Shown in pieces: positions 1 through 64,000 of a stretch of 64,000 nt of DNA. Positions within the stretch are counted from its first letter, which is position 1; each line of letters begins with the position of its first letter. Source of the DNA: Rhizobium sp. N324 (GTDB taxonomy: Bacteria > Pseudomonadota > Alphaproteobacteria > Rhizobiales > Rhizobiaceae); contig NZ_CP013630.1 of the NCBI RefSeq assembly GCF_001664485.1, forward strand, positions 3,599,001-3,663,000, written 5' to 3'. A program made the position numbers and the translations under genes. The notes under the pieces are model-generated. The model ran no database searches, was not told the origin of the DNA, and saw nothing but the letters and a program-made list of their open reading frames with translations.

Positions 1-183
1 GAACTGCCGACCGGCGCTGTCGCCGGCATCGGCTCCAAGCTGCTTGCCGGCTCCTATTACAGTCAGACGATCGATATCTGGGCGGCCCTGGTCGCCGGAT
101 CGCTGCTGGCCGGCATCCTGGTCGCGATCGTCGGGCTTGCCGCGAAAATCGTCGACCGCGCCATGGGCGGGAGGCCGGCATGA
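1..183 (+). CDS. ABC transporter permease, C-terminal fragment
   Basis: The window opens inside this gene; about 60 C-terminal residues are visible, reading ELPTGAVAGIGSKLLAG at the left edge. A hydrophobic segment (WAALVAGSLLAGILVAIVGL) is followed by a short basic tail, as at the end of a BPD_transp_1 permease. Its TGA overlaps the ATG of the next gene by 4 bases (ATGA), so the two are translationally coupled. With the following permease and NMT1/THI5-type binding protein it probably forms one importer; two different permeases would make a heterodimeric channel. The substrate is unknown. Confidence 0.75.
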   Translation, partial: ELPTGAVAGIGSKLLAGSYYSQTIDIWAALVAGSLLAGILVAIVGLAAKIVDRAMGGRPA

Positions 184-1307
184 GACATCTGACCTTCTCC
201 TGGCAGGGCGTAACCGCCCTCCTCCTCTGCCTCGCAGCGCTGATGACCCTGCCGCTTCTGGCCGACGGCGCAGCGCGGCCCTTCAGCGACGGCACGGCAA
301 GCCTCGTCTTCATCATCGTCATCGCCGCCGCGCTGCTGTCCTTTGCGCCGCAACCGCCGGCCTACCGTGCGACCGTGCTGTTCATCGGCGCCCACGGCGC
401 CGCCTGGATGCTGCTTTCCGCGCTCTCCGGCAACGAGGGCACGGCAACGCGGGCTTTCTTCCTGCTGCTCTTTTCCTGCTGGCTGCTGGCTTGGCGATGC
501 GTCACGGAGCTGTCGAAACTGCAGCCCGTCACTGCTTTCGGCAAATCGGCGCTCCAGCTGCTGATCCCGGCCATCTTCGGCGCCTGGATCCTCATCCTCT
601 GGGAGGCGGCAACGCGCGGCGCCGGCATTCCCTTCATCATCCTGCCGCCACCAAGCGCCATCGGCACCCGTATCATGGCCTCGCTGCCGATCCTCGGCGA
701 CGACGTCAGACAGACGATCTTCAAGGCGGTATTGATCGGTTATATTATCGGCTGCCTCAGCGGCTTCATCGTCGCCGTGCTGGCCGATCGCGTCGCCTTC
801 CTGCGGCGCGGCCTGCTGCCGATCGGCAACATGGTCTCAGCCCTGCCGATTATCGGCATCGCTCCCGTCATGGTCATGTGGTTTGGCTTCGACTGGCCGT
901 CGAAGGCCGCTGTCGTCATCATCATGACCTTCTTTCCGATGCTGGTGAACACCGTCGCCGGCCTTGCCGCCTCCGGCAGCATGGAACGCGACCTGATGCG
1001 CACCTATGCATCGAGCGACTGGCAGACGCTGCTGAAGCTCAAGCTTCCCGCTGCCATGCCCTTCATTTTCAACGCGCTGAAGATCAACTCGACGCTGGCG
1101 CTGATTGGTGCCATCGTTGCCGAATTCTTCGGAACGCCGATCGTCGGCATGGGCTTCCGCATCTCCACCGAGATCGGCCGCATGAATGTCGACATGGTCT
1201 GGGCGGAAATCGCCGTCGCGGCGCTGGCCGGCTCGATCTTTTATGGCGTCATCGCCCTGACCGAACGGGCGGTGACATTCTGGCATCCGTCTATCCGTGG
1301 TGGCTAG
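180..1307 (+). CDS. ABC transporter permease (NitT/TauT/ThiX-like)
   Basis: A 375-residue integral membrane protein. The C-terminal 250 residues look like a BPD_transp_1 domain, with the cytoplasmic coupling (EAA-type) loop around ERDLMRTYASSDWQTLLKL and the downstream LALIGAIVAEFF helix. About 110 extra N-terminal residues hold three or four further hydrophobic segments, more than the usual permease of this family. The ATG overlaps the preceding stop codon and follows a GGGAGG ribosome-binding site. It lies between another permease and an NMT1/THI5 binding protein, so the system probably imports a pyrimidine-type thiamine precursor or a similar small heterocycle. That substrate is inferred from the binding-protein family only. 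Confidence 0.82.
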   Translation: MRHLTFSWQGVTALLLCLAALMTLPLLADGAARPFSDGTASLVFIIVIAAALLSFAPQPPAYRATVLFIGAHGAAWMLLSALSGNEGTATRAFFLLLFSCWLLAWRCVTELSKLQPVTAFGKSALQLLIPAIFGAWILILWEAATRGAGIPFIILPPPSAIGTRIMASLPILGDDVRQTIFKAVLIGYIIGCLSGFIVAVLADRVAFLRRGLLPIGNMVSALPIIGIAPVMVMWFGFDWPSKAAVVIIMTFFPMLVNTVAGLAASGSMERDLMRTYASSDWQTLLKLKLPAAMPFIFNALKINSTLALIGAIVAEFFGTPIVGMGFRISTEIGRMNVDMVWAEIAVAALAGSIFYGVIALTERAVTFWHPSIRGG

Positions 1308-1366
1308 GCGCGCGCGGGCTTCGCAAACGGGGTCCGGGCATAACTTCAGAGGGTAAGGATAAGAAA

Positions 1367-2338
1367 ATGAAAAAGTTGATGGTTGCAATGATGGCGAGCG
1401 CCATGACGCTGGCCGCCGCGCACGCGATGGCCGCCGACAAGGTGGTTCTGCAGTTGAAATGGGTCACGCAGGGCCAGTTCGGCGGCTATTACGTTGCCAA
1501 GGACAAGGGCTTCTATAAGGAAGAGGGCCTCGACGTCGACATCAAGCCGGGCGGCCCCGACATCGCCCCCGAACAGGTGATCGCCGGCGGCGGCGCCGAT
1601 GTCATCGTCGACTGGATGGGCGGCGCGCTCGTTGCCCGCGAAAAGGGCGTTCCCCTCGTCAACATCGCCCAGCCCTACCAGAAGTCCGGCCTGGAAATGA
1701 TCTGCCGCAAGGACGGCCCGGTGAAGACCGAAGCCGACTTCAAGGGCCACACGCTCGGCGTCTGGTTCTTCGGCAACGAATATCCCTTCTTCGCCTGGAT
1801 GAACAAACTCGGCCTCTCCACCGAAGGCGGCGCGAACGGCGTCACCGTGCTGAAACAGAGCTTCGACGTGCAGCCGCTCGTGCAGAAACAGGCCGACTGC
1901 ATCTCCGTCATGACCTATAATGAATACTGGCAGGCGATCGATGCCGGCTTCAAGCCGGAGGAACTGACGGTCTTCAACTATACCGAGATGGGCAACGACC
2001 TCCTGGAAGACGGCCTGTATGCGATGGAAGACAAGCTGAAGGATCCGGCCTTCAAGGAGAAGATGGTCAAGTTCGTCCGGGCCTCGATGAAGGGCTGGAA
2101 ATATGCGACCGAGAACCCTGATGAGGCCGCCGAGATCGTCATGGACAATGGCGGCCAGGACGAGAACCACCAGAAGCGCATGATGGGCGAAGTCGCCAAG
2201 CTGGTGGGCGACGGTTCCGGCAAGCTGGACGAAGCGCTCTATGCCCGTACGGCAAAGGCACTGCTCGACCAGAAGATCATCAGCAAGGAGCCCTCGGGCG
2301 CCTGGACGCACGACATCACCGACGCCGCGTCCAAGTAA
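1367..2338 (+). CDS. ABC transporter substrate-binding protein, NMT1/THI5 family
   Basis: A 323-residue periplasmic binding protein. The start at MKKLMVAMM gives a classic Sec signal (cleavage near AHAMAA) and is preceded by AAGGA; the open frame runs much further upstream but that part only shadows the permease. The mature protein begins VVLQLKWVTQGQFGGYYVAKDKG, the signature of NMT1/THI5-like proteins that bind hydroxymethyl- or formylamino-pyrimidines, riboflavin or related compounds. It is the last gene of the importer operon and is followed by a good terminator. The family is clear; the ligand is not. Confidence 0.85.
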   Translation: MKKLMVAMMASAMTLAAAHAMAADKVVLQLKWVTQGQFGGYYVAKDKGFYKEEGLDVDIKPGGPDIAPEQVIAGGGADVIVDWMGGALVAREKGVPLVNIAQPYQKSGLEMICRKDGPVKTEADFKGHTLGVWFFGNEYPFFAWMNKLGLSTEGGANGVTVLKQSFDVQPLVQKQADCISVMTYNEYWQAIDAGFKPEELTVFNYTEMGNDLLEDGLYAMEDKLKDPAFKEKMVKFVRASMKGWKYATENPDEAAEIVMDNGGQDENHQKRMMGEVAKLVGDGSGKLDEALYARTAKALLDQKIISKEPSGAWTHDITDAASK

Positions 2339-2359
2339 TCGCGGCACCATTTCGAGGCG

Positions 2360-2397
2360 AACGCGCGGGGAGAGATTTCCGCGCGTTTCGTATTTTT
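2360..2397 (+). terminator. Rho-independent terminator of the NMT1/THI5 ABC operon
   Basis: A GC-rich 9-bp stem (AACGCGCGG at 2360-2368 pairing with CCGCGCGTT at 2379-2387) is closed by a 10-base loop and followed by a T-rich run (TATTTTT at 2391-2397). It starts about 20 bases after the stop codon. Confidence 0.65.
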
Positions 2398-2739
2398 ACG
2401 GCCTGCATGAAAAAATGCCTTTGCCACTGTCGCATTTGTCCGGCGTCAAACGTCATTGGGGTAGAAGCAGGATCAATCATCGTCATGTTCGCATAACCCT
2501 TCCGTGATTGATTCAGGTTCTGATGGTAATTATTATCGGCTCATGGGGAATTGTTTTCTGCCGGGCTTGCATATCGAGCAAATCGATACCAATTAGAAGC
2601 CGATTTGCCGGCGAGGGATGAAGGCGGCAAATGATGTGTGGATACCCTTGAGAATGCAGGAAAGGCAGTGGCCTGGTCGCGAGCTGAAGGACAGACGCGC
2701 GAGTTCGGCTAAGCTTGTTACAAGATTGGACGAAGACGC
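2398..2739. other. Intergenic region upstream of the first RND operon
   Basis: About 340 bases without a convincing gene. The stretch is richer in A and T than its neighbours, especially around 2480-2620, as expected for a promoter region. A single GANTC site lies near 2511. I could not assign a confident -35/-10 pair or operator. No regulator gene adjoins the RND operon, so control must come from elsewhere. Confidence 0.4.
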
Positions 2740-3930
2740 ATGGCACGCAAGCCGATTGGAACTTTAGGCGCATCCACCCTTTTTGCAGCTGTTCTGGCTG
2801 CATCCACCGCATTTTCACAGGAAAAGCCGGTCGAAAAACCGCAGCAGAACCTGCCCGCGATCGTCGTCACCACGGCTGCGAACCGCACCCTCGTCGACCG
2901 TGTCATCGGCACGGGGACGGTCAAGCCGGTCGAGGAAGTCTATATCCAACCACAGGTCGAAGGCCTCTCGATCCGCGCCTTGAAAGCCGACGTCGGCGAC
3001 AAGGTTCAAGCGGAAAGCACGCTGGCAACCCTCAACGATGATGCGCTGGTGCTGACGAAGAGCCAGATGATGGCGACGAAAGCCAAGGGCGAGGCTAGCC
3101 TTGCCCAGTTGCGCGCCCAGCTCATTGAGGCGCAGGCCAATGCCGAACAGGCAAGGCAGCAGCAAGCCCGTTCCCAGGAAATGGGCAAGAAGGGCACGGT
3201 TTCAACCGCCCAGGTCGAACAGGCTGATGCAACCGCCGCCGCCGCCAATGCGCGTGTCGTCTCCGCCGAACAAGCGATCGAGGTCGCCGAAGCCGATCTC
3301 AAGGTCTTCGACAGCCAGATCGCCGATGCGGATCTGAAGCTCGCCCGCACGGATGTGAAGACGCCGGTGGCGGGCACGATCTCGGCAAAGAACGCCAAGG
3401 TCGGCGCGATTGCCGCCGGCGCCGGCGATCCGCTGTTCACCCTCATCCGCGACGGCGATATCGAGCTTGTCGCCGAGGTCGCCGAAAGCGATATCGTCAG
3501 GATCATGGCCGGCCAGAAGGCGAGCATTTCCCTTTCGGGCAGCCGCGAGAAGCTTTCCGGCGCCGTGCGCCTGGTGTCTCCGACCGTCGATCCGGCCACC
3601 CGCCTCGGTCTCGTTCATATCTCGATCGACGATGACAGCAAGGCGCGTTCCGGCATGTATGGCAGCTCCGAGATCATCGTCCGCGAGACCGAAGGCGTCT
3701 CGCTTCCCCTGACGGCGGTGCTGACCGGCAATGAAGGCTCGTCGGCCCGCAAGGTCGAGGACGGCGTGGTAAAATTCGCCAAGATCGAGACCGGCATCCA
3801 GGACGGCCCCTATGTCGAGATCGTCAGTGGTTTGAAGAGCGGCGACGAGGTCGTGGCCAAGGCGGGCGCCTATGTCCGCGATGGCGACCACATCACGCCG
3901 GTGCGTGAACAGCCCTCGGCTTCCAACTAA
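2740..3930 (+). CDS. RND efflux system periplasmic adaptor (membrane fusion protein)
   Basis: A 396-residue HlyD/AcrA-type adaptor linking an RND pump to an outer-membrane channel. An N-terminal signal (MARKPIGTLGASTLFAAVL) is followed by a lipoyl/biotinyl half-motif (VEGLSIRALKADVGDKV), an alpha-helical hairpin rich in Ala, Gln and Glu (residues about 105-195), the second lipoyl half (ARTDVKTPVAGTISAKNAKVG), then beta-barrel and membrane-proximal domains. There is no lipobox Cys. The stop is 12 bases before the ATG of the pump gene. No outer-membrane factor or regulator adjoins, so the channel is probably a shared TolC homologue. Confidence 0.9.
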   Translation: MARKPIGTLGASTLFAAVLAASTAFSQEKPVEKPQQNLPAIVVTTAANRTLVDRVIGTGTVKPVEEVYIQPQVEGLSIRALKADVGDKVQAESTLATLNDDALVLTKSQMMATKAKGEASLAQLRAQLIEAQANAEQARQQQARSQEMGKKGTVSTAQVEQADATAAAANARVVSAEQAIEVAEADLKVFDSQIADADLKLARTDVKTPVAGTISAKNAKVGAIAAGAGDPLFTLIRDGDIELVAEVAESDIVRIMAGQKASISLSGSREKLSGAVRLVSPTVDPATRLGLVHISIDDDSKARSGMYGSSEIIVRETEGVSLPLTAVLTGNEGSSARKVEDGVVKFAKIETGIQDGPYVEIVSGLKSGDEVVAKAGAYVRDGDHITPVREQPSASN

Positions 3931-3942
3931 AGAGACCATCCG

Positions 3943-6900
3943 ATGAATTTTTCAGCCTGGTCCATTCGAAATCCGATCGCGCCGCTGCTGGCTTTCTGCC
4001 TGCTGATATTCATCGGCATGCAGTCCTTCAACAAGCTGCCGATCACCCGCTTCCCGAATATCGACGTGCCGCTCGTGTCGATCAGCGTGACGCAGAGCGG
4101 CGCTTCGCCAGCCGAACTCGAAATGCAGGTGACGAAGGAGATCGAAGATGCGATCGCCTCCATCACCGGCATCGACGAAATCCAGTCGACGGTGACCGAC
4201 GGCAGCTCGCAGACCAATGTCATGTTCCGCATGGAAGTGCCGACGGAACAGGCGGTGCAGGACGTCAAGGATGCGATCGACCGCATCCGCAGCGATCTGC
4301 CGGCAACGGCCGAAGCGCCGATCGTCACCAAAGTCGATGTCGAAGGCCAGGCGATCCAGACCTTCGCCGTGTCCTCGCCCGATATGTCGCTGGAAGAACT
4401 ATCCTGGTTCGTCGACGATACGGTCAAGCGTGCCCTGCAGGGCCAGGCCGGCATCGGCCGCGTCGATCGTTACGGCGGCGCCGAGCGCGAAGTGCGCATC
4501 GAACTCATCCCCGGCAAGCTCGATGCCCACGGCATCACCGCCGCCAGCGTCAACCAGCAGCTGCGCGGCACCAACGTCGATCTCGGCTCCGGCCGCGGCC
4601 AGGTGGCCGGCAGCGAACAGGCAATCCGCGTTCTCGGCGACGCCCGCAATGTCGCCGAACTTGCCGATACGACCATTGCGCTGCCGAACGGCCGTTTCGT
4701 CAAGCTGTCCGATCTCGGCGTCATCAAGGACACCTACGAGGAGCCGAAATCCTTCTCGCGCTTCAACGATACGCCTGTTGTCACCTTCGGCGTCTTCCGC
4801 TCGAAGGGCGCCAGCGAAGTCAGCGTCGCCGAAACCGTGGCCCAGAGCCTCGACAAGGTGAGGGGCGAAAACCCGAATGTGAAGATCGAACTGATCGACG
4901 ATTCGGTTTATTTCACCTACGGCAACTACGAAGCCGCCATCCATACGCTGCTCGAAGGCGCGCTGCTCGCCGTCATCGTCGTCCTCCTCTTCCTCAGAAA
5001 CTGGCGCGCGACCCTGATCTCGGCGATCGCCCTGCCGCTATCGGCGATCCCGACCTTCTGGGTCATGGACATGATGGGCTTCTCGCTGAACCTCGTCAGC
5101 TTTCTTGCCTTGACGCTGGCGACCGGCATCCTCGTCGACGATGCGATCGTCGAAATCGAGAACATCGCCCGCCACATCAAGATGGGCAAGACGCCCTATC
5201 GCGCGGCGATCGAGGCAGCGGATGAAATCGGCCTTGCCGTCATCGCCACCACCTTTACCATCATCGCGGTCTTCGTGCCGGTTTCCTTCATGCCGGGCAT
5301 TCCGGGCCAGTACTTCATCCAGTTCGGCCTGACCGTCGCCTTTTCCGTCTTCTTCTCGCTGATGGTGGCGCGCCTCATCACCCCGATGATGGCCGCCTAC
5401 CTCATGCGCGCCGAAGACGGCGTCGACGATCATCACGACAATGACGGTCTGCTGATGAAGGGCTATACGCGCCTTGTCACCGGCACGACCCGCAAGTGGT
5501 ATTGGCGTTATACGACCCTGATCGTAGCCCTCATCTTCACGGTGGGTTCGGTCATCTCGCTGTTCATGTTCGTGCCCGGCAGCTTCCTGCCGACGGAAGA
5601 TGCTTCGCGCATCGTTCTCTCCGTCGAACTGCCGCCCAATGCACGGCTTGATGACACCGAAAAGACGACCGATGCGATCTATGACAGGGTCAAGGACATC
5701 AACGGCGTCGAAAGCGTCTTCGTCCTCGGCGGCGCATCGCCGAAGGGCGAACTCGAACTGCGCCGCGCTACCATCACGCTGGCACTCCACAAGCTCGACC
5801 AGTCGCTGATCAAGAAGATGGTCAACGACGTCTTCGGCGCCATCCCGGTCATCGGACCGATGCTGCCGAAGGTGGAAGTCCATGGCCGTGAGCGTCCGCA
5901 GTGGGATATCGAAAAGGAAGTCTTCGCCAAGCTGCGCGACATTCCCGACGTCCATATTTTGAAGCTCAACGACCGCGGCGAACGCGACCTCGCCTTCAAC
6001 TTCCTCTCCAAGAACGAGAAGGACCTGAACGACGCCGTCGGCATTCTGGAATCCAAGCTCCGCGCCGATCCGCTGCTTGCCAATGTCAGCGCCGATGGCG
6101 CCCTGCCCCGTCCAGAACTGCAGGTCTATCCACGAAAGGATGAGGCCGCCCGCCTCGGCATTACGCCGCAGCAGATCTCCGAGACGATCCGTGTCGCCAC
6201 CATCGGCGATGTCGATGCGGCCCTTGCCAAGATCTCGCTCGACGATCGCCAGATCCCGATCCGGGTGCAGGCGGCAGTCGACATGCGCCGCGATCTCTCG
6301 GCCATCCGCGCATTGAAGATCCAGACCGCCAGCGGCGGCACTGTTCCGCTCGCAAGCGTCGCCAATATCGACTACTCGGAAGGCGTAAGCTCGATCAAGC
6401 GCAACAACCGTTACCGCGTCGTGGCGATCGGCTCCGACCTGCCGCAGGGTGTAGCCCTCGACACGGCGTCGGCCCGCTTCCGCGAGATCGTCAAATCAGC
6501 CAATATCCCGGCCTCCGTGCACCTTGCCGAAAGCGGCGACACCAAGGTACAGACCGAGATGCAGCAGAGCTTCGTCAACGCCATGCTGATGGGCCTGCTG
6601 CTGGTGCTGACGGTGCTGATCCTGCTCTTCAAGGACGTGATCCAGCCCTTCACCATCCTGTTCTCGCTGCCGCTTGCCATCGGCGGCGTCGCGGCGGCTT
6701 TGATCATCACCAGCAATCCGCTGTCCATGCCCGTCATGATCGGCATTCTGATGCTGATGGGTGTCGTCACCAAGAACGCTATCCTGCTCGTCGATTTCGC
6801 GATTGAGATGCGCCATCAGGGCATGGCCCGCGTCGAGGCCATGGTCGAAGCCGGCCGCAAGCGTGCTCGGCCGATCATCATGACTTCGATCGCCATGTCG

Positions 6901-7266
6901 GCGGGCATGCTGCCTTCCGCGCTCGGCGTCGGCGAAGGCGGCTCGTTCCGCGCGCCGATGGCGATCGCGGTGATCGGCGGCATCATCGTCTCGACCGTGC
7001 TGTCGCTGGTCGTCGTGCCCTCTTTCTTCCTGATCATGGACGATCTGTCCCGCCTGCTCGGCTGGATGTTCGGACGCCTGGTCGGCCGGAAGGACGAAGA
7101 GGAACTGCCACTGTCGCGCGAGGATCTCACCCGTGTTACGCGCGAGAACCGCGGCGACATCGACTCGCTGGAGGAGCGGCTGACCGCGATCGAAAAGCCG
7201 GAAAGCAAGCGCAAGGGCGCCAACGACACCAACGTGCTCCGCCTGCCCCCCTTCGCAGCGGAATAG
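3943..7266 (+). CDS. RND efflux pump, inner-membrane permease
   Basis: A 1107-residue AcrB/MexB-family proton-driven pump. It starts MNFSAWSIRNPI and has the porter domain motif FPNIDVPLVSISVTQSGASP, TM4 with the paired aspartates of proton relay (GILVDDAIVEIEN), and a second membrane block containing VTKNAILLVDFAIEMR and RPIIMTSIAMSAGMLP. The length is slightly above the usual 1030-1050 because of a charged cytoplasmic tail after TM12 (residues about 1045-1107, ending near LRLPPFAAE). A ribosome-binding AGAGA precedes the ATG. The sequence favours the proteobacterial HAE1/MdtB-like branch rather than metal pumps; substrates cannot be predicted. Confidence 0.92.
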   Translation: MNFSAWSIRNPIAPLLAFCLLIFIGMQSFNKLPITRFPNIDVPLVSISVTQSGASPAELEMQVTKEIEDAIASITGIDEIQSTVTDGSSQTNVMFRMEVPTEQAVQDVKDAIDRIRSDLPATAEAPIVTKVDVEGQAIQTFAVSSPDMSLEELSWFVDDTVKRALQGQAGIGRVDRYGGAEREVRIELIPGKLDAHGITAASVNQQLRGTNVDLGSGRGQVAGSEQAIRVLGDARNVAELADTTIALPNGRFVKLSDLGVIKDTYEEPKSFSRFNDTPVVTFGVFRSKGASEVSVAETVAQSLDKVRGENPNVKIELIDDSVYFTYGNYEAAIHTLLEGALLAVIVVLLFLRNWRATLISAIALPLSAIPTFWVMDMMGFSLNLVSFLALTLATGILVDDAIVEIENIARHIKMGKTPYRAAIEAADEIGLAVIATTFTIIAVFVPVSFMPGIPGQYFIQFGLTVAFSVFFSLMVARLITPMMAAYLMRAEDGVDDHHDNDGLLMKGYTRLVTGTTRKWYWRYTTLIVALIFTVGSVISLFMFVPGSFLPTEDASRIVLSVELPPNARLDDTEKTTDAIYDRVKDINGVESVFVLGGASPKGELELRRATITLALHKLDQSLIKKMVNDVFGAIPVIGPMLPKVEVHGRERPQWDIEKEVFAKLRDIPDVHILKLNDRGERDLAFNFLSKNEKDLNDAVGILESKLRADPLLANVSADGALPRPELQVYPRKDEAARLGITPQQISETIRVATIGDVDAALAKISLDDRQIPIRVQAAVDMRRDLSAIRALKIQTASGGTVPLASVANIDYSEGVSSIKRNNRYRVVAIGSDLPQGVALDTASARFREIVKSANIPASVHLAESGDTKVQTEMQQSFVNAMLMGLLLVLTVLILLFKDVIQPFTILFSLPLAIGGVAAALIITSNPLSMPVMIGILMLMGVVTKNAILLVDFAIEMRHQGMARVEAMVEAGRKRARPIIMTSIAMSAGMLPSALGVGEGGSFRAPMAIAVIGGIIVSTVLSLVVVPSFFLIMDDLSRLLGWMFGRLVGRKDEEELPLSREDLTRVTRENRGDIDSLEERLTAIEKPESKRKGANDTNVLRLPPFAAE

Positions 7267-7284
7267 GCAGGATTTACAAAATCG

Positions 7285-7321
7285 AACGGGCCGGGAGTGA
7301 TCTCCCGGCCCGTTTCTTTTT
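7285..7321 (+). terminator. Rho-independent terminator between the RND operon and ureG
   Basis: An 11-bp GC stem (CGGGCCGGGAG at 7287-7297 with CTCCCGGCCCG at 7302-7312), extended by two A-T pairs, is followed by TTTCTTTTT. It lies 20 bases after the pump stop codon and 50 bases beyond the convergent ureG stop, so it may end transcripts from both sides, although only the plus strand has a strong T run. Confidence 0.85.
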
Positions 7322-7371
7322 GTCGTTCTGCCGCCGCCGGCGATTTCGGCTGACTGCGGCAGGTATGATCC

Positions 7372-7983
<612 letters not shown>

Positions 7984-8072
7984 ATGCCTTACTCCAATCG
8001 AACCCGATGATAGCCGTGGCCGCTGTGCACGCCACCGTCAAATGACGCAGATGCTCGGATAATTTTGCGCCA

Positions 8073-8744
8073 TCACGAGCGGAACAGCCGCGTAGCCTGT
8101 GTCTCATGGCGCAGGCCGGCTATATCGGCCTGCACCGTCGCCGAACCTAGATCGTCGAGCGTCGAGGCCGCCGCCCGCCGGGCGACCTCGGTGATCTGCT
8201 CTTCGAGACCGGCAAGCACGGCGACACCGTCCCGCTGACCCGTGACGCCAAGGCGGATGCCGGAAGAGACTGCCTGCGAGGCATAGGCATGCAGGAAGGC
8301 GGCGAGCGCCTTCTTAGGCCCTATGCTGTGCGCGCCGGTCACCGCCCCGACGGCGACGGGATAGGCCGCCTTGGCAGGCAGCCTTTCGAACACGCCATCC
8401 GGCCAGGCGCGGGCCGCCGCCAGGAAGGCCTCACCGAGCAGCATGGTTTCCTGATGGCGCTCGCGCGATCCGGCAAGTGCGGCGGCAAGGGTGGCGATCT
8501 CGGCAAGGCGGGCGGGCTCTTCCTGGCACCTGTGGCTTTCGGCCAGCAGCACCGCATCGTTCCAGACCGAACCATGGCCGATCAGCGTCCCGATCCAGGC
8601 CGCGAGCGAGGCGGCATCAGTGACCAGCCCGTCGGCCACCGCCCGCTCCAGCCCGCCCGAATAGGCAAAGCTGCCGATCGGAAAGGCCGGCGAGAGCCAT
8701 GCCGTCAGGCGCAGCAACGCTTGCAGCTCGTAATCCCTGGTCAT
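8073..8744 (-). CDS. ureF: Urease accessory protein UreF
   Basis: 223 residues. UreF is an all-helical scaffold that bridges UreD and UreG in the urease activation complex. Family hallmarks visible are the opening [18 protein letters not shown], the central [18 protein letters not shown] segment, and a C-terminal arm ending [11 protein letters not shown]. It starts 6 bases after the ureE stop, so translation is probably coupled, and is followed by ureG. Confidence 0.96.
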
Positions 8745-8750
8745 CGAGCC

Positions 8751-9362
8751 TCAATCGTGCTTGTGGCCGTGATGCCCGTGGTGGTGATCATGGTCATGGT
8801 CATGGTCATGATTACACCCCGGCCCATGCACATGGTCGTGGCCGTGATCATGTTTGTGCTCATGCCCATGGTCATGCGTGGCATGACCGTGGTCATGAGC
8901 CGCATGACCGTGATCGTGCGAATGCCCGCCGTGGGAATGATAGGCACCGCGCGCCGGCTGGAAGGGTTCGTCGATGTCGAGGACGGTGGCGCCGAGCCCC
9001 TGCAGCATGCTGCGGATGACGTGGTCGCGCAGGATGACGATCCGGTCTTCCTCGATCTGGGCCGCGAGATGGCGGTTGCCGAGATGCCAGGCAAGCTCGA
9101 CCAGATGCGTGCGGTCGCGGCCGCGAATTTCGAAGAGTTTCTCATCGGCCGCGAGGATCTCGATCAGTTCGCCGTCGTCGCGCACCAGCAGATCGCCATT
9201 GGCGAAAAGCACCGGGTCCTTGAGATCGAGCATGACCATTTCGCCATTTTCCAGATGCAGCAGCTTGCGGCGCAGATGGCGCAGATCGTGCGGCAGCTTG
9301 ACCTGGGCAATCGGATGGGAGGACGGGGTTCCGGCGGGAAGATAGGAGGTAACGCGCTGCAT
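8751..9362 (-). CDS. ureE: Urease accessory nickel chaperone UreE with long His-rich tail
   Basis: 203 residues. UreE is a dimeric metallochaperone that passes nickel to the urease activation complex. The N-terminal peptide-binding domain (through about residue 70) and the metal-binding domain (to about residue 140) are followed by a tail in which His alternates with Asp and Gly, including [18 protein letters not shown] at the very end. The tail is about 60 residues with roughly half His, longer than the tail of Klebsiella UreE, and suggests nickel storage as well as delivery. ureF follows after 6 bases. Confidence 0.96.
8755..8935 (-). repeat. Low-complexity His/Asp codon repeats in the 3' end of ureE
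   Basis: On the plus strand this stretch is built from imperfect 6- and 12-base units of the CATGGT/CATGAC kind, the complement of His-Asp and His-Gly codon pairs. Such repeats can change length by slippage, so tail length probably varies between strains. Confidence 0.7.
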
Positions 9363-9446
9363 GATATGTCCGTTTTGCTGAGGCGACCATGCAAAATAGC
9401 CTTTCCCGATGCAAGCACCAATGGCCTTTGTGCCCGCGTCGGGCTT

Positions 9447-10310
9447 TTATATTCCGTAAGCCTGCATCACGTTGTCGCTCTCGGCTCCCCCGCCTTTGGC
9501 ATCGAGGCCATTATCGGCGAGCCCGTGCCAGGCATGATGCAGGCCTTCCCGCTCGTGTACGACGCGATTGCGTCCGAGCGCCTTGGCGAGATAGAGCGCC
9601 CGGTCTGCCGAAGCATAGACCGCCTGCTTGCTGCTCCCGGCGGCGAGATCGGCAACACCGCCGGAAACGGTGATGCGGATATCGTGCCCTTCGGCCGCGA
9701 TGGCGCCGCTCGCGATCCGGGCTCGCACCCTTTCGATGCGCTCCATCCGCGCCTCCAGCGGCTCGCCGGAGACGATGACGCCAAACTCCTCTCCACCCAG
9801 CCTTGCGACGACGGACATTTCATCGAAGGCGGATGTAAGCATGGCCGAGACCGCGGTGATAACGGCATCGCCGCAGCCATGGCCGAAGCGATCGTTGATC
9901 GCCTTGAACCGGTCGACATCGAAAATCACAAGCGAGGCGTTGCCCTCGCTATTCTCCAACGCTTCCGTGAAGGCGCGGCGGTTCAACAGGCCCGAAAGCG
10001 TGTCCGTGCGGCTGAGCTTTTCGAACTCGGCCCGCGACAGCGTCAACTCATGCAGGGCAAAGCCGGCTGCCAGCGACAGCATGCCGGAAACCGTGCCGCC
10101 GACGAGCCAGGAAAAAATGGCGCCAAAGCCGATCGCGTGCGAGAGCGTCACCGGCAGCAGTCCGAAAAAACCGAGCGGCGGGATGGTCAGCGCCATGATG
10201 ACGCCGGAGAGAATGATCGTGAGAAAGCTCATCTTCAACGCAAAGAGATAGACATTCCCGCGATATTGAAAATTGCCGAAATCGGCCTGCAGCGACATCC
10301 AGTTTCTCAT
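9447..10310 (-). CDS. Membrane-anchored GGDEF diguanylate cyclase
   Basis: With the ATG at 10310 the protein has 287 residues; AGGAAGG lies 11 bases upstream, better than for the earlier in-frame start at 10340. Two or three hydrophobic segments occupy residues about 25-85 (MSFLTIILSGVIMALTIPPL and a second one rich in Gly and Ala). They are followed by a GGDEF domain with substrate motif DVDRFKAINDRFGHGCGD and active site RLGGEEFGVIV. No RxxD inhibitory site precedes GGEEF, so product inhibition is not expected. There is no EAL domain. It sits inside the urease block between the DUF2459 gene and ureE, but about 330 bases from the former, so it may have its own promoter. Confidence 0.88.
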   Translation of the reverse strand: MRNWMSLQADFGNFQYRGNVYLFALKMSFLTIILSGVIMALTIPPLGFFGLLPVTLSHAIGFGAIFSWLVGGTVSGMLSLAAGFALHELTLSRAEFEKLSRTDTLSGLLNRRAFTEALENSEGNASLVIFDVDRFKAINDRFGHGCGDAVITAVSAMLTSAFDEMSVVARLGGEEFGVIVSGEPLEARMERIERVRARIASGAIAAEGHDIRITVSGGVADLAAGSSKQAVYASADRALYLAKALGRNRVVHEREGLHHAWHGLADNGLDAKGGGAESDNVMQAYGI

Positions 10311-10639
10311 GAGAATCGACCTTCCTGCCCGGCGTTTCAAGGCATTGATAGGAGCCCAATTGCTGCGGGTGTCTTAATCCACTCGTTAAAATTCGAACGG
10401 TTTTGGACCTTTCAGTGGACAGATTTTTTCTAGCAGGAGATGCAGCCCACCGATCCCTGAATCGGACAATGCGGAGAGCCACTTAAGGCATTGGTTTAAA
10501 ACAGCTTTATCGAGATACAGCACTGGGCTGTTTCAGAATGGTGTAACTGGGGAAAATATCGCTTTTCCACCGATTTTTACAACCGAATGGAGAGTGCCCA
10601 TCACGATTCAGTTTATGAACGGAGCGACCGGCGATTGGT
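10311..10639. other. Intergenic stretch inside the urease block
   Basis: About 330 bases between the GGDEF gene and the DUF2459 gene, with no convincing ORF on either strand. Base composition is AT-richer than in the genes (for example around 10380-10430 and 10490-10560), consistent with a promoter for the GGDEF-ureEFG segment. I see no strong terminator hairpin, so the urease transcript may run through. Confidence 0.4.
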
Positions 10640-11311
10640 TCAATTGTAGACACTCGCAGACAATCGCAATGATTGTGGAAGCGGGTTCCATAAGCCGGTC
10701 CGCAGCCCCGCCGAGCGGAGCGCCGCAGCCGTCCAGGTGTTGCAGCCGAAGAGGGCGTTGAAATATCCCTTGGCCTCGAAGAACCGGTCGATCTCGCCGT
10801 AACCGGCATCAGGGATCGGCGCCACAAGGCCGGCGTCACGAATGAAGCTGTCCGAGATAAAAATGCGCAGGCGCGCCAGTTGATCGTCGCTGACATCGAA
10901 TGCCGCAACGCTCGGCTGCGGCTCGGTGATATCCCGGGCAAGGTCGACGTGCAGCACCGAACGGTCGATCGTCAGCGCCCGCAGCACCGGCAGCGGCTTC
11001 AGCTCCGACCAGCTCGGGGTTTCCAGATAGAAGGCACGGCCGCCCCAGCCGACAATGAGCCATTCCGCATCTGGATGGCCGAGCGGAAAACCGGTCTCGG
11101 CGAGAAAGGAAAAGGCAGCCCGCGTCTCCTCGTCCAGTGGAATGGCGATATCGGTATGGATCGGTCCGGACAGCAGGAGAATCCGATGCGTCACCGCCGC
11201 AGACGACGCCTTGACCGGGGCAATCAGCGGCCGGGGAACCAGCGTCCCGCAGGCCGCCAGAAACACCAGCAGGAATACGGTCCGCAACAGCCAGCGGATG
11301 CCTGTTTTCAT
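10640..11311 (-). CDS. DUF2459/TIGR02117-like urease-region lipoprotein-like protein
   Basis: 223 residues from the ATG at 11311; in-frame GTG (11329) and ATG (11320) starts lie just upstream. The N-terminus is a membrane signal (WLLRTVFLLVFLAACG) with a lipobox-like LAAC, so the protein is probably a periplasm-facing lipoprotein. Recognisable family features are HTDIAIPLDEETR, WLIVGWGGRAFYLETPSW and GCNTWTAAALRSAG. Proteins of this family are often encoded beside urease genes, but their function is not known. It begins about 30 bases after ureC on the same strand and is probably cotranscribed. The GCNTW and GWGGRAFY segments are the best candidates for a catalytic site; that is inference. 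Confidence 0.8.
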   Translation of the reverse strand: MKTGIRWLLRTVFLLVFLAACGTLVPRPLIAPVKASSAAVTHRILLLSGPIHTDIAIPLDEETRAAFSFLAETGFPLGHPDAEWLIVGWGGRAFYLETPSWSELKPLPVLRALTIDRSVLHVDLARDITEPQPSVAAFDVSDDQLARLRIFISDSFIRDAGLVAPIPDAGYGEIDRFFEAKGYFNALFGCNTWTAAALRSAGLRTGLWNPLPQSLRLSASVYN

Positions 11312-11344
11312 CGGAGACATCCGTCGCACAGAGGGCCCTTTGGC

Positions 11345-13057
11345 CTAAAACAGGAAATAGCGCTGCGCCATCGGCAGCACCGTCGCCGGCTCGCATGTCA
11401 GCAACTCGCCGTTCGCCCTGACCTCGTAGGTCTCCGGATCGACTTCGATTTCCGGTGTCAGGTCGTTGTGGATCATCGACGCCTTGGAGATGCCGCCGCG
11501 GGTATTCTTCACCGCCACCAATTGCTTGGCGACCCCGAGCCGGCCCTTCAGGCCGGCATCGAGCGAGGCCTGGCTGACGAAGGTGACGGAGGAATTGGTG
11601 AGGCTTCGGCCGTAGGAGGCAAACATCGGCCGGTAATGCACCGGCTGCGGCGTCGGGATCGAGGCGTTCGGATCCCCCATCGGCGCGGCGGCGATCGAGC
11701 CGCCCAGCAGCACCATGTCGGGCTTCACGCCGAAGAAGGCCGGATTCCACAGCACAAGGTCGGCGCGCTTGCCGACTTCGACAGAGCCGATCTCGTGGCT
11801 GAGCCCATGGGCGATCGCCGGGTTGATCGTATATTTGGCGATATAGCGGCGGACGCGGAAATTGTCGTTGTCACCCTTTTCCTCCTTCAGCCGGCCGCGC
11901 TGGCGCTTCATCTTGTCGGCCGTCTGCCAGGTGCGGATCGCCACCTCGCCGACGCGGCCCATGGCCTGGCTGTCGGACGAGATGATCGAGAAGGCGCCGA
12001 TATCGTGCAATATGTCTTCGGCGGCGATCGTCTCCTTGCGGATGCGGCTTTCGGCGAAGGCGATATCCTCAGGGATCGACGGCGACAGGTGATGGCAGAC
12101 CATCAGCATGTCGAGATGCTCGGCAATGGTATTGACCGTATAGGGTCGCGTCGGATTGGTGGACGACGGAATGACGTTCGGCTGGCCGCAAATCTTGATG
12201 ATGTCGGGCGCGTGACCGCCGCCCGCCCCTTCCGTGTGAAAGGCATGGATGGTGCGGCCCTTGATGGCGCCGATCGTATCCTCGACGAAGCCGCTTTCAT
12301 TCAGCGTATCGGTGTGGATCATCACCTGCACGTCATATTCGTCGGCGACCGACAGGCAGCAGTCGATGGCGCCTGGAGTCGTGCCCCAGTCCTCGTGCAG
12401 CTTCAGCGAAGTGGCGCCGGCCAACACCATCTCGGTCAGCGCCCCCGGCAGCGAGGCATTGCCCTTGCCGGCAAAGGCGAGGTTCATCGGGAAGGCGTCG
12501 GCCGCTTCGATCATGCGCGCGAGATGCCAGGGCCCCGGCGTGCAGGTCGTGGCGAGCGTGCCGTGCGCCGGCCCGGTGCCGCCGCCGAGCATGCAGGTCA
12601 TGCCCGACATCAGCGCTTCCTCGATCTGCTGCGGCGCGATGAAGTGGATATGGCTGTCCATGCCGCCGGCAGTGACGATCTTGCCTTCGGCGGCGATCGC
12701 CTCCGTGCCCGGCCCGACGATGATATTCACACCGGGCTGCATATCGGGATTGCCCGCCTTGCCGATCGCGACGATGCGGCCGTCCTTAAGGCCAATATCG
12801 GCCTTGTAGATGCCGGAGTGATCGACGATCACCGCATTGGTGATGACGGTGTCGACAGCGCCGTCCGCCCGCGTCACCTGGCTCTGGCCCATGCCGTCCC
12901 GGATCACCTTGCCGCCGCCGAACTTCACCTCCTCGCCATAGGTGGTGAAATCCTTCTCGATCTCGATGAAGAGCTCCGTGTCGGCAAGGCGCACTTTGTC
13001 GCCGGTGGTCGGTCCGAACATGCCGGCATAGGCAGCGCGCGAGATCTTGTAGGGCAT
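11345..13057 (-). CDS. ureC: Urease catalytic subunit alpha (UreC)
   Basis: 570 residues, full length. It hydrolyses urea to ammonia and carbamate at a dinuclear nickel centre in the cytoplasm. Active-site residues are all present with the expected spacing: His136 and His138 (DSHIHF), the Lys carbamylated to bridge the nickels at 219 (TSLKLHEDW), His248, His274, the mobile-flap Cys321-His322-His323 (MVCHHLSPS) and Asp362 (SSDSQAMGR). The numbering is two above Klebsiella UreC throughout. The gene is separated from ureB by two accessory ORFs and a RIME palindrome, unlike the compact ureABC of enterobacteria. Confidence 0.98.
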
Positions 13058-13084
13058 CCATCAGGCTCCGTAGGAGGAAGAGAC

Positions 13085-13200
13085 TAGAGCATGATGCCGA
13101 AAAGTGTGAGCGGTTTTCGGACGACATCATGCTCTAACTCTTTATTTTAGAACAGGATTCAGATTTTAGGCCAACCGGGCCTAAAATCATCCTGTTCTAG
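13085..13200. repeat. RIME-type intergenic mosaic element (two palindromes)
   Basis: Two adjacent palindromes. The first runs 13085-13136, with arms TAGAGCATGATG and CATCATGCTCTA and an inner CCGAAAA/TTTTCGG pair. The second runs 13147-13200, with arms TTAGAACAGGAT and ATCCTGTTCTAG enclosing TTTTAGGCC/GGCCTAAAA. Size, two-palindrome layout and these arm sequences match what I know of the rhizobial RIME elements. It lies in the 5' leader of ureC, and the second palindrome overlaps the end of the upstream ORF. Confidence 0.85.
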
Positions 13201-13812
13201 CGTTTTTCCGCCGAGCCGCTTGAGGCGGCCCAGGGCAATATAACTATCGACAAGCTGCCGTTCGGCCGCAAACGGGTGCCACTCCCAGCCGACGTGACCG
13301 AAGCCGGCCAACATCACTTCGGCATCGGGAAATTTGCTCAGCACTTCGGCAATGACGATCATGCCGCTGCTCGGCACGACATAGAGCACCGGCGCAAAGA
13401 CCGAGAGCGACGCATCGACCGCCTCGTGGATCGATTTGTCGATGACCACATGCGTCTTGGCGGTCTCCGTGCAGAAGGCGCCAAATGCCTCCGTATAGTC
13501 GTCGCAGAAATCGTCGAGATCGGGGTGCGAGACGGCAAGCGGCGCCCGCATGGCGGCAAATTTGGCCGGGTCGCGCACGCTCCAGATTTCGCGGACCGAA
13601 ACGACGCCGGGATGGGTCCGCCACTCGCGCGAGCCAAGCATCGCCTTTGCCGGCCGGCCGGTATTGCAGACCGCGACGGCATCCGTCCGGCTGCCGCCGG
13701 TCCCAAAGGAACGGCAATCGTTGAAGCGGATGACGAAATCGGCGGCATCGATCACGCCTGCTTCCGCCTCTGCGACCTCGCCATTGCCGACGATTACGAT
13801 TTTCCTGATCAC
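13159..13812 (-). CDS. 'Urease operon accessory' protein with GT29/sialyltransferase-like motifs
   Basis: 217 residues, GTG start two bases after the preceding stop, so translation is probably coupled. Homologues in rhizobia are named only from their place in the urease operon. Reading the sequence, I see a Rossmann-like start (IVIVGNG, residues 5-11), then IDAADFVIRFND (21-32), GSRTDAV (40-46), PSSGM (147-151), GFG (170-172) and H179-x4-E184. These match in order the L, S and VS sialylmotifs of glycosyltransferase family 29. Activity is not shown and the urease link is only genomic. Residues 205-217 are encoded by the RIME palindrome, so the native protein ends near residue 204. Confidence 0.75.
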   Translation of the reverse strand: MIRKIVIVGNGEVAEAEAGVIDAADFVIRFNDCRSFGTGGSRTDAVAVCNTGRPAKAMLGSREWRTHPGVVSVREIWSVRDPAKFAAMRAPLAVSHPDLDDFCDDYTEAFGAFCTETAKTHVVIDKSIHEAVDASLSVFAPVLYVVPSSGMIVIAEVLSKFPDAEVMLAGFGHVGWEWHPFAAERQLVDSYIALGRLKRLGGKTLEQDDFRPGWPKI

Positions 13813-13813
13813 T

Positions 13814-14221
13814 TTAGTTGCTCATCGTGTCTTCGAGCTCTTTCAGCTCTTTCGTGCGTTTGTCGGTGATGTTGGCGAGGCACCCGGCGACCAGCATCGG
13901 CTCCATCGTGCCGCCGCGGGCCTGGAAACCGAAGGCGTCGCACTCGGCGTCCCGATAATCGATCCAGGCGCGCTGCGCCTTGACCAGCGCCTGCTCCGCA
14001 CCCTTCATGTCGCCGTCGAGATCCTTGTCGACCGCCGCCAAGGCGGCGCGGGTCTTCTTATATTGCACATTCAAAGCCTTGTCGGCGGTCTCGTGGCGCG
14101 CCGCCTCGCAAGAGGTCATATCCGATTGCGTCTGGGGATTTTGGCAATCGATAGCCTCAGCGGAAGCGCTATCAGCCATCAGCAGCATCGCCGCCCCGAT
14201 GAGGCAGATATTCAAACGCAT
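13814..14221 (-). CDS. LprI-like (DUF1311) periplasmic protein
   Basis: 135 residues with a Sec signal (MRLNICLIGAAMLLMADSASA). The mature part has four cysteines in the pattern of the LprI domain (IDCQNPQTQSDMTSCEAARH and later YRDAECDAF and VAGCLAN) and the helical LVKAQRAWIDYRDAEC signature. LprI-domain proteins include lysozyme inhibitors; a role in urease is not known. The gene lies between ureB and the GT29-like gene, the latter starting one base after its stop. Confidence 0.85.
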   Translation of the reverse strand: MRLNICLIGAAMLLMADSASAEAIDCQNPQTQSDMTSCEAARHETADKALNVQYKKTRAALAAVDKDLDGDMKGAEQALVKAQRAWIDYRDAECDAFGFQARGGTMEPMLVAGCLANITDKRTKELKELEDTMSN

Positions 14222-14233
14222 GCATCCCTCCCG

Positions 14234-14539
14234 TTAGAGCTTGCCCATCACCAGCTGACGGAAGCCATAGACCTCGCGCTTGCCGGAAAGCGGGATCAGC
14301 GTCACCGAGCGCGTCTGTCCCGGCTCGAAGCGCACCGCCGTTCCCGCCGGAATATCCAGTCGTTTGCCATGCGCCGCCGCCCGATCGAAGGACAGCCCGG
14401 CATTGGTCTCGGCGAAATGATAGTGGCTGCCGACCTGCACCGGCCGGTCGCCGGTATTGGAAACCTCCAGCGTCACCGTCGGCGCGCCGGCATTCAGTTC
14501 GATGTCGCCGCTTGCGGCAATGATCTCACCCGGAATCAT
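14234..14539 (-). CDS. ureB: Urease subunit beta (UreB)
   Basis: 101 residues, the normal length of a separate bacterial beta subunit. It forms the structural lobe against UreA and UreC in the (alpha-beta-gamma)3 enzyme. It opens [16 protein letters not shown] and contains [18 protein letters not shown] and [15 protein letters not shown], all diagnostic. AAGGAG stands well before the ATG. In this cluster ureB is separated from ureA by a DUF1272 gene. Confidence 0.97.
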
Positions 14540-14548
14540 CTTATCTCC

Positions 14549-14800
14549 TTAAGCCGCCCTGGGCGCGCAGCCCTCGGCCTTCAGCACACGCTTCGTCGAC
14601 GCCGGATGTTTGGCAAGCATCGCCGCCGGCCGGATGGGTCTGGCAACAAGATTGCCGCCGCAATTCGGGCAGACGCCCTTGAGCACGCCATCGACGCAAT
14701 CGGCGCAGAAGGTGCATTCATAGGTGCAGATCCGTGCCGCCGCGCTCTCCGGCGGCAAATCCTTGTCGCAGCATTCGCAATTCGGCCTGAGCTCAAGCAT
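14549..14800 (-). CDS. DUF1272 small Cys-rich (zinc-ribbon-like) protein
   Basis: 83 residues from the ATG at 14800, preceded by AAGGAG; the longer open frame upstream runs into ureA. Eight cysteines are arranged in CxxC pairs (CECCDKDLPP, CTYECTFCADC, CPNCGG), which suggests one or two zinc sites. Function of the family is unknown. Its place between ureA and ureB, with 9-10 base spacing on each side, implies cotranscription with urease. The fold might serve in metal handling, but this is speculation from the cysteine pattern. Confidence 0.88.
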   Translation of the reverse strand: MLELRPNCECCDKDLPPESAAARICTYECTFCADCVDGVLKGVCPNCGGNLVARPIRPAAMLAKHPASTKRVLKAEGCAPRAA

Positions 14801-14810
14801 ATCGGTCTCC

Positions 14811-15113
14811 TTACCGGATCGGTTCGTGCACGGTGACGAGCTTGGTTCCATCCGGGAACGTCGCCTCCACCTGCACGTCGTGGATCATCTCGGCAACGCC
14901 TTCCATCACCTGGTCGCGGCCGATGACATGGGCGCCGGCCTCCATCAGCTCGGCGACCGGACGGCCGTCGCGGGCGCCTTCGACGACGAAGTCGCTGATC
15001 AGCGCGATCGCCTCGGGATAGTTGAGCTTGACGCCGCGCTCCAGCCGCCGCCGCGCCACCATCGCCGCCATCGATATCAGCAGCTTGTCTTTTTCTCTCG
15101 GAGTGAGGTTCAT
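14811..15113 (-). CDS. ureA: Urease subunit gamma (UreA)
   Basis: 100 residues, the standard length. It starts [20 protein letters not shown] and contains [33 protein letters not shown] and the C-terminal [11 protein letters not shown], all conserved in UreA. It packs on UreC as the smallest structural subunit. It starts 20 bases after ureD and is followed by the DUF1272 gene after 10 bases. Confidence 0.98.
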
Positions 15114-15133
15114 TATCTACCTGCTTATTGAAC

Positions 15134-15955
15134 TCATAGATTCCAGACTTTCGGCACAGGCGCACCATTGCGCAAGGCGGAAATGACCGGGATCAGGATT
15201 TTTCTGAGCGAGAAGCCGTCGGCTGCCGCGAGGCGGACGACGAGCTTGCCGTCCCAGGCGCTCGCACCGCCCATCGCGCCCTCGACGAGCGGCCGCACCT
15301 TGCCGAGATAGGCTTCCGACAGCAGCCCGGCATAAAGCAGCGTCGCAAAAGCCACCTGCCCGCCGAGCACCGCCTGACGTGCTGCGAGCGCCGCCACCCC
15401 TTCGGAAAGCCTCAGCTCTTCGGCATGGATCAGTTGGCCCGAGCGGCGGATGCGCCAGCGGTCGCGGAAAAGCCCGGTCTCAACCGTCTCGCCCATCGCC
15501 TTGCGGCCGAGCAGTATGGCTTCGACGGCCAGGAATTCGGCGCTCTCGTCAAGATCGACATCCAGCCGGCGAAAAAGCGCGGCTCGATCGAAGAGGATCG
15601 TTTCCTGCGGCAACCAGTCGACGCGGGCTTGCCCTCCGACCTTGATGCTGGTCGTCACCTCGGCGGTGCCGGCCGATGCCTTGTAGATCTTCTCGCAGGC
15701 CTGGGTGGTGACGTCGATCTTGGTGCCGGCGCCGGCCGCGATGCTCCAGTCCATTCGATCGCCGCCGGTCAGCCCGCCTGCCGTGTTGATGATGACGGCT
15801 TCCATCGAGGCATCGAACGTATCGGGCAGACGGATCTTCGCCGCTCCCTCCTGATAGAGCTCACGCAGACGCGTGCGGCCATCGAGCAGCTTTGCCGCCA
15901 GATGCCCGCGTCCTTCCGCTCTTTGCGGTCTCGTGCCTGCCGCGGCAATCACCAT
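15134..15955 (-). CDS. ureD: Urease accessory protein UreD
   Basis: 273 residues from the ATG at 15955, which has GAAAGG seven bases upstream; the longer open frame begins with a TTG and adds 21 unlikely residues. UreD (UreH) is a beta-helical scaffold that binds apo-urease first and recruits UreF and UreG. Hallmarks are [26 protein letters not shown] and [14 protein letters not shown]. It opens the urease segment directly after urtE on the same strand. Confidence 0.95.
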
Positions 15956-16106
15956 ATCGTGCCTTTCGGTCGCGCCACCGGTTTTCCATTCAATCGTGCG
16001 GGTAACGAAAGCAAGCAATTCCCATGCCGTCCGAGGATAGCCGCAGGGGGAGCAGGCAGATTTGAAAAACGCTCCGCCGTCTGCCGAAAATTACGGCATT
16101 TGCCGG

Positions 16107-16802
16107 TCATACGGTCAGATGACGGCGGGCCTCGGGCGTATCCAGCGTCTCGGCAAGGCCTTCATGGACGATTTCGCCGCGATCCATGATGTAGACGTAA
16201 TCGGCAAGCTCCCGGCAGAAATCGAGATATTGTTCGACGAGCAGGATCGCCATGCCGGTGGAATCGCGGAGATAACGGATCGCCCGGCCGATATCCTTGA
16301 TGATCGATGGCTGAATGCCTTCGGTCGGCTCGTCGAGCACGAGAATCCTCGGCCGCGTCACCATGGCGCGGCCGATCGCCAGCTGTTGCTGCTGGCCGCC
16401 GGAAAGATCGCCGCCGCGGCGCGACAGCATCGACTTCAGCACCGGGAAGAGGCTGAAGATATCGTCGGGTATGTTGCGGTCGCGGCGGCCGAGCGGAGCA
16501 AAGCCGGTTTCGAGATTTTCCTTGACCGTCAGCAGCGGGAAAATTTCCCGCCCCTGTGGCACATAACCGATGCCCTGCTTGGCGCGGGCAAACGGCGGCA
16601 GGCCGTTCAGCCTTGTGTCGTTGAACGTGACGGTGCCGGCCGACAGCGGATGCTGGCCGGTCACGGCGCGCAGGAGCGAACTCTTGCCGACGCCGTTGCG
16701 CCCCAGCACGCAGGTGATCTTGCCCATCTCCGCCCTGATGGAGATGCCGCGCAGCGCCTGCGCCGCGCCATAATGCAGATTTGCGTTTTCGACTGTCAGC
16801 AT
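16107..16802 (-). CDS. urtE: Urea ABC transporter ATP-binding protein UrtE
   Basis: 231 residues from MLTVENANLHYGAAQ; an ATG 12 bases upstream is possible. A LivF-like ATPase with Walker A GRNGVGKSS, Q-loop followed by YVPQGREIFPLLTVKENLETG, signature LSGGQQQQ and Walker B ILVLDEPTEGIQPS. The wording YGAAQALRGIS near the start and EGIQPSII are typical of UrtE rather than LivF. It is the last urea-transport gene before ureD. Confidence 0.93.
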   Translation of the reverse strand: MLTVENANLHYGAAQALRGISIRAEMGKITCVLGRNGVGKSSLLRAVTGQHPLSAGTVTFNDTRLNGLPPFARAKQGIGYVPQGREIFPLLTVKENLETGFAPLGRRDRNIPDDIFSLFPVLKSMLSRRGGDLSGGQQQQLAIGRAMVTRPRILVLDEPTEGIQPSIIKDIGRAIRYLRDSTGMAILLVEQYLDFCRELADYVYIMDRGEIVHEGLAETLDTPEARRHLTV

Positions 16803-16820
16803 CCGTTCACCCATTCCCCA

Positions 16821-17339
16821 TCAGTTCATCAGCGTACGCCTCAGCATCTGCAGGGCGTGCTCCTGTTCTTTCGTTCTCTCGCCGCCGGCGACGGCCACGT
16901 CCTCGGCAATGCCGATCAATTGCTGACGCTCCTGCATGTCGAGCGCCTTCATCCAGAGATCCCGGAACCGGCGGATCGGATCTTCGGGACTGGTGACGTT
17001 TTTGGACGCCCAATCGGCAAAAACCAGCACCTCTTCCATATCGCCCGGCCGGATGATGCCTTTCATACGGTTGCGGACGACATCCTTCGCGGCGTCGAAA
17101 TGGATCGGCTTTTCCTTGGCAAGGCAGAAGAAGAAGGCCACTGCCGCAATCGCCGGATCGGCGATTGCGGCCAGCGGCGCTGCCTCCGCCTGCTTGCGCA
17201 ACTTTCCGCGCCTATAGACGCCCCGCATCCTCTCGACGGAATCGATGATCTCGCTTCCGGCCTCACGCACCATTTTAAAACGCCAATACCAGATGACCGC
17301 GCCGCTGATAGCCGCGACCAGAATACCGAGAAAAGCCAT
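16821..17339 (-). CDS. Conserved membrane-anchored protein inserted between urtD and urtE
   Basis: 172 residues from the ATG at 17339 (MAFLGILVAAISGAVIWYW), with GGGG about 9 bases upstream; the earlier in-frame codon is a TTG. One N-terminal transmembrane segment is followed by a soluble, mainly helical domain (LAKEKPIHFDAAKDVVRNRM, EVLVFADWASKNVTSPEDPIRRFRDLWM). I do not recognise a family. The tight spacing to urtE (18 bases) argues for cotranscription. It is a possible partner of the urea importer, but nothing in the sequence demonstrates this. Confidence 0.8.
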   Translation of the reverse strand: MAFLGILVAAISGAVIWYWRFKMVREAGSEIIDSVERMRGVYRRGKLRKQAEAAPLAAIADPAIAAVAFFFCLAKEKPIHFDAAKDVVRNRMKGIIRPGDMEEVLVFADWASKNVTSPEDPIRRFRDLWMKALDMQERQQLIGIAEDVAVAGGERTKEQEHALQMLRRTLMN

Positions 17340-17415
17340 GATGAAACCCCACAATAAAACCCGCCCGTTTTAAAGCGTGTTCTATTGTCAGGTTCAAGCC
17401 TGTAAGTTGCATGGA

Positions 17416-18180
17416 TCACCGCCCCAGATAGTTCTCGATCACCTTCGGATCGGAACTGACGAAATCGATCGATCCCTCAGCCAGCACCGAGCCTTCTGCA
17501 AGGCATGTCACCTTGACGCCGAGGTCGCGGATGAAGCCCATGTCGTGCTCGACGACGACCACGGAGCGGGTCCTGGCGATGTCCTTGAGCAGGATCGCGG
17601 TTTCCGCGGTTTCCGCATCGGTCATCCCGGCCACCGGTTCGTCGACCAGCAGCAGCTTCGGCTCCTGCGCCAGCAGCATGCCGATTTCCAGCCATTGTTT
17701 CTGCCCATGCGACAGGTTGGCGGCAAATTCGTCACGGCGGTGCGTCAGCCGCACCGTATCGAGGATCTCATCGATGCGTGCCTTGTCCTCACCTGACAGC
17801 CGATAGAACAGCGTCGAGAACACGCCGCGACGGCGGTTCAGCGCCAGTTCCAGATTGTCCCACACCGTATGGCTTTCGAAGACCGTCGGCTTCTGGAATT
17901 TGCGGCCGATCCCGAGCTGGGCGATATCGGCCTCGTCCTTCTTGGTGAGATCGACAGTGCCGTTGAAGAACACTTCGCCCTCATCGGGCCTGGTCTTGCC
18001 GGTGATGATATCCATCATCGTCGTCTTGCCGGCGCCGTTCGGGCCGATAATGGCGCGAAGCTCCCCGGGTTCGATGACGATCGACAGCGAATTCAATGCC
18101 TTGAAGCCATCGAAGGAAACCGAAACGCCGTTGAGATAAAGCACGCTGTTGGGTTTGACGTCGGGAATCACTGTGCTCAC
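17416..18180 (-). CDS. urtD: Urea ABC transporter ATP-binding protein UrtD
   Basis: 254 residues with a GTG start that overlaps the urtC stop (GTGA). A LivG-like ATPase: Walker A GPNGAGKTTM, MDIITGKTRPDEGEVFFNG, signature LSHGQKQWLEIGMLL (the SHGQ variant seen in UrtD), Walker B LLLVDEPVAGMTDAE, and His switch VVVVEHDMGFIRDLG. The ITGKTRPDEG and SHGQKQWLEIGM segments separate it from amino-acid LivG proteins. Confidence 0.94.
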   Translation of the reverse strand: MSTVIPDVKPNSVLYLNGVSVSFDGFKALNSLSIVIEPGELRAIIGPNGAGKTTMMDIITGKTRPDEGEVFFNGTVDLTKKDEADIAQLGIGRKFQKPTVFESHTVWDNLELALNRRRGVFSTLFYRLSGEDKARIDEILDTVRLTHRRDEFAANLSHGQKQWLEIGMLLAQEPKLLLVDEPVAGMTDAETAETAILLKDIARTRSVVVVEHDMGFIRDLGVKVTCLAEGSVLAEGSIDFVSSDPKVIENYLGR

Positions 18181-19340
18181 TCCGCTGCCTGGATTTTCGG
18201 CTCGATGCCGTCTTCCTGCGCCGCCGGCGGCATCACAGGGGAAGCGGTTTTCCGTTTGCCGAGATAGGGGGCGATCGTGCCGACCACGCCCTTCGGCAGA
18301 AATAGCGTGACGGCGACGAAGAGACCGCCGAGCGCAAACAGCCAGAACTCCGGGAAGAGACCGGTGAAGATCGTCTTGCCGCCATTGACGAGGATCGCGC
18401 CGATGATCGGCCCGATCAGCGTCGCCCGCCCGCCGACCGCCGTCCAGATGACGACTTCGATCGAGTTGGCAGGAGCGAATTCGCCGGGGTTGATGATGCC
18501 GACCTGCGGAACGTAGAGCGCACCCGCAATGCCCGCCATCATCGCCGAGACGACGAAGGTGAAGAGCTTGAAATGTTCGACGCGGTAACCGAGGAAGCGC
18601 GTGCGGCTTTCCGCATCGCGCACGCCGACCAGCACCTTGCCGAATTTCGAACGAACGATCCCCGAGGCCAGCAGCAGCGACAGCGCCAGCATGACCGCGG
18701 TTGCGGCAAATAGGGCTGCACGCGTGCCGTCAGCCTGAACGTTGAAGCCGATAATGTCCTTGAAATCGGTCAGGCCGTTATTGCCGCCGAAGCCCATATC
18801 GTTACGGAAGAAGGCGAGCAGCAGCGCGTAGGTCATCGCCTGGGTGATGATCGAGAGATAGACGCCGTTGACGCGTGAGCGGAAGGCGAACCAGCCGAAG
18901 ACAAAGGCGAGTAGGCCGGGCACGACGAGCACCATTAGCGCCGCAAACCAGAAGTGGTTGAAGCCGTACCAGAACCAGGGCAGATCCTTCCAGTTCAGGA
19001 ACACCATGAAATCGGGCAGGATTGGGTCGCCGTAGCTGCCGCGGGTGCCGATCTGGCGCATCAGATACATGCCCATCGCATACCCGCCCAGCGCAAAGAA
19101 GGCGCCGTGGCCGAGCGAGAGAATGCCGCAGAAGCCCCAGACGAGATCGAGCGCCAGCGCCAGCAGCGCATAGGTCAGATACTTGCCGAACAGTGACATG
19201 ACATAGGTCGGCACGTGCAGCGGATTGGTCGGCCCGGTCATCAGGTTCAGCACCGGTACGAGAACGGCGACCAGAAGCAGCAGGGCGATGGCAATGACGA
19301 TCTTGCGATCTACTGATCGGAGAAGGAAGGCCGTTATCAT
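18177..19340 (-). CDS. urtC: Urea ABC transporter permease UrtC
   Basis: 387 residues from the ATG at 19340, which overlaps the urtB stop by 4 bases. A LivM-like permease with about ten hydrophobic segments, the family motif LDLVWGFCGILSLGHGAFFALGGYAMGMY (here spanning a helix), then FRSRVNGVYLSIITQAMTYA and GGRATLIGPIIGAILVN. The in-frame open region continues far upstream but there it only shadows urtB. Confidence 0.94.
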   Translation of the reverse strand: MITAFLLRSVDRKIVIAIALLLLVAVLVPVLNLMTGPTNPLHVPTYVMSLFGKYLTYALLALALDLVWGFCGILSLGHGAFFALGGYAMGMYLMRQIGTRGSYGDPILPDFMVFLNWKDLPWFWYGFNHFWFAALMVLVVPGLLAFVFGWFAFRSRVNGVYLSIITQAMTYALLLAFFRNDMGFGGNNGLTDFKDIIGFNVQADGTRAALFAATAVMLALSLLLASGIVRSKFGKVLVGVRDAESRTRFLGYRVEHFKLFTFVVSAMMAGIAGALYVPQVGIINPGEFAPANSIEVVIWTAVGGRATLIGPIIGAILVNGGKTIFTGLFPEFWLFALGGLFVAVTLFLPKGVVGTIAPYLGKRKTASPVMPPAAQEDGIEPKIQAAE

Positions 19341-20989
19341 GCTTCCACTGCCCTTCCTTTGAGCGCGAAGAGCCCGCGCGGACGCTTCTGGATGAAGAGA
19401 ATGATGAGGACCAGCACCAGGATCTTGCCGAGCACGGCGCCGGCGAAGGGCTCGAGGAACTTGTTGACGACGCCGAGCGAGAGCGCGCCGACCAGCGTGC
19501 CCCAGAGGTTGCCGACACCGCCGAAGACGACGACCATGAAGCTGTCGATGATGTAGGATTGACCGAGATTCGGCGAAACATTGTCGATCTGGCTGAGCGC
19601 CACGCCGGCAATACCGGCAATGCCCGAACCGAGCGCGAAGGTGAAGGCGTCGACCCAGCCGGTGCGGATGCCCATCGACGATGCCATGCGGCGGTTCTGC
19701 GTGACGGCGCGCATCTGCAGGCCGAAGGCTGAGCGCTTGAGCAGCAGGAGCAGCGTCACGAACACAACCATCGAAAAGACGATGATCCATAGCCGGTTCC
19801 AGGTGATGGAGAGCCCGCCGAGATCGAAGACGCCGGACATCCAGGTCGGATTGCGGACCTCGCGGTTGGTCGGCCCGAAGATGCTGCGCACGGCCTGCTG
19901 CAGGACCAGCGACACGCCCCAGGTGGCGAGCAGCGTTTCGAGCGGCCGGCCGTAGAGATAGCGGATGACGGCGCGCTCGATGACGAGGCCGACAAAGCCG
20001 GTGAAGACGAAGGCGGCCGGCACCGCAAAGGCCAGCGAATAATCGGCAAGCGCGGGATAGGACGAGGTAATCGTTTCCTGCACCACATAGGTCGTATAGG
20101 CGCCGATCATCACCATTTCGCCATGCGCCATGTTGATGACGCCCATGACGCCGAAGGTGATAGCAAGGCCGATCGCCGCCAGCAGCAGCACCGAGCCGAG
20201 CGACAATCCGTACCAGACGTTCTGGACGATATCCCACAGCGCCAGGCTGCGATTGATGGTGCTGATACCTGCCTGGATCGCCGGCTTCAGGTCATCAGGC
20301 GCGGTTTCGAGTGTGGTCGTCAGAATGGTCAGCGCATCACGATTGCCGCGAGCCGCAATCGTATCGATCGCAGCCTTCTTGTCTTCGACGCTCGCATCCG
20401 TCTTCAGCAGCAGCACGGCGCGCGCCGCTTCCATCGTATTTTTGATCTCGGCGTCCTTTTCAGCCGCAAGCGCCGCGTTCAGCAGGTCGAGATTGGCGGG
20501 ATCGGCATCCTTCAGCAGGCCTTGTGCCGCGGCAAGCCGCGCCGAACGATCCGGGCTCATCAGCGTCAGCTGGCTGGTGGCGGCGCTGATGACGCCGCGA
20601 AGTGAATTGTTGATCTTGACCTTGCTCATCATGTCAGGATCGACATCGGCGGCCGCTTCACCGCTGATCGGATCGGAATAGGTCGGTTCGTCATCGGTGC
20701 CGCCCTGGAGGAGCACCGGGCCGCCATCGGAATTGACGTAGAGAAGGCCGTCGCTCAACTGCTGCAGGATCTGGCTGACATGCGGATCCTTGGAGGCGAC
20801 CAGCGCCTTGATGGCCGCCTCGCGTTCCGGGAAGTCGCCGACGCCGAGCGCATCGATGAGCAGGTGGATATCGCCCTCTGCCCGAACTTCGCTCGATATT
20901 GCCGAGCCCGGAAATGCGAGGCCGGAAAATGTCAGGCCCGAGAACGTCAGGCAAAGCGTGAGAAGGAAAATCTTGATGGCGCGATACAT
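19337..20989 (-). CDS. urtB: Urea ABC transporter permease UrtB with periplasmic N-terminal domain
   Basis: 550 residues. A signal-like N-terminus (MYRAIKIFLLTLCLTFSGL) is followed by about 220 mostly helical, presumably periplasmic residues (HEAT-like pattern of DPANLDLLNAALAAEKD, ASVEDKKAAIDTIAARGNRD), then a LivH-type permease of about 300 residues (SLGSVLLLAAIGLAITFGVMGVINMAHGEMVMIGAYT spans two helices). This long extension is usual in proteobacterial UrtB. The signal contains a small in-frame duplication, FSGLTFSGLAFPG. It overlaps urtC by 4 bases. Confidence 0.94.
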   Translation of the reverse strand: MYRAIKIFLLTLCLTFSGLTFSGLAFPGSAISSEVRAEGDIHLLIDALGVGDFPEREAAIKALVASKDPHVSQILQQLSDGLLYVNSDGGPVLLQGGTDDEPTYSDPISGEAAADVDPDMMSKVKINNSLRGVISAATSQLTLMSPDRSARLAAAQGLLKDADPANLDLLNAALAAEKDAEIKNTMEAARAVLLLKTDASVEDKKAAIDTIAARGNRDALTILTTTLETAPDDLKPAIQAGISTINRSLALWDIVQNVWYGLSLGSVLLLAAIGLAITFGVMGVINMAHGEMVMIGAYTTYVVQETITSSYPALADYSLAFAVPAAFVFTGFVGLVIERAVIRYLYGRPLETLLATWGVSLVLQQAVRSIFGPTNREVRNPTWMSGVFDLGGLSITWNRLWIIVFSMVVFVTLLLLLKRSAFGLQMRAVTQNRRMASSMGIRTGWVDAFTFALGSGIAGIAGVALSQIDNVSPNLGQSYIIDSFMVVVFGGVGNLWGTLVGALSLGVVNKFLEPFAGAVLGKILVLVLIILFIQKRPRGLFALKGRAVEA

Positions 20990-21104
20990 CGGCTTTCTCG
21001 CCCTGGATAGTGTTGGCGTCGCGGCGTAATCGCTGGGACGGAGCTTCCGCCCGGGATCGAACCCGGACGGAAGTCTTCAAGCAATCATCTGATCGGCGTC
21101 GTAC

Positions 21105-22397
21105 TCAGGAACCCTTGCCGCCGCACTTGCCAGTGGCAACGTTGAAGTTGCCGCAGGACATCGGCTTACGCCAATCGGAGATCAGGTCCTTGGAATCAGG
21201 CAGGTAATCGGACCATTCGTCGCCGACGACGGCGGGCGTCTGCTGGACGATTTCGAACTGGCCGTTGGCCTGGATTTCACCGATCAGCACGGGCTTGGTG
21301 ATGTGGTGGTTCGGCATGACGGTCGCATAGCCGCCGGAGAGATTTGGAACGCTGACGCCGATGATGGAGTCGAGAACCTTGTCGGTATCGGTCGTGCCGG
21401 CGGCCTGGACGGCCTTAACCCATGCGTTGAAGCCGATATATGCAGCTTCCATCGGGTCGTTCGTCACGCGCTTGTCGTTCTTGGTGTAAGCATGCCAGTC
21501 CTTGATGAACTTCTTGTTGGCCGGGCTTTCCACGGACTCGAAATAGTTCCAGGCAGCGAGATGGCCGACGAGCGGCTTGGTGTCGAGACCGGCAAGTTCT
21601 TCTTCACCGACCGAGAAGGCGACGACGGGAATGTCGGTTGCCTTGATGCCCTTGTTGCCCAGTTCCTTGTAGAACGGAACGTTGGCGTCGCCGTTGATCG
21701 TCGAGACGACGGCGGTCTTCTTGCCGGCCGAACCAAATTCCTTGATCTTGGCAACTTCGGTCTGCCAGTCGGAGAAGCCGAACGGCGTGTAGTTGGTCAT
21801 GATGTCTTCTTTCGGAATACCCTTCGAAATCAGGTATGCCTCGAGAATCTTGTTGGTCGTGCGCGGATAGACGTAGTCGGTCCCTTCGAGCACGAAGCGC
21901 TTGACGCCTTCCTTTTCCATCAGGTAGTCGACCGCCGGAATGGCCTGCTGGTTCGGCGCAGCCCCGGTGTAGAAGATGTTGCGCGAGGATTCTTCGCCCT
22001 CATACTGCACGGGGTAGAAGAGCAGCGAATTCAGCTCTTCGAAAACCGGCAGAACGGACTTGCGCGACGAGGACGTCCAGCAGCCGAAGACCGCAGCAAC
22101 CTTGTCCTTCTGGATCAGCTCGCGGGCCTTTTCCGCAAACAGCGGCCAGTCGGAGGCCGGATCGACGACGACGGCCTCGAGCTTCTTGCCGAGAAGGCCG
22201 CCCTTCTTGTTCTGCTCGTCGATGAGCATCAGCATGGCGTCTTTCAGCGTGGTTTCGGAAATCGCCATCGTGCCGGAAAGCGAATGCAATACGCCGACTT
22301 TGATCGTGTCGTCGGCGGCAACCGCGCCCTGGAAGGCGGCCGATGCCGCCATGACGGCACCGAGCGCAGCGCCGGTGATCGTGGATCTGAGATTCAT
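21105..22397 (-). CDS. urtA: Urea ABC transporter substrate-binding protein UrtA
   Basis: 430 residues from the ATG at 22397 (MNLRSTITGAALGAVMAAS); the open frame continues upstream without signal-peptide character. After a Sec signal cleaved near AVAADD, the mature protein starts IKVGVLHSLSGTMAISETTL, the defining UrtA motif, and contains GCWTSSSRKSVLPVFEE and LLFYPVQYEGEESS, both typical of UrtA/FmdD proteins and absent from LivJ. It is the first gene of the urt-ure block, 115 bases ahead of urtB. The 188-base region upstream should hold the main promoter. Confidence 0.95.
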   Translation of the reverse strand: MNLRSTITGAALGAVMAASAAFQGAVAADDTIKVGVLHSLSGTMAISETTLKDAMLMLIDEQNKKGGLLGKKLEAVVVDPASDWPLFAEKARELIQKDKVAAVFGCWTSSSRKSVLPVFEELNSLLFYPVQYEGEESSRNIFYTGAAPNQQAIPAVDYLMEKEGVKRFVLEGTDYVYPRTTNKILEAYLISKGIPKEDIMTNYTPFGFSDWQTEVAKIKEFGSAGKKTAVVSTINGDANVPFYKELGNKGIKATDIPVVAFSVGEEELAGLDTKPLVGHLAAWNYFESVESPANKKFIKDWHAYTKNDKRVTNDPMEAAYIGFNAWVKAVQAAGTTDTDKVLDSIIGVSVPNLSGGYATVMPNHHITKPVLIGEIQANGQFEIVQQTPAVVGDEWSDYLPDSKDLISDWRKPMSCGNFNVATGKCGGKGS

Positions 22398-22540
22398 CTG
22401 GTTGAGCCCCTCTTCTTGTTCCGCAACAGGCCGGAAACGGAATTTAACTGTTGCCGAGGGGACTATCGGGTGCTGCATCGCAAAAACACATACGCAAAAT
22501 GACGTAGGCGCAGGGGGCAAACGGACATACGGAAAGCAAC

Positions 22541-22566
22541 GGGCATCCCCACCGTTGGGAATGCCC
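22541..22566 (-). terminator. Probable terminator of the PAP2 phosphatase gene
   Basis: A 10-base inverted repeat, GGGCATTCCC on the minus strand with GGGGATGCCC, with one mismatch and a 6-base loop, lies 20 bases after the phosphatase stop. It is followed on the minus strand by GTTGCTTTCC, only partly T-rich, so termination may be incomplete. Confidence 0.5.
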
Positions 22567-22585
22567 TCTTGGTTCGAGAAGAAAA

Positions 22586-24490
22586 TTATCCGTCGATCGT
22601 CAGGGTGACCGATGTCGGGCCGTAAGAGAGGCTCGCCTTGTGGCCGGAGATGGTGAGCTTACCGAAGGTGCCAGAAAGGCTGCCTGCCTTCAGGATCTCG
22701 ATCTTCGTTCCGGCCGCCGGGACAAAACCATCGGCAAGCGTCACGTCGAGATCGCCGGCCAACGCTGCTTTGCCCTCGACCGCCAGCGTGCCGGCACCGT
22801 TTGCACCGAGCGCCAGTTTCGCCGTCGCATTGGCGGATTGCTGGTAGTCGCCGCCGACCGTCAGAGGCTTGTCAGCCGCCACGACGAGCGAACCGCCATC
22901 GACCGTCAGTCCGCCGGAGCCGAAAGCCGACGACGATCCGGCCACCAGAGCGCCCTCTTCAAGTACGGTGCCGCCGGCATAGCTGTTGGCGCCTGATAGT
23001 CCGAGGATGCCGCTGCCGCGTTTCACAAACTTGCCCTTGCCGCCGATGTCGTTGCGCCAGCTGTCGATCGCATGGAAGCCGCCCTTTGCCGCGTCCATCG
23101 TGACGCTCACGTCCTGATCGAAGGCGCCGTAACCGTCGGCGGCGGCAAACAGGTTGAGGCGGCCATAACCTTCCGCGTCGTCGATGAGCGGATAGCCGGA
23201 GGCGATCTCCGTCGTCTTCAGCACCTCGCGGCGCTGCTCGCCGTCGAGATAGGGCAGACGCGTTTCGAGCAGCGCTTCAGCGCCCTGCGGCACGCGGGCC
23301 GGCTGATCGGTCGGATGGATCGTCGGCAGGCCGTAGCTCAGGCGCTGCAGCACGTAAGCACGATTGGCGTCATGATCGGCGAAACGGTCCGCGGCGATCG
23401 GCGCCGCATGGGCGGCAACTTCGAGCGCGCCGGCATCGGCAACGCCGGATTTGGCAATGAGCCAGGACTGCGCCTGGGCATAAGCATCGTTCTTCAGCGC
23501 TGTATTGTCGGCCTTGTTCAGATTGTAGACGACCGTCGCGGTGCCGAGCATCCGGCCGCCCATCACATCTAGCGGAGAATGCATGCCGGCAAGGATGCGA
23601 TCCTCGCCCAGCTCGCTGGCGCGCGTGATCATTTCCTGAAAGCGCTGCGGCACGAGATAGGCCATGGCGAGCGCATCCCGCCAGGCTTCCGCCGTATGCC
23701 CGCTTGGGAAGCCGCCATCCTCGACCGGCTTGCCGCTCTTGGCGGGCTCGAGCGTCGGGACGACCGAAACGTCCTGGCTCCAGCGATACGGACGGCCATA
23801 TTTGAAATAGCGCTTGGCAGGCTCCGTCGAGCCGTCACCGCTTGCGGCGTTGATGAAGTCGATTGCCAGGCCCATGTCCGGATTGGCATCGGTCTTATTT
23901 TCCTTGTCCGGCTTGCTGCCGGCGCCCCGATTGTTACCCTTATCGTCATATTTGACCGTCGTCGCATCGGCGGCCACCTCGGTGATCGTGGTCGTCTGCT
24001 TGGAGCCGGCCTTCCAGGCAGCCGTCAGCGGGCCGAGGCCATCGACGATGCTGGCATTCTTGCCGCGCCGGTCGTCGAGATAGGCGGCGACCGCCTGCTC
24101 GGCCGTCCGCGCCCGCGTCGCCTTGACCACATAGGCGATGTTCGCATCATGGACGAGCTTGTTGACGACCTGACCGTCGGTCTTGCTGGCGGGAATGCCG
24201 TCCCAATCCGTCTTGGCGACGGCCGGACAATTGTCCTTGGCCGGGGCTTCCACGCCCGCATCGACGAAGGGCGTGCGCGGGGTCCAGATTTCGAGAAAGC
24301 CGGAGAGCAGATGAACGGCGGCATTGGTGTCCACCGTCGAGAAGCAGGCGTCACCGCGCTTGTTGGTGTTTCCGGTCTCGGCATAGGGCGCTTTCGCCGC
24401 TGTGGCCTGCTCGGCGCCCGCCAGCGACGGCACGATCGAAACGAGGCAGACGAGGGCGGTGCTCAGGCGGAAAAGGCGTGAAACAGACAT
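22586..24490 (-). CDS. Secreted class A (PAP2) acid phosphatase with passenger-type beta repeat tail
   Basis: 634 residues from the ATG at 24490 with a Sec signal (LSTALVCLVSIVPSLAGA). The PAP2 catalytic motifs are intact: K226-x6-R233-P234, PSGH at 262-265, and R298-x5-H304-x3-D308. The last 150 residues (from about SGILGLSGANSYAGGT) are Gly/Ala/Val-rich and match autotransporter-associated beta-strand repeats. No beta-barrel translocator follows; the protein ends TSVTLTIDG. It is therefore a secreted or surface phosphatase carrying a passenger-like stalk. It lies between urtA and a divergent sensor kinase. Confidence 0.85.
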   Translation of the reverse strand: MSVSRLFRLSTALVCLVSIVPSLAGAEQATAAKAPYAETGNTNKRGDACFSTVDTNAAVHLLSGFLEIWTPRTPFVDAGVEAPAKDNCPAVAKTDWDGIPASKTDGQVVNKLVHDANIAYVVKATRARTAEQAVAAYLDDRRGKNASIVDGLGPLTAAWKAGSKQTTTITEVAADATTVKYDDKGNNRGAGSKPDKENKTDANPDMGLAIDFINAASGDGSTEPAKRYFKYGRPYRWSQDVSVVPTLEPAKSGKPVEDGGFPSGHTAEAWRDALAMAYLVPQRFQEMITRASELGEDRILAGMHSPLDVMGGRMLGTATVVYNLNKADNTALKNDAYAQAQSWLIAKSGVADAGALEVAAHAAPIAADRFADHDANRAYVLQRLSYGLPTIHPTDQPARVPQGAEALLETRLPYLDGEQRREVLKTTEIASGYPLIDDAEGYGRLNLFAAADGYGAFDQDVSVTMDAAKGGFHAIDSWRNDIGGKGKFVKRGSGILGLSGANSYAGGTVLEEGALVAGSSSAFGSGGLTVDGGSLVVAADKPLTVGGDYQQSANATAKLALGANGAGTLAVEGKAALAGDLDVTLADGFVPAAGTKIEILKAGSLSGTFGKLTISGHKASLSYGPTSVTLTIDG

Positions 24491-24667
24491 GGGTGATACC
24501 TGAAATGGTTGAAGGAACGGCGGGAGAGTTAGACGGCCCGTGTGACAGACCGGCTTCAAAAATATGGCGGTTCCGTGAATCTGCCAGTGCTCCGCCCTTG
24601 CCTTTCTCATCCATCCCGCCAAAACTGTTTCGAGACGATAGGCCAACCGGAATGCCGGAAGGAAGAC

Positions 24668-27600
24668 ATGGCAGCGCGCCAACGCATCATTCCGGTGAGA
24701 CGCGAATATAATCGCTGGGTCGCCAACCAGACGCTGGAAGATTATGCGCTGCGCTTTACCGCAAAGAGCGCCCGCCATTTCTCCTCGCAGCGCATCGCCC
24801 AGACAGCGATCGGCGCCATCTCCTTCCTGGCGCTCGAGGCGATCGGCGGCGCCATCACCCTCTCCTACGGCACCACCAATGCCTTTTATGCTATTATCGT
24901 CGCTTCGATCGCTATGCTGGCGATCGGCCTGCCGATCAGCCGCTACGCCATCCGCCACGGCGTCGACATCGATCTTCTGACCCGCGGCGCCGGCTTCGGC
25001 TATATCGGCTCGACCATCACCTCGCTGATCTATGCGAGCTTCACCTTCATGCTGTTTGCGATCGAGGCCTCGATCATGTCCGGGGCGCTGGAGCTTACCC
25101 TCGGTATTCCGCTCTGGATCGGCTACATCCTCAGCGCCGTCATGGTGATCCCGCTGGTGACGCACGGCGTGCGGCTGATCAGCAAATTCCAGCTGATGAC
25201 CCAACCCTTCTGGATCGTGCTGAACATCCTGCCCTTCATTTTCATCGCCTTCATGGATTGGGAAAAGTTCGATCTCTGGCGCGCCTTTGCCGGCATTCGC
25301 CATGCCTCGGGCCCGCCCGGCACCATCGCCGAATTCGATCTGGTGCAGTTCGGCGCCGCCTCCGCCGTTATCCTGGCGCTGATGTCGCAGATCGGCGAGC
25401 AGGCAGACTTCCTGCGCTTCCTGCCGCCCGACCCGCAGCGCAAATGGCGCCATCGCCTCGCCGTCTTTCTCGCCGGGCCCGGCTGGGTCATTATCGGCGC
25501 GCCGAAACTGCTGGCCGGTTCCTTCCTCGTCGTGCTGACCCTCGCCTCGGGCGTGCCACTCGATCGGGCCGCCGATCCGGCGCAGATGTATCTGACCGCT
25601 TTCGGCTATATGGTGCCCTGGCAGAATGCCGCACTACTGTTGATGGCCGCCTTCGTCGTCGTCTCGCAGCTGAAGATCAACGTGATGAATGCCTATGCCG
25701 GCTCACTCGCCTGGTCGAACTTTTTCTCGCGGCTGACCCACAGCCATCCCGGCCGCGTGATCTGGCTGGTCTTCAACGTCGCGATCGCCCTGCTTTTGAT
25801 GGAACTCGGCATCTACCGGCTGCTGGAGGAGACGCTCGGCATCTTCTCGATCATCGCCATGGCCTGGCTCTGCACGATCTCCGCCGATCTCTTCATCAAC
25901 AAGCCGCTTGGCCTCGCTCCGCCCGGCATCGAGTTCAAACGCGCCCATCTCTACGACATCAATCCGGTCGGCCTCGGCGCCATGACGCTGTCGGCGACGG
26001 TATCGCTGATTGCCCATTTCGGCGCCTTTGGCGCAACCGCCGCCTCGCTGGCGCCCTATATCACCCTCGTCATCGCGCTGATCGCCTCGCCGGCACTTGC
26101 CTGGGCGACGAAGGGCAAGTTCTACCTCGCCCGCAAGCCGCGCCACAGCTGGAAGAACCTGACGAGCATCACCTGCTCCATCTGCGAGCATCCCTTCGAG
26201 CCGGAGGATATGGCCTGGTGCCCGGCCTATGCCGCACCGATCTGCTCGCTCTGCTGCTCGCTCGACAGCCGCTGCCACGACATGTGCAAGCCGGCCGCCC
26301 GTTTCAACGCGCAGGTCGGCACCGTCGCCAAGGTGCTGTTGCCGGAAACCGTTCTGGGCAAGCTGACGACGCGCCTCGGCCGCTACGGCATCGCCGTCGC
26401 GTTGGCCTTAACCGCGATCGGCGCGATCCTGGCGATGATCGCCCATCAGGTCGCCGCCGCCTCACCCGAAACGGCCGAGGTCGTCAACCGCACCATCCTC
26501 ATCGTCTTCTTCGTCTTCTCGGTGATTTCAGGCGTCGTCTGCTGGTTCTATGTGCTCGCTCATGACAGCCGCGTCGTCGCCGAGGAGGAATCCTCGCGCC
26601 AGAACACTCTGCTGCTCAAGGAGATCGCCGCCCACAAGAAGACCGACACCGCCTTGCAGAATGCCAAGGAAACGGCCGAGGCAGCCAACCGCGCCAAAAG
26701 CCGCTACGTCGTCGGCCTCAGCCACGAGTTGCGCACGCCATTGAATGCCGTGCTCGGCTACGCCCAGATCCTCGAGCGCGACGACACCATCCCGGCGCCG
26801 CGCCAATCCTCGATCAAGGTCATCCGCCGCAGCGCCGAGCACCTCTCCGGGCTGATCGACGGCCTACTCGATATTTCCAAGATCGAGGCCGGCCGCCTGC
26901 AGGTCTATTCCAATGAGATCAACATCCAGGATTTCCTCGACCAGATCGTCGACATGTTCCGCCCGCAGGCGCAGGCGAAGGGCGTTGCTTTCCTGCACCA
27001 GCGCGCGCCGGCCTTGCCGCAATTCGTCCGCACCGACGAAAAGCGGCTACGCCAGATCCTCGTCAACCTGCTCTCCAATGCCATCAAGTTCACCGACGAG
27101 GGCAGCGTCACCTTCGATGTCGCCTATCGCAGCCAGGTTGCGACCTTCACCGTCACCGATACCGGCCGCGGCATCGCTGAAAAGGATCTGACGCGTATCT
27201 ACGAACCCTTCCAGCGCGGCGAGGCCGAAAGCGTGCGGCCAATGCCGGGCCTCGGCCTCGGCCTCACCATCACCCGGCTTCTGACCAACACGCTTGGCGG
27301 CGAGATTGCGGTTTCGAGCGTCAAGGACGAGGGATCGACCTTCCGCGTCCGCCTCATGCTGTCCGCCGTCATGCGCGCCGTGGCCGCAGCGCCGCAGGAA
27401 AAGCGCATCGTCGGATACGACGGCCCGCGCCGCACGGTGGTCGTCGTCGACGATAACGAAGACCATCGCGAGATGATGCGCGAAATCCTGGCGCCTCTCG
27501 ATTTCATCGTTCTGACGGCAGCAGGCGGCGGCGAATGCCTGACGCTGATCGAGGGCATCATGCCGGATCTTTTCCTTGTCGATATCCTGATGCCCGGCAT

Positions 27601-28054
27601 GAGCGGCTGGCAGCTGGTCTCGCGCCTGCGCGAGGCCGGCCAGACGGCGCCGATGCTGATGCTTTCGGCCAATATCGGCGATGCCGCCGTTCTGGGCGAC
27701 AGCGACGACAGCCACAATGATGCGATCGGCAAGCCGGTCGACATCCGCCAGCTGCGCGACAAGCTGGCTTTGCATCTTGGCCTGAAATGGGTCTATGCCG
27801 ACGCCGCGCCGGCTACTCCAGTGAAGACCGAAGCGCCGACGCTGAGCCCGGGTGCTGCCCATGTGCAGGAATTGCTGCGGCTCGGCGAGATCGGTTATAT
27901 CAGAGGCATCGAAGCCAAGCTTTCGGACCTTGCCAAGGTGGAGGCAAATCAGCCATTCACCGATGAACTTCGCGCCTATGTCGCCGCCTTCGATCTCGCC
28001 GGCTTCATGACCTTCCTGCACGACTTCGACGAAAAGGTGGAATCCATTGGCTGA
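24668..28054 (+). CDS. Hybrid histidine kinase fused to an NCS1-like nucleobase transporter
   Basis: 1128 residues from the ATG at 24668, preceded by GGAAGGAAG. Residues about 1-480 form 12 hydrophobic segments resembling purine/cytosine permeases (AIGAISFLALEAIGGAITLS, DIDLLTRGAGFGYIGSTITS). A Cys-rich segment with eight cysteines (503-540) comes next, then two more membrane helices (about 570-640), a coiled coil, a HisKA domain with phospho-acceptor His686 (SHELRTPLN), an ATPase domain (N-box Asn804; DTGRGIAEKD; GLGLGLTI), a receiver with phospho-acceptor Asp972 (LVDILMPG), and a 70-residue helical tail. The response regulator gene overlaps its 3' end. It likely senses a nucleobase or related nitrogen compound, by transport or binding; the ligand is unknown. 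Confidence 0.9.
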   Translation: MAARQRIIPVRREYNRWVANQTLEDYALRFTAKSARHFSSQRIAQTAIGAISFLALEAIGGAITLSYGTTNAFYAIIVASIAMLAIGLPISRYAIRHGVDIDLLTRGAGFGYIGSTITSLIYASFTFMLFAIEASIMSGALELTLGIPLWIGYILSAVMVIPLVTHGVRLISKFQLMTQPFWIVLNILPFIFIAFMDWEKFDLWRAFAGIRHASGPPGTIAEFDLVQFGAASAVILALMSQIGEQADFLRFLPPDPQRKWRHRLAVFLAGPGWVIIGAPKLLAGSFLVVLTLASGVPLDRAADPAQMYLTAFGYMVPWQNAALLLMAAFVVVSQLKINVMNAYAGSLAWSNFFSRLTHSHPGRVIWLVFNVAIALLLMELGIYRLLEETLGIFSIIAMAWLCTISADLFINKPLGLAPPGIEFKRAHLYDINPVGLGAMTLSATVSLIAHFGAFGATAASLAPYITLVIALIASPALAWATKGKFYLARKPRHSWKNLTSITCSICEHPFEPEDMAWCPAYAAPICSLCCSLDSRCHDMCKPAARFNAQVGTVAKVLLPETVLGKLTTRLGRYGIAVALALTAIGAILAMIAHQVAAASPETAEVVNRTILIVFFVFSVISGVVCWFYVLAHDSRVVAEEESSRQNTLLLKEIAAHKKTDTALQNAKETAEAANRAKSRYVVGLSHELRTPLNAVLGYAQILERDDTIPAPRQSSIKVIRRSAEHLSGLIDGLLDISKIEAGRLQVYSNEINIQDFLDQIVDMFRPQAQAKGVAFLHQRAPALPQFVRTDEKRLRQILVNLLSNAIKFTDEGSVTFDVAYRSQVATFTVTDTGRGIAEKDLTRIYEPFQRGEAESVRPMPGLGLGLTITRLLTNTLGGEIAVSSVKDEGSTFRVRLMLSAVMRAVAAAPQEKRIVGYDGPRRTVVVVDDNEDHREMMREILAPLDFIVLTAAGGGECLTLIEGIMPDLFLVDILMPGMSGWQLVSRLREAGQTAPMLMLSANIGDAAVLGDSDDSHNDAIGKPVDIRQLRDKLALHLGLKWVYADAAPATPVKTEAPTLSPGAAHVQELLRLGEIGYIRGIEAKLSDLAKVEANQPFTDELRAYVAAFDLAGFMTFLHDFDEKVESIG

Positions 28055-28964
28055 GCCGGCCCTCCCCCGCGACATCGTTCTGCTCGTCGACGACTCGCCC
28101 GAAGCGCTGGGCTTCCTGACCGACGCGCTCGAACAATCCGGCTTCTCCGTGCTGATCGCCACATCGGGCACTGCGGCCCTTGGCATCGTCGAGCGCATCA
28201 CGCCCGATCTGATCCTGCTCGACGCCGTCATGCCCGCCATGGATGGTTTCGAGACCTGCCGCAGGCTGAAGGCGAATGCGGCGGTGGCGCAGGTGCCTGT
28301 CATCTTCATGACCGGCCTGACCGAAACCGAGCATGTCGTGCACGCGCTGGAATCCGGCGGAGTGGACTATCTCGCCAAGCCAATTAATATCGACGAATTG
28401 CGCGCCCGCATCCGTGTGCACCTGCGCAACGCCCGCTCGGCGCAGAGCGCCCGGGTCGCACTCGACGCCGCCGGCCGCCATCTGCTGGCAGTGAAAGGCG
28501 ATGGCGCCATCCACTGGTCGACGCCGCAGGCGACGCGACTGGTCAATGCCGCCATGGGCAGCGATGACGGCATGGAAATCGTCGTCCGCCATATCGCGAC
28601 CTGGATGCGCGACCGCGCAGCCGCCGTGCGCGACGGCATCATTTCGATCGCCCATGCTGGCCAGGCGGCACTGCAGCTCGCCTTTCTCGGCGCGATCGGC
28701 CCCGACGAATATCTCTTCCGTCTCACGGCCGCCAATCAGCGCAGCGACGACGAGATGCTGCGCCAGCGCTTTTCGCTGACCCAGCGCGAATCCGAGGTGC
28801 TGCTCTGGATCGCCAAGGGCAAGGCCAACCGCGACATCGGCGAAATACTCGGACTGTCGGCGCGCACCGTGAACAAGCACCTCGAACAGATCTACGTGAA
28901 GCTCGGCGTCGAGAACCGGGCCTCGGCCGCCGTGAAGGCGACGCATGTGCTGCACGAGATGTAG
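28047..28964 (+). CDS. LuxR-type response regulator, partner of the transporter-kinase
   Basis: 305 residues from a TTG start overlapping the kinase stop by 8 bases, with AAGGTGG suitably placed. An N-terminal receiver has acidic pocket VDDSPEA, phospho-acceptor in LILLDAVMPAMDG, Thr in FMTGLTE and Lys in YLAKPIN. A linker of about 100 residues precedes a C-terminal LuxR/GerE HTH (LTQRESEVLLWIAKGKANRDIGEIL over two helices, then LSARTVNKHLEQIYVKLGVENR). The overlap makes it the obvious phosphorylation target of the upstream hybrid kinase. Targets are unknown; the nearby urt-ure genes are candidates by position only. Confidence 0.92.
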   Translation: MAEPALPRDIVLLVDDSPEALGFLTDALEQSGFSVLIATSGTAALGIVERITPDLILLDAVMPAMDGFETCRRLKANAAVAQVPVIFMTGLTETEHVVHALESGGVDYLAKPINIDELRARIRVHLRNARSAQSARVALDAAGRHLLAVKGDGAIHWSTPQATRLVNAAMGSDDGMEIVVRHIATWMRDRAAAVRDGIISIAHAGQAALQLAFLGAIGPDEYLFRLTAANQRSDDEMLRQRFSLTQRESEVLLWIAKGKANRDIGEILGLSARTVNKHLEQIYVKLGVENRASAAVKATHVLHEM

Positions 28965-29041
28965 GTAATATCGGGCGGAAACCGTCGGCAGCAGATTGGC
29001 GGCGCCGCGGCGGACGGAATTTAAAACGTCCGCGAAGCAAA

Positions 29042-29065
29042 GAAGCCCGGTCGGAACCGGGCTTC
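29042..29065 (-). terminator. Terminator between the response regulator and braC
   Basis: A perfect 10-bp stem (GAAGCCCGGT at 29042-29051 with ACCGGGCTTC at 29056-29065) and a 4-base loop lie about 30 bases after the braC stop on the minus strand, followed there by TTTGCTT. It is also 78 bases beyond the convergent response-regulator stop and may serve both. Confidence 0.65.
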
Positions 29066-29095
29066 AATCTCATCTGTCAAATGGGGAAGCTAAGC

Positions 29096-30217
29096 TTAGG
29101 AGCCCTGTGGAACGTAGGTGTACTTGCCGTCCGCGCCCTTCTTCCATTCGTACATGATGTAGCCAGGAATCTTCGGGTCGCCCTTTTCGTCGAACGAAAT
29201 GTCGCCGAGAACCGTCGGGAACGGACCCTTTTCCTTCATGGCCGTGGCAACGGCTTCAGGATCCACCGAACCGGCAGCCTTGGCAGCACCGGCAATCGCC
29301 TGCATCGCAGCGTAGGAATAGAGCGTGTAGGCTTCCGGGTTGAAACCGGCGGCCTTGAACTTTTCGACGAGTTCCTTGTTGGCCGGGTTCAGCGTCGGGT
29401 CAGGACCGAAGGTGTTGAGCGTACCGGCAACGGCGTCGCCAGCGATCGAGGCCAGTTCGTTCGAAACGATACCGTCGCCCGAAACCAGCGTTGCCTTCAG
29501 GCCCTGGTCGGCCGCCTGGCGGATGATGAGACCGGCTTCGGTGTGCAGACCGCCCCAATAGATGATCGAGACGCCGGCTTCCTTCATCTTCGCGATGAGA
29601 GCCGAGAAGTCCTTGTCGCCGACGTTGATGCCTTCGTACATGACTTCCGTCAGACCGGCGGCATTCATCGCCTTCTTGGTTTCGTCGGCAAGACCCTGAC
29701 CGTAGGGGGTCTTGTCGTGAACGACGGCGATCTTGGCGTCCTTGAAGTGATCGGCAAGATACTTGCCGGCGATGGCGCCCTGCTGGTCGTCACGGCCGCA
29801 GGTACGGAACGTGTTCCAGAGACCCCGTTCCGTGAACTTCGGGTTCGTAGCAGCCGGGGTGATTTCGAGAATGCCGTTTTCGGCATAAACTTCCGAAGCC
29901 GGGATCGAAACGCCCGAGTTGAAGTGGCCGATGACGAACTTGACGCCGTCGGCAACGAATTTGTTGGCAACCGAGATGCCTTGCTTCGGGTCGGAGACGT
30001 CGTCGCCGAGCTCGAGCTTGATCTGCTCGCCGTTGATGCCGCCAGCAGCGTTGATGTCGGCGGCCGCCTGCTCGGCGCCCTTCTGGAGCTGAGCGCCGAA
30101 CGCGGCGTTCGGGCCAGTCAGCGGACCAGCGACAGCGATGAGAACGTCGGCCCATGCGTTGCCGCTGAAGGCGACCATCGCCGTCAGAGCCACTGCCGAC
30201 AGAAGAGACTTCTTCAT
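29096..30217 (-). CDS. braC: Branched-chain/general amino-acid ABC transporter binding protein
   Basis: 373 residues, LivJ/BraC family, with a Sec signal ([19 protein letters not shown], cleavage near AWADV). The mature protein starts [20 protein letters not shown], and CGRDDQQG near residue 140 is typical of LIV-binding proteins. GGGAGTAAC precedes the ATG. It is the last gene of a minus-strand operon with order permease, permease, ATPase, ATPase, small membrane protein, binding protein, matching the rhizobial braDEFGC layout. The rhizobial Bra system has unusually broad amino-acid specificity, as I recall. Confidence 0.92.
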
Positions 30218-30337
30218 ATTGTTACTCCCAATTTTTGGGCGGGTTCCGGTCCAAGGCCCAGCGCACTACCCACCATTGACTGCGCCAGGAAAGCTGTTCC
30301 ACTCTGAAGGCAATTCATGCCTAGTTTCAACGGACTG

Positions 30338-30691
30338 TCAATGTTTGTCCTTCCACGAAAACGCGGAAGTTTTTTCGTACAGCCAGTAATAGTTGTTGAC
30401 CATCTGATTGGTGCGGCGAAAGCGGAAGCCGGCGGTCGAGAAGACCAGCAGCGTCACGAAATCGATGCTGTAGTAGAGCGCGCTGAGCATCGGCCCATTG
30501 AACAGGGCGTGATGCAGGAACTGCATGGCCCAGGCGAGCAGGAAGGTGTAAACGACGGCTAGCGGATAGTTGTTCCAGCCTTCCGCCACGGCCTTGCCGG
30601 CGCGCCAGGCCGTCCAGAAGCCGATCAGCACGACGATCGCGCGGATGACAAGTCGAACACCGACATCGCTTTCGAAGAAAAGTCCCTGCAT
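30338..30691 (-). CDS. Small membrane protein of the bra operon (DUF6867-like)
   Basis: 117 residues with three hydrophobic segments (VGVRLVIRAIVVLIGFWTAW, YPLAVVYTFLLAWAMQFL, SIDFVTLLVFSTAGF) and a basic, aromatic C-terminus (RFRRTNQMVNNYYWLYEK). It sits between braG and braC, 19 bases after braG, so it belongs to the transporter operon. Similar short proteins occur in LIV operons of other Rhizobiales. Function is unknown; it is not a recognised transporter subunit. Confidence 0.85.
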   Translation of the reverse strand: MQGLFFESDVGVRLVIRAIVVLIGFWTAWRAGKAVAEGWNNYPLAVVYTFLLAWAMQFLHHALFNGPMLSALYYSIDFVTLLVFSTAGFRFRRTNQMVNNYYWLYEKTSAFSWKDKH

Positions 30692-30710
30692 ATCAAACTC
30701 TCCCTTCGAG

Positions 30711-31454
30711 CTAGTGTCTTCCGCCTTCGAGATAGGCGGCGCGGACTTCAGGATTGGCGAGCAGTTCCTTGCCGGAGCCGCTCATCGTCACCTTGCCGTT
30801 CACCATCACGTAAGCGCGGTGCGAAAGCCTCAGCGCAGCGAATGCGTTCTGCTCGACGAGGAACACGGTGAGACCTTCCTGTTCGTTGAGCTTGCGGATC
30901 GCCTCGAAGATGCCCTTGACGATCAGCGGCGCAAGGCCGAGCGAGGGTTCGTCGAGCAACAGCAGCTTCGGTCGCGCCATCAGCGCGCGGCCGATCGACA
31001 GCATCTGTTGTTCGCCACCCGAAAGCGTGCCGCCGCGCTGGGCGTGGCGTTCCTTCAGGCGCGGGAAGAGCGCGAAGATCTTCTCGACGTCCTCGGCGAA
31101 ATATTTGAGATTGTCGAGGCCGGCGCCCATCTGGAGGTTTTCCAGAACCGTCATGCGCGGGAATATTCGGCGTCCCTCGGGCGACTGCGCGATGCGCAAG
31201 CGAGCGATTTCGTGGGTCGGCATGCGCGTGATGTCGCGGCCCTCGAAGATGACCGAGCCGGTCCGGGCCTGCGGGCTGCCGCAGATCGTCATCATCAGCG
31301 TCGACTTGCCGGCGCCGTTGGCGCCAATCAGGCTGACGATCTCGCCCTTGCTGACATGGACGTCGATGCCGGCCAGCGCACGGATATTGCCATAATAGGT
31401 TTCGACGCCATTCACCTGAAGGAGCGGTTGACCCGTCATTACTTCATCGCCCAT
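30711..31454 (-). CDS. braG: Amino-acid ABC transporter ATP-binding protein (LivF-type)
   Basis: 247 residues. Walker A GANGAGKST, Q-loop region IAQSPEGRRIFPRMTVLENL, signature LSGGEQQM, Walker B LLLLDEPSLGLAPLI and switch VFLVEQNAFAAL are the standard LivF set. Its ATG shares one base with the braF stop (TGATG), indicating translational coupling; a second ATG five codons in is also possible. With braF it forms the ATPase heterodimer of the Bra importer. Confidence 0.93.
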   Translation of the reverse strand: MGDEVMTGQPLLQVNGVETYYGNIRALAGIDVHVSKGEIVSLIGANGAGKSTLMMTICGSPQARTGSVIFEGRDITRMPTHEIARLRIAQSPEGRRIFPRMTVLENLQMGAGLDNLKYFAEDVEKIFALFPRLKERHAQRGGTLSGGEQQMLSIGRALMARPKLLLLDEPSLGLAPLIVKGIFEAIRKLNEQEGLTVFLVEQNAFAALRLSHRAYVMVNGKVTMSGSGKELLANPEVRAAYLEGGRH

Positions 31455-32329
31455 CAGTTTGCGCCTCCTTCGAGCTGCTCGACGGTTGCGATCACCTCTT
31501 CCACTTCTTCATCCTCGACACCGAGATAGGCCGCGATGACCTTCGGATCGTTTTTGACGTGATCCGGCGTGCCATCGGAAATTTTCTGGCCGTATTCGAG
31601 CACGACGACGTGGTCGGAGATTTCCATGACCACCGACATGTCATGTTCGATGAGCAGGATAGATGTTCCGGTTTCGGCACGGATGCTCTGCAGCAGCGCA
31701 TTGAGAGTTGCCGATTCCCGCGGGTTCAGGCCGGCGGCCGGTTCGTCCAGGCAAAGCAGCTCGGGACCGGTGCACATGGCGCGGGCGATCTCGAGACGCC
31801 GCTGGGCGCCGTAGGGCAGGTCGCCGGCCGGATCGTCGGCGCGGTCGATCAGATCGGCCTTCTCGAGCCAATGGCGGGCAAGCTCGATCGATGCGGCCGC
31901 CTCCCGTTTGTAGGGACCGATACCGATAAGGCCGAGGATCGTATAACCCGACGCCTTCATCAGCTTGTTGTGCTGGGCGACGAGCAGGTTTTCGAGAACC
32001 GTCAGGCCGGAGAACAGCCGGATATTCTGGAAGGTGCGCGCCACCTTGGCTTCCTTGGTGATGCGGAAATCCGGCAGACGCTCCAGCATATACTGCTTGC
32101 CGCTCTTCTGGTTGAGCGTGATCATCCCCATCGTCGGCTTGTAGAAGCCGGTGATGCAGTTGAAGACGGTGGTCTTGCCGGCGCCGTTCGGCCCGATCAG
32201 CGCGGTGATGTCGCCGCGCTTGGCTTCGAAAGAGAAGTCGTTGATGGCCATCAGGCCGCCGAACTTCATCGACAGGTGCTCGACCTTGAGCAGCGTATCG
32301 CTGGACATCGTGTTGGTAACGGGGCTCAT
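31454..32329 (-). CDS. braF: Amino-acid ABC transporter ATP-binding protein (LivG-type)
   Basis: 291 residues from the ATG at 32329, which overlaps the braE stop by one base; the codon before it is a TTG. Walker A GPNGAGKTT, TGFYKPTMGMITL, signature YGAQRRLEIARAM (the LivG form of the LSGGQ motif), Walker B LLCLDEPAAGLNPRE and switch ILLIEHDMSVVMEIS are present. The C-terminus carries an acidic extension (GVEDEEVEEVIATVEQLEG) beyond the usual LivG end. Confidence 0.93.
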   Translation of the reverse strand: MSPVTNTMSSDTLLKVEHLSMKFGGLMAINDFSFEAKRGDITALIGPNGAGKTTVFNCITGFYKPTMGMITLNQKSGKQYMLERLPDFRITKEAKVARTFQNIRLFSGLTVLENLLVAQHNKLMKASGYTILGLIGIGPYKREAAASIELARHWLEKADLIDRADDPAGDLPYGAQRRLEIARAMCTGPELLCLDEPAAGLNPRESATLNALLQSIRAETGTSILLIEHDMSVVMEISDHVVVLEYGQKISDGTPDHVKNDPKVIAAYLGVEDEEVEEVIATVEQLEGGAN

Positions 32330-33720
32330 CAACCGTGGCCCTCCTTGGTAAAGCTTCCGGATATTGCCTTGCTTTCTTTAAGAAAGGCGGTCGGCTGACG
32401 TGAGCCCACGAAACCGCGCGGCTTGAACAGCATGACGACGACCATGGCGAGGCCGAAGAGCAGCATACGGTAGAGTTCCGGCGTGAAATCGGGCCCGAAG
32501 ACCGCTTTCAGGAAATCCATTTCGCGCAACGCTTCGGTACCGCCGACCATGACGATCGCAGCGATCGCAATGCCGGTCAGCGAGCCCATGCCACCGAGAA
32601 CGACGATGGCAAGAACCACTGCCGATTCCAGGAAGATGAAGGATTCCGGCGAAACAAAGCCCTGGCGCGCCGCGAAGAACGAGCCTGCGAAGCCGCCGAA
32701 CATGGCGCCCGTCGCAAAAGCGGTAAGCTTGGTCGTCACCGTGTTGATCCCCAGCGAACGGCAGGCGATCTCGTCTTCGCGCAGCGCTTCCCAGGCTCGC
32801 CCGATCGGCATGCGGCGCAGCCGGATGGTGACGTAGGCCGTCAGCATGCAGAGCATCAGGATGAGATAGAAGAGGAAGATCTTGTAATAGGCTGAAGACA
32901 TCGGCAGATGGAAGAGCTTGGCAAAGCCGCCGGCCGTCGCATCGAAGGGGATGCCGAAGAGCGTCGCCTTCGGAATGCTCGAGATACCGAACGTCCCCTT
33001 GGTGACATCTGTCCAGTTGATGAGGACGAGACGGATGATTTCACCGAAGGCAAGCGTCACGATGGCGAGGTAGTCGCCGCGCAGGCGCAGCACCGGGAAG
33101 CCGAGGATGACGCCCCAGAGTGCGGCGAAGATGCCGGAAAGCGGCAGCAGCACCCAGAAGGACAGGCCGAAATAGCTCGAAAGCAGCGCGTAGGAATAGG
33201 CGCCGACCGCGTAGAAGGCGACATAACCGAGATCGAGCAGGCCGGCGAGGCCGACGACGATGTTCAGCCCCCAGGCGAGCATCACGTAGATCAGGATCTG
33301 GATGCCAAAATTGTCGACCCATTTCAGTGAGCCCTGAGCACCGACAAGCGCCACGATCACTATAGGATAGAGCAGCAGTGCAATCAGCGCAATTTTCAGG
33401 AAATGCCGATGGAAGAAGCTCTTGTCCGTCGAAATATCGAGATCGCCCTGGCGCGCCTTGTTGAGCTTGCGGCGGTCGATATTCGGCTTGACGAAAACGA
33501 CCATCACAAAGCGGCCGATCGCGGCGACCGCGACGAAAATCGCAAGCAGCCCCCAGCGTTGGACGATGATCAGCTCGTTGTTGATGTTCTGGTCGGTCTT
33601 GAGGCCGACATAGAGAACGAACATGCCGAACGAAAGGACAGCGGCGAAAAGGGCTTCGGTAAGGCCTTTGCGGACAAGTCCGGCATCGGGCTTGCCTGCA
33701 GAATGTTCAATGTTTGCCAT
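32329..33720 (-). CDS. braE: Amino-acid ABC transporter permease (LivM-type)
   Basis: 463 residues, longer than typical LivM because of about 130 N-terminal residues with two or three membrane segments and a charged cytoplasmic stretch (KPNIDRRKLNKARQGDLD). The core has the LivM motif MLAWGLNIVVGLAGLLDLGY followed by VAFYAVGAYSYALLSSYFG, the SLGINTVTTKLTAFATGAMF coupling region, and a final helix ending KPRGFVGSRQP. It starts 4 bases after braD and overlaps braF. Confidence 0.92.
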   Translation of the reverse strand: MANIEHSAGKPDAGLVRKGLTEALFAAVLSFGMFVLYVGLKTDQNINNELIIVQRWGLLAIFVAVAAIGRFVMVVFVKPNIDRRKLNKARQGDLDISTDKSFFHRHFLKIALIALLLYPIVIVALVGAQGSLKWVDNFGIQILIYVMLAWGLNIVVGLAGLLDLGYVAFYAVGAYSYALLSSYFGLSFWVLLPLSGIFAALWGVILGFPVLRLRGDYLAIVTLAFGEIIRLVLINWTDVTKGTFGISSIPKATLFGIPFDATAGGFAKLFHLPMSSAYYKIFLFYLILMLCMLTAYVTIRLRRMPIGRAWEALREDEIACRSLGINTVTTKLTAFATGAMFGGFAGSFFAARQGFVSPESFIFLESAVVLAIVVLGGMGSLTGIAIAAIVMVGGTEALREMDFLKAVFGPDFTPELYRMLLFGLAMVVVMLFKPRGFVGSRQPTAFLKESKAISGSFTKEGHG

Positions 33721-33724
33721 GACG

Positions 33725-34627
33725 TTATACCTTCTCGACTTCCGGCCGTCCGAGGATACCCGTCGGCTTGAAGATCAGCACGAAAGCGAGGATGGCGAAG
33801 GTCGCGACATCCTTGTACGCGATGGTGAAATAGGCCGACCACAGCGATTCGATCAGGCCGATCATCAATCCGCCGAGAACGGCGCCCGGCAATGAGCCGA
33901 TGCCGCCGAGAACGGCTGCGGTAAAGGCCTTCACGCCCGGCGTGAAGCCGTCGGCGAACGAAGCGACGCCATAATACATCAGATACATCGTGCCGGCGAC
34001 GGCAGCCAGCGCCGCACCCATGACGAAGGTGATGGAAATCGTCTGATCGACATTGACGCCGAGCAGCGCCGCCATCTTGCGGTCCTGCTCCGTGGCGCGC
34101 TGGGCGCGGCCAAGTGCGGTATGATTGACGATGTACCAGAAGATCGTCAACAGCACCGCCGTGATCACGATGATGATGATCTGCTTCAGCGACACCGAGA
34201 TGTTGCCGAACTGATAGACCGTGCTCACCATCGGCGGGATCGGCTTGTTGCGCGGACCCTGCGTTACCTGGATGAAGTTGGACAGCGTGATCGACATGCC
34301 GATCGCCGTGATCAGCGGCGCCAGGCGGAAGGAACCGCGCAGCGGACGATATGCGACGCGCTCGATCGTCCAATTCCACAAACTCGTCATCAGCATCGCA
34401 ACGACAAGCATCGCCAGCAGCAGAATTGCCACCGGGAGACCTGCGAAGATGGATGTGAGAACGAGAAAGACGATAAGAGCGGCGAAACCGCCGAGCATGA
34501 AGATATCGCCATGGGCGAAATTGATCATGCCGATAATGCCGTAAACCATCGTATAGCCAATAGCCACAAGGCCATAGATGGATCCGAGCGTCAGCCCATT
34601 GAAGAGCTGCTGGACGAAATACTCCAT
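33725..34627 (-). CDS. braD: Amino-acid ABC transporter permease (LivH-type)
   Basis: 300 residues from the ATG at 34627 (MEYFVQQLFNGLTLGSIYGL), with AGGGGA ten bases upstream; the open frame adds 13 unlikely residues further up. LivH features include YTMVYGIIGMINFAHGDIFM, EQDRKMAALLGVNVDQTIS and GGIGSLPGAVLGGLMIGL. It is the first gene of the bra operon. The operon promoter should lie in the 530-base region between it and pssB. Confidence 0.93.
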   Translation of the reverse strand: MEYFVQQLFNGLTLGSIYGLVAIGYTMVYGIIGMINFAHGDIFMLGGFAALIVFLVLTSIFAGLPVAILLLAMLVVAMLMTSLWNWTIERVAYRPLRGSFRLAPLITAIGMSITLSNFIQVTQGPRNKPIPPMVSTVYQFGNISVSLKQIIIIVITAVLLTIFWYIVNHTALGRAQRATEQDRKMAALLGVNVDQTISITFVMGAALAAVAGTMYLMYYGVASFADGFTPGVKAFTAAVLGGIGSLPGAVLGGLMIGLIESLWSAYFTIAYKDVATFAILAFVLIFKPTGILGRPEVEKV

Positions 34628-35164
34628 ATGTCGTTTTCCCCTGGATGCGAACCGAACAGGCTGCATCTCTTTTTGGTTCTTCGGTTCCCCGTTTCAGAGA
34701 ACCTCATAGGCCGAATGCATACCGGTTTCGGTGGAAATGTGAAGACAAAAAGGATTTACTCCGACAAATTCTTGTCAGAACAGGCCTATGTGGCGCATTT
34801 TGAACCAAAATCCACAGAAAATCGGCAAAGAACCGCCTGTTTTTAGTCAGAAACTGCCACCGAGTTAACGGTTCGGAGATGTCGTCGGCGATTTCCCTAT
34901 GTCGCTTGTGGCGCAAGCTATTCCATAGGATTGGAAGATGGCGCAAATTCAGACCCCAAGCCTGCGATTTTTGCGAATAGCATTTCACGAGCACATGCCC
35001 CGTCTTCGTCTGACAACTCTGAAAACTTATGGTAGCTTCGTGGAACTGCATTAGGGGCTGCAGAGCGCGATGGAAAACACCATATCGAGTGTGTGGTGAC
35101 AGGGATGGTTTGCGGACGAGCAACAGTGGGGTGCTCGGCCCGCGTGGCGAACGGCAAAAGGACA
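34628..35164. other. Divergent intergenic region between braD and pssB
   Basis: About 537 bases with no gene I can support; short ORFs on both strands lack family resemblance. The section 34720-35040 is clearly richer in A and T than the flanking genes, as expected where two promoters diverge. I could not fix a specific regulatory motif. Confidence 0.4.
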
Positions 35165-35962
35165 ATGCTGAGGACATTTGAACGGGCGGCGCTCGAAGCC
35201 GGCAAGGCCATTATCACGGTCCTGCGCCAAGGTTTCCCGGTCGCCATGAAAGCGGATGCAAGTCCGGTCACGGTCGCGGACGAGGAGGCCGAACGCATCA
35301 TCCTCGCTCATCTCGCCGGAGATTATCCCGAAATACCCGTCGTGGCCGAAGAATCGGTCGCCGCCGGAAAAGTGCCCGACATCGCCGGCCGCGGCTTCTT
35401 CCTGGTCGATCCTCTCGACGGCACGCGAGAATTCGTCGATGGACGGCAGGAATTCACCGTCAACATCGCATATATAGAGAACGGCGCCCCGGTGGCCGGC
35501 ATCGTCTACGCCCCCGCACTCGGGCTTGCCTTCTCGGGCGAACGCGGCCGCGCCGAAAGGCTCGTCGTCACCGATGACTTCACCGTCGGTGCGCGCAGTG
35601 CGATCACCGTGCGCGAACAGCCGGACGACAGGCTGGCACTCGCCAGCCTTCGTCACAACAGCCCGGAGACCGGAAGCTTCCTCGCCCACCACGCCATCTC
35701 CAAATGCACCAATATCGGCTCCTCGCTGAAATTCTGTCTGCTGGCCGAAGGCAAGGCCGACGTCTATCCGCGCTTCACCCGCACGATGGAATGGGACACG
35801 GCGGCCGGCGATGCGGTGCTGCGCGCCGCCGGCGGTTCGACGGTGACGCTCGACGGAGCGCCGCTGACCTACGGCAAGACGGGCGCCGCAGCCGATTTTG
35901 ACTTCGCCAACCCGAACTTCATCTCCTGGGGCGGCACGAGACGCGTCCTCGAACCGGCGTAA
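35165..35962 (+). CDS. pssB: Inositol-monophosphatase-family phosphatase PssB (CysQ/HisN-like)
   Basis: 265 residues from the ATG at 35165, preceded by AAAAGGAC; an in-frame GTG 72 bases upstream is less likely. Mg-dependent phosphatase motifs are complete: VVAEES, LVDPLDGTREFVDG and MEWDTAAGDAVLRAAGG. It could act on inositol phosphates, 3'-phosphoadenosine-5'-phosphate (CysQ) or histidinol phosphate; sequence alone does not decide, though the pattern is closest to CysQ. The adjacent sugar transferase matches PssA, and in R. leguminosarum the gene upstream of pssA encodes an inositol-monophosphatase homologue named PssB, from which I take the symbol. Confidence 0.8.
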   Translation: MLRTFERAALEAGKAIITVLRQGFPVAMKADASPVTVADEEAERIILAHLAGDYPEIPVVAEESVAAGKVPDIAGRGFFLVDPLDGTREFVDGRQEFTVNIAYIENGAPVAGIVYAPALGLAFSGERGRAERLVVTDDFTVGARSAITVREQPDDRLALASLRHNSPETGSFLAHHAISKCTNIGSSLKFCLLAEGKADVYPRFTRTMEWDTAAGDAVLRAAGGSTVTLDGAPLTYGKTGAAADFDFANPNFISWGGTRRVLEPA

Positions 35963-36492
35963 CCACCCGCACCAATCCCTGAACTTACAGCTATGCGCGA
36001 CTAGGTCCGGGCAGGCAGCCCGAGAGTGATTCGCAAACGGCCGGCCCGATTGGCTGATTCTCCGCCTGAAACCCGTTTTTCACTTTTCCGGTGCCGCTTC
36101 CCGCCTTGATTTTGTCATATTCTGACACAGTTTGGGAACGACCGCGCATCCCGGCAAAAAAAATTTCGCGGCGCGATTGGTTAAAAATACGCCTCGACGA
36201 CCGACAGTCGCGTGCCGAAACAACACGCCGAACGACCCCCGAAAGCCCTCGCCAAAGGCCTAGAAACCTTGACGAAATTCCAATTATTAACGAAATATCA
36301 TGAGCTTGCCTCAACTTAACGCAGATGCGAAAGATTTATTGCGATGCGATATTTCTCTGGACACCATTACACAATTGTCGCATTTTTCCGTTTTAGTAGG
36401 GTTACCAAGACCTGAGTGCAGCCCTGGTGACAGGGTAAAACCATTGATCGCCTATTGCCGCCGCGCCCCTCGAAGACAACAGAGTACGATCC
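35963..36492 (+). promoter_or_regulatory. Long regulatory leader of pssA
   Basis: 530 bases without a gene between pssB and pssA. It contains A/T-rich stretches (36150-36190 and 36260-36400) and several repeats of a GATGCGA-type word near 36325-36350. A plausible promoter is CTTGAC (36268-36273), 17 bases, CGAAAT (36291-36296), giving a leader of roughly 190 bases. A long, multiply regulated upstream region is known for rhizobial pssA; exact operators I cannot assign. Confidence 0.45.
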
Positions 36493-37218
36493 TTGAGCAT
36501 CACGGAACTAAACAACAGCATTTCGACTGAGTCCTTCCGGCCGAGCCGCCGCCAGCAGCCGAGCCTGAAGATCCAGACCCCTGTGATCCATAGCGATGCG
36601 CCGCAGGCGCCGTGGATGGATCTTGTCCTGAAGCGGGCGTTCGACATCGTTTCGTCGTTGAGCGCCCTCCTCGTCCTTGCCCCTTTCCTTCTGTTCGTCG
36701 CCTTGCTGATCAAGCTCGACAGCCCGGGACCGGTGCTCTTCAAGCAGACCCGCTGGGGCAAGAACTGCAAGGCCATCAAGGTCTATAAGTTCCGCTCGAT
36801 GCGCACCGATCTCTGCGATGTCTCCGGTGTTGCCCAGACGGTGAAGAACGATCCGCGCATCACTCGGGTCGGCGCCATCCTGCGCCGCACGAACGTCGAC
36901 GAGCTGCCGCAGCTGCTGAACGTACTGATGGGTCACATGTCGGTCGTCGGCCCCCGCTGCCATGCGATCGGCATGCGCGCCGGCGGCATGCTCTACGAAG
37001 AGCTCGTCCCGGAATACCATCAGCGCCACGCCATGCGCCCCGGCATGACGGGTCTTGCTCAGATGCGCGGCCTGCGCGGCCCGACCGATCGTCCGGCCAA
37101 GGCGCGTGCCCGCATCGTCAGCGATCTCTATTACGTCGCCAACTTCTCGATCGTGATGGATATCCGCATCATCGCCGGTACCGTCGTGTCGGAACTGACC
37201 CGCGGAAAAGGCTTCTAA
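36493..37218 (+). CDS. pssA: Exopolysaccharide-initiating sugar (glucosyl-1-phosphate) transferase PssA
   Basis: 241 residues if the TTG at 36493 is used, or 200 from the ATG at 36616 (MDLVLKRAFDIVSSLSALL), a length I recall for the classical PssA. The single membrane segment (SSLSALLVLAPFLLFVALLI) is followed by the bacterial sugar-transferase domain: SPGPVLFKQTRWGKNCK, YKFRSMRTD, LRRTNVDELPQLLNVL, MSVVGPR, and RPGMTGLAQMRG near the end. This family transfers hexose-1-phosphate to undecaprenyl phosphate as the first step of acidic exopolysaccharide assembly at the inner membrane. Neither start has a strong ribosome-binding site. Confidence 0.85.
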   Translation: MSITELNNSISTESFRPSRRQQPSLKIQTPVIHSDAPQAPWMDLVLKRAFDIVSSLSALLVLAPFLLFVALLIKLDSPGPVLFKQTRWGKNCKAIKVYKFRSMRTDLCDVSGVAQTVKNDPRITRVGAILRRTNVDELPQLLNVLMGHMSVVGPRCHAIGMRAGGMLYEELVPEYHQRHAMRPGMTGLAQMRGLRGPTDRPAKARARIVSDLYYVANFSIVMDIRIIAGTVVSELTRGKGF

Positions 37219-37233
37219 GATTTGTGAGAAGGG

Positions 37234-37257
37234 ACCGGATGCCTCAGGGCAACCGGT
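37234..37257 (+). terminator. Possible terminator after pssA
   Basis: An inverted repeat (ACCGGATGCC at 37234-37243 with GGCAACCGGT at 37248-37257, one mismatch, 4-base loop) lies 16 bases after the pssA stop. No T run follows, so it may act as an mRNA-stabilising hairpin instead. Confidence 0.35.
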
Positions 37258-38190
37258 ACCCGAGTGCTCTGCCGGCCGCCTCCTGCGGCTCAGCGCATCG
37301 AGCCAGCGCATCGCGCGCTTTGGACAATTCCCAACCCATATGCGACGAGACCGAGAATAATCGCGATCTCATTACCGCCTTGCGCGCCGCATGCGATTTC
37401 ACGCCGTGCGCCATCGCCTGCGTCCCTGCGGGCACAAACACCCGTCGGAGAAGACGAAGGTGTATTGTTTCAGATCAGCGTCGTGGGAGCGCGCTGACGA
37501 AAAATTCTTCAGCGCATGCACCTGAAAAGCCGGGTAAAGCGGCGGTTTATTTTGCCGCTGCCGCCCGCAAAGATGCCTCACTGAAGACCCGCCCGATCGT
37601 CCGCTTCCTCACGGTCATCAATCGGCTGGAACAACATTAAATCGGCGGCCCCGGAAAAGCCGAGGCTTTCCGGCAAGCTGCCGATGAACCGCCTTCAAGG
37701 GAAGCCGGGAGCAAATAAAATCGAAGCCGGCAAACTTTGCGCTCTCGCCGGGCCGTTCCTTGCCGCCTTCGACGCGATCCCGGAGCGATGGGGCCGCGAA
37801 GGCAAAAAATCCAGTATCATCAATGCAATCGCCGCGCGCATGTTCGGATTTTTTCATCCTCATGCGACGTATAGTCCGCTTCCTGAGGACCTCGCTGCCG
37901 GCAGCGAGAGGCTCCATGCCGAAGCATCGGCAGACGTGGCTTTTGCCCCACATCCCAGGGACACCAAGCATCAAAAGCACGAGCCGGCTCTGATCCAGCG
38001 GGAAGAACGGAGATGTCTGGCGCTCATCTCTATGCCAAGCACCACAAAGCTCATCCTGGGAAATCAGCCATATATACTCCGCGAGGAGCCTCATTGCAGA
38101 GGGCCGCAAGTTGACGGGGTATCAGATGGCCGTCTCAGAGCGCCGGTCCCGTGGGGCATCTAAATTTGTTATCAAAGTCTTACGATGAGC
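37258..38190. other. Gene-poor region between pssA and sciP
   Basis: About 930 bases in which I support no gene. Overlapping ORFs exist on both strands (37684-38163 plus, 37618-38109 minus), but their translations show no family motif, are rich in residues typical of shadow frames, and contradict each other. An inverted repeat with arms CCGGAAAAGC and GCTTTCCGG lies near 37650-37675. The region may hold decayed genes or an unannotated RNA. Confidence 0.4.
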
Positions 38191-38205
38191 TTAGGCAATT
38201 TTTAA
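38191..38205 (+). promoter_or_regulatory. CtrA-like box upstream of sciP
   Basis: TTAG, seven bases, TTAA: one mismatch from the alphaproteobacterial CtrA consensus TTAA-N7-TTAA. It lies 51 bases before the sciP ATG. A CcrM-type GANTC site (GAGTC at about 38250-38254) stands just before the start codon. CtrA control of sciP is established in Caulobacter; here it is inferred from the motif. Confidence 0.5.
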
Positions 38206-38256
38206 ATGTGGCAGGCTAGAGTGGCGTCCGTGGTCTTGCGTTGTGTAGAGAGTCCA

Positions 38257-38532
38257 ATGACCGAAATGATACGTCCCCGAGTGAAATATGTCATCGGCCC
38301 CGATGGCAGCCCCCTGACGATCGCGGATCTTCCGCCGCCCAATACGCGGCGTTGGGTGATCCGGCGGAAGGCAGAGGTTGTCGCGGCTGTCCGCGGTGGC
38401 CTGTTGAGCTTGGAAGAGGCCTGCGAGCGTTACACGCTCACGGTCGAAGAGTTCCTCTCCTGGCAATCGTCGATCAACAGCCACGGTCTCGCCGGCCTGC
38501 GCACGACGCGCATCCAGCAATATCGTCACTGA
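38257..38532 (+). CDS. sciP: CtrA inhibitor SciP (DUF1153 HTH protein)
   Basis: 91 residues from the ATG at 38257; the longer open frame upstream adds unlikely residues. The protein reads MTEMIRPRVKYVIGPDGSPL, then ADLPPPNTRRWVIRRKAEVV and RYTLTVEEFLSWQ, the highly conserved alphaproteobacterial SciP sequence. In Caulobacter SciP binds CtrA at target promoters and blocks RNA polymerase recruitment in G1 cells. ctrA itself lies about 1.8 kb downstream, with fliJ between them, similar to the Caulobacter fliJ-sciP neighbourhood. Confidence 0.93.
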   Translation: MTEMIRPRVKYVIGPDGSPLTIADLPPPNTRRWVIRRKAEVVAAVRGGLLSLEEACERYTLTVEEFLSWQSSINSHGLAGLRTTRIQQYRH

Positions 38533-38552
38533 TCGCACGCCATAATCGAGAT

Positions 38553-39020
38553 TTATTTCGGGCCGGACGCATCTCCCGTAAGGGAATGAAGAAGGCCCGA
38601 AATCATTGACGAGGCCGCGTAGCACCAGAGACCCGGCTGCGTGAAGGCATCCGCCAGCCCCGTTGTCTTCGCCGCCGCAATGACGATCGCGACCAGCAGC
38701 ACGTCCATCATTGACCACTTGGACAGATGCGGCACGACGCGACGATAAAATAGGCTGCCGGCCCCGCCGCCGGCACCCGCCGCTTCCGCGGAGATCCCAA
38801 CCATCTTCAGAAACGGAAGCACGATCGAGACCAATGCGACGATCGCCGCCAGCAGCCCATCCCCGCCCTGCCAGAGCGAGACGACGATTTCGATGAGCGA
38901 CGGGGTCTGATCGAAGAAATACAGCGTCTCGAATCGCACCAGCGGCAGGATGAGGCCGAGCGCCAGCAGGAATGGCGCGGCAACGAGCAGAACGGGGCGG
39001 ATCATCGAAAGCGCGCTCAT
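38553..39020 (-). CDS. PqiA-like (paraquat-inducible protein A family) membrane protein
   Basis: 155 residues from the ATG at 39020 (MSALSMIRPVLLVAAPFLLA). Four hydrophobic segments are present, with LGLILPLVRFETLYFFDQTPSLIEIV between the first two and the family-typical SKWSMMDVLLVAIVIAAAK near residue 110. This corresponds to one half of a PqiA protein, without the Cys-rich zinc motif of full-length PqiA. Full PqiA works with PqiB-type MCE proteins in lipid transport; no partner is nearby. It converges on sciP with 20 bases between the stops. Confidence 0.75.
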   Translation of the reverse strand: MSALSMIRPVLLVAAPFLLALGLILPLVRFETLYFFDQTPSLIEIVVSLWQGGDGLLAAIVALVSIVLPFLKMVGISAEAAGAGGGAGSLFYRRVVPHLSKWSMMDVLLVAIVIAAAKTTGLADAFTQPGLWCYAASSMISGLLHSLTGDASGPK

Positions 39021-39160
39021 AGACCCGAACCTCGCGCCGACCCGACAGTTTTCATGAACACTCCGTCTCCTCCAGCAATGGCCTCGCCGGCTTGGCACGA
39101 TCGCGTCGCCGTGTCACCGTCGACTGCGACAATATCTCCATCTGGCTACGAGGAAAGACA

Positions 39161-39439
39161 ATGGACATTCGAAACGAGGAAGGCCCCTCCGGCGGCCGTT
39201 ATGCGGCCGCGGTCGAAGGACACGAAGCCGAGATGACTTATTCGCGCACATCGTCGACACTCGTCATCATCGACCACACGGCCGTTCCCGATGCGCTGCG
39301 CGGCAAGGGCGTCGGCCAGGCATTGGCGCTCTATGCAGTGGAAGCGGCCCGCGCCGGCGGCTGGAAAATCATCCCGCTGTGCCCCTTCTTCAAGGCGCAG
39401 GCACAGCGCCATCCGGAATGGCGGGATGTGGTGAATTGA
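39161..39439 (+). CDS. Small GNAT-family N-acetyltransferase (YjdJ-like)
   Basis: 92 residues from the ATG at 39161, with GAGGAAAG directly upstream; the longer frame lacks such a site. The sequence contains the acetyl-CoA motif ALRGKGVGQALALYAVEAAR, followed by GWKIIPLCPFFKAQAQRHPEW, which is characteristic of the short GNAT_acetyltr_2 / YjdJ family. Substrate unknown. It stands alone between the divergent PqiA-like gene and the convergent fliJ. Confidence 0.85.
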   Translation: MDIRNEEGPSGGRYAAAVEGHEAEMTYSRTSSTLVIIDHTAVPDALRGKGVGQALALYAVEAARAGGWKIIPLCPFFKAQAQRHPEWRDVVN

Positions 39440-39494
39440 TTCCGGCCTGATGCGGCGGCTCTAGGCAGACGGCACGCCAGACGGCGAAAACACC

Positions 39495-39537
39495 AAAAGC
39501 CATGTATGACGGACAGCGCGCCCGTCATACATGGCTT
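39495..39537 (-). terminator. Terminator shared by fliJ and the GNAT gene
   Basis: A perfect 16-bp stem (39497-39512 with 39522-39537, arms beginning AAGCCATGTATG) and a 9-base loop. On the minus strand it is followed by TTGGTGTTTT, a T-rich run expected after fliJ, whose stop is 45 bases away. On the plus strand the following bases are not T-rich. Confidence 0.75.
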
Positions 39538-39581
39538 CTCAGTGGCGATCCCAGGGCGCCGCAGCCGGCGCCCGCCGTTGT

Positions 39582-39938
39582 TTACGCCCTTGCTCGGGCG
39601 CTGGTGTCCCGTTCTTCCAGCGCCGTCGCCCTTGCATATTCCGCCTGCATTTCCTCGAGCGCCATTTCCAGCGACTCTTCCTGCATCTTCAGTTCCTTGA
39701 TCGAAACCTGCAGGTTGTCGGCCCGCTGACGCGCGGCCTTGGCGAAGGTCGGATACGCAAAGTGATTCGGATCTGAGATACCGGACTTCTTTTCCTCGAC
39801 GACGATCTGGCTCTCCAGATCCTTCGTCATCCGTTCGAATTCGGACATCATCATCTGCAATTGCTGCAATTGACGTCGTTTTTCGTTCACCTGGAACTCT
39901 TTCAGGCGAACGAGACTCTCTCGCGACTTCATACGCAT
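39582..39938 (-). CDS. fliJ: FliJ-like flagellar export chaperone
   Basis: 118 residues from the ATG at 39938, with GGGAG five bases upstream. Nearly the whole protein is one charged coiled-coil hairpin (RLKEFQVNEKRRQLQQLQMM, LESQIVVEEKK, LQVSIKELKMQEESLEMALEE), the form of FliJ, the stalk of the flagellar export ATPase FliI. No fliI lies beside it here. Its divergent position next to ctrA and close to sciP recalls Caulobacter, supporting the assignment; coiled coils alone would not be specific. Confidence 0.75.
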   Translation of the reverse strand: MRMKSRESLVRLKEFQVNEKRRQLQQLQMMMSEFERMTKDLESQIVVEEKKSGISDPNHFAYPTFAKAARQRADNLQVSIKELKMQEESLEMALEEMQAEYARATALEERDTSARARA

Positions 39939-40367
39939 TACTCCCGTGATGCGAGACCCCGGCTCAACTTGAAACCGCCCTGCGCGCCGCTTTGACACGG
40001 TTTGCTAAAAAATTTCCTGCGATATTAACAAATACCTACCGCTGGTAACCTTTCGTTTACGGGCATCGTTAATGATAGGCCCGATGATTTAAGGGTCGGT
40101 AAATGCCGAGGCATGAAATTCGAACCTTTTCATTGGCGAGTCGGATGAATCACTTAGCGCTTTTTCCTAATGTAGGAGATGAGAAGTGCCATTTGAGATT
40201 CCTATTGGAAAACAGAGAAATGGAAAAAATATTTAATAAATTCGATACTCCTTGCCAGAGTGAATTAGAATTTGTTAACCATTTCGTGGCAGCTTCCAAA
40301 TCACGTAGCGTGTTCGGTATCGTGTAGGGGGCCAGACCACCTTTCGGCGGCGGTAAAGGGGATAATT
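39939..40367 (+). promoter_or_regulatory. ctrA promoter region with clustered GANTC sites
   Basis: About 430 A/T-rich bases between fliJ and ctrA. Three CcrM methylation sites occur within 64 bases: GAGTC at 40138-40142, GAATC at 40147-40151 and GATTC at 40197-40201. A TTAACCAT half-site of the CtrA type lies at 40275-40282. CcrM-sensitive and CtrA-autoregulated promoters are established for ctrA in Caulobacter and studied in Sinorhizobium; here this is motif evidence only. A 74-codon ORF (40103-40327) crosses these sites and is probably not a gene. Confidence 0.6.
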
Positions 40368-41069
<702 letters not shown>

Positions 41070-41099
41070 TTTTCCGATCCCCCTTATCGGATAACGAAG

Positions 41100-41130
41100 A
41101 TCCCGCCCTTCCGGCGGGATTTTTCGTTTC
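41100..41130 (+). terminator. Rho-independent terminator of ctrA
   Basis: An 8-bp stem (ATCCCGCC at 41100-41107 with GGCGGGAT at 41113-41120), a 5-base loop, then TTTTTCGTTT. It begins 30 bases after the ctrA stop. Confidence 0.85.
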
Positions 41131-41218
41131 TGCCTGCCAATGAAAAGCCGCCCGATAACGAGGGTCTGAGGCTGGATCAGCACTATAACGTCTCGATCAG
41201 GGAAACGGAGTGTCGGCG

Positions 41219-41242
41219 GCCGAACGTGCTTGCACGTTCGGC
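41219..41242. repeat. Perfect 24-base palindrome downstream of the receiver gene
   Basis: Arms GCCGAACGTGC (41219-41229) and GCACGTTCGGC (41232-41242) are separated by TT. It lies 28 bases after the stop of the minus-strand receiver gene, a terminator position, but lacks a T run on that strand. It could be an mRNA end-stabilising hairpin or a binding site for a dimeric protein. Confidence 0.6.
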
Positions 41243-41270
41243 ATCACGCTGCAGAGGAAGAGACTTGCCG

Positions 41271-41633
41271 TCAGGCGGCGATCGCGCGGTTTCCAAAGAC
41301 GGCGGTCAGAATCTTGCGGTCGAACGGCTTCAGCAGGAAGTCGGTGGCGCCGGCCCGTTTGCCCGCCATCAGCTTCTTCAGATCTGCCTCGACGACGCAG
41401 TAATAGATCTTGACTTCCTTGCCACCGTCCATGGCGCGGATGGCGGCGATGAGGTCGAGGGCGCCTTCCATGCCGGAATCGACGATCAGATATTCCGGCA
41501 GCTCCGTCTGGCAGCGCTGTAGCGCCTCGCCGGCGTTGGAGGCCTCGCTGACGAGAAAATCGAGTTCGGAGAGAATGCGCTTGCCGACCTTGCGGACGAT
41601 ATCCGAATTATCGGTGATCATGAACCTTTGCAT
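41271..41633 (-). CDS. Atypical single-domain receiver protein next to chpT
   Basis: 120 residues comprising one CheY-like domain. Present are phospho-acceptor Asp52 (YLIVDSGMEG) and Lys102 (FLLKPFD). The acidic pocket is reduced (ITDNSD; Asp8 followed by Asn9), and the usual switch Thr/Ser of strand beta-4 appears replaced by Cys79 (IYYCVVEAD). It is preceded 120 bases upstream by chpT on the same strand. It is not an obvious CpdR or DivK. A role in the ChpT phosphorelay is suggested by position only. Confidence 0.8.
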   Translation of the reverse strand: MQRFMITDNSDIVRKVGKRILSELDFLVSEASNAGEALQRCQTELPEYLIVDSGMEGALDLIAAIRAMDGGKEVKIYYCVVEADLKKLMAGKRAGATDFLLKPFDRKILTAVFGNRAIAA

Positions 41634-41753
41634 GGGCGCTCCTTTGCCCCTCGCATTCGTCGCAGCGAGAGGCCTCTTACAACCCTGGAGAATAGGTCCA
41701 TCAGGCTAAGGAATCGTTACCGGACGGGCACGGACACCCGTCCCCGTGCGAAA

Positions 41754-42401
41754 TCAGGCCGCTGCGGCCACCGCCGTGAACACCAGTTCTTCGGCGCTGG
41801 CGCTGTGATCAAGCGTCATTCCGCACTCCTGCGCCAGAAGGACGGTGTAATAGGGCTGGATCGAATGCGCGTCGATCGCTTCCTCGATTGCGCCGGTCGA
41901 TATCTCGACGAATTTCGGCGGCAGGCGCATCAGCTTGCCTTTGGCCGTCAGCTTGAACCTGGCATCGAACTCGGGATTCTCAAGCGTTACCTCGAGCACG
42001 CCGCCGCGCGGAATTGCCGAATAGGCAACGAGGAAGAGGTTGAGCAGCAACTTGACGCGATTCTTGGCGACGATAGCGCGCGGCCCGTTCCAGATCACTT
42101 CGGTCTTCTTCTCGGCGATGGCGAAATCCTTGGCTGCGCGCTCGGCCTCGCCGGTGTCGATCGAGGCGCCGACAGAACCCGAAGCCCCAAAGGCGAGGCG
42201 TGCGAATTTCAGGCGAACCGAAGCATTGAGCGCGCTGGTGCGGATCAGATCCATCGCATCGGCGTCGGCACCACCCTCATCCAGGAGTTCCAGGCCGTTA
42301 TTGATCGCACCGACCGGTGAGATGACATCGTGGCAAACGCGGCTGCAAAGAAGCGCGGCCAGATCCGGGCCGGCCAGGGTGAGATTAAGGTTCTTGGACA
42401 T
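41754..42401 (-). CDS. chpT: Histidine phosphotransferase ChpT
   Basis: 215 residues from the second of two adjacent ATGs (42401), with AGGAG 6 bases upstream. The four-helix motif LAALLCSRVCHDVISPVGAI carries phospho-His24, followed by NNGLELLDE. A degenerate ATPase-like domain makes up the rest. This is the DUF2328/HPTransfase_2 family; in Caulobacter ChpT moves phosphate from CckA to CtrA and CpdR. cckA and cpdR are not in the window. The gene is divergent from eipA and about 0.7 kb from the end of ctrA. Confidence 0.92.
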   Translation of the reverse strand: MSKNLNLTLAGPDLAALLCSRVCHDVISPVGAINNGLELLDEGGADADAMDLIRTSALNASVRLKFARLAFGASGSVGASIDTGEAERAAKDFAIAEKKTEVIWNGPRAIVAKNRVKLLLNLFLVAYSAIPRGGVLEVTLENPEFDARFKLTAKGKLMRLPPKFVEISTGAIEEAIDAHSIQPYYTVLLAQECGMTLDHSASAEELVFTAVAAAA

Positions 42402-42595
42402 CATCGTCTCCTGAGGGGCGGCAAGTTCATCGCGCCCGCGAATATGCTTCATCAAAATTGCGCGAAGTTTGCGATCGTACTCGGTGCCATAATGACACCA
42501 TATTTGGTAAACCGATTGTTAAGATCATCGGCGCAAAATGCACCAATCGCCGCGAGCGGTTGCCCGCTCCAGCCAAACGACGAACGGATGACACC

Positions 42596-43183
42596 ATGCG
42601 CCCTCGATTTCCGCACCGATTGATCGGCTTCTGCAGGTTGCTTTCGGCCCTCGTCTTTTCCTCGCTGATGGTCGCCGGACCTGTCTCCGCCCAGGACAAC
42701 GGCCAGTACACGATGCAGGAAATCGTCGATGCCGGCCACTCCTTCTTCGGCTCCGCCAGCGGCGGACTTGCCAAAGTCGTCGAGAGTGCCTTCCAGAAAT
42801 ACGGCCTCCCGAACGGCTACATCCTCGGACAGGAAGGCGGCGGCGCCTTCATCGCCGGCCTGACCTACGGCGAAGGCCAGCTGAACACCAAGAACGCCGG
42901 CGAACATAATCTCTATTGGCAGGGCCCTTCGCTCGGCCTCGACTATGGCGGCCAGGGCTCACGCGTGATGATGCTGGTCTACGACCTGCCCTCCGTCAAC
43001 GGCATCTATGCCCGCTTCGGCGGCGTCAGCGGCTCGGCCTATGTGATCGCCGGCTTCGGTATGACGCTGCTCAAGAACAATGACGTGCTGGTCGTGCCGA
43101 TCCGCACCGGCGTCGGCGCCCGACTGGGTGTCAATGTCGGCTATCTCAAGATTACCCAGGCGCCGACCTGGAACCCTTTCTGA
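42596..43183 (+). CDS. eipA: DUF1134 envelope protein, EipA-like
   Basis: 195 residues from the ATG at 42596, with a Sec signal (LLSALVFSSLMVAGPVSAQ). The mature domain is a DUF1134 protein: MQEIVDAGHSFFGSASGGLA, GYILGQEGGGAFIAGLTYGEG and GARLGVNVGYLKITQAPTWNP. In Brucella, EipA is a periplasmic beta-barrel envelope-integrity protein whose gene is controlled by CtrA, as I recall. Here it is divergent from chpT; a weak CtrA-like pattern (TAAA-N7-TTAA at 42508-42522) lies 74 bases upstream of the start. Confidence 0.82.
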   Translation: MRPRFPHRLIGFCRLLSALVFSSLMVAGPVSAQDNGQYTMQEIVDAGHSFFGSASGGLAKVVESAFQKYGLPNGYILGQEGGGAFIAGLTYGEGQLNTKNAGEHNLYWQGPSLGLDYGGQGSRVMMLVYDLPSVNGIYARFGGVSGSAYVIAGFGMTLLKNNDVLVVPIRTGVGARLGVNVGYLKITQAPTWNPF

Positions 43184-43300
43184 GGCCGCAAAGCCGCTGG
43201 AAAGAGCCGCCGTCCGCATCGGCGGCCTTGCCCATATGCGTCATGCGTGCTTAATCATCGCGGCTGACCTCTTATCAACCTTCTTATCGATGGCCGCGCC

Positions 43301-44461
43301 GTGATCGAATATGCTCTCTTGTTCGGATTGGGCTTCCTGACCGCGGCCTTCCTCGTCTTTCTGGTCTCGCCCGCCGTTCACCGCCGTATCGTCTGGTATA
43401 CCGAGAACCGCCTGAAGGCGACCATGCCGCTGAGCCCGCAGGAGGTTCGCGCCCAGAAGGATATGGTGCGCGCCCTCTATGCCGCCGAGAATGCCCGGAC
43501 CACCCAGGACCTGCTGCGGGAGCGCGAAAAATCCCTGTCGCTCCAGCTTCGCCACGACGCGCTGGCCGTCGATGCCGGCAGACTTGCCGCCGAGATCGGC
43601 GAATTGCAGGCTCAGATCGGCGAAATGCATGTCGAGGCCGCCGAGCAGCGCTCGCATCTGCGCAAGGACGAGAATTATATCAGCCAGTTGAAGACCAATC
43701 TGCATATTGCCGAGCAATCCGCCGCCAACAAAGAGAGCGAACTGGCGACGATGCGGACGCGGCTGAGCAAGCTCGGTGAACAGACCGACGGGCTGCGGAT
43801 CGATCTGGCCGCACGCGAAACCGAGGCGGAGAGCCTGAAATTCCGCGCCAACGCGCTGCGCGACGAACGAGACACGTTGCGCCAGGACGTCAACCTGCTG
43901 CAGAAGCGCGCCAAGGATGCCGAACAGAAACTGACGCAGCAGCAGCACATGGTCATCCGCCTGGAGGACAAGGCCGCCCGCGACAGCGCTTCCGCCGCCG
44001 AAAAGGAAACCCTGGTCGCTCGCCGCCAGCAGGAGATTGCCAAGTTGAAGGAGCAGTTGAAGGCCGCCAATGCCGAGATCCGCAAGGTTAACCGCGTGCT
44101 CCGCGACGCAGGCCTTGCCGGGACAGTCGCGGACTTGTCGGCGGAACCGTCGGCCGAAGACACGACGACATCCACGCTCGACCCCGCCATTGTCATGTCT
44201 GGGATCGGCGAGGATGTCCGCCAGCGCAGCGCCGCCCTTGCCGAGCGCCTCCAGAAGGCAAAGGCGGCAACCGGCCGCGATGACGCGATCCGCGAGGAGA
44301 TCGCCTCGATCGCCGCCAACATGGTGGCGCTGACCGCACTCAACGAGGGTCCCTCCTCGCCGATCCGCACGCTTCTCGATGGTGTGGAAAAGAACCAGAA
44401 CGATCGCGTGAGCCTTGCCGACAGAGCAGCAGCGATTATCGCCGATCCGCCGCGTGTCTGA
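43301..44461 (+). CDS. Membrane-anchored coiled-coil protein of unknown function
   Basis: 386 residues from a GTG start (MIEYALLFGLGFLTAAFLVF). One N-terminal transmembrane segment is followed by a short basic stretch (HRRIVWYTENRL), then a coiled coil over residues about 50-270 (ELATMRTRLSKLGEQTDGL, QKLTQQQHMVIRLEDKA), and a less ordered C-terminus. The layout recalls tethered envelope or division proteins, but no family motif is visible. It follows eipA after 117 bases on the same strand and may share regulation. I do not assign a function. Confidence 0.82.
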   Translation: MIEYALLFGLGFLTAAFLVFLVSPAVHRRIVWYTENRLKATMPLSPQEVRAQKDMVRALYAAENARTTQDLLREREKSLSLQLRHDALAVDAGRLAAEIGELQAQIGEMHVEAAEQRSHLRKDENYISQLKTNLHIAEQSAANKESELATMRTRLSKLGEQTDGLRIDLAARETEAESLKFRANALRDERDTLRQDVNLLQKRAKDAEQKLTQQQHMVIRLEDKAARDSASAAEKETLVARRQQEIAKLKEQLKAANAEIRKVNRVLRDAGLAGTVADLSAEPSAEDTTTSTLDPAIVMSGIGEDVRQRSAALAERLQKAKAATGRDDAIREEIASIAANMVALTALNEGPSSPIRTLLDGVEKNQNDRVSLADRAAAIIADPPRV

Positions 44462-44536
44462 AAAGACACGGCGCTCCGTCATTGACGTGTGCCATTTAGC
44501 GCATGTCGCCGGGAAGTGTGCGGCAGTTCCCGGACC

Positions 44537-45361
44537 CTAGATCCGCCCCATCGCCGACGCCATGGAAAACAGCCCGATCCCCGTTGCCGTCGCGGCATTG
44601 AGACTGTCGAGTTCCTCCGACTGCGGGATGCGCGCACTCTGAAAGCGCGCCAGCAGCTCCTCCGGCAATCCCTCCCCTTCCGTGCCGACGACAAGCGCCA
44701 TACGTGGCGAGGCCGGAATGGCGCGGATATCGGTCGTGCCGTGCGGCGAAAGCGTCCAGATGGCAAAGCCGCGTTCGGCCAGCGAAAGCAGGACATCCAG
44801 TGCCTTGCCGCCACGCCGGTGCGGAACGCTCAGCACCGAACCGACCGAGACACGCAGCGCCTTGCGATAGAGCGGGTCACAGCAGGTTTCGTCGAAGAGC
44901 ACCGCATCCGCCCGGAAGGCGGCCGCATTGCGGAACATCGAGCCGGCATTGTCATGATTGGAAATGCCGCAGCCGACGAGCACCAGCGCCCGTTCCGGCA
45001 GCGCGTCGAGAAGGGCAGCCTCCGCGCGATCCTCCCGCCGGCCGAGCGCCAGAACGCCGCGATGCATGTGAAAGCCGACGACACCATCCAGCACACCGGC
45101 CTCGGCGACATAGACCGGCACATCGGCCGGCAACCGCTCGAGGATCGCCAGCACGCCGTCGACGCGATTGCGCAGCAGCAGGATCTTCTCGGCAAAGAAG
45201 CCGCGGCCTGCCGCATGCGCCTCGGCGAGCATGCGCAGCACGACGGTGCCTTCGGCGATGAAGCGGTTTTCCCGGCCCGTCAGATCGCGCTCGCGGATAC
45301 TACGGAATTCGGCGATGCGCGGATCGTCGGCGCTGTCGATGGCGATCGGGACGGCGGCCAT
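44537..45361 (-). CDS. SpoU/TrmH-family RNA 2'-O-methyltransferase
   Basis: 274 residues from the ATG at 45361; the open frame further up shadows the next gene. An N-terminal substrate-binding part (DLTGRENRFIAEGTVVLRML) precedes the knotted SPOUT domain with motif 1 GISNHDNAGSMFRNAAAF, motif 2 LVVGTEGEGLPEELL and motif 3 RIPQSEELDSLNAATATGI. These are the SpoU motifs for S-adenosylmethionine-dependent ribose methylation of rRNA or tRNA. The target nucleotide cannot be named. The gene may be cotranscribed with the small membrane protein gene just upstream (7-base gap). Confidence 0.9.
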   Translation of the reverse strand: MAAVPIAIDSADDPRIAEFRSIRERDLTGRENRFIAEGTVVLRMLAEAHAAGRGFFAEKILLLRNRVDGVLAILERLPADVPVYVAEAGVLDGVVGFHMHRGVLALGRREDRAEAALLDALPERALVLVGCGISNHDNAGSMFRNAAAFRADAVLFDETCCDPLYRKALRVSVGSVLSVPHRRGGKALDVLLSLAERGFAIWTLSPHGTTDIRAIPASPRMALVVGTEGEGLPEELLARFQSARIPQSEELDSLNAATATGIGLFSMASAMGRI

Positions 45362-45368
45362 GCCGGCC

Positions 45369-45755
45369 TCAATTGCCCGAGACGCTGATATCGGCGACGG
45401 TCCGGCCGGTGCTGAGGTCGAAGACCAGCGCCTTGCTCTTGCCTTCGGCCGTTTCGCCGTAAAACAGGATCTGCCCTGCCGAAAACGAGGTGGACTGCAC
45501 CTTGAAGCCGAGCGGCAGGGAAACCGTCCCCCCAAGCGGCGCATCCGAGGGCACGCCGGTGGCGGAAACACTCGCCGCCGTCTGCTTCGGTTCGCTGCGC
45601 ATCGTCTTATAGACAACCGCGCCGAAGACCGCCATAAGGCTCACGAACATGATGGCGCCGGAAACGATCTGCAGGCGGACCATCTTGCGCCGGACACTTT
45701 CCATCGCCGGATCAAGGGGCTTCTCTTCATGGTCGTCTGGCTCGATTGCTGTCAT
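45369..45755 (-). CDS. Single-pass membrane protein of unknown function
   Basis: 128 residues: a charged cytoplasmic N-terminus (MTAIEPDDHEEKPLDPAMESVRR in part), one transmembrane helix (VSGAIMFVSLMAVFGAVVY) and a small periplasmic beta-rich domain (LPLGFKVQSTSFSAGQILFY, KALVFDLSTGRTVADISVSG). No family recognised. It is divergent from the rluD-like gene and lies 7 bases ahead of the methyltransferase gene, implying cotranscription. Confidence 0.8.
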   Translation of the reverse strand: MTAIEPDDHEEKPLDPAMESVRRKMVRLQIVSGAIMFVSLMAVFGAVVYKTMRSEPKQTAASVSATGVPSDAPLGGTVSLPLGFKVQSTSFSAGQILFYGETAEGKSKALVFDLSTGRTVADISVSGN

Positions 45756-45798
45756 CTGTGCGTCCCGTTCTTAAAAAATACGTCGGAGAAGAAGCGTC

Positions 45799-46824
45799 TT
45801 GAGCGACCCCTTTAAACAAGCAGCCGGCAATAGAAAAGTCCTGACCGCCGATGAAACTGCCGAAGGCCGGCTCGACGCCTGGCTGACGGCGCAGGTCGGC
45901 GAGGAATTTTCGCGCAGCCGCATCAAGGCGCTGATCAAGGACGGCCAGGTTTTTCTACGCGGCGAACCCGTCACCGATCCGCAGCGCAAGGTGCGCAACG
46001 GCGACAGTTTCGAGATCACCCTGCCCGAGCCGGAAGACCCGACGCCGCTGGGCGAGGACATCCCGCTCGATATCCTCCATGAGGACGAAGACCTCATCGT
46101 CATCTCCAAGCCTTGCGGTCTCGTCGTCCATCCCGGATCCGGTAATTGGACAGGAACGCTGGTCAACGCGCTGATCCATCATTGCGGCGATACGCTCTCC
46201 GGCATCGGCGGCGTGCGCCGCCCCGGCATCGTCCATCGTCTCGACAAGGACACCACAGGCGTCATGGTCGTCGCCAAGAACGACATTGCCCACCGCCACC
46301 TCTCGCTCCAATTTGCCGATCATGGCCGCACCATGCCGCTGGAGCGGGCCTATCAGGCGGTTGTCTGGGGGCGGCCGCGGTCGCTGACCGGCACGGTCGA
46401 CGCGCCGCTCGGCCGCGCCACCGGCGATCGCACGCGTCGCGCCGTCAAGCGGCCCGACAGCCATGACGCCGACGAGGCGATCACCCATTACGAGGTGATC
46501 GAGCGCTTCCAGGAGAACCCCGACGCAACCGCACTTGCCTCGCTGGTCGAGTGCCACCTCGAAACCGGCCGCACCCATCAGATCCGTGTGCATATGGCCC
46601 ATATCGGCCATCCGCTGCTCGGCGACACGGTCTACGGCGCCGGCTTCAAGACCAAGGCCAATCGCCTGCCCGAAGAAATCCGCAAGGTCGTCAACGGTTT
46701 CAACCGCCAGGCGCTGCACGCCTTCATGCTGCAGTTCGAGCATCCCCGCACGGGCGAAATCATGCATTTCGAGGTGCCGCTACCCGAAGATATGGTGGAA
46801 CTGGTCGAGGCGTTGCGGGGGTAG
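45799..46824 (+). CDS. RluA/RluD-family pseudouridine synthase
   Basis: 341 residues from a TTG start with GGAGAAGAAG upstream. An N-terminal S4 RNA-binding domain (GRLDAWLTAQ, SRSRIKALIKDGQV) is joined to the catalytic domain with VISKPCGLVVHPGSGN and the catalytic-Asp motif GIVHRLDKDTTGVMVVAKN; the later motif LETGRTHQIRVHMAHIGHPL is also intact. This arrangement is that of RluD, which modifies 23S rRNA helix 69, but RluC and other RluA relatives share it. Confidence 0.92.
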   Translation: MSDPFKQAAGNRKVLTADETAEGRLDAWLTAQVGEEFSRSRIKALIKDGQVFLRGEPVTDPQRKVRNGDSFEITLPEPEDPTPLGEDIPLDILHEDEDLIVISKPCGLVVHPGSGNWTGTLVNALIHHCGDTLSGIGGVRRPGIVHRLDKDTTGVMVVAKNDIAHRHLSLQFADHGRTMPLERAYQAVVWGRPRSLTGTVDAPLGRATGDRTRRAVKRPDSHDADEAITHYEVIERFQENPDATALASLVECHLETGRTHQIRVHMAHIGHPLLGDTVYGAGFKTKANRLPEEIRKVVNGFNRQALHAFMLQFEHPRTGEIMHFEVPLPEDMVELVEALRG

Positions 46825-46865
46825 AGGCGCCGTCTCCGCCCCTCTCACAGCTGCGTGAGCAGCAC

Positions 46866-46894
46866 CTTGAACCGCCGTTTCGCCACACTTATCT
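46866..46894 (+). promoter_or_regulatory. Candidate promoter of rpoH
   Basis: CTTGAA (46866-46871), 17 bases, TTATCT (46889-46894). This fits a housekeeping promoter of the rhizobial CTTGAC-N17-CTATAT type; the CTTGAA -35 also resembles heat-shock (sigma-32) elements. The start would be about 100 bases before the rpoH ATG. Confidence 0.4.
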
Positions 46895-47005
46895 GTATAT
46901 TGACTTAGTGCGGGCTCGCAGTAGAGCCGCACGTCCCGGTTTGCCATTTTTAACGCGAGGACGCGTTGCCAACGGGAACCGGAATTCACTTTAGGAGGGT
47001 GCACT

Positions 47006-47914
47006 ATGGCCCGAAATACCTTGCCGTCCATTACCGCCGGCGAAGCCGGTCTCAATCGTTACCTCGACGAAATCCGCAAGTTTCCGATGCTCGAGCCGCA
47101 ACAAGAATACATGCTTGCCAAGCGTTATGCCGAGCATGGCGATCGCGACGCCGCCCATAAGCTCGTCACCAGCCATCTTCGCCTCGTTGCAAAGATCGCC
47201 ATGGGGTATCGCGGCTACGGCCTGCCCATCGGCGAAGTCGTCTCCGAGGGCAATGTCGGCCTGATGCAGGCTGTCAAGAAGTTCGATGCCGAGCGCGGCT
47301 TCCGCCTTGCCACCTATGCCATGTGGTGGATCAAGGCCTCGATCCAGGAATATATCCTGCGCTCTTGGTCGCTGGTGAAAATGGGCACGACCGCCAATCA
47401 GAAGCGCCTGTTCTTCAACCTGCGCCGACTGAAAGGCCGCATCCAGGCGATCGATGACGGCGACCTGAAGCCGGAGCACGTCTCCGAAATCGCCACCAAG
47501 CTGAACGTTTCGGAGGAGGAGGTCATTTCGATGAACCGCCGCCTCTCCGGCGACGCCTCGCTGAACGCGCCGATCAAGGCGGCCGAAGGCGACAGCGGCC
47601 AATGGCAGGATTGGCTGGTGGACGACCATGACAGCCAGGAAGACGTGCTGATCGAGCAGGACGAGCTCGACACCCGTCGGCGCATGCTGGCGAAAGCGAT
47701 GAGCGTGCTGAACGAGCGCGAGCGCCGTATCTTCGAGGCTCGCCGCCTCGCCGAGGATCCGGTGACCTTGGAAGACCTGTCGACGGAATTCGACATCAGC
47801 CGCGAACGCGTCCGCCAGATCGAGGTCCGCGCTTTCGAAAAAGTGCAGGACGCTGTCCGCAAGGAAGCCCAGGAACGCGCGAAGGCCGTCCGCGTCGTCG
47901 AAGCCACGGCCTGA
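47006..47914 (+). CDS. rpoH: Heat-shock sigma factor RpoH (sigma-32)
   Basis: 302 residues from the ATG at 47006, preceded by AGGAGGG. Region 1.2-2.1 (LNRYLDEIRKFPMLEPQQEY), the core-binding and -10 helices (DLIHEG-equivalent GEVVSEGNVGLMQAVKKFD, FRLATYAMWWIKASIQEYIL), the RpoH-specific box NQKRLFFNLRRLK, and region 4 HTH (DISRERVRQIEVRAFEKVQ) are all present. It directs transcription of chaperone and protease genes on heat stress. Rhizobia often carry a second rpoH elsewhere; this one resembles the main RpoH1 type. A strong terminator follows. Confidence 0.96.
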   Translation: MARNTLPSITAGEAGLNRYLDEIRKFPMLEPQQEYMLAKRYAEHGDRDAAHKLVTSHLRLVAKIAMGYRGYGLPIGEVVSEGNVGLMQAVKKFDAERGFRLATYAMWWIKASIQEYILRSWSLVKMGTTANQKRLFFNLRRLKGRIQAIDDGDLKPEHVSEIATKLNVSEEEVISMNRRLSGDASLNAPIKAAEGDSGQWQDWLVDDHDSQEDVLIEQDELDTRRRMLAKAMSVLNERERRIFEARRLAEDPVTLEDLSTEFDISRERVRQIEVRAFEKVQDAVRKEAQERAKAVRVVEATA

Positions 47915-47937
47915 TAGGACTGAACTTTAAGAATTTG

Positions 47938-47971
47938 AACGCCATCTCCCTACAAGGGAGGTGGCGTTTTT
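47938..47971 (+). terminator. Rho-independent terminator of rpoH
   Basis: A stem of 13 pairs with one G-T (47938-47950 with 47956-47968), arms starting AACGCCA and ending TGGCGTT, a 5-base loop, then TTT. It starts 24 bases after the rpoH stop. Confidence 0.85.
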
Positions 47972-48017
47972 GTGTCTAAGTGGATGCATAGGGAGGAAGC
48001 GAGACGTTGCCACGATT

Positions 48018-48198
48018 CCCCTTCTCCCCGGCGGGGGTGCGAAGGACGGGTCGAGACGCGTGGCTCGACCCCGGCGGATGCCGGCAGGCAGATGAGGGGG
48101 TGAGCAGCAACGCCGCGAATGCGCTGAGCGCAAGCGAAGGGCAATATGAACGGCGTGCCGTGCGGCCCCCTCATCCGACCCCCGCGGGGAGAAGAGGG
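48018..48198. repeat. Nested inverted-repeat element between rpoH and the acidic membrane protein gene
   Basis: The 355-base gap 47972-48326 holds no gene I support. Within it, the outer arm TTCTCCCCGGCGGGGG (48022-48037) is mirrored by CCCCCGCGGGGAGAAG (48179-48194), and the inner arm GATGAGGGGG (48091-48100) by CCCCCTCATC (48166-48175). The left half also contains a small hairpin, GGGTCGAG (48048-48055) with CTCGACCC (48064-48071). Such C/G-rich 'TTCTCCCCG' and 'CCCCCTCATC' words recur between genes in Rhizobium genomes, so this is probably a dispersed intergenic repeat. Confidence 0.6.
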
Positions 48199-48326
48199 AG
48201 CCAAGCCGCTTGCCCGGAGGAATCGGATGCCGCCGCATATTTTTCTCCCAACCGGCAAAGGGTGGCGGCAGGTAGAGGAGCACAAGCAAAGGGCAATGAA
48301 ATACCCCTCACCGCCCGCGAAACACC

Positions 48327-50834
48327 TCACTGGCTCGTCGACACATCCCCGAGCGCGGTCCATTCCTTGATCGCGGCATTGAAGGCATCCGTTCCCGTAT
48401 TGCCCTTTTCCATCGTCAGCAGCGCGCGACGGCCGTTGCGGTAGGTGACGGGGATATCGATCCAGCTGCGGGTCGACATCAGGTCGAGATTGGCCTTGCG
48501 CGCATCGGGATAGTCGTTGAGCGCGATCATGTGGAAATCGTCGGTGATCTTGGCCGGAACCGCGATCAGCGCGTCGCCGCGGTCCTGCTCGGTGCGCTTC
48601 ATCGAAATGCGCTGGACGCTGTCGATGCTGCCGCCTTCGAAATTCGGCGGCAGCGAGAAGACGATCTCGACGAGATGGCTTGCCGGCAGCGACGGATCGG
48701 AATTGCGCTTGAAGGTAACGAGTGCCGAGAGATTGCGCTCCGGCACGGTGATGTTGCCCTGCACCGTCGCCTCCTGCCGGCCACCCTGACCGGCCTCGTG
48801 CTGCACGCTCCAGACGACCGATCCCTCGATCGCCGTCGGCGAGCTTTGGCCGATACGCTCTTCATAGAGGAACATCTTCTGCGACGAGCCGACGGGGGCG
48901 GTCTGCTGAGGCGAAGCCACCGGGCCGTTCGGCGTCGGCGTTTCGGTCGGGGCAACATCGCCCTGCGCGGTCGCAGGCGGCGTATCCGCTGCCGCGACAT
49001 TCTGTTCGGCGACCGATTTTCCTTCCGCAGTCAGCGTTCCCGGCGCCGTCGCCGGGCCGCTGTCGACCTCGGTCCCATCCGTCAGCAGCCGCTGGGTGAA
49101 TTTCGAATTGGCCGCGGCGCCGTCATTGTTCATGGACGCGACCTGCGGGTTCGGGTTCGGCTGCGCCGGTGCCGCGGGCGTATTCTGTGCTCCCGGCGTG
49201 GTCGGCTGGGCCGGGGTCGCCGCGTCCGGCTCGGCGGGCGTCACGGGACCGGCAGGCGGCGTCGCCGCCTCGTTCCTGGTCGCCTGCGACGGTGCCGAAC
49301 TGACGAGACCGTCGACCATCGCCACCAGCGCTTCTCTATTCATCCAGCCGGCATAGGCGCCGCCACCGATCAAGATGAGCGCGAAGATGAGTGTGATCAC
49401 GGTGCCGATGCCGAAGCGGCGGCGCTTCGGCTCCATCCGGAAATTCTTGCCGTGCAGCTTGGAAGCGACCATCTGATCGATATCCATCGCCGGATTGGCG
49501 TCATCGTCGTCAGCCGCGACCGAGCCGCGGCGGTCGTAGCCGCGCAGCGCCTTCGCCTCGCGCCAGTCCTCGCTCGGCGCGCCGCCGGCAGCCGCCGGCT
49601 TGCCGTTATGCACTTCCGCGAAAATATCGACATCGTCGAAATGCGAGGCGACCGGCGTCTTCTTGTTGTTGCCGGCCTCGATCGGCGGCAGATCGTCGAA
49701 GACCGCGGTCTCCCAGGAGAAGCTTTCCTTGGCCGTCGGCATGACGGCCGCGGGTGCCGCTTTTTCGAGGCTCGAGATAACCTCCTCGAAGGCCCGCGCC
49801 GAAGTATCCGGAGTGGTCGGCGCCGCCTGCGAATACTGCCGGAGCTCCTCTTCGGCCCATTCGGTCTCCGCATCCTTCGGCGCCGGAGCCGGCGTTTCGG
49901 CGGCGGGTTCGGCCCAGACGGGATCGAAATGGGCCGCCGCATCAGCCTGCAGCGGCTCCTCGCGGCTGTGCTCGACGAATTCCTGCGGACGATCGAAATT
50001 TGCGACCGGCTCCACCAGCCGGTTGGAAGCATGCTCTATGCCACGGGCGACGGGCTGCAGCGGCGCGACAGGTTCGTAAACCTCCTCGGCCTCCGGTTCC
50101 TCGCTTTCCACCACCGGCGGCTCGGCCGCGGTCTCTTCCGCGGGATGCTGGTCAGCATGATATTCGTCGGCTTCGTCGTTGCGATGCCCGGCAGGCTGCT
50201 GCCAGCGCTCATTATCTGCAGGCCAAGCCTCGGCAGCGATGTCGCCTCGCGCGCCGGAATGCCATTCCTCGGCCGGCCCTTCCTCTTCATGCGAGGGATG
50301 CCAGTATGTTTCGGCAGGAGCCGGTGTCTCTGCCGGCGCGGGAGCGGTGACTTCGGCCGCAACGGACGTGGGGAGGCTGGGTGCTTCCTCGGAGAGAGGC
50401 TCCTCGTCCGCGGGCTCTTCCCGGGGCTCGTGCGGCGCGACAGCTTCTACGTGATCCGGCTCGCCGGCGGCCTCAACCGCCTGCGGCTCCGCAGAGGCTT
50501 CGTCAACCGGCTCTTCGACGACCGTCTCCGTTGCAGGCGCCGGTTCGCCTTCCTCGTGAACCCGTTGTTCTTCGGCGAATTCCGGCGCGGCGACTTCGGC
50601 AACCGGCTCATCGAGCGGCAGCGCCTCGGAGTGTTCACCTTCCACTTCGCGGATGGCGGCTTCGAGCTTCTCGAGCTGGCGTTGCAGCATGGTTTCCGGC
50701 GGACGCGGCTTCATGTTCTCGAGCTGCCGCTGCACCGCGCCGCGAGCACGTTCGTAGACTTTCACCCGCATCTCGGGGGTATTTTCAGCCAGGCCGTCAA
50801 CGGCTCGCCGAATAACTGCAATAAAATCCGCCAT
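48327..50834 (-). CDS. Large acidic single-pass membrane protein
   Basis: 835 residues. The first 60 residues form a helical head (MADFIAVIRRAVDGLAENTP, YERARGAVQRQLENM). Then comes a low-complexity stretch of roughly 350 residues very rich in Glu, Ala and Pro, then a basic region (MEPKRRRFGIG) and one transmembrane helix (TVITLIFALILIGGGAYAGW, near residue 480). A Pro/Ala-rich linker and a folded C-terminal domain of about 170 residues (VVWSVQHEAG, HLVEIVFSLPPNFEGG, WIDIPVTYRNGRRALLTMEK) follow in the periplasm. No known function; it is conserved in Rhizobiaceae as far as I recall. It is transcribed away from purA in the same direction. Confidence 0.85.
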   Translation of the reverse strand: MADFIAVIRRAVDGLAENTPEMRVKVYERARGAVQRQLENMKPRPPETMLQRQLEKLEAAIREVEGEHSEALPLDEPVAEVAAPEFAEEQRVHEEGEPAPATETVVEEPVDEASAEPQAVEAAGEPDHVEAVAPHEPREEPADEEPLSEEAPSLPTSVAAEVTAPAPAETPAPAETYWHPSHEEEGPAEEWHSGARGDIAAEAWPADNERWQQPAGHRNDEADEYHADQHPAEETAAEPPVVESEEPEAEEVYEPVAPLQPVARGIEHASNRLVEPVANFDRPQEFVEHSREEPLQADAAAHFDPVWAEPAAETPAPAPKDAETEWAEEELRQYSQAAPTTPDTSARAFEEVISSLEKAAPAAVMPTAKESFSWETAVFDDLPPIEAGNNKKTPVASHFDDVDIFAEVHNGKPAAAGGAPSEDWREAKALRGYDRRGSVAADDDDANPAMDIDQMVASKLHGKNFRMEPKRRRFGIGTVITLIFALILIGGGAYAGWMNREALVAMVDGLVSSAPSQATRNEAATPPAGPVTPAEPDAATPAQPTTPGAQNTPAAPAQPNPNPQVASMNNDGAAANSKFTQRLLTDGTEVDSGPATAPGTLTAEGKSVAEQNVAAADTPPATAQGDVAPTETPTPNGPVASPQQTAPVGSSQKMFLYEERIGQSSPTAIEGSVVWSVQHEAGQGGRQEATVQGNITVPERNLSALVTFKRNSDPSLPASHLVEIVFSLPPNFEGGSIDSVQRISMKRTEQDRGDALIAVPAKITDDFHMIALNDYPDARKANLDLMSTRSWIDIPVTYRNGRRALLTMEKGNTGTDAFNAAIKEWTALGDVSTSQ

Positions 50835-50894
50835 CAGTACTTTCTCAAGAAGTCCGGTACCCGACCGAACTATCCTCTACAGTGACCCGCGAGC

Positions 50895-52193
50895 TTAATC
50901 CTCAAACGGATCGGTCACAAGTATCGTGTCATCCCGCTCCGGGCTGGTGGAAAGGAGCGCGACAGGCGCCCCGATCAGTTCCTCGACCTGGCGAACATAT
51001 TTGATTGCCTGCGCCGGCAGGTCAGCCCAACTGCGCGCGCCGACGGTCGATTCCTTCCAGCCTTCCAGCGTGATATAGACCGGTTCGACTCTAGCTTGCG
51101 CTCCCTGGCTTGCGGGAAGATGATCAATCTGTTCGCCGTCGAGCATATAGCCGACGCAGATCTTCAATTCCTCGAGGCCGTCGAGCACGTCGAGCTTGGT
51201 GAGCGCGATGCCCGTGATGCCGTTGGTGGCGATCGACTGGCGCACGAGAGCGGCATCGAACCAGCCGCAGCGCCGCTTGCGCCCCGTCACCACGCCGAAT
51301 TCATGGCCTTTTTCGCCAAGGAACTCGCCGATCGCGTCCTTCAGCTCGGTCGGGAACGGGCCTTCGCCGACGCGTGTCGTATAGGCCTTGGTGATGCCGA
51401 GAATATAACCGAGCGAGCCCGGCCCCATGCCGGAACCGGCCGCGGCCTGACCGGCCACGGTGTTCGACGATGTCACGAAAGGATAGGTGCCGTGGTCGAT
51501 GTCGAGCAGGCTGCCCTGCGCGCCTTCGAAAAGGATGCGGGAGCCCTTGCGGCGCTCCTTGTCGAGGAAGAGCCAGACGGTGTCACGGAACGGCAGCACC
51601 CGATCGGCGATCGAGGTCAGTTCGTCCATGATCGTCTGGTGGCTGACTTCGGCGACACCGAGGCCGCGGCGAAGCGCATTGTGATGCGTCAGAATACGGT
51701 CGACCTTGCCGGCAAGGCTGTCGAGATCGGCAAGATCCATCACCCGGATGGCGCGGCGGCCGACCTTGTCTTCATAGGCCGGACCAATGCCGCGGCGTGT
51801 CGTGCCGATCTTGGTGCCGCTGTTCGACGCCGCATCCTCGCGCATCGCGTCGAGTTCGCGGTGCAGCGACAGAATGAGCGTCGCATTGTCGGCGATACGC
51901 AGATTCTCAGGCGTCACCGTCACGCCCTGGGCCTCCAGCCGGCCGATCTCGGCGATCAGCGCATGCGGATCGACGACGACGCCGTTGCCGATCACCGCCA
52001 TTTTGCCCGGGCGCACGACGCCGGACGGCAGCAGCGACAGCTTGTAGCTCGTACCGTCGATGACGAGCGTATGGCCGGCATTATGTCCGCCCTGATAGCG
52101 CACAACGATATCCGCGCGCTCCGAAAGCCAGTCGACAATCTTGCCCTTGCCTTCGTCACCCCATTGCGAACCGACCACGACTACGTTCGTCAT
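50895..52193 (-). CDS. purA: Adenylosuccinate synthetase
   Basis: 432 residues, full length. It catalyses GTP-dependent joining of IMP and aspartate, the first committed step to AMP. Motifs include [20 protein letters not shown] (N-terminal GTP and catalytic Asp/His region), [47 protein letters not shown] in part, [14 protein letters not shown] and TKLDVLDGL. It starts 191 bases from the divergent DMT transporter gene. Confidence 0.98.
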
Positions 52194-52384
52194 CCAACTC
52201 TTCCTGTTACCGGCGGAAAACCGCGCACCTGCTCAAACCCGCGCATCTATAAAGCTTTGTTTTTGGGAAAGCGACCCTGTTGTCACAGGTGATTGGGCTT
52301 TTTACGTGACAAATCAGCAGTCGGCAGGCTATTGCCCGTCACAAAACGCCGTTCGGCGGTCGCGGAAAGACGGGAAAAGCGCTC

Positions 52385-53302
52385 TTGCAAGCCACGGCCT
52401 ACATCTGCCTCGTTATCGCCACCCTCTGCTGGGGCGGCAACTCCGTCGCCGGCAAGCTCGCAGTCGGCCATATCAGCCCGATGATGCTGACCTTCCTGCG
52501 CTGGTTCATCGCCGTGGCGCTGATCGCGCTGATCTCGGTGCCGCAGCTCAAAAGAGACTGGCCGGTGGCCCGGAAGAACCTGCCGCTGCTCTTCTTCTAT
52601 GGCGTCATCGGCTACACGCTTTTCAACGCCATGCTTTATTCGGCCGTGCAATATACGACGGCGATCAATGTCGCCATCGAGCAGGCCGGCATACCGATGC
52701 TGATCTTCCTGTTGAATTTCATGTTCTTCCGCACCGGCATTTCGCTGGCGCAATGTCTGGGCTTCGGCTTGACGCTGATCGGCGTCGCGCTGACCGCCGC
52801 TCACGGCGACCTGACAACACTGCTGCAATTGAGCCTGAACCGCGGCGACGGGCTGATGCTGATCGCCATTGCCGCCTATTCGGTCTATACGATCTTCCTG
52901 CGCTGGAAGCCGCCCGTCGACTGGCGCACGCTGATGGCCTTCCCCGCACTCGGCGCCATGCTGACCTCGGTGCCGTTGCTGCTTTGGGAGGCTGGCCGCG
53001 GTGCGGCGCAATGGCCGGATCAGGCCGGCTGGGTCATCACTTTCTACACGGCGACCTTCCCGTCGCTGCTGGCGCAGATCCTCTATATCAAGGGTGTCGA
53101 GGCGATCGGCGCCAACCGGGCCGGCCTGTTCATCAATCTCGTGCCGGTGTTTGGAACCCTGCTCTCCGTCGCCCTGATCGGCGAGCAGCTGCAGTTCTTC
53201 CACATGATCGCACTGGCACTGACCTTGGGCGGTATCGCCATCGCCGAAAAAGGCCGGCCGAAAGCTTCGGCTCCGACCGTTCCGGCCTCACCTGCGGATT
53301 AA
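52385..53302 (+). CDS. EamA-family (DMT superfamily) transporter
   Basis: 305 residues from a TTG start (MQATAYICLVIATLCWGGNS). Ten hydrophobic segments form two EamA repeats; WGGNSVAGKLAVGHISP and PVFGTLLSVALIGEQLQF are the family signatures of the first and second repeat. These proteins export amino acids or other metabolites. Substrate unknown. The stop is 10 bases from the convergent GNAT gene stop. Confidence 0.9.
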   Translation: MQATAYICLVIATLCWGGNSVAGKLAVGHISPMMLTFLRWFIAVALIALISVPQLKRDWPVARKNLPLLFFYGVIGYTLFNAMLYSAVQYTTAINVAIEQAGIPMLIFLLNFMFFRTGISLAQCLGFGLTLIGVALTAAHGDLTTLLQLSLNRGDGLMLIAIAAYSVYTIFLRWKPPVDWRTLMAFPALGAMLTSVPLLLWEAGRGAAQWPDQAGWVITFYTATFPSLLAQILYIKGVEAIGANRAGLFINLVPVFGTLLSVALIGEQLQFFHMIALALTLGGIAIAEKGRPKASAPTVPASPAD

Positions 53303-53311
53303 CGCATTGTG

Positions 53312-54160
53312 CTAACCAAGCTCCAGGGTCGTGACGCCGAAGACGTGCTTCAGCGGAGTGGCCGGCGCCGGCCCGCGATACATGCGTGTTGTCTCGAACA
53401 CCGGTTGAAGCCCGAGGCCTTCGGCAAGTGCCACCGCCTCATGGTTCTCCGCGGGCACATCGATGAAGAGGCCAGCCCCTTTCGCCTCGGGGATCAATTC
53501 GGCAAGCAGTGCTGCGGCGCTGTCGGCATCATTGGCAAAGAGCGGCCCGATCTTGTAACCCTCGTAGCAGCGGCGGATCGTGCCGTAACCGCGGATCTTG
53601 CCGCTCTTGCGCACCACCGCCGAGCGGCGGCCCTTGCGAGCGGTGCACCAGGCGGCAAGGAAGCCATCCCGCGGCTGCGGAAAGATCGCTGAATCAAAAC
53701 GCTGCAGGCCTTCGAGGCGCGAATCCATGACCGGGTGCGCGGCAAGCGCCGAGACCGGCAGGGTGGTGGCGACGCCGCCGTAGCGAATGGTGGAATAGGC
53801 GGGTTCGAAGCCAGCCTTGCGGTAGTTGTCCTGCTGTGCGGCGACGCCGTCGAGGCCGATCGTGCGGTGCCCCGCGCTTGATATGCCCGTCTCCCAGATC
53901 GCCTTGCCGTAACCCTTGCCGCGGAAATCGGGATGGACGATGTAGAGGCCCAGGAAGGCGAAACTCTCGCCGTATTTGACGACGGAGATCGATCCGACGG
54001 GGACTTCACCGATAGCGCCGACGAAAAATCCCGAGGGATCGGCCTCGAGGAATGCAAGCGAATCGTCGAGACCGGGGTTCCAGCCCTCCTGACGCGCCCA
54101 TTCGAGCACGAGTTCCAGTTCGCCGGGCCGCATCGAACGAACGGCAAATTCCGAATTCAT
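53312..54160 (-). CDS. GNAT-family acetyltransferase with C-terminal second domain
   Basis: 282 residues from the ATG at 54160, with GGGAAAG upstream. The N-terminal GNAT domain has FLGLYIVHPDFRGKGYGKAI (acetyl-CoA loop) and DGVAAQQDNYRKAGFEPAY. The second half (TARKGRRSAVVRKSGKIRGYG, AGLFIDVPAENHEAVALAEG, TRMYRGP) matches the Acetyltransf_18-type domain found in two-domain GNATs such as those annotated YitI-like. Substrate unknown. Confidence 0.88.
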   Translation of the reverse strand: MNSEFAVRSMRPGELELVLEWARQEGWNPGLDDSLAFLEADPSGFFVGAIGEVPVGSISVVKYGESFAFLGLYIVHPDFRGKGYGKAIWETGISSAGHRTIGLDGVAAQQDNYRKAGFEPAYSTIRYGGVATTLPVSALAAHPVMDSRLEGLQRFDSAIFPQPRDGFLAAWCTARKGRRSAVVRKSGKIRGYGTIRRCYEGYKIGPLFANDADSAAALLAELIPEAKGAGLFIDVPAENHEAVALAEGLGLQPVFETTRMYRGPAPATPLKHVFGVTTLELG

Positions 54161-54427
54161 GCGACTTTCCCAGATTGAATGTCCCGCAAGTCCATCCCGG
54201 CAACCGCAAAGCAATTGTCAGGTCCCCGGCTCCCCGATTGCAGCTGCGAATGATGGAAAGCCGCGCTCATGATCTTGACCACGCGTACAATCGTTTTTCG
54301 GTGCAATGCAGAAAGCTTGATTTCCGCATTAGCATGAAACAATGCCGATGCAACCTCAAGAAAATTACTTGAGCGCCAATTATCTCTCCGCGACCGCGAA
54401 AGCCTGCCGGCGGTCCCGACCGACAGA

Positions 54428-56254
54428 TCACCGGGCCGTTCCGCCCATCGCCGTCTTATGCTTTTCGATCCCGCTCGCCATGGGTGAGAAAAGACGAGCC
54501 GTCTCGGCCGCCGGTGCGGGGTAACCAAACGCGTAACCCTGCAGGCCATCGCAGCCGAGCTGCGCCAGCACGACGGCATGCGCCTCGGTCTCGATGCCCT
54601 CGGCGATCACTTCGACATCGAGCGCCTTGGCAATTTCCACGATCGAACCCACCACGTGCCGCTGCTCGGCTGAAGTGACGACATCGGCGATGAGCTGCCG
54701 GTCGATCTTCAGCCGCTTCGGCCGCAGCTTGACGAGACCGATGAGCGAGGCATGGCCGGATCCGAAATCATCGATCTCGATGTCGATACCCATCTGTTTG
54801 ATATCGCCGATGTGATCGAGCAGTTTTTCGTCGCTGTCGTCGAGGAAGATCGTCTCGACCAGTTCGAAGACGATCACACCGGGCGGAATGTCGAGTTTCC
54901 TCAGCTTGCCGAGCAACGCCGGATCGGCAAGGCGTGATGCCGAGATGTTGACGGCGATGCGCGGAACCGCAAGGCCCTGCAACAGCCAGAACAACCGGTC
55001 TTCGAGAACATTTTTGAGGATCGCCGCATCGATCTCGGCCGCAAGCCCGTTCTCGTCGGCGATCTTCAGGAAGACCCCCGGCGCGAGCACGCCCTTCTCC
55101 GGATGTTTCCAGCGCGCCAGGGCCTCGAAGCCGATGACTTCCCGCGTCCGGGGGTCGAGCTGCACCTGATAATAGGGAACGATCTCGCCGCGCTCCAGCC
55201 CGAGCTTCAGCTCCTCGGCAAGGCGACGCTTGGCGCGCAGATCCTCCTGCAGTTGCCGCGTGAAGAATTCGACGCGGTTGCGCCCGAGTTTCTTGGCCTG
55301 GTAGAGCGCCAGGTCGGATTCGGCAAACAGATTGCGCGCCCGCCGATCGCCGCTCCAGGAAACGCCGATCGAGGCGCCGGATTGCAGCATCTCCTGGCCG
55401 AAGCGGATCTTCTTGCGCAGCCGGCGCTGGAGGTCGTCGGTAATCAGCTTCAACTCGGTGAGATCGCTGAAATTGACGAGCACGATAACGAATTCGTCGC
55501 CGCCGACACGGGCAACCATACCATTAGCGGGAATGGCGGCAGTAATGCGAAGAGCCGCGGCCCTGAGCACAGCGTCGCCTGCCGCATGACCGTGGCTGTC
55601 GTTGATCTGCTTGAACTGGTCGAGGTCGAGATGCAGCACGGCAAGCGTTGTGATGCTCCTGTCGGCCGGCAGCTCGGCGAGCCGCTTGTCGAGCAGGCGT
55701 CGGTTCGGCAGGCCGGTGAGATAATCGTGATCGGCGACATGCTCGATGCGGGCGTTGCTTTCCTCGAGCGCCAGCGCTCTCGCCTCGGCCACCATCTTCT
55801 GGCCGGCGAGTTCGGCGTTGAGCAGAACGTCGGCGGTGACATCCCATTCGGCGCCGATGAAGGAGGGCAGGCCCTCGGCATCCACGTAGAAATGTGCGCG
55901 TGAGCGCAGATGGCGGATTTCGCCGCTCGGCAGCACGATCCGGAATTGCGAATTATAGGCGCCCCGGGTGGCGATCGCCAGGTCGAAGTCGCGTTCGGCC
56001 TGTTCGCGATCGTCGGGATGAATCGCATTGGACCATAACCATGCGGGCACCTCCCGGCATGTCTCGCCGGTCTCGTAGAGGCGGTGCATCTGCGCATCCC
56101 ATAAGATCCCGTCCCTGGCGATGCTGTGCTCCCAGACACCGATCCGGGATGCATCGAGAGCGAGTTCGAGCCGGCGCAGCAGATCCTGAAACTCTTGTTC
56201 GGATCGGGTGGGTCTATTTTCTGGCAACGCGGTCTCAGCCTTAGAAGCTTCCAT
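54428..56254 (-). CDS. PAS-GGDEF-EAL cyclic-di-GMP signalling protein
   Basis: 608 residues, no membrane segment. Residues about 25-145 are a PAS-fold sensor (SRIGVWEHSIARDGILWDAQ, WLWSNAIHPDDREQAERDF). A GGDEF domain follows (LTGLPNRRLLDKRL, DLDQFKQINDSHGHAAGD, VARVGGDEFVIVL), then an EAL domain (IGFEALARWKHPEKG, NISASRLADP, IDDFGSGHASL, AEGIETEAH, QGYAFGYP). Catalytic residues of both enzymes appear intact, so it may make and degrade c-di-GMP, switching with its sensor input. No partner gene adjoins. Confidence 0.93.
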   Translation of the reverse strand: MEASKAETALPENRPTRSEQEFQDLLRRLELALDASRIGVWEHSIARDGILWDAQMHRLYETGETCREVPAWLWSNAIHPDDREQAERDFDLAIATRGAYNSQFRIVLPSGEIRHLRSRAHFYVDAEGLPSFIGAEWDVTADVLLNAELAGQKMVAEARALALEESNARIEHVADHDYLTGLPNRRLLDKRLAELPADRSITTLAVLHLDLDQFKQINDSHGHAAGDAVLRAAALRITAAIPANGMVARVGGDEFVIVLVNFSDLTELKLITDDLQRRLRKKIRFGQEMLQSGASIGVSWSGDRRARNLFAESDLALYQAKKLGRNRVEFFTRQLQEDLRAKRRLAEELKLGLERGEIVPYYQVQLDPRTREVIGFEALARWKHPEKGVLAPGVFLKIADENGLAAEIDAAILKNVLEDRLFWLLQGLAVPRIAVNISASRLADPALLGKLRKLDIPPGVIVFELVETIFLDDSDEKLLDHIGDIKQMGIDIEIDDFGSGHASLIGLVKLRPKRLKIDRQLIADVVTSAEQRHVVGSIVEIAKALDVEVIAEGIETEAHAVVLAQLGCDGLQGYAFGYPAPAAETARLFSPMASGIEKHKTAMGGTAR

Positions 56255-56386
56255 AACTGCAATATGGTCTCAAGCCGGCATTAATGAAGCCTTGTCCCGA
56301 TGCTCGAACTAGTCACTAGGTGAACCGTCCGTTACGATTTTCCCCTTTTGGATCAAAGAACTTGCAGCCCACGGCGCCCTGAAGGA

Positions 56387-58171
56387 TCAGTGGTTGTGCC
56401 GCGGCGGATTTTTGGCGATCCGGCGGAATTCCGCCGCCCCCTCCAGAACCGCGCCGTCCGACAATTGCGTCACCGAGCGGCGATAGATCTGCTGCCATGG
56501 CGTCGCATCCGCCGGCACCGGCGGAATACCGTCGCCCTTGCGCCGTTCGATCTCGGCCTCGTCGACCAGCATGTCGCAACGCCCGTGGTTGAAGTCGATG
56601 CGGATGATGTCGCCGGTGCGAAGCCAGGCGAGACCGCCGCCGGCAGCGCTTTCGGGCGAGGCGTTGAGGATCGAGGGGCTGTCCGCCGTGCCCGATTGGC
56701 GGCCATCGCCGATCGTCGGCAGGCTGCTGATGCCGCGTTTCAGCAAGTGATCCGGCGGCTGCATGTTGACAACCTCAGCCGAACCCGGCCAGCCGAGCGG
56801 CCCGGCGCCGCGGATGACGAGGATGGTATTTTCGTCGATGCCGAGGTCAGGATCGTTGATGCGCCGGTGATAGTCTTCGGACCCGTCGAAAACCACCGCC
56901 CTGCCCTCGAAGACGCCTTCGCGGCCCGGCTCCTGAAGGTAGCGCCGACGAAAACCCTCCGAGACGACGCTCATCTTCATGATCGCGAAATCGAAGAGAT
57001 TGCCCTTCAGAACGAGGAAGCCGGCCCGCTCCTTCAGCGGCTCGCCGAATGGCCGGATAACCTCGCGGTCCCGGGCTTCCCTGCCCTGCAGGTTCTCGGC
57101 CATCGTCCCGCCCGTCACCGTACGACAGCCGCCATCGAGCTTTCCGGCCTGCAGCAATTCCCACATGATCGCCGGCGTGCCGCCGGCGCGATGAAAACGC
57201 TCGCCGAGATAGGTCCCCGCCGGCTGGACATTGGCCAGCAGCGGGATATCGAAGCCGTGCACCTGCCAGTCGTCGGGATGAAGCTCGACGCCGGCGTGCT
57301 TGGCCATCGCGGCCAGATGCGGCTGTGCGTTGGTGGAACCGCCGATCGCCGAATTGGTGCGGATGGCGTTGAGGAAAGCCTCGCGGGTCAGAATATCCGA
57401 CGGCTTCAGGTCCTCGAAGACGATCTCGACAGCGCGCCGCCCGGTACGGTAGGCCATCTGGCCCCGTTCGCGGTAGGCGGCCGGAATGGCGCCGCAACCG
57501 GTCAGCGACAGGCCGAGTGCCTCGGCAAGGGCGTTCATCGTCGAAGCCGTGCCCATCGTATTGCAATGGCCGACGGATGGAGCCGAATCGAGCGCAGCCT
57601 GCAGGAATTCTTCCCGATCGATCTCGCCTGCTGCATATTTTCGCCGCATCCGCCAGATCACCGTGCCGGAGCCCGCCAGTTCCCCCTCATGCCAGCCGTC
57701 GAGCATCGGCCCGCCGGAGAGCACGATCGCCGGAATATCGACCGTCGACGCCGCCATGATCGCCGAAGGCGTGGTCTTGTCGCAGCCGGTCGTCAGCACG
57801 ACGCCGTCGAGCGGATAGCCGTAGAGGATTTCAACGAGGCCGAGATAGGCAAGATTGCGGTCGAGTGCCGCCGTCGGGCGTTTGCAGTTCTCGAAGATCG
57901 GATGCGTGGGAAATTCGATCGGAATACCGCCGGCATCGCGAATGCCGTCGCGTACGCGCTTGGCAAGCTCGATATGCACCCTGTTGCAAGGTGTGAGATC
58001 GCTGCCGCTCTGGGCAATCCCGATGATCGGCTTGCCGGAACGCAGCTCTTCCGGCGTGATGCCGTAATTCATGAAACGCTCGAGATAGAGCGCTGCCATG
58101 TCGATATGGTCGGGATTGTCGAACCAATCCTGCGAACGCAGGCGCCGCTTCGGAGAATGGCTGTCGGTCAC
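56387..58171 (-). CDS. IlvD/Edd-family sugar-acid dehydratase
   Basis: 594 residues from a GTG start overlapping the preceding stop (GTGA). Fe-S ligands Cys62 (DLTPCNRVH), Cys129 (TTGCDKTTP) and Cys202 (SVGHCNTMG) are present, as is Lys131 for Mg binding and the C-terminal GDGRQSGTADSPSILN. The head MTDSHSPKRRLRSQDWFDNP and GITPEELRSGKPIIGIAQSG group it with arabinonate/xylonate-type [2Fe-2S] dehydratases rather than with branched-chain IlvD. The exact sugar acid is uncertain. It is cotranscribed with a beta-hydroxyacid dehydrogenase. Confidence 0.9.
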   Translation of the reverse strand: MTDSHSPKRRLRSQDWFDNPDHIDMAALYLERFMNYGITPEELRSGKPIIGIAQSGSDLTPCNRVHIELAKRVRDGIRDAGGIPIEFPTHPIFENCKRPTAALDRNLAYLGLVEILYGYPLDGVVLTTGCDKTTPSAIMAASTVDIPAIVLSGGPMLDGWHEGELAGSGTVIWRMRRKYAAGEIDREEFLQAALDSAPSVGHCNTMGTASTMNALAEALGLSLTGCGAIPAAYRERGQMAYRTGRRAVEIVFEDLKPSDILTREAFLNAIRTNSAIGGSTNAQPHLAAMAKHAGVELHPDDWQVHGFDIPLLANVQPAGTYLGERFHRAGGTPAIMWELLQAGKLDGGCRTVTGGTMAENLQGREARDREVIRPFGEPLKERAGFLVLKGNLFDFAIMKMSVVSEGFRRRYLQEPGREGVFEGRAVVFDGSEDYHRRINDPDLGIDENTILVIRGAGPLGWPGSAEVVNMQPPDHLLKRGISSLPTIGDGRQSGTADSPSILNASPESAAGGGLAWLRTGDIIRIDFNHGRCDMLVDEAEIERRKGDGIPPVPADATPWQQIYRRSVTQLSDGAVLEGAAEFRRIAKNPPRHNH

Positions 58172-59079
58172 CTCTTGCCTCCCGGCAGGTCGTTCTTCTC
58201 TTCGAGATGCAGGAGCAGGCCGCTATGATCTTTCTCACCATTGCCGTTTGCGACGAATTCGCTGAATTCGGCATGGACCGCAGCAGTCAGGGGCAGCGTC
58301 AGCGACAGCGCGGCGGCGGTCTCCATGGCCGCGTTCAGGTCCTTCAGCTGATTGCTGGACGAACCGCCTGGAGTAAACTGCCGCTCGACCATGCGTTTGC
58401 CGTGGAGTTCAAGGATACGGCTCTCGGCGAAGCCGCCGCGAATGGCGTCGCGAAAGGCGGCGGGCGAGCCGCCTCCGGCGGCAATCAGCATCATCGCTTC
58501 GGCAACGGCGCCGATCGTCACTGCGACAATCTGCTGGTTGGCAAGCTTGGCAAGCTGACCCGATCCGCTTGGGCCGACGCGGGTGACACGCCCCATCGGC
58601 GCAAAGACGTCCTGAAGCTTTTCGATCACATCCTTCTCGCCGCCCGCCATGATCGCCAGCGTACCGGCCTCCGCTCCGACGACGCCGCCGGAAACCGGCG
58701 CATCGACATGAGCGATGCCGCGCTCAGCAAGCCGCGCCGCATGATCACGGGCAAAATGTGGGGCGATTGAACTCATGTCGATAACGATAGCGCCGGACGC
58801 CACCGCATCGGCCGCGCCGCGGTCGAACAAAACGTTTCCGACGGCTTCGGCGTTGGTCAGCATGGTGATGACGACATCAGCCCCCGAAACGGCATCCCCG
58901 GGCGTTTCCGCAAGGACCGCACCGTCCGCTGCCAGCGCCTTAGCCTTGCCGGGATCGCGATTCCAGACGGTGACGGCAAAGCCCGCTCCGAGCAGCCGGC
59001 GAGCCATAGGCGCGCCCATCAGCCCGGTACCGAGAAAGGCGATCCGCCTGCCACCATGACCTCTGCTCGAACCTGTCAT
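58168..59079 (-). CDS. NAD(P)-dependent beta-hydroxyacid dehydrogenase
   Basis: 303 residues from the ATG at 59079, preceded by GGGAGG. The N-terminal Rossmann motif IAFLGTGLMGAPMARRLL is followed by the substrate motif HVDAPVSGGVVGAEAGTL, the catalytic lysine region GSGQLAKLANQQI, and a helical C-terminal domain with DLNAAMETA. This is the 3-hydroxyisobutyrate / tartronate-semialdehyde / 2-hydroxy-acid reductase family. Overlap with the dehydratase gene suggests joint work on a sugar acid. Confidence 0.9.
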   Translation of the reverse strand: MTGSSRGHGGRRIAFLGTGLMGAPMARRLLGAGFAVTVWNRDPGKAKALAADGAVLAETPGDAVSGADVVITMLTNAEAVGNVLFDRGAADAVASGAIVIDMSSIAPHFARDHAARLAERGIAHVDAPVSGGVVGAEAGTLAIMAGGEKDVIEKLQDVFAPMGRVTRVGPSGSGQLAKLANQQIVAVTIGAVAEAMMLIAAGGGSPAAFRDAIRGGFAESRILELHGKRMVERQFTPGGSSSNQLKDLNAAMETAAALSLTLPLTAAVHAEFSEFVANGNGEKDHSGLLLHLEEKNDLPGGKR

Positions 59080-59165
59080 TCAGTCCTCCCAACTGTTGTT
59101 CGTCTTTGATAACCCCCTCACCCATCGTTGCAACCGTTTTGATGCCGCATCGGCCCGAAAACGAT

Positions 59166-59192
59166 ACGGGCGAGAACCGAAGTTCCCGCCCG
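59166..59192 (-). terminator. Probable terminator of the second RND operon
   Basis: Arms CGGGCGAGAAC (59167-59177) and GTTCCCGCCCG (59182-59192) pair with one mismatch around a 4-base loop, 32 bases after the pump stop on the minus strand. The following bases on that strand, TATCGTTTTC, are moderately T-rich. Confidence 0.55.
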
Positions 59193-59223
59193 ATTTACTC
59201 GACAAAGGAAGGTTGAATTCCGT

Positions 59224-62200
59224 TTATTCCGCCGCGAGCCGGATGACCTCAGCCTCTTCTTCCTTGTGTTCGTCCGGCTTGTGCTGGACGAGCGGGCGGT
59301 TGCCCGCCAGCCGCCGCAGCAGCACGTAGAAGACAGGCGTCATGAAGATGCCGAAGAAGGTCACGCCGATCATGCCCGAGAAGACCGCGACACCCATGGC
59401 CGCGCGCATCTCCGCGCCGGCGCCGGTGGAGACGACGAGCGGCACGACACCCATGATGAAGGCCAGCGAGGTCATCAGGATCGGGCGAAGACGGAGACGG
59501 CTGGCTTCCACCGCGGCCTCCCGTGGCGTCCGGCCTTCGAACTCCAGTTCGCGGGCGAATTCGACGATAAGGATCGCGTTCTTCGCCGATAGTCCGACCA
59601 GCACCACCAGACCGATCTGGGTGAAGATGTTGTTGTCTCCACCGGTGAGCCAGACGCCTGTCAGCGCGGCCAACACACCCATCGGCACGATCATGATGAT
59701 CGCAAGCGGCAGCGTCAGGCTTTCATACTGGGCGGCAAGCACCAGGAAGACGAGCAGCAGCGCCAGCGGGAAAACGACGACGCTCGAATTGCCGGCAAGG
59801 ATCTGCTGATAGGTCAGATCCGTCCATTCGAAGTCGATGCCTGCCGGCAGGGTCTCATGCAGGATCTTCTCGATAGCCGCCTGCGCCTGGCCGGACGAAA
59901 AGCCCGGCGCCGGACCGCCGTTGATATCGGCGGCGAGGAAGCCGTTGTAGCGGTTCGCGCGCTCCGGACCGGTGCTCGGCTGCACCTTCAGCAGGGCCGA
60001 AAGCGGGATCATCTCACCCGATGCGGAACGGACCTTCAACTGGCCGATATCTTCCGGCTGGGCGCGGAATTTCGCATCGGCCTGCACCCGGACGCTGTAG
60101 GTGCGGCCGAAGGCGTTGAAGTCGTTCACATAGAGCGAACCGAGATAGATCTGCAGCGTCTGGAAGACGTCGGTGACGGAAACCCCGAGCTGCTCGGCCT
60201 TGGCGCGGTCGAGATCGGCATAGAGCTGCGGCACGTTGATCTGGAAGCTGGAGAACAGCCCGGCAAGCTCAGGCGTCTGATAGGCCTTGGCAAGCACGGC
60301 CTTGGTCGCTTCGTCGAGCGCCTGGTTACCGAGGCCGGCACGATCCTCGATCTGCAGCTTGAAACCGCCCGTCGTGCCGAGACCGTTGACCGGCGGCGGC
60401 GGGAACATGGCGATGAAGGCATCCTGGATGGCGCCGAATTTCTGGTTCAGCGCCATGGCGATGGCACCACCCGAAAGATCCGGTGTCTTGCGCTCCTCGA
60501 AATCCTTCAGCGTCACGAAGACGATGCCGGCATTCGAGGAGTTGGTGAAGCCGTTGATCGAAAGGCCCGGGAAGGCGATCGCATTGGCAACGCCCGGCTG
60601 CGCCAGCGCGATATCGGTCATGCGCTTGATTACGTCTTCCGTGCGGTCAAGGCTTGCGGCATCCGGCAGCTGGGCAAAACCGATCAGATACTGCTTGTCC
60701 TGCGACGGCACGAAGCCGCCGGGGACCGTGCTGAACAGACTGTAGGTCGCACCGACCAGCGCCAGGTAGACCACCATGACTATGCTCTTGCGCGACAGCA
60801 ATCCGCCCACACCCTTGCCGTAGGCATTCGAGCCGGCGCCAAAGACCCGGTTGAAGCCGCGGAAGAACCAGCCGAAGATGGCATCCATGAATCGTGTCAG
60901 CCAGTCCTTCGGCGCGTGATGCCCCTTCAAGAGAAGGGCTGCTAGCGCCGGAGAGAGGGTGAGCGAGTTGAATGCCGAGATGACGGTCGAGATCGCGATC
61001 GTCAGCGCGAACTGGCGATAGAACTGACCGGACAGGCCGGAGATGAAGGCGAGCGGCACGAAGACCGCGACGAGGACCAGCGCGATCGCGATGATCGGAC
61101 CGGAGACTTCCTTCATCGCCTTGTAGGTGGCGGCCCGCGGCGACAGCCCCTGTTCGATATTGCGCTCGACGTTTTCGACCACCACGATCGCGTCGTCGAC
61201 GACGATACCGATCGCCAGCACCAGCCCGAACAGGCTGAGCGCGTTGATCGAGAAGCCGAAGACATACATGACCGCGAAGGTGCCGATGATCGATACCGGA
61301 ACCGCGATCAGCGGAATGATCGAGGCGCGCCATGTCTGCAGGAACAGGATGACGACGAGAACAACAAGCGCGATGGCTTCGAGCAGCGTGTCGATGACCT
61401 TCTCGATCGAGGCGCGCACGAATTTCGTCGTATCGTAGACGATCTCGTATTTAACCCCCTCCGGCATGGCGAGCTGCAGCTGATCCATGGTGGCGTGCAC
61501 ATTATCGGCGATTTCGATCGCATTCGAACCGGGCGCCTGAAGCACGGCAACGGCGACGGCCGGCTTGCCGTCGAGCAGCGAGCGCAACGTATAGTCTGCG
61601 GCGCCGAGCTCGATGCGGGCAACGTCGCGAAGGCGGGTGATCTCGCCACTGGCGCCCGTCTTGACGATGATATTGCCGAACTCCTCGGGTGTGCGCAGGC
61701 GGCCCTGGGCATTGACGTTGAGCTGCAGGTCCACACCCGGCTGGCTCGGCGATGCACCGATGATGCCGGCCGCGGCCTGGACGTTCTGGGAGCTGATGGC
61801 GTTGCTGATATCGCTGGCGGCGAGATCATGCTCGGCAGCCTTCTGGGGATCGATCCAGACACGCATCGAATAATCGCCGGCGCCAAAGACCTGCACCTGA
61901 CCGACGCCTGCGATGCGGGCAAGCCGATCCTTGATATTCAGCGTCGCATAGTTGCGGAGATAGGTAATGTCGTGATTGTCGCCATCGGAGACAAGGTTGA
62001 CGACCATGATGAAGTTGGGCGAACTCTTGACCGTCGTGATCCCCAGCGAGCGGACTTCCGCCGGCAGCCGTGGTTCGGCCTGCGAAACGCGGTTCTGCAC
62101 CAGCTGCTGCGCCTTGTCGGGGTCGGTGCCGAGTTTGAAGGTGACGGTCACGTTGAGCACGCCGTCCGACGTCGCCTGGCTGGACATGTATAGCATGCCC

Positions 62201-62424
62201 TCGACACCGTTGATCTGCTCTTCGAGCGGTGTGGCCACCGTTTCGGCGATGACCGACGGGTTGGCGCCGGGATAGGTGGCGCGCACGACGATCGACGGCG
62301 GCACGACCTCGGGATATTCGGAAATCGGCAGCGCGCGCAGGCCGATCAAGCCGGCAACCACGATGAGGACTGAGAGAACGCCGGCAAAGACCGGGCGGTC
62401 GACAAAGAATCTGGAGATGTTCAT
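59224..62424 (-). CDS. AcrB/MexB-type RND multidrug efflux pump
   Basis: 1066 residues. It starts MNISRFFVDRPVFAGVLSVL and shows the HAE1 signatures SEYPEVVPPSIVVRATYPGANP, TM4 proton-relay GIVVDDAIVVVENVERN, and GLSAKNAILIVEFARELE with RPILMTSLAFIMGVVPL in the second half. The Phe/Pro-rich drug-binding loop region and a short charged tail (HKPDEHKEEEAEVIRLAAE) are present. It is closest in style to AcrB/MexB/MexF drug pumps and less like the first RND pump at 3943. It follows its adaptor gene after 142 bases. Confidence 0.94.
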   Translation of the reverse strand: MNISRFFVDRPVFAGVLSVLIVVAGLIGLRALPISEYPEVVPPSIVVRATYPGANPSVIAETVATPLEEQINGVEGMLYMSSQATSDGVLNVTVTFKLGTDPDKAQQLVQNRVSQAEPRLPAEVRSLGITTVKSSPNFIMVVNLVSDGDNHDITYLRNYATLNIKDRLARIAGVGQVQVFGAGDYSMRVWIDPQKAAEHDLAASDISNAISSQNVQAAAGIIGASPSQPGVDLQLNVNAQGRLRTPEEFGNIIVKTGASGEITRLRDVARIELGAADYTLRSLLDGKPAVAVAVLQAPGSNAIEIADNVHATMDQLQLAMPEGVKYEIVYDTTKFVRASIEKVIDTLLEAIALVVLVVILFLQTWRASIIPLIAVPVSIIGTFAVMYVFGFSINALSLFGLVLAIGIVVDDAIVVVENVERNIEQGLSPRAATYKAMKEVSGPIIAIALVLVAVFVPLAFISGLSGQFYRQFALTIAISTVISAFNSLTLSPALAALLLKGHHAPKDWLTRFMDAIFGWFFRGFNRVFGAGSNAYGKGVGGLLSRKSIVMVVYLALVGATYSLFSTVPGGFVPSQDKQYLIGFAQLPDAASLDRTEDVIKRMTDIALAQPGVANAIAFPGLSINGFTNSSNAGIVFVTLKDFEERKTPDLSGGAIAMALNQKFGAIQDAFIAMFPPPPVNGLGTTGGFKLQIEDRAGLGNQALDEATKAVLAKAYQTPELAGLFSSFQINVPQLYADLDRAKAEQLGVSVTDVFQTLQIYLGSLYVNDFNAFGRTYSVRVQADAKFRAQPEDIGQLKVRSASGEMIPLSALLKVQPSTGPERANRYNGFLAADINGGPAPGFSSGQAQAAIEKILHETLPAGIDFEWTDLTYQQILAGNSSVVVFPLALLLVFLVLAAQYESLTLPLAIIMIVPMGVLAALTGVWLTGGDNNIFTQIGLVVLVGLSAKNAILIVEFARELEFEGRTPREAAVEASRLRLRPILMTSLAFIMGVVPLVVSTGAGAEMRAAMGVAVFSGMIGVTFFGIFMTPVFYVLLRRLAGNRPLVQHKPDEHKEEEAEVIRLAAE

Positions 62425-62524
62425 TTCAAAGCCCTCTCCGGGGTGAACATGGATGCAACGTCCCTCTCCGGCGGTTTGGGAGCCGCCGGCGGGTCATATC
62501 AATTCGGGTATTGGCATTCCCCTG

Positions 62525-62547
62525 GGGCGAAGGCATCGCCTTCGCCC
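62525..62547 (-). repeat. Intra-operon hairpin between adaptor and pump genes
   Basis: A perfect 10-bp inverted repeat (GGGCGAAGGC at 62525-62534 with GCCTTCGCCC at 62538-62547) with a 3-base loop, about 20 bases after the adaptor stop. There is no T run. It could stabilise the adaptor mRNA or lower expression of the pump relative to the adaptor. Confidence 0.55.
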
Positions 62548-62566
62548 GGGAGGGAAAGGCGAAGTC

Positions 62567-63757
62567 TTACTGCGCGGTCGCGACCTTCTCTTCCATCTGC
62601 GGTACGACGACGGCACCCGGACGGATGCGCTGCAGACCGTTGACGACGATCTTTTCGCCGGCGTCCAGACCGCTTTCGACCACACGCTGACCGTCGGACA
62701 GCGTGCCGAGCTGGATCTGCCGATAGGCGACCTTGTTTTCGGCATCGACGACGAAGACGAACTTCTTGTCCTGGTCTGTGCCGACGGCGCGGTCGCTGAT
62801 GACGATCTTGTTCTCGGCCTTCGGCTGGCCCATGCGCACCCGTACGAACTGGCCGGGGATGAGACGACCACCCGGATTGTCGAAGACAGCGCGCACGCCG
62901 ATGGTGCCGCTGGAGGCATCGACCTCGTTGTCGATCAACTGCAGCTTGCCCTTGATCGGCGTGCCGCTGTCGGCAAGCGTACCGACCTCGACCGGGATCT
63001 GCTCGACCGGCGGCAGGGCGCTGTCGGTCTGCGGAAGCTCGGCAAGCGCGCGCGTCACCATCTCTTCGCTGGCGTTGAAGCTCGCATAGATCGGATCGAC
63101 CGAAACGAGCGTCGTCAGTTCAGGCGAAGCCGAGCCGGCCGCAACCAGGTTGCCGGCGGTCACCTCGATCTTGCCGATGCGGCCGGAAACCGGCGCACGC
63201 ACCTGGGTGTAATCGAGATCGAGCTGGGCCGACTGCAGTGCGGCCTGCGCCGAACGCAGCCCTGCCTGCGCCTCGGCCAGCGCGCTCTGGCGCTGATCGA
63301 GATCGCTCTGGGAGATGGTGCGGTTGTCGGAAAGCCTGCGGCCGCGATCGAGCTCGGTCTGCGCCAGGCTGACCTTGGCTTCGGCCGAAGCGACCTGGCC
63401 CTGCGCCTGCGCCACGCTCGCCTGGTAGGGAGCCGGGTCGATGGTGAAGAGCAGGTCGCCCTGCTTGACCAGCGCCCCTTCGCGGAAGGCCACCGACAGG
63501 ATGGCGCCGGCGACGCGGGAGCGAACCTGCACACGGTCGACAGCTTCGAGCCGGCCGGAGAAACTCTCCCAGGCTGTCACGTCACGCGCCGCGACGACGG
63601 CAACCGTCACCGGCACGGCAGGCGGCTGCGCCGGGGCGGACGCGGCCGTGGCGGTCGTGCTCATCGGCAGTTCGAAAAATAATGCGGCGCCTGAAACCGA
63701 CGCAATAAGGCCCATGCCGGCGCCCACAAGGGCCCAGCGCTTACTTCTGGACGTCAT
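62567..63757 (-). CDS. AcrA/MexA-type RND periplasmic adaptor
   Basis: 396 residues with an N-terminal membrane/signal segment (WALVGAGMGLIASVSGAALFF) and no lipobox Cys. The lipoyl domain halves are seen as VRSRVAGAILSVAFREGALV and DYTQVRAPVSGRIGKIEVTAG. They flank an alpha hairpin (ASAEAKVSLAQTELDRGRRL, QSALAEAQAGLRSAQAAL), and barrel and membrane-proximal domains follow. It is the first gene of the operon in this window; a TetR-type regulator is often divergent, but the gene upstream here is an esterase-like gene on the same strand. Confidence 0.93.
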   Translation of the reverse strand: MTSRSKRWALVGAGMGLIASVSGAALFFELPMSTTATAASAPAQPPAVPVTVAVVAARDVTAWESFSGRLEAVDRVQVRSRVAGAILSVAFREGALVKQGDLLFTIDPAPYQASVAQAQGQVASAEAKVSLAQTELDRGRRLSDNRTISQSDLDQRQSALAEAQAGLRSAQAALQSAQLDLDYTQVRAPVSGRIGKIEVTAGNLVAAGSASPELTTLVSVDPIYASFNASEEMVTRALAELPQTDSALPPVEQIPVEVGTLADSGTPIKGKLQLIDNEVDASSGTIGVRAVFDNPGGRLIPGQFVRVRMGQPKAENKIVISDRAVGTDQDKKFVFVVDAENKVAYRQIQLGTLSDGQRVVESGLDAGEKIVVNGLQRIRPGAVVVPQMEEKVATAQ

Positions 63758-63803
63758 CAGTACTCTCCTTGCGGCCCCAAGCCGCCGAAATATCAGATCA
63801 TCT

Positions 63804-64000
63804 TCAATGCAATTGCGGTTGGACGCTTACATCCCGAAGGAAGCTTCCGAAATGGCGGCTGACATGCTCCTGCCAGTCGGGCACTCCTGCGGATTTCCCA
63901 CCATAAATCGAGGGCCAGCCCGTCCCGGCGGGAAGAACATGCTGGCGCACACCGACGCCGGCCTTTTTCAGGCGGGCACCGTAACCGAGTGTTTCGTCGT
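63804..64000 (-). CDS. Alpha/beta hydrolase (esterase-like), C-terminal fragment
   Basis: The window ends inside this gene; 64 C-terminal residues are visible after the right edge, reading DETLGYGARLKKAGVGVRQH and, later, WQEHVSRHFGSFLRDV. The D-x3-Y-x3-L-x2-AGV pattern is typical of the region around the catalytic Asp in hydrolases of the hormone-sensitive-lipase (abhydrolase_3) group. Substrate unknown. It lies 46 bases upstream of the adaptor gene on the same strand. Confidence 0.55.
   Translation of the reverse strand, partial: DETLGYGARLKKAGVGVRQHVLPAGTGWPSIYGGKSAGVPDWQEHVSRHFGSFLRDVSVQPQLH

Follow-up and report, generated by a model that had tools for sequence, protein, structure and literature searches.

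An NCS1-type hybrid histidine kinase and its LuxR partner beside urea genes: a probable two-component switch governing the use of urea and short-chain amides

What does a histidine kinase sense when its sensory half is built like a permease, and which genes would it govern together with the regulator encoded next to it? In the 64-kb stretch of DNA analysed here (the window), such a pair lies beside genes for urea uptake and breakdown, arranged as follows.

24668..28054, plus strand: NCS1-type hybrid histidine kinase gene, 1128 aa (Pfam domains and alignment of 148 kinases)
28047..28964, plus strand: LuxR/NarL-type response regulator gene, REC + GerE (Pfam)
22586-24490, minus strand: PAP2-domain gene, between kinase and urtA (Pfam)
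21105..22397, minus strand: urtA, urea ABC transporter binding protein (TIGR03407, E 1e-167)
19337..20989, minus strand: urtB (TIGR03409, E 2e-130)
18177..19340, minus strand: urtC (TIGR03408, E 3e-135)
17416..18180, minus strand: urtD (TIGR03411, E 2e-115)
16107..16814, minus strand: urtE (TIGR03410, E 2e-100)
7372..16018, minus strand: urease cluster, other genes interspersed (NCBIfam for ureA, B, C, E and G)
15134-16018, minus strand: presumed ureD (sequence and place)
14811-15113, minus strand: ureA (NCBIfam)
14234-14539, minus strand: ureB (NCBIfam)
11345-13057, minus strand: ureC (NCBIfam)
8751-9362, minus strand: ureE (NCBIfam)
8073-8744, minus strand: presumed ureF (sequence and place)
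7372-7983, minus strand: ureG (NCBIfam)

The urtA start at 22397 is inferred, the listed open reading frame extending back to 22520. The genes that we take to be ureD and ureF are named from their sequence and their place in the urease cluster, and the NCBIfam search gave no match for either at E 1e-10; the open frame 16821-17354, between urtD and urtE, has no Pfam match. We consider that the pair is probably a two-component switch for the use of urea and short-chain amides, in which an NCS1-derived receptor works with a LuxR partner and a palindromic operator.

Domain structure of the pair

Along its chain the kinase is divided into the following parts, all encoded on the plus strand.

24725..26137, plus strand: NCS1 (CodB/Mhp1-like, LeuT-fold) sensory domain as modelled, residues 20-490, 12 helices (structure models, fold comparison, hhalign, hydropathy)
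26174..26287, plus strand: eight-cysteine module, residues 503-540 (alignment of 148, structure model)
26387..26548, plus strand: two extra transmembrane helices, residues 574-592 and 609-627 (hydropathy, structure models)
26696..26893, plus strand: HisKA dimerisation/phosphoacceptor domain, residues 677-742, with H686 (Pfam)
27032..27361, plus strand: HATPase_c catalytic domain, residues 789-898 (Pfam)
27437..27766, plus strand: C-terminal receiver domain, residues 924-1033, with D928, D929, D972 and K1022 (Pfam Response_reg)

Judged by its sequence, the protein is a hybrid sensor histidine kinase (HisKA with its histidine, HATPase_c, and a receiver with its aspartate) and its partner is a LuxR/NarL response regulator with a REC domain and a GerE helix-turn-helix. 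All 148 kinases of the alignment, which includes that of the window, keep the phosphoacceptor H686; the receiver aspartate D972 is kept in 146, and the other two have gaps there. In the structure models, residues 20-490 form a 12-helix LeuT fold that is nearest to CodB and Mhp1 and is also that of standalone proteins named "purine-cytosine permease family", the closest standalone relatives of the domain. Hhalign relates the domain to a profile of 20 such standalone proteins with a probability of 100% (E 9.5e-40); the match to the single E. coli CodB is weak (probability 5.8%), and a single kinase sequence does not match PF02133 in Pfam. The motifs D247-x-x-R250-F251, Q334, N338, N341 and Y343 are common to the kinases and the standalone permeases. 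A preliminary description of this DNA had read a 12-helix NCS1-like permease as the sensory half of a hybrid kinase with a terminal receiver and an overlapping LuxR regulator; the models, the Pfam domains and the open reading frames, in which the regulator gene start overlaps the kinase gene end by 8 bases, bear this out.

Is the binding pocket still that of a nucleobase carrier? In CodB the cytosine is sandwiched by Trp108 and Phe204 and receives hydrogen bonds from Gln105, Ser203 and Ala207, and the sodium ligands are Gly29, Phe32, Asn275, Thr278 and Thr279 (PMC9379551). With TM1, TM3 and TM6 aligned without gaps, Phe33 of CodB corresponds to F53 of the kinase, Gln105 to T126, Trp108 to residue 129 and Phe204 to L238. 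Because residue 129 is Leu (79) or Phe (69) and residue 238 is Leu in all 148 kinases, the nucleobase sandwich is lost: CodB's two stacking aromatics occur in 0 of the 148 aligned kinases, a count that depends on the alignment to CodB. In this, and in its fusion to a cysteine module and a kinase, the domain differs from NCS1 transporters.

Other positions do not vary. F125, T126, E244, Q245, K336, N338 and N341 are invariant in the 148 kinases, and F53 and E57 are fixed but for one gap each. The pocket set F53, T126, L238, K336, N338 and N341 is fixed in 147-148 of 148, in urea and amide contexts alike (defined below), as a common small ligand would predict. In TM8, where MAFFT inserted gaps, K336 replaces the sodium-ligating Thr278 of CodB if the helix is aligned gapless from Tyr285, and on the same alignment the standalone relatives have Arg at this place; if that alignment is right, the substitution argues against sodium coupling, though not against transport. 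Residue 129 was considered as a switch between urea and amides and set aside, since Phe is found in 40 of 40 amide-context kinases and Leu in merely 45 of 57 urea-context ones, a trend and no rule.

Between the NCS1 and kinase domains, the linker consists of the cysteine module and two long hydrophobic helices, and in the window protein it matches no Pfam family above its cut-off. All eight cysteines (C503, C506, C518, C526, C529, C530, C536 and C540) are kept in 148 of 148 kinases. The module is modelled as a hairpin and helix with a pLDDT of 88, would face the cytoplasm if the protein has the topology usual for NCS1, and probably binds zinc. Tentatively, we describe it as RING/treble-clef-like; the matches to RING, PHD and LIM are insignificant (E 1.3 or worse), as is that to Prok-RING_1 (4 of 81, best E 0.083).

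Spread and gene neighbourhood

Does the kinase keep company with urea genes outside the window? We surveyed an even sample of 240 genomes from the class and a sample of 398 Pseudomonadota genomes, with 3 genomes common to both. A match occurs in 14 of the 240; in the phylum sample 54 of 398 genomes match, G399 and G600 solely via a standalone permease, and the kinase is present in 52, at 57 loci. Among 61 relatives, all 37 genomes of the same genus carry it. The window's own genome, which is that of a Rhizobium, has one kinase of this type, whose residues 1-560 are 97% identical to a Rhizobium fabae protein.

The stretches examined were the window, about 20 kb around each of the other 56 phylum loci (less at contig ends) and the class-sample loci likewise; the best 80 of at least 593 named loci, an uneven sample, were added. 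Neighbours were searched by tblastn with markers from the window, to which three proteins encoded at the loci were added: a formamidase (PF03069, E 5e-184), a CN_hydrolase protein resembling aliphatic amidases and a zinc ribbon resembling FmdB. The names AmiE, AmiB and FmdB are our presumed assignments, resting on sequence and Pfam matches. A urea-kind urtA or ureC defines a urea context, and a second urt-like ABC operon, fmdA or amiE an amide context.

Urea or amide genes adjoin the kinase at 55 of the 57 phylum loci, and the two unlinked loci, L148 and L188, stop at a contig end. The link to urt and ure, pointed out in the preliminary description for one genome, extends far beyond it, and the survey did not give the outcome in which the fusion has unrelated neighbours in every other genome. 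Of the 14 loci of the class sample, 11 are linked, and L128, L129 and L132 have the kinase-regulator pair with no urea or amide genes nearby. When the kinases are reduced to 102 non-redundant ones (<90% identity), 57 have a urea context, 40 an amide context and 5 neither (L091, L100, L128, L132 and L148); the contigs of L100 and L148 are about 5 kb long, and L091 has no urea or amide genes in a full-length stretch. The conserved neighbours are the genes of the urea ABC transporter, urease, formamidase and aliphatic amidase. An operon for a Urt-kind ABC transporter accompanies the pair in most loci, and urease or amiE occurs without urt in the fetched stretches of L135, L149, L162, L165 and L112. 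No nucleobase-catabolism genes are found among the neighbour families recurring in at least 4 of 79 clustered loci; neighbour clusters 8, 11 and 21 were dropped, being judged antisense shadows of real genes.

The association can also be read from the side of formamidase. The 398 genomes contain 42 canonical FmdA genes of full length (scoring at least 555 bits), and for 38 of these a kinase of this type is encoded no more than 15 kb away. Of the remaining four, two belong to G337 and sit on a different contig, one is an additional copy in G419, and the last is from G340, a genome in which no NCS1-type kinase was found. On a tree of the 102 kinases, made by a quick method and having several long branches, the urea label changes 8 times, and at least 6 of the changes are forced by well-supported branches. 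These changes suggest that the same type of receptor moved between urea and amide operons with its core pocket unchanged, which fits ligands having an amide group in common.

A conserved palindrome at the promoters

Is there a site at which the regulator could act? The window holds one candidate.

22491..22506, no strand assigned: putative operator TACGCAAAATGACGTA of the ATACG-N8-CGTA palindrome type, about 93 bp before the probable start of urtA (significant via relatives)

Taken from the window alone, this site, with 2 mismatches to the full palindrome, was rejected as not significant, about one chance match being expected (0.84 per 64 kb). In a first set, TACG-N8-CGTA occurs in 47 of 58 non-redundant divergent intergenic stretches, with about 1 expected from dinucleotide-matched resampling. 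In a wider set of 86 non-redundant divergent loci out of 127, scored over the urtA-proximal 300 bp, it occurs in 62 (34 of 48 urea-type and 28 of 38 amide-type) against 2 of 86 for the reversed pattern, and the spacing is specific to 8, each of the 20 other spacings from 0 to 20 giving 0 or 1. There are 64 sites in 22.8 kb of urtA-proximal sequence versus 26 in 1.73 Mb of remaining locus sequence. The base preceding TACG is A in 62 of 62, which gives ATACG-N8-CGTA, commonly in the form ATACGTC-N4-GACGTA. A perfect site is missing from the urtA-proximal 300 bp in 24 of 86 loci, several of which carry one with 1-2 mismatches.

The palindrome stays at urtA in L058, L072 and L116 although the kinase is 2 to 8 kb off, and still stands before urtA in L151 and L159, where urt lies beyond the regulator. 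In L128, L129 and L188 it precedes the kinase gene (the L188 contig ends just past it), and in G398 and G572 it lies just before fmdA. Rhizobium leguminosarum/johnstonii 3841 (L101) has the kinase-regulator pair and, ahead of urtA, a perfect palindrome. TACG-N8-CGTA was not found in L135, L149, L162 and L165 (urease, with no urt in the fetched stretch), in L137, L140 and L158 (ure and part of urt, with urtA outside the stretch), or in L112, L132, L148, L166 and L168.

Over 43 kinase-bearing genomes, the perfect full palindrome is present in just 14. Of its 18 distinct occurrences, 12 are at urt, fmd or kinase promoters, another 2 are no more than 12 kb from the kinase, and 4 are elsewhere; the reversed control gives 10. 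The one perfect palindrome of the window's own genome, at C1:2331938, lies near transglutaminase-like genes (read by eye) and was set aside as probably due to chance; the near relative G274 carries the same palindrome sequence.

A side observation concerns regulator residue 276 and the half-site: Asn is present in 59 of 66 cases that have a TC half-site, and Asp in 13 of the 20 that have CA and lack TC, counted with no correction for kinship.

The proposed switch, its alternatives and its relatives

We propose that a former NCS1 permease with a remodelled binding pocket acts as the receptor for a small ligand of the amide type, which would be urea in the window and formamide, acetamide or urea in relatives. 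The ligand would bind in the space separating the TM1/TM6 bundle from the TM3/TM8 hash. The resulting shape change would be passed through the eight-cysteine module and the two extra helices to H686 of the kinase, and the phosphate would reach D59 of the regulator, via a D972 phosphorelay or directly. The phosphorylated regulator dimer would then bind ATACG-N8-CGTA before urtA (in others, before fmdA or the kinase gene) and switch on, rather than repress, urea and amide uptake and breakdown. The neighbouring genes identify the regulated pathway, not the ligand. A common ligand type with an amide group fits the report that the fmd genes of Methylophilus are inducible by both formamide and urea, useful nitrogen sources, for which the part of that report consulted names no sensor (PMC10781810); the family offers a candidate sensor, partner and operator for such a response.

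A bolder version, possible but in our judgement somewhat short of probable, takes the kinases as a whole sensory family that had no name before, in which an NCS1 carrier has become a receptor dedicated to urea and short-chain amides, probably no longer transports, and is coupled through a RING-like zinc module in the place of STAC. Kinase, LuxR partner and ATACG-N8-CGTA would then have been passed down together in alphaproteobacteria and other Pseudomonadota, and would be the regulator so far missing for the classic fmd operons that formamide and urea induce.

Could the NCS1 domain still transport? As a true transceptor it would carry urea, amides or a related compound and signal via its transport cycle, in the manner of CbrA, which takes up histidine (PMC13022988), and the motifs kept from the standalone permeases agree with this. 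We regard it as rather unlikely, given the Urt-type ABC importer encoded alongside in most loci and the example of Ks-Amt5, a fusion that binds its ion without moving it (PMC5764959). Alternatively, the kinase might respond to what the Urt-type ABC transporter next to it is doing, or to the general nitrogen supply, with the NCS1 domain mainly a membrane scaffold. The frequent presence of the urt operon suits such a role, as does the 2-8.8-fold rise of urt and ure in Azoarcus under N2 fixation (PMC8467165); against it stand the five loci with urease or amiE and no urt in the stretch, while NCS1-site residues fixed in 147-148 of 148 kinases exceed what a scaffold needs, and we find it distinctly unlikely.

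It is very doubtful that the eight-cysteine module is the main sensor, of a metal or of redox state, and that the NCS1 domain adds a second input. Urease needs nickel, and the invariance of the eight cysteines could reflect sensing; but the module is just as fixed whether the neighbouring genes are for urease, formamidase or amidase, a pattern that no one metal explains, and a structural zinc module accounts for the conservation equally well. Most improbable is a sensor of purines, pyrimidines, allantoin or hydantoin, the signals suggested in the preliminary description and by the fold and the family name of the closest standalone relatives, for CodB's stacking aromatics are lost in 148 of 148 kinases, the conserved neighbours are urea and amide genes (adjoining 97 of 102 non-redundant kinases), and NCS1 folds accept ringless substrates, MetT carrying metformin (PMC13390362). 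Urea, also among the earlier suggestions, stays in play as the signal.

How does a urea/amide switch of this kind compare with known systems? The fusion had been thought little described, and the open-licence literature searched, in the portions consulted, describes no NCS1-histidine kinase fusion and no urea/amide sensor kinase; a review of kinase diversity (PMC8534201) mentions the Amt fusion, and a text search of it for permease, urea, nucleobase and symporter gives no matches. The gene order is already labelled: a figure legend in a 2026 genome paper shows urtABCDE operon III of Ectopseudomonas guguanensis G3 with HK and LuxR genes, a likeness of gene order alone, the part of the source consulted giving the HK as an annotation with no fold, ligand, family or operator (PMC13296017).

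The pair thus represents a known kind, the transporter-fold sensor kinase; what is new is the fold, the linker module and the regulatory target, to which a predicted operator is added. It resembles CrbS/CrbR, which serves acetate use, in the transporter-fold domain on a hybrid kinase, the LuxR-family partner and the palindromic promoter motif of the regulated genes (PMC5715377, PMC9100948). Where CrbS has SLC5 and a STAC linker, our kinase has NCS1, the eight-cysteine module and two extra helices, and urea/amide genes take the place of acetate genes. NCS1 would join SLC5 as a second LeuT-type transporter family recruited as a kinase receptor, and the family points to a linker module unlike STAC as that domain is described. 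With CbrA/CbrB, an SLC5-STAC-PAS histidine kinase system for histidine, the likeness is that transporter and kinase share a single chain; the SLC5 fold, the PAS domain and the ligand are different, and no receiver is named in the part of the source consulted (PMC13022988). Ks-Amt5 is likewise a kinase whose sensory part comes from a transporter of a nitrogen compound, there with an Amt fold, for ammonium and in an anammox bacterium (PMC5764959).

Residue 129 and length of the kinase

We begin with the position in the NCS1 sensory domain that is equivalent to Trp108, one of the two base-stacking aromatics of the cytosine transporter CodB.

25052-25054, codon of kinase residue 129

This residue is Phe in all of the amide-context kinases (40/40), which have fmdA, amiE or a second urt-like ABC operon nearby, and Leu in 45 of the 57 urea-context ones, near ureC or urtA of the urea kind. 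Leu is also found in L131 and L158, two loci outside the Rhizobiaceae clade.

The nearest free transporter found is the following.

L179 949-2442, standalone "purine-cytosine permease family" protein

Its family has Arg at the position of the sodium-ligating Thr of CodB, if TM8 is aligned without gaps. A carbon-nitrogen hydrolase gene adjoins the permease.

Four urease-linked kinases, each from a different genome (L135, L149, L162, L165), exceed the usual length. In L135, L162 and L165 the match is interrupted somewhere from residue 490 to 502, which suggests an insert directly ahead of the eight-cysteine module.

A variant lacking the receiver

L166 9358-12015, receiver-less divergent NCS1-kinase of about 890 aa
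L166 8205-9455, REC-HisKA-HATPase protein, next after this kinase

The same arrangement, with a receiver-less kinase of about 890 aa, is seen in L168; in both loci the REC-HisKA-HATPase protein (domains checked in L166 only) takes the place of the LuxR regulator. Each has a canonical fmdA (68-70% to the query) about 3 kb from the kinase, and the TACG-N8-CGTA site, a putative operator, was not found in the fetched stretches of either locus.

The urtA-kinase gap and the palindrome

22586-24490 (-), PAP2-phosphatase gene with PATR (autotransporter passenger) repeat, between urtA and the kinase
9447-10340 (-), diguanylate cyclase gene (GGDEF, E 2.5e-31), in the ureE-ureC interval of the urease cluster

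The PAP2/PATR gene fills the gap in the window and in some other Rhizobium; in others no more than roughly 100-200 bp separate urtA from the kinase gene. With or without this gene, the TACG-N8-CGTA site, where found, keeps to the urtA side.

Allowing one mismatch at most, the longer palindrome TACGTC-N4-GACGTA has a sole own-genome match, a perfect one, at G000:C1:2331938-2331953 (L197 7939). The genes nearby read like transglutaminases, and a close relative (G274) carries the same sequence.
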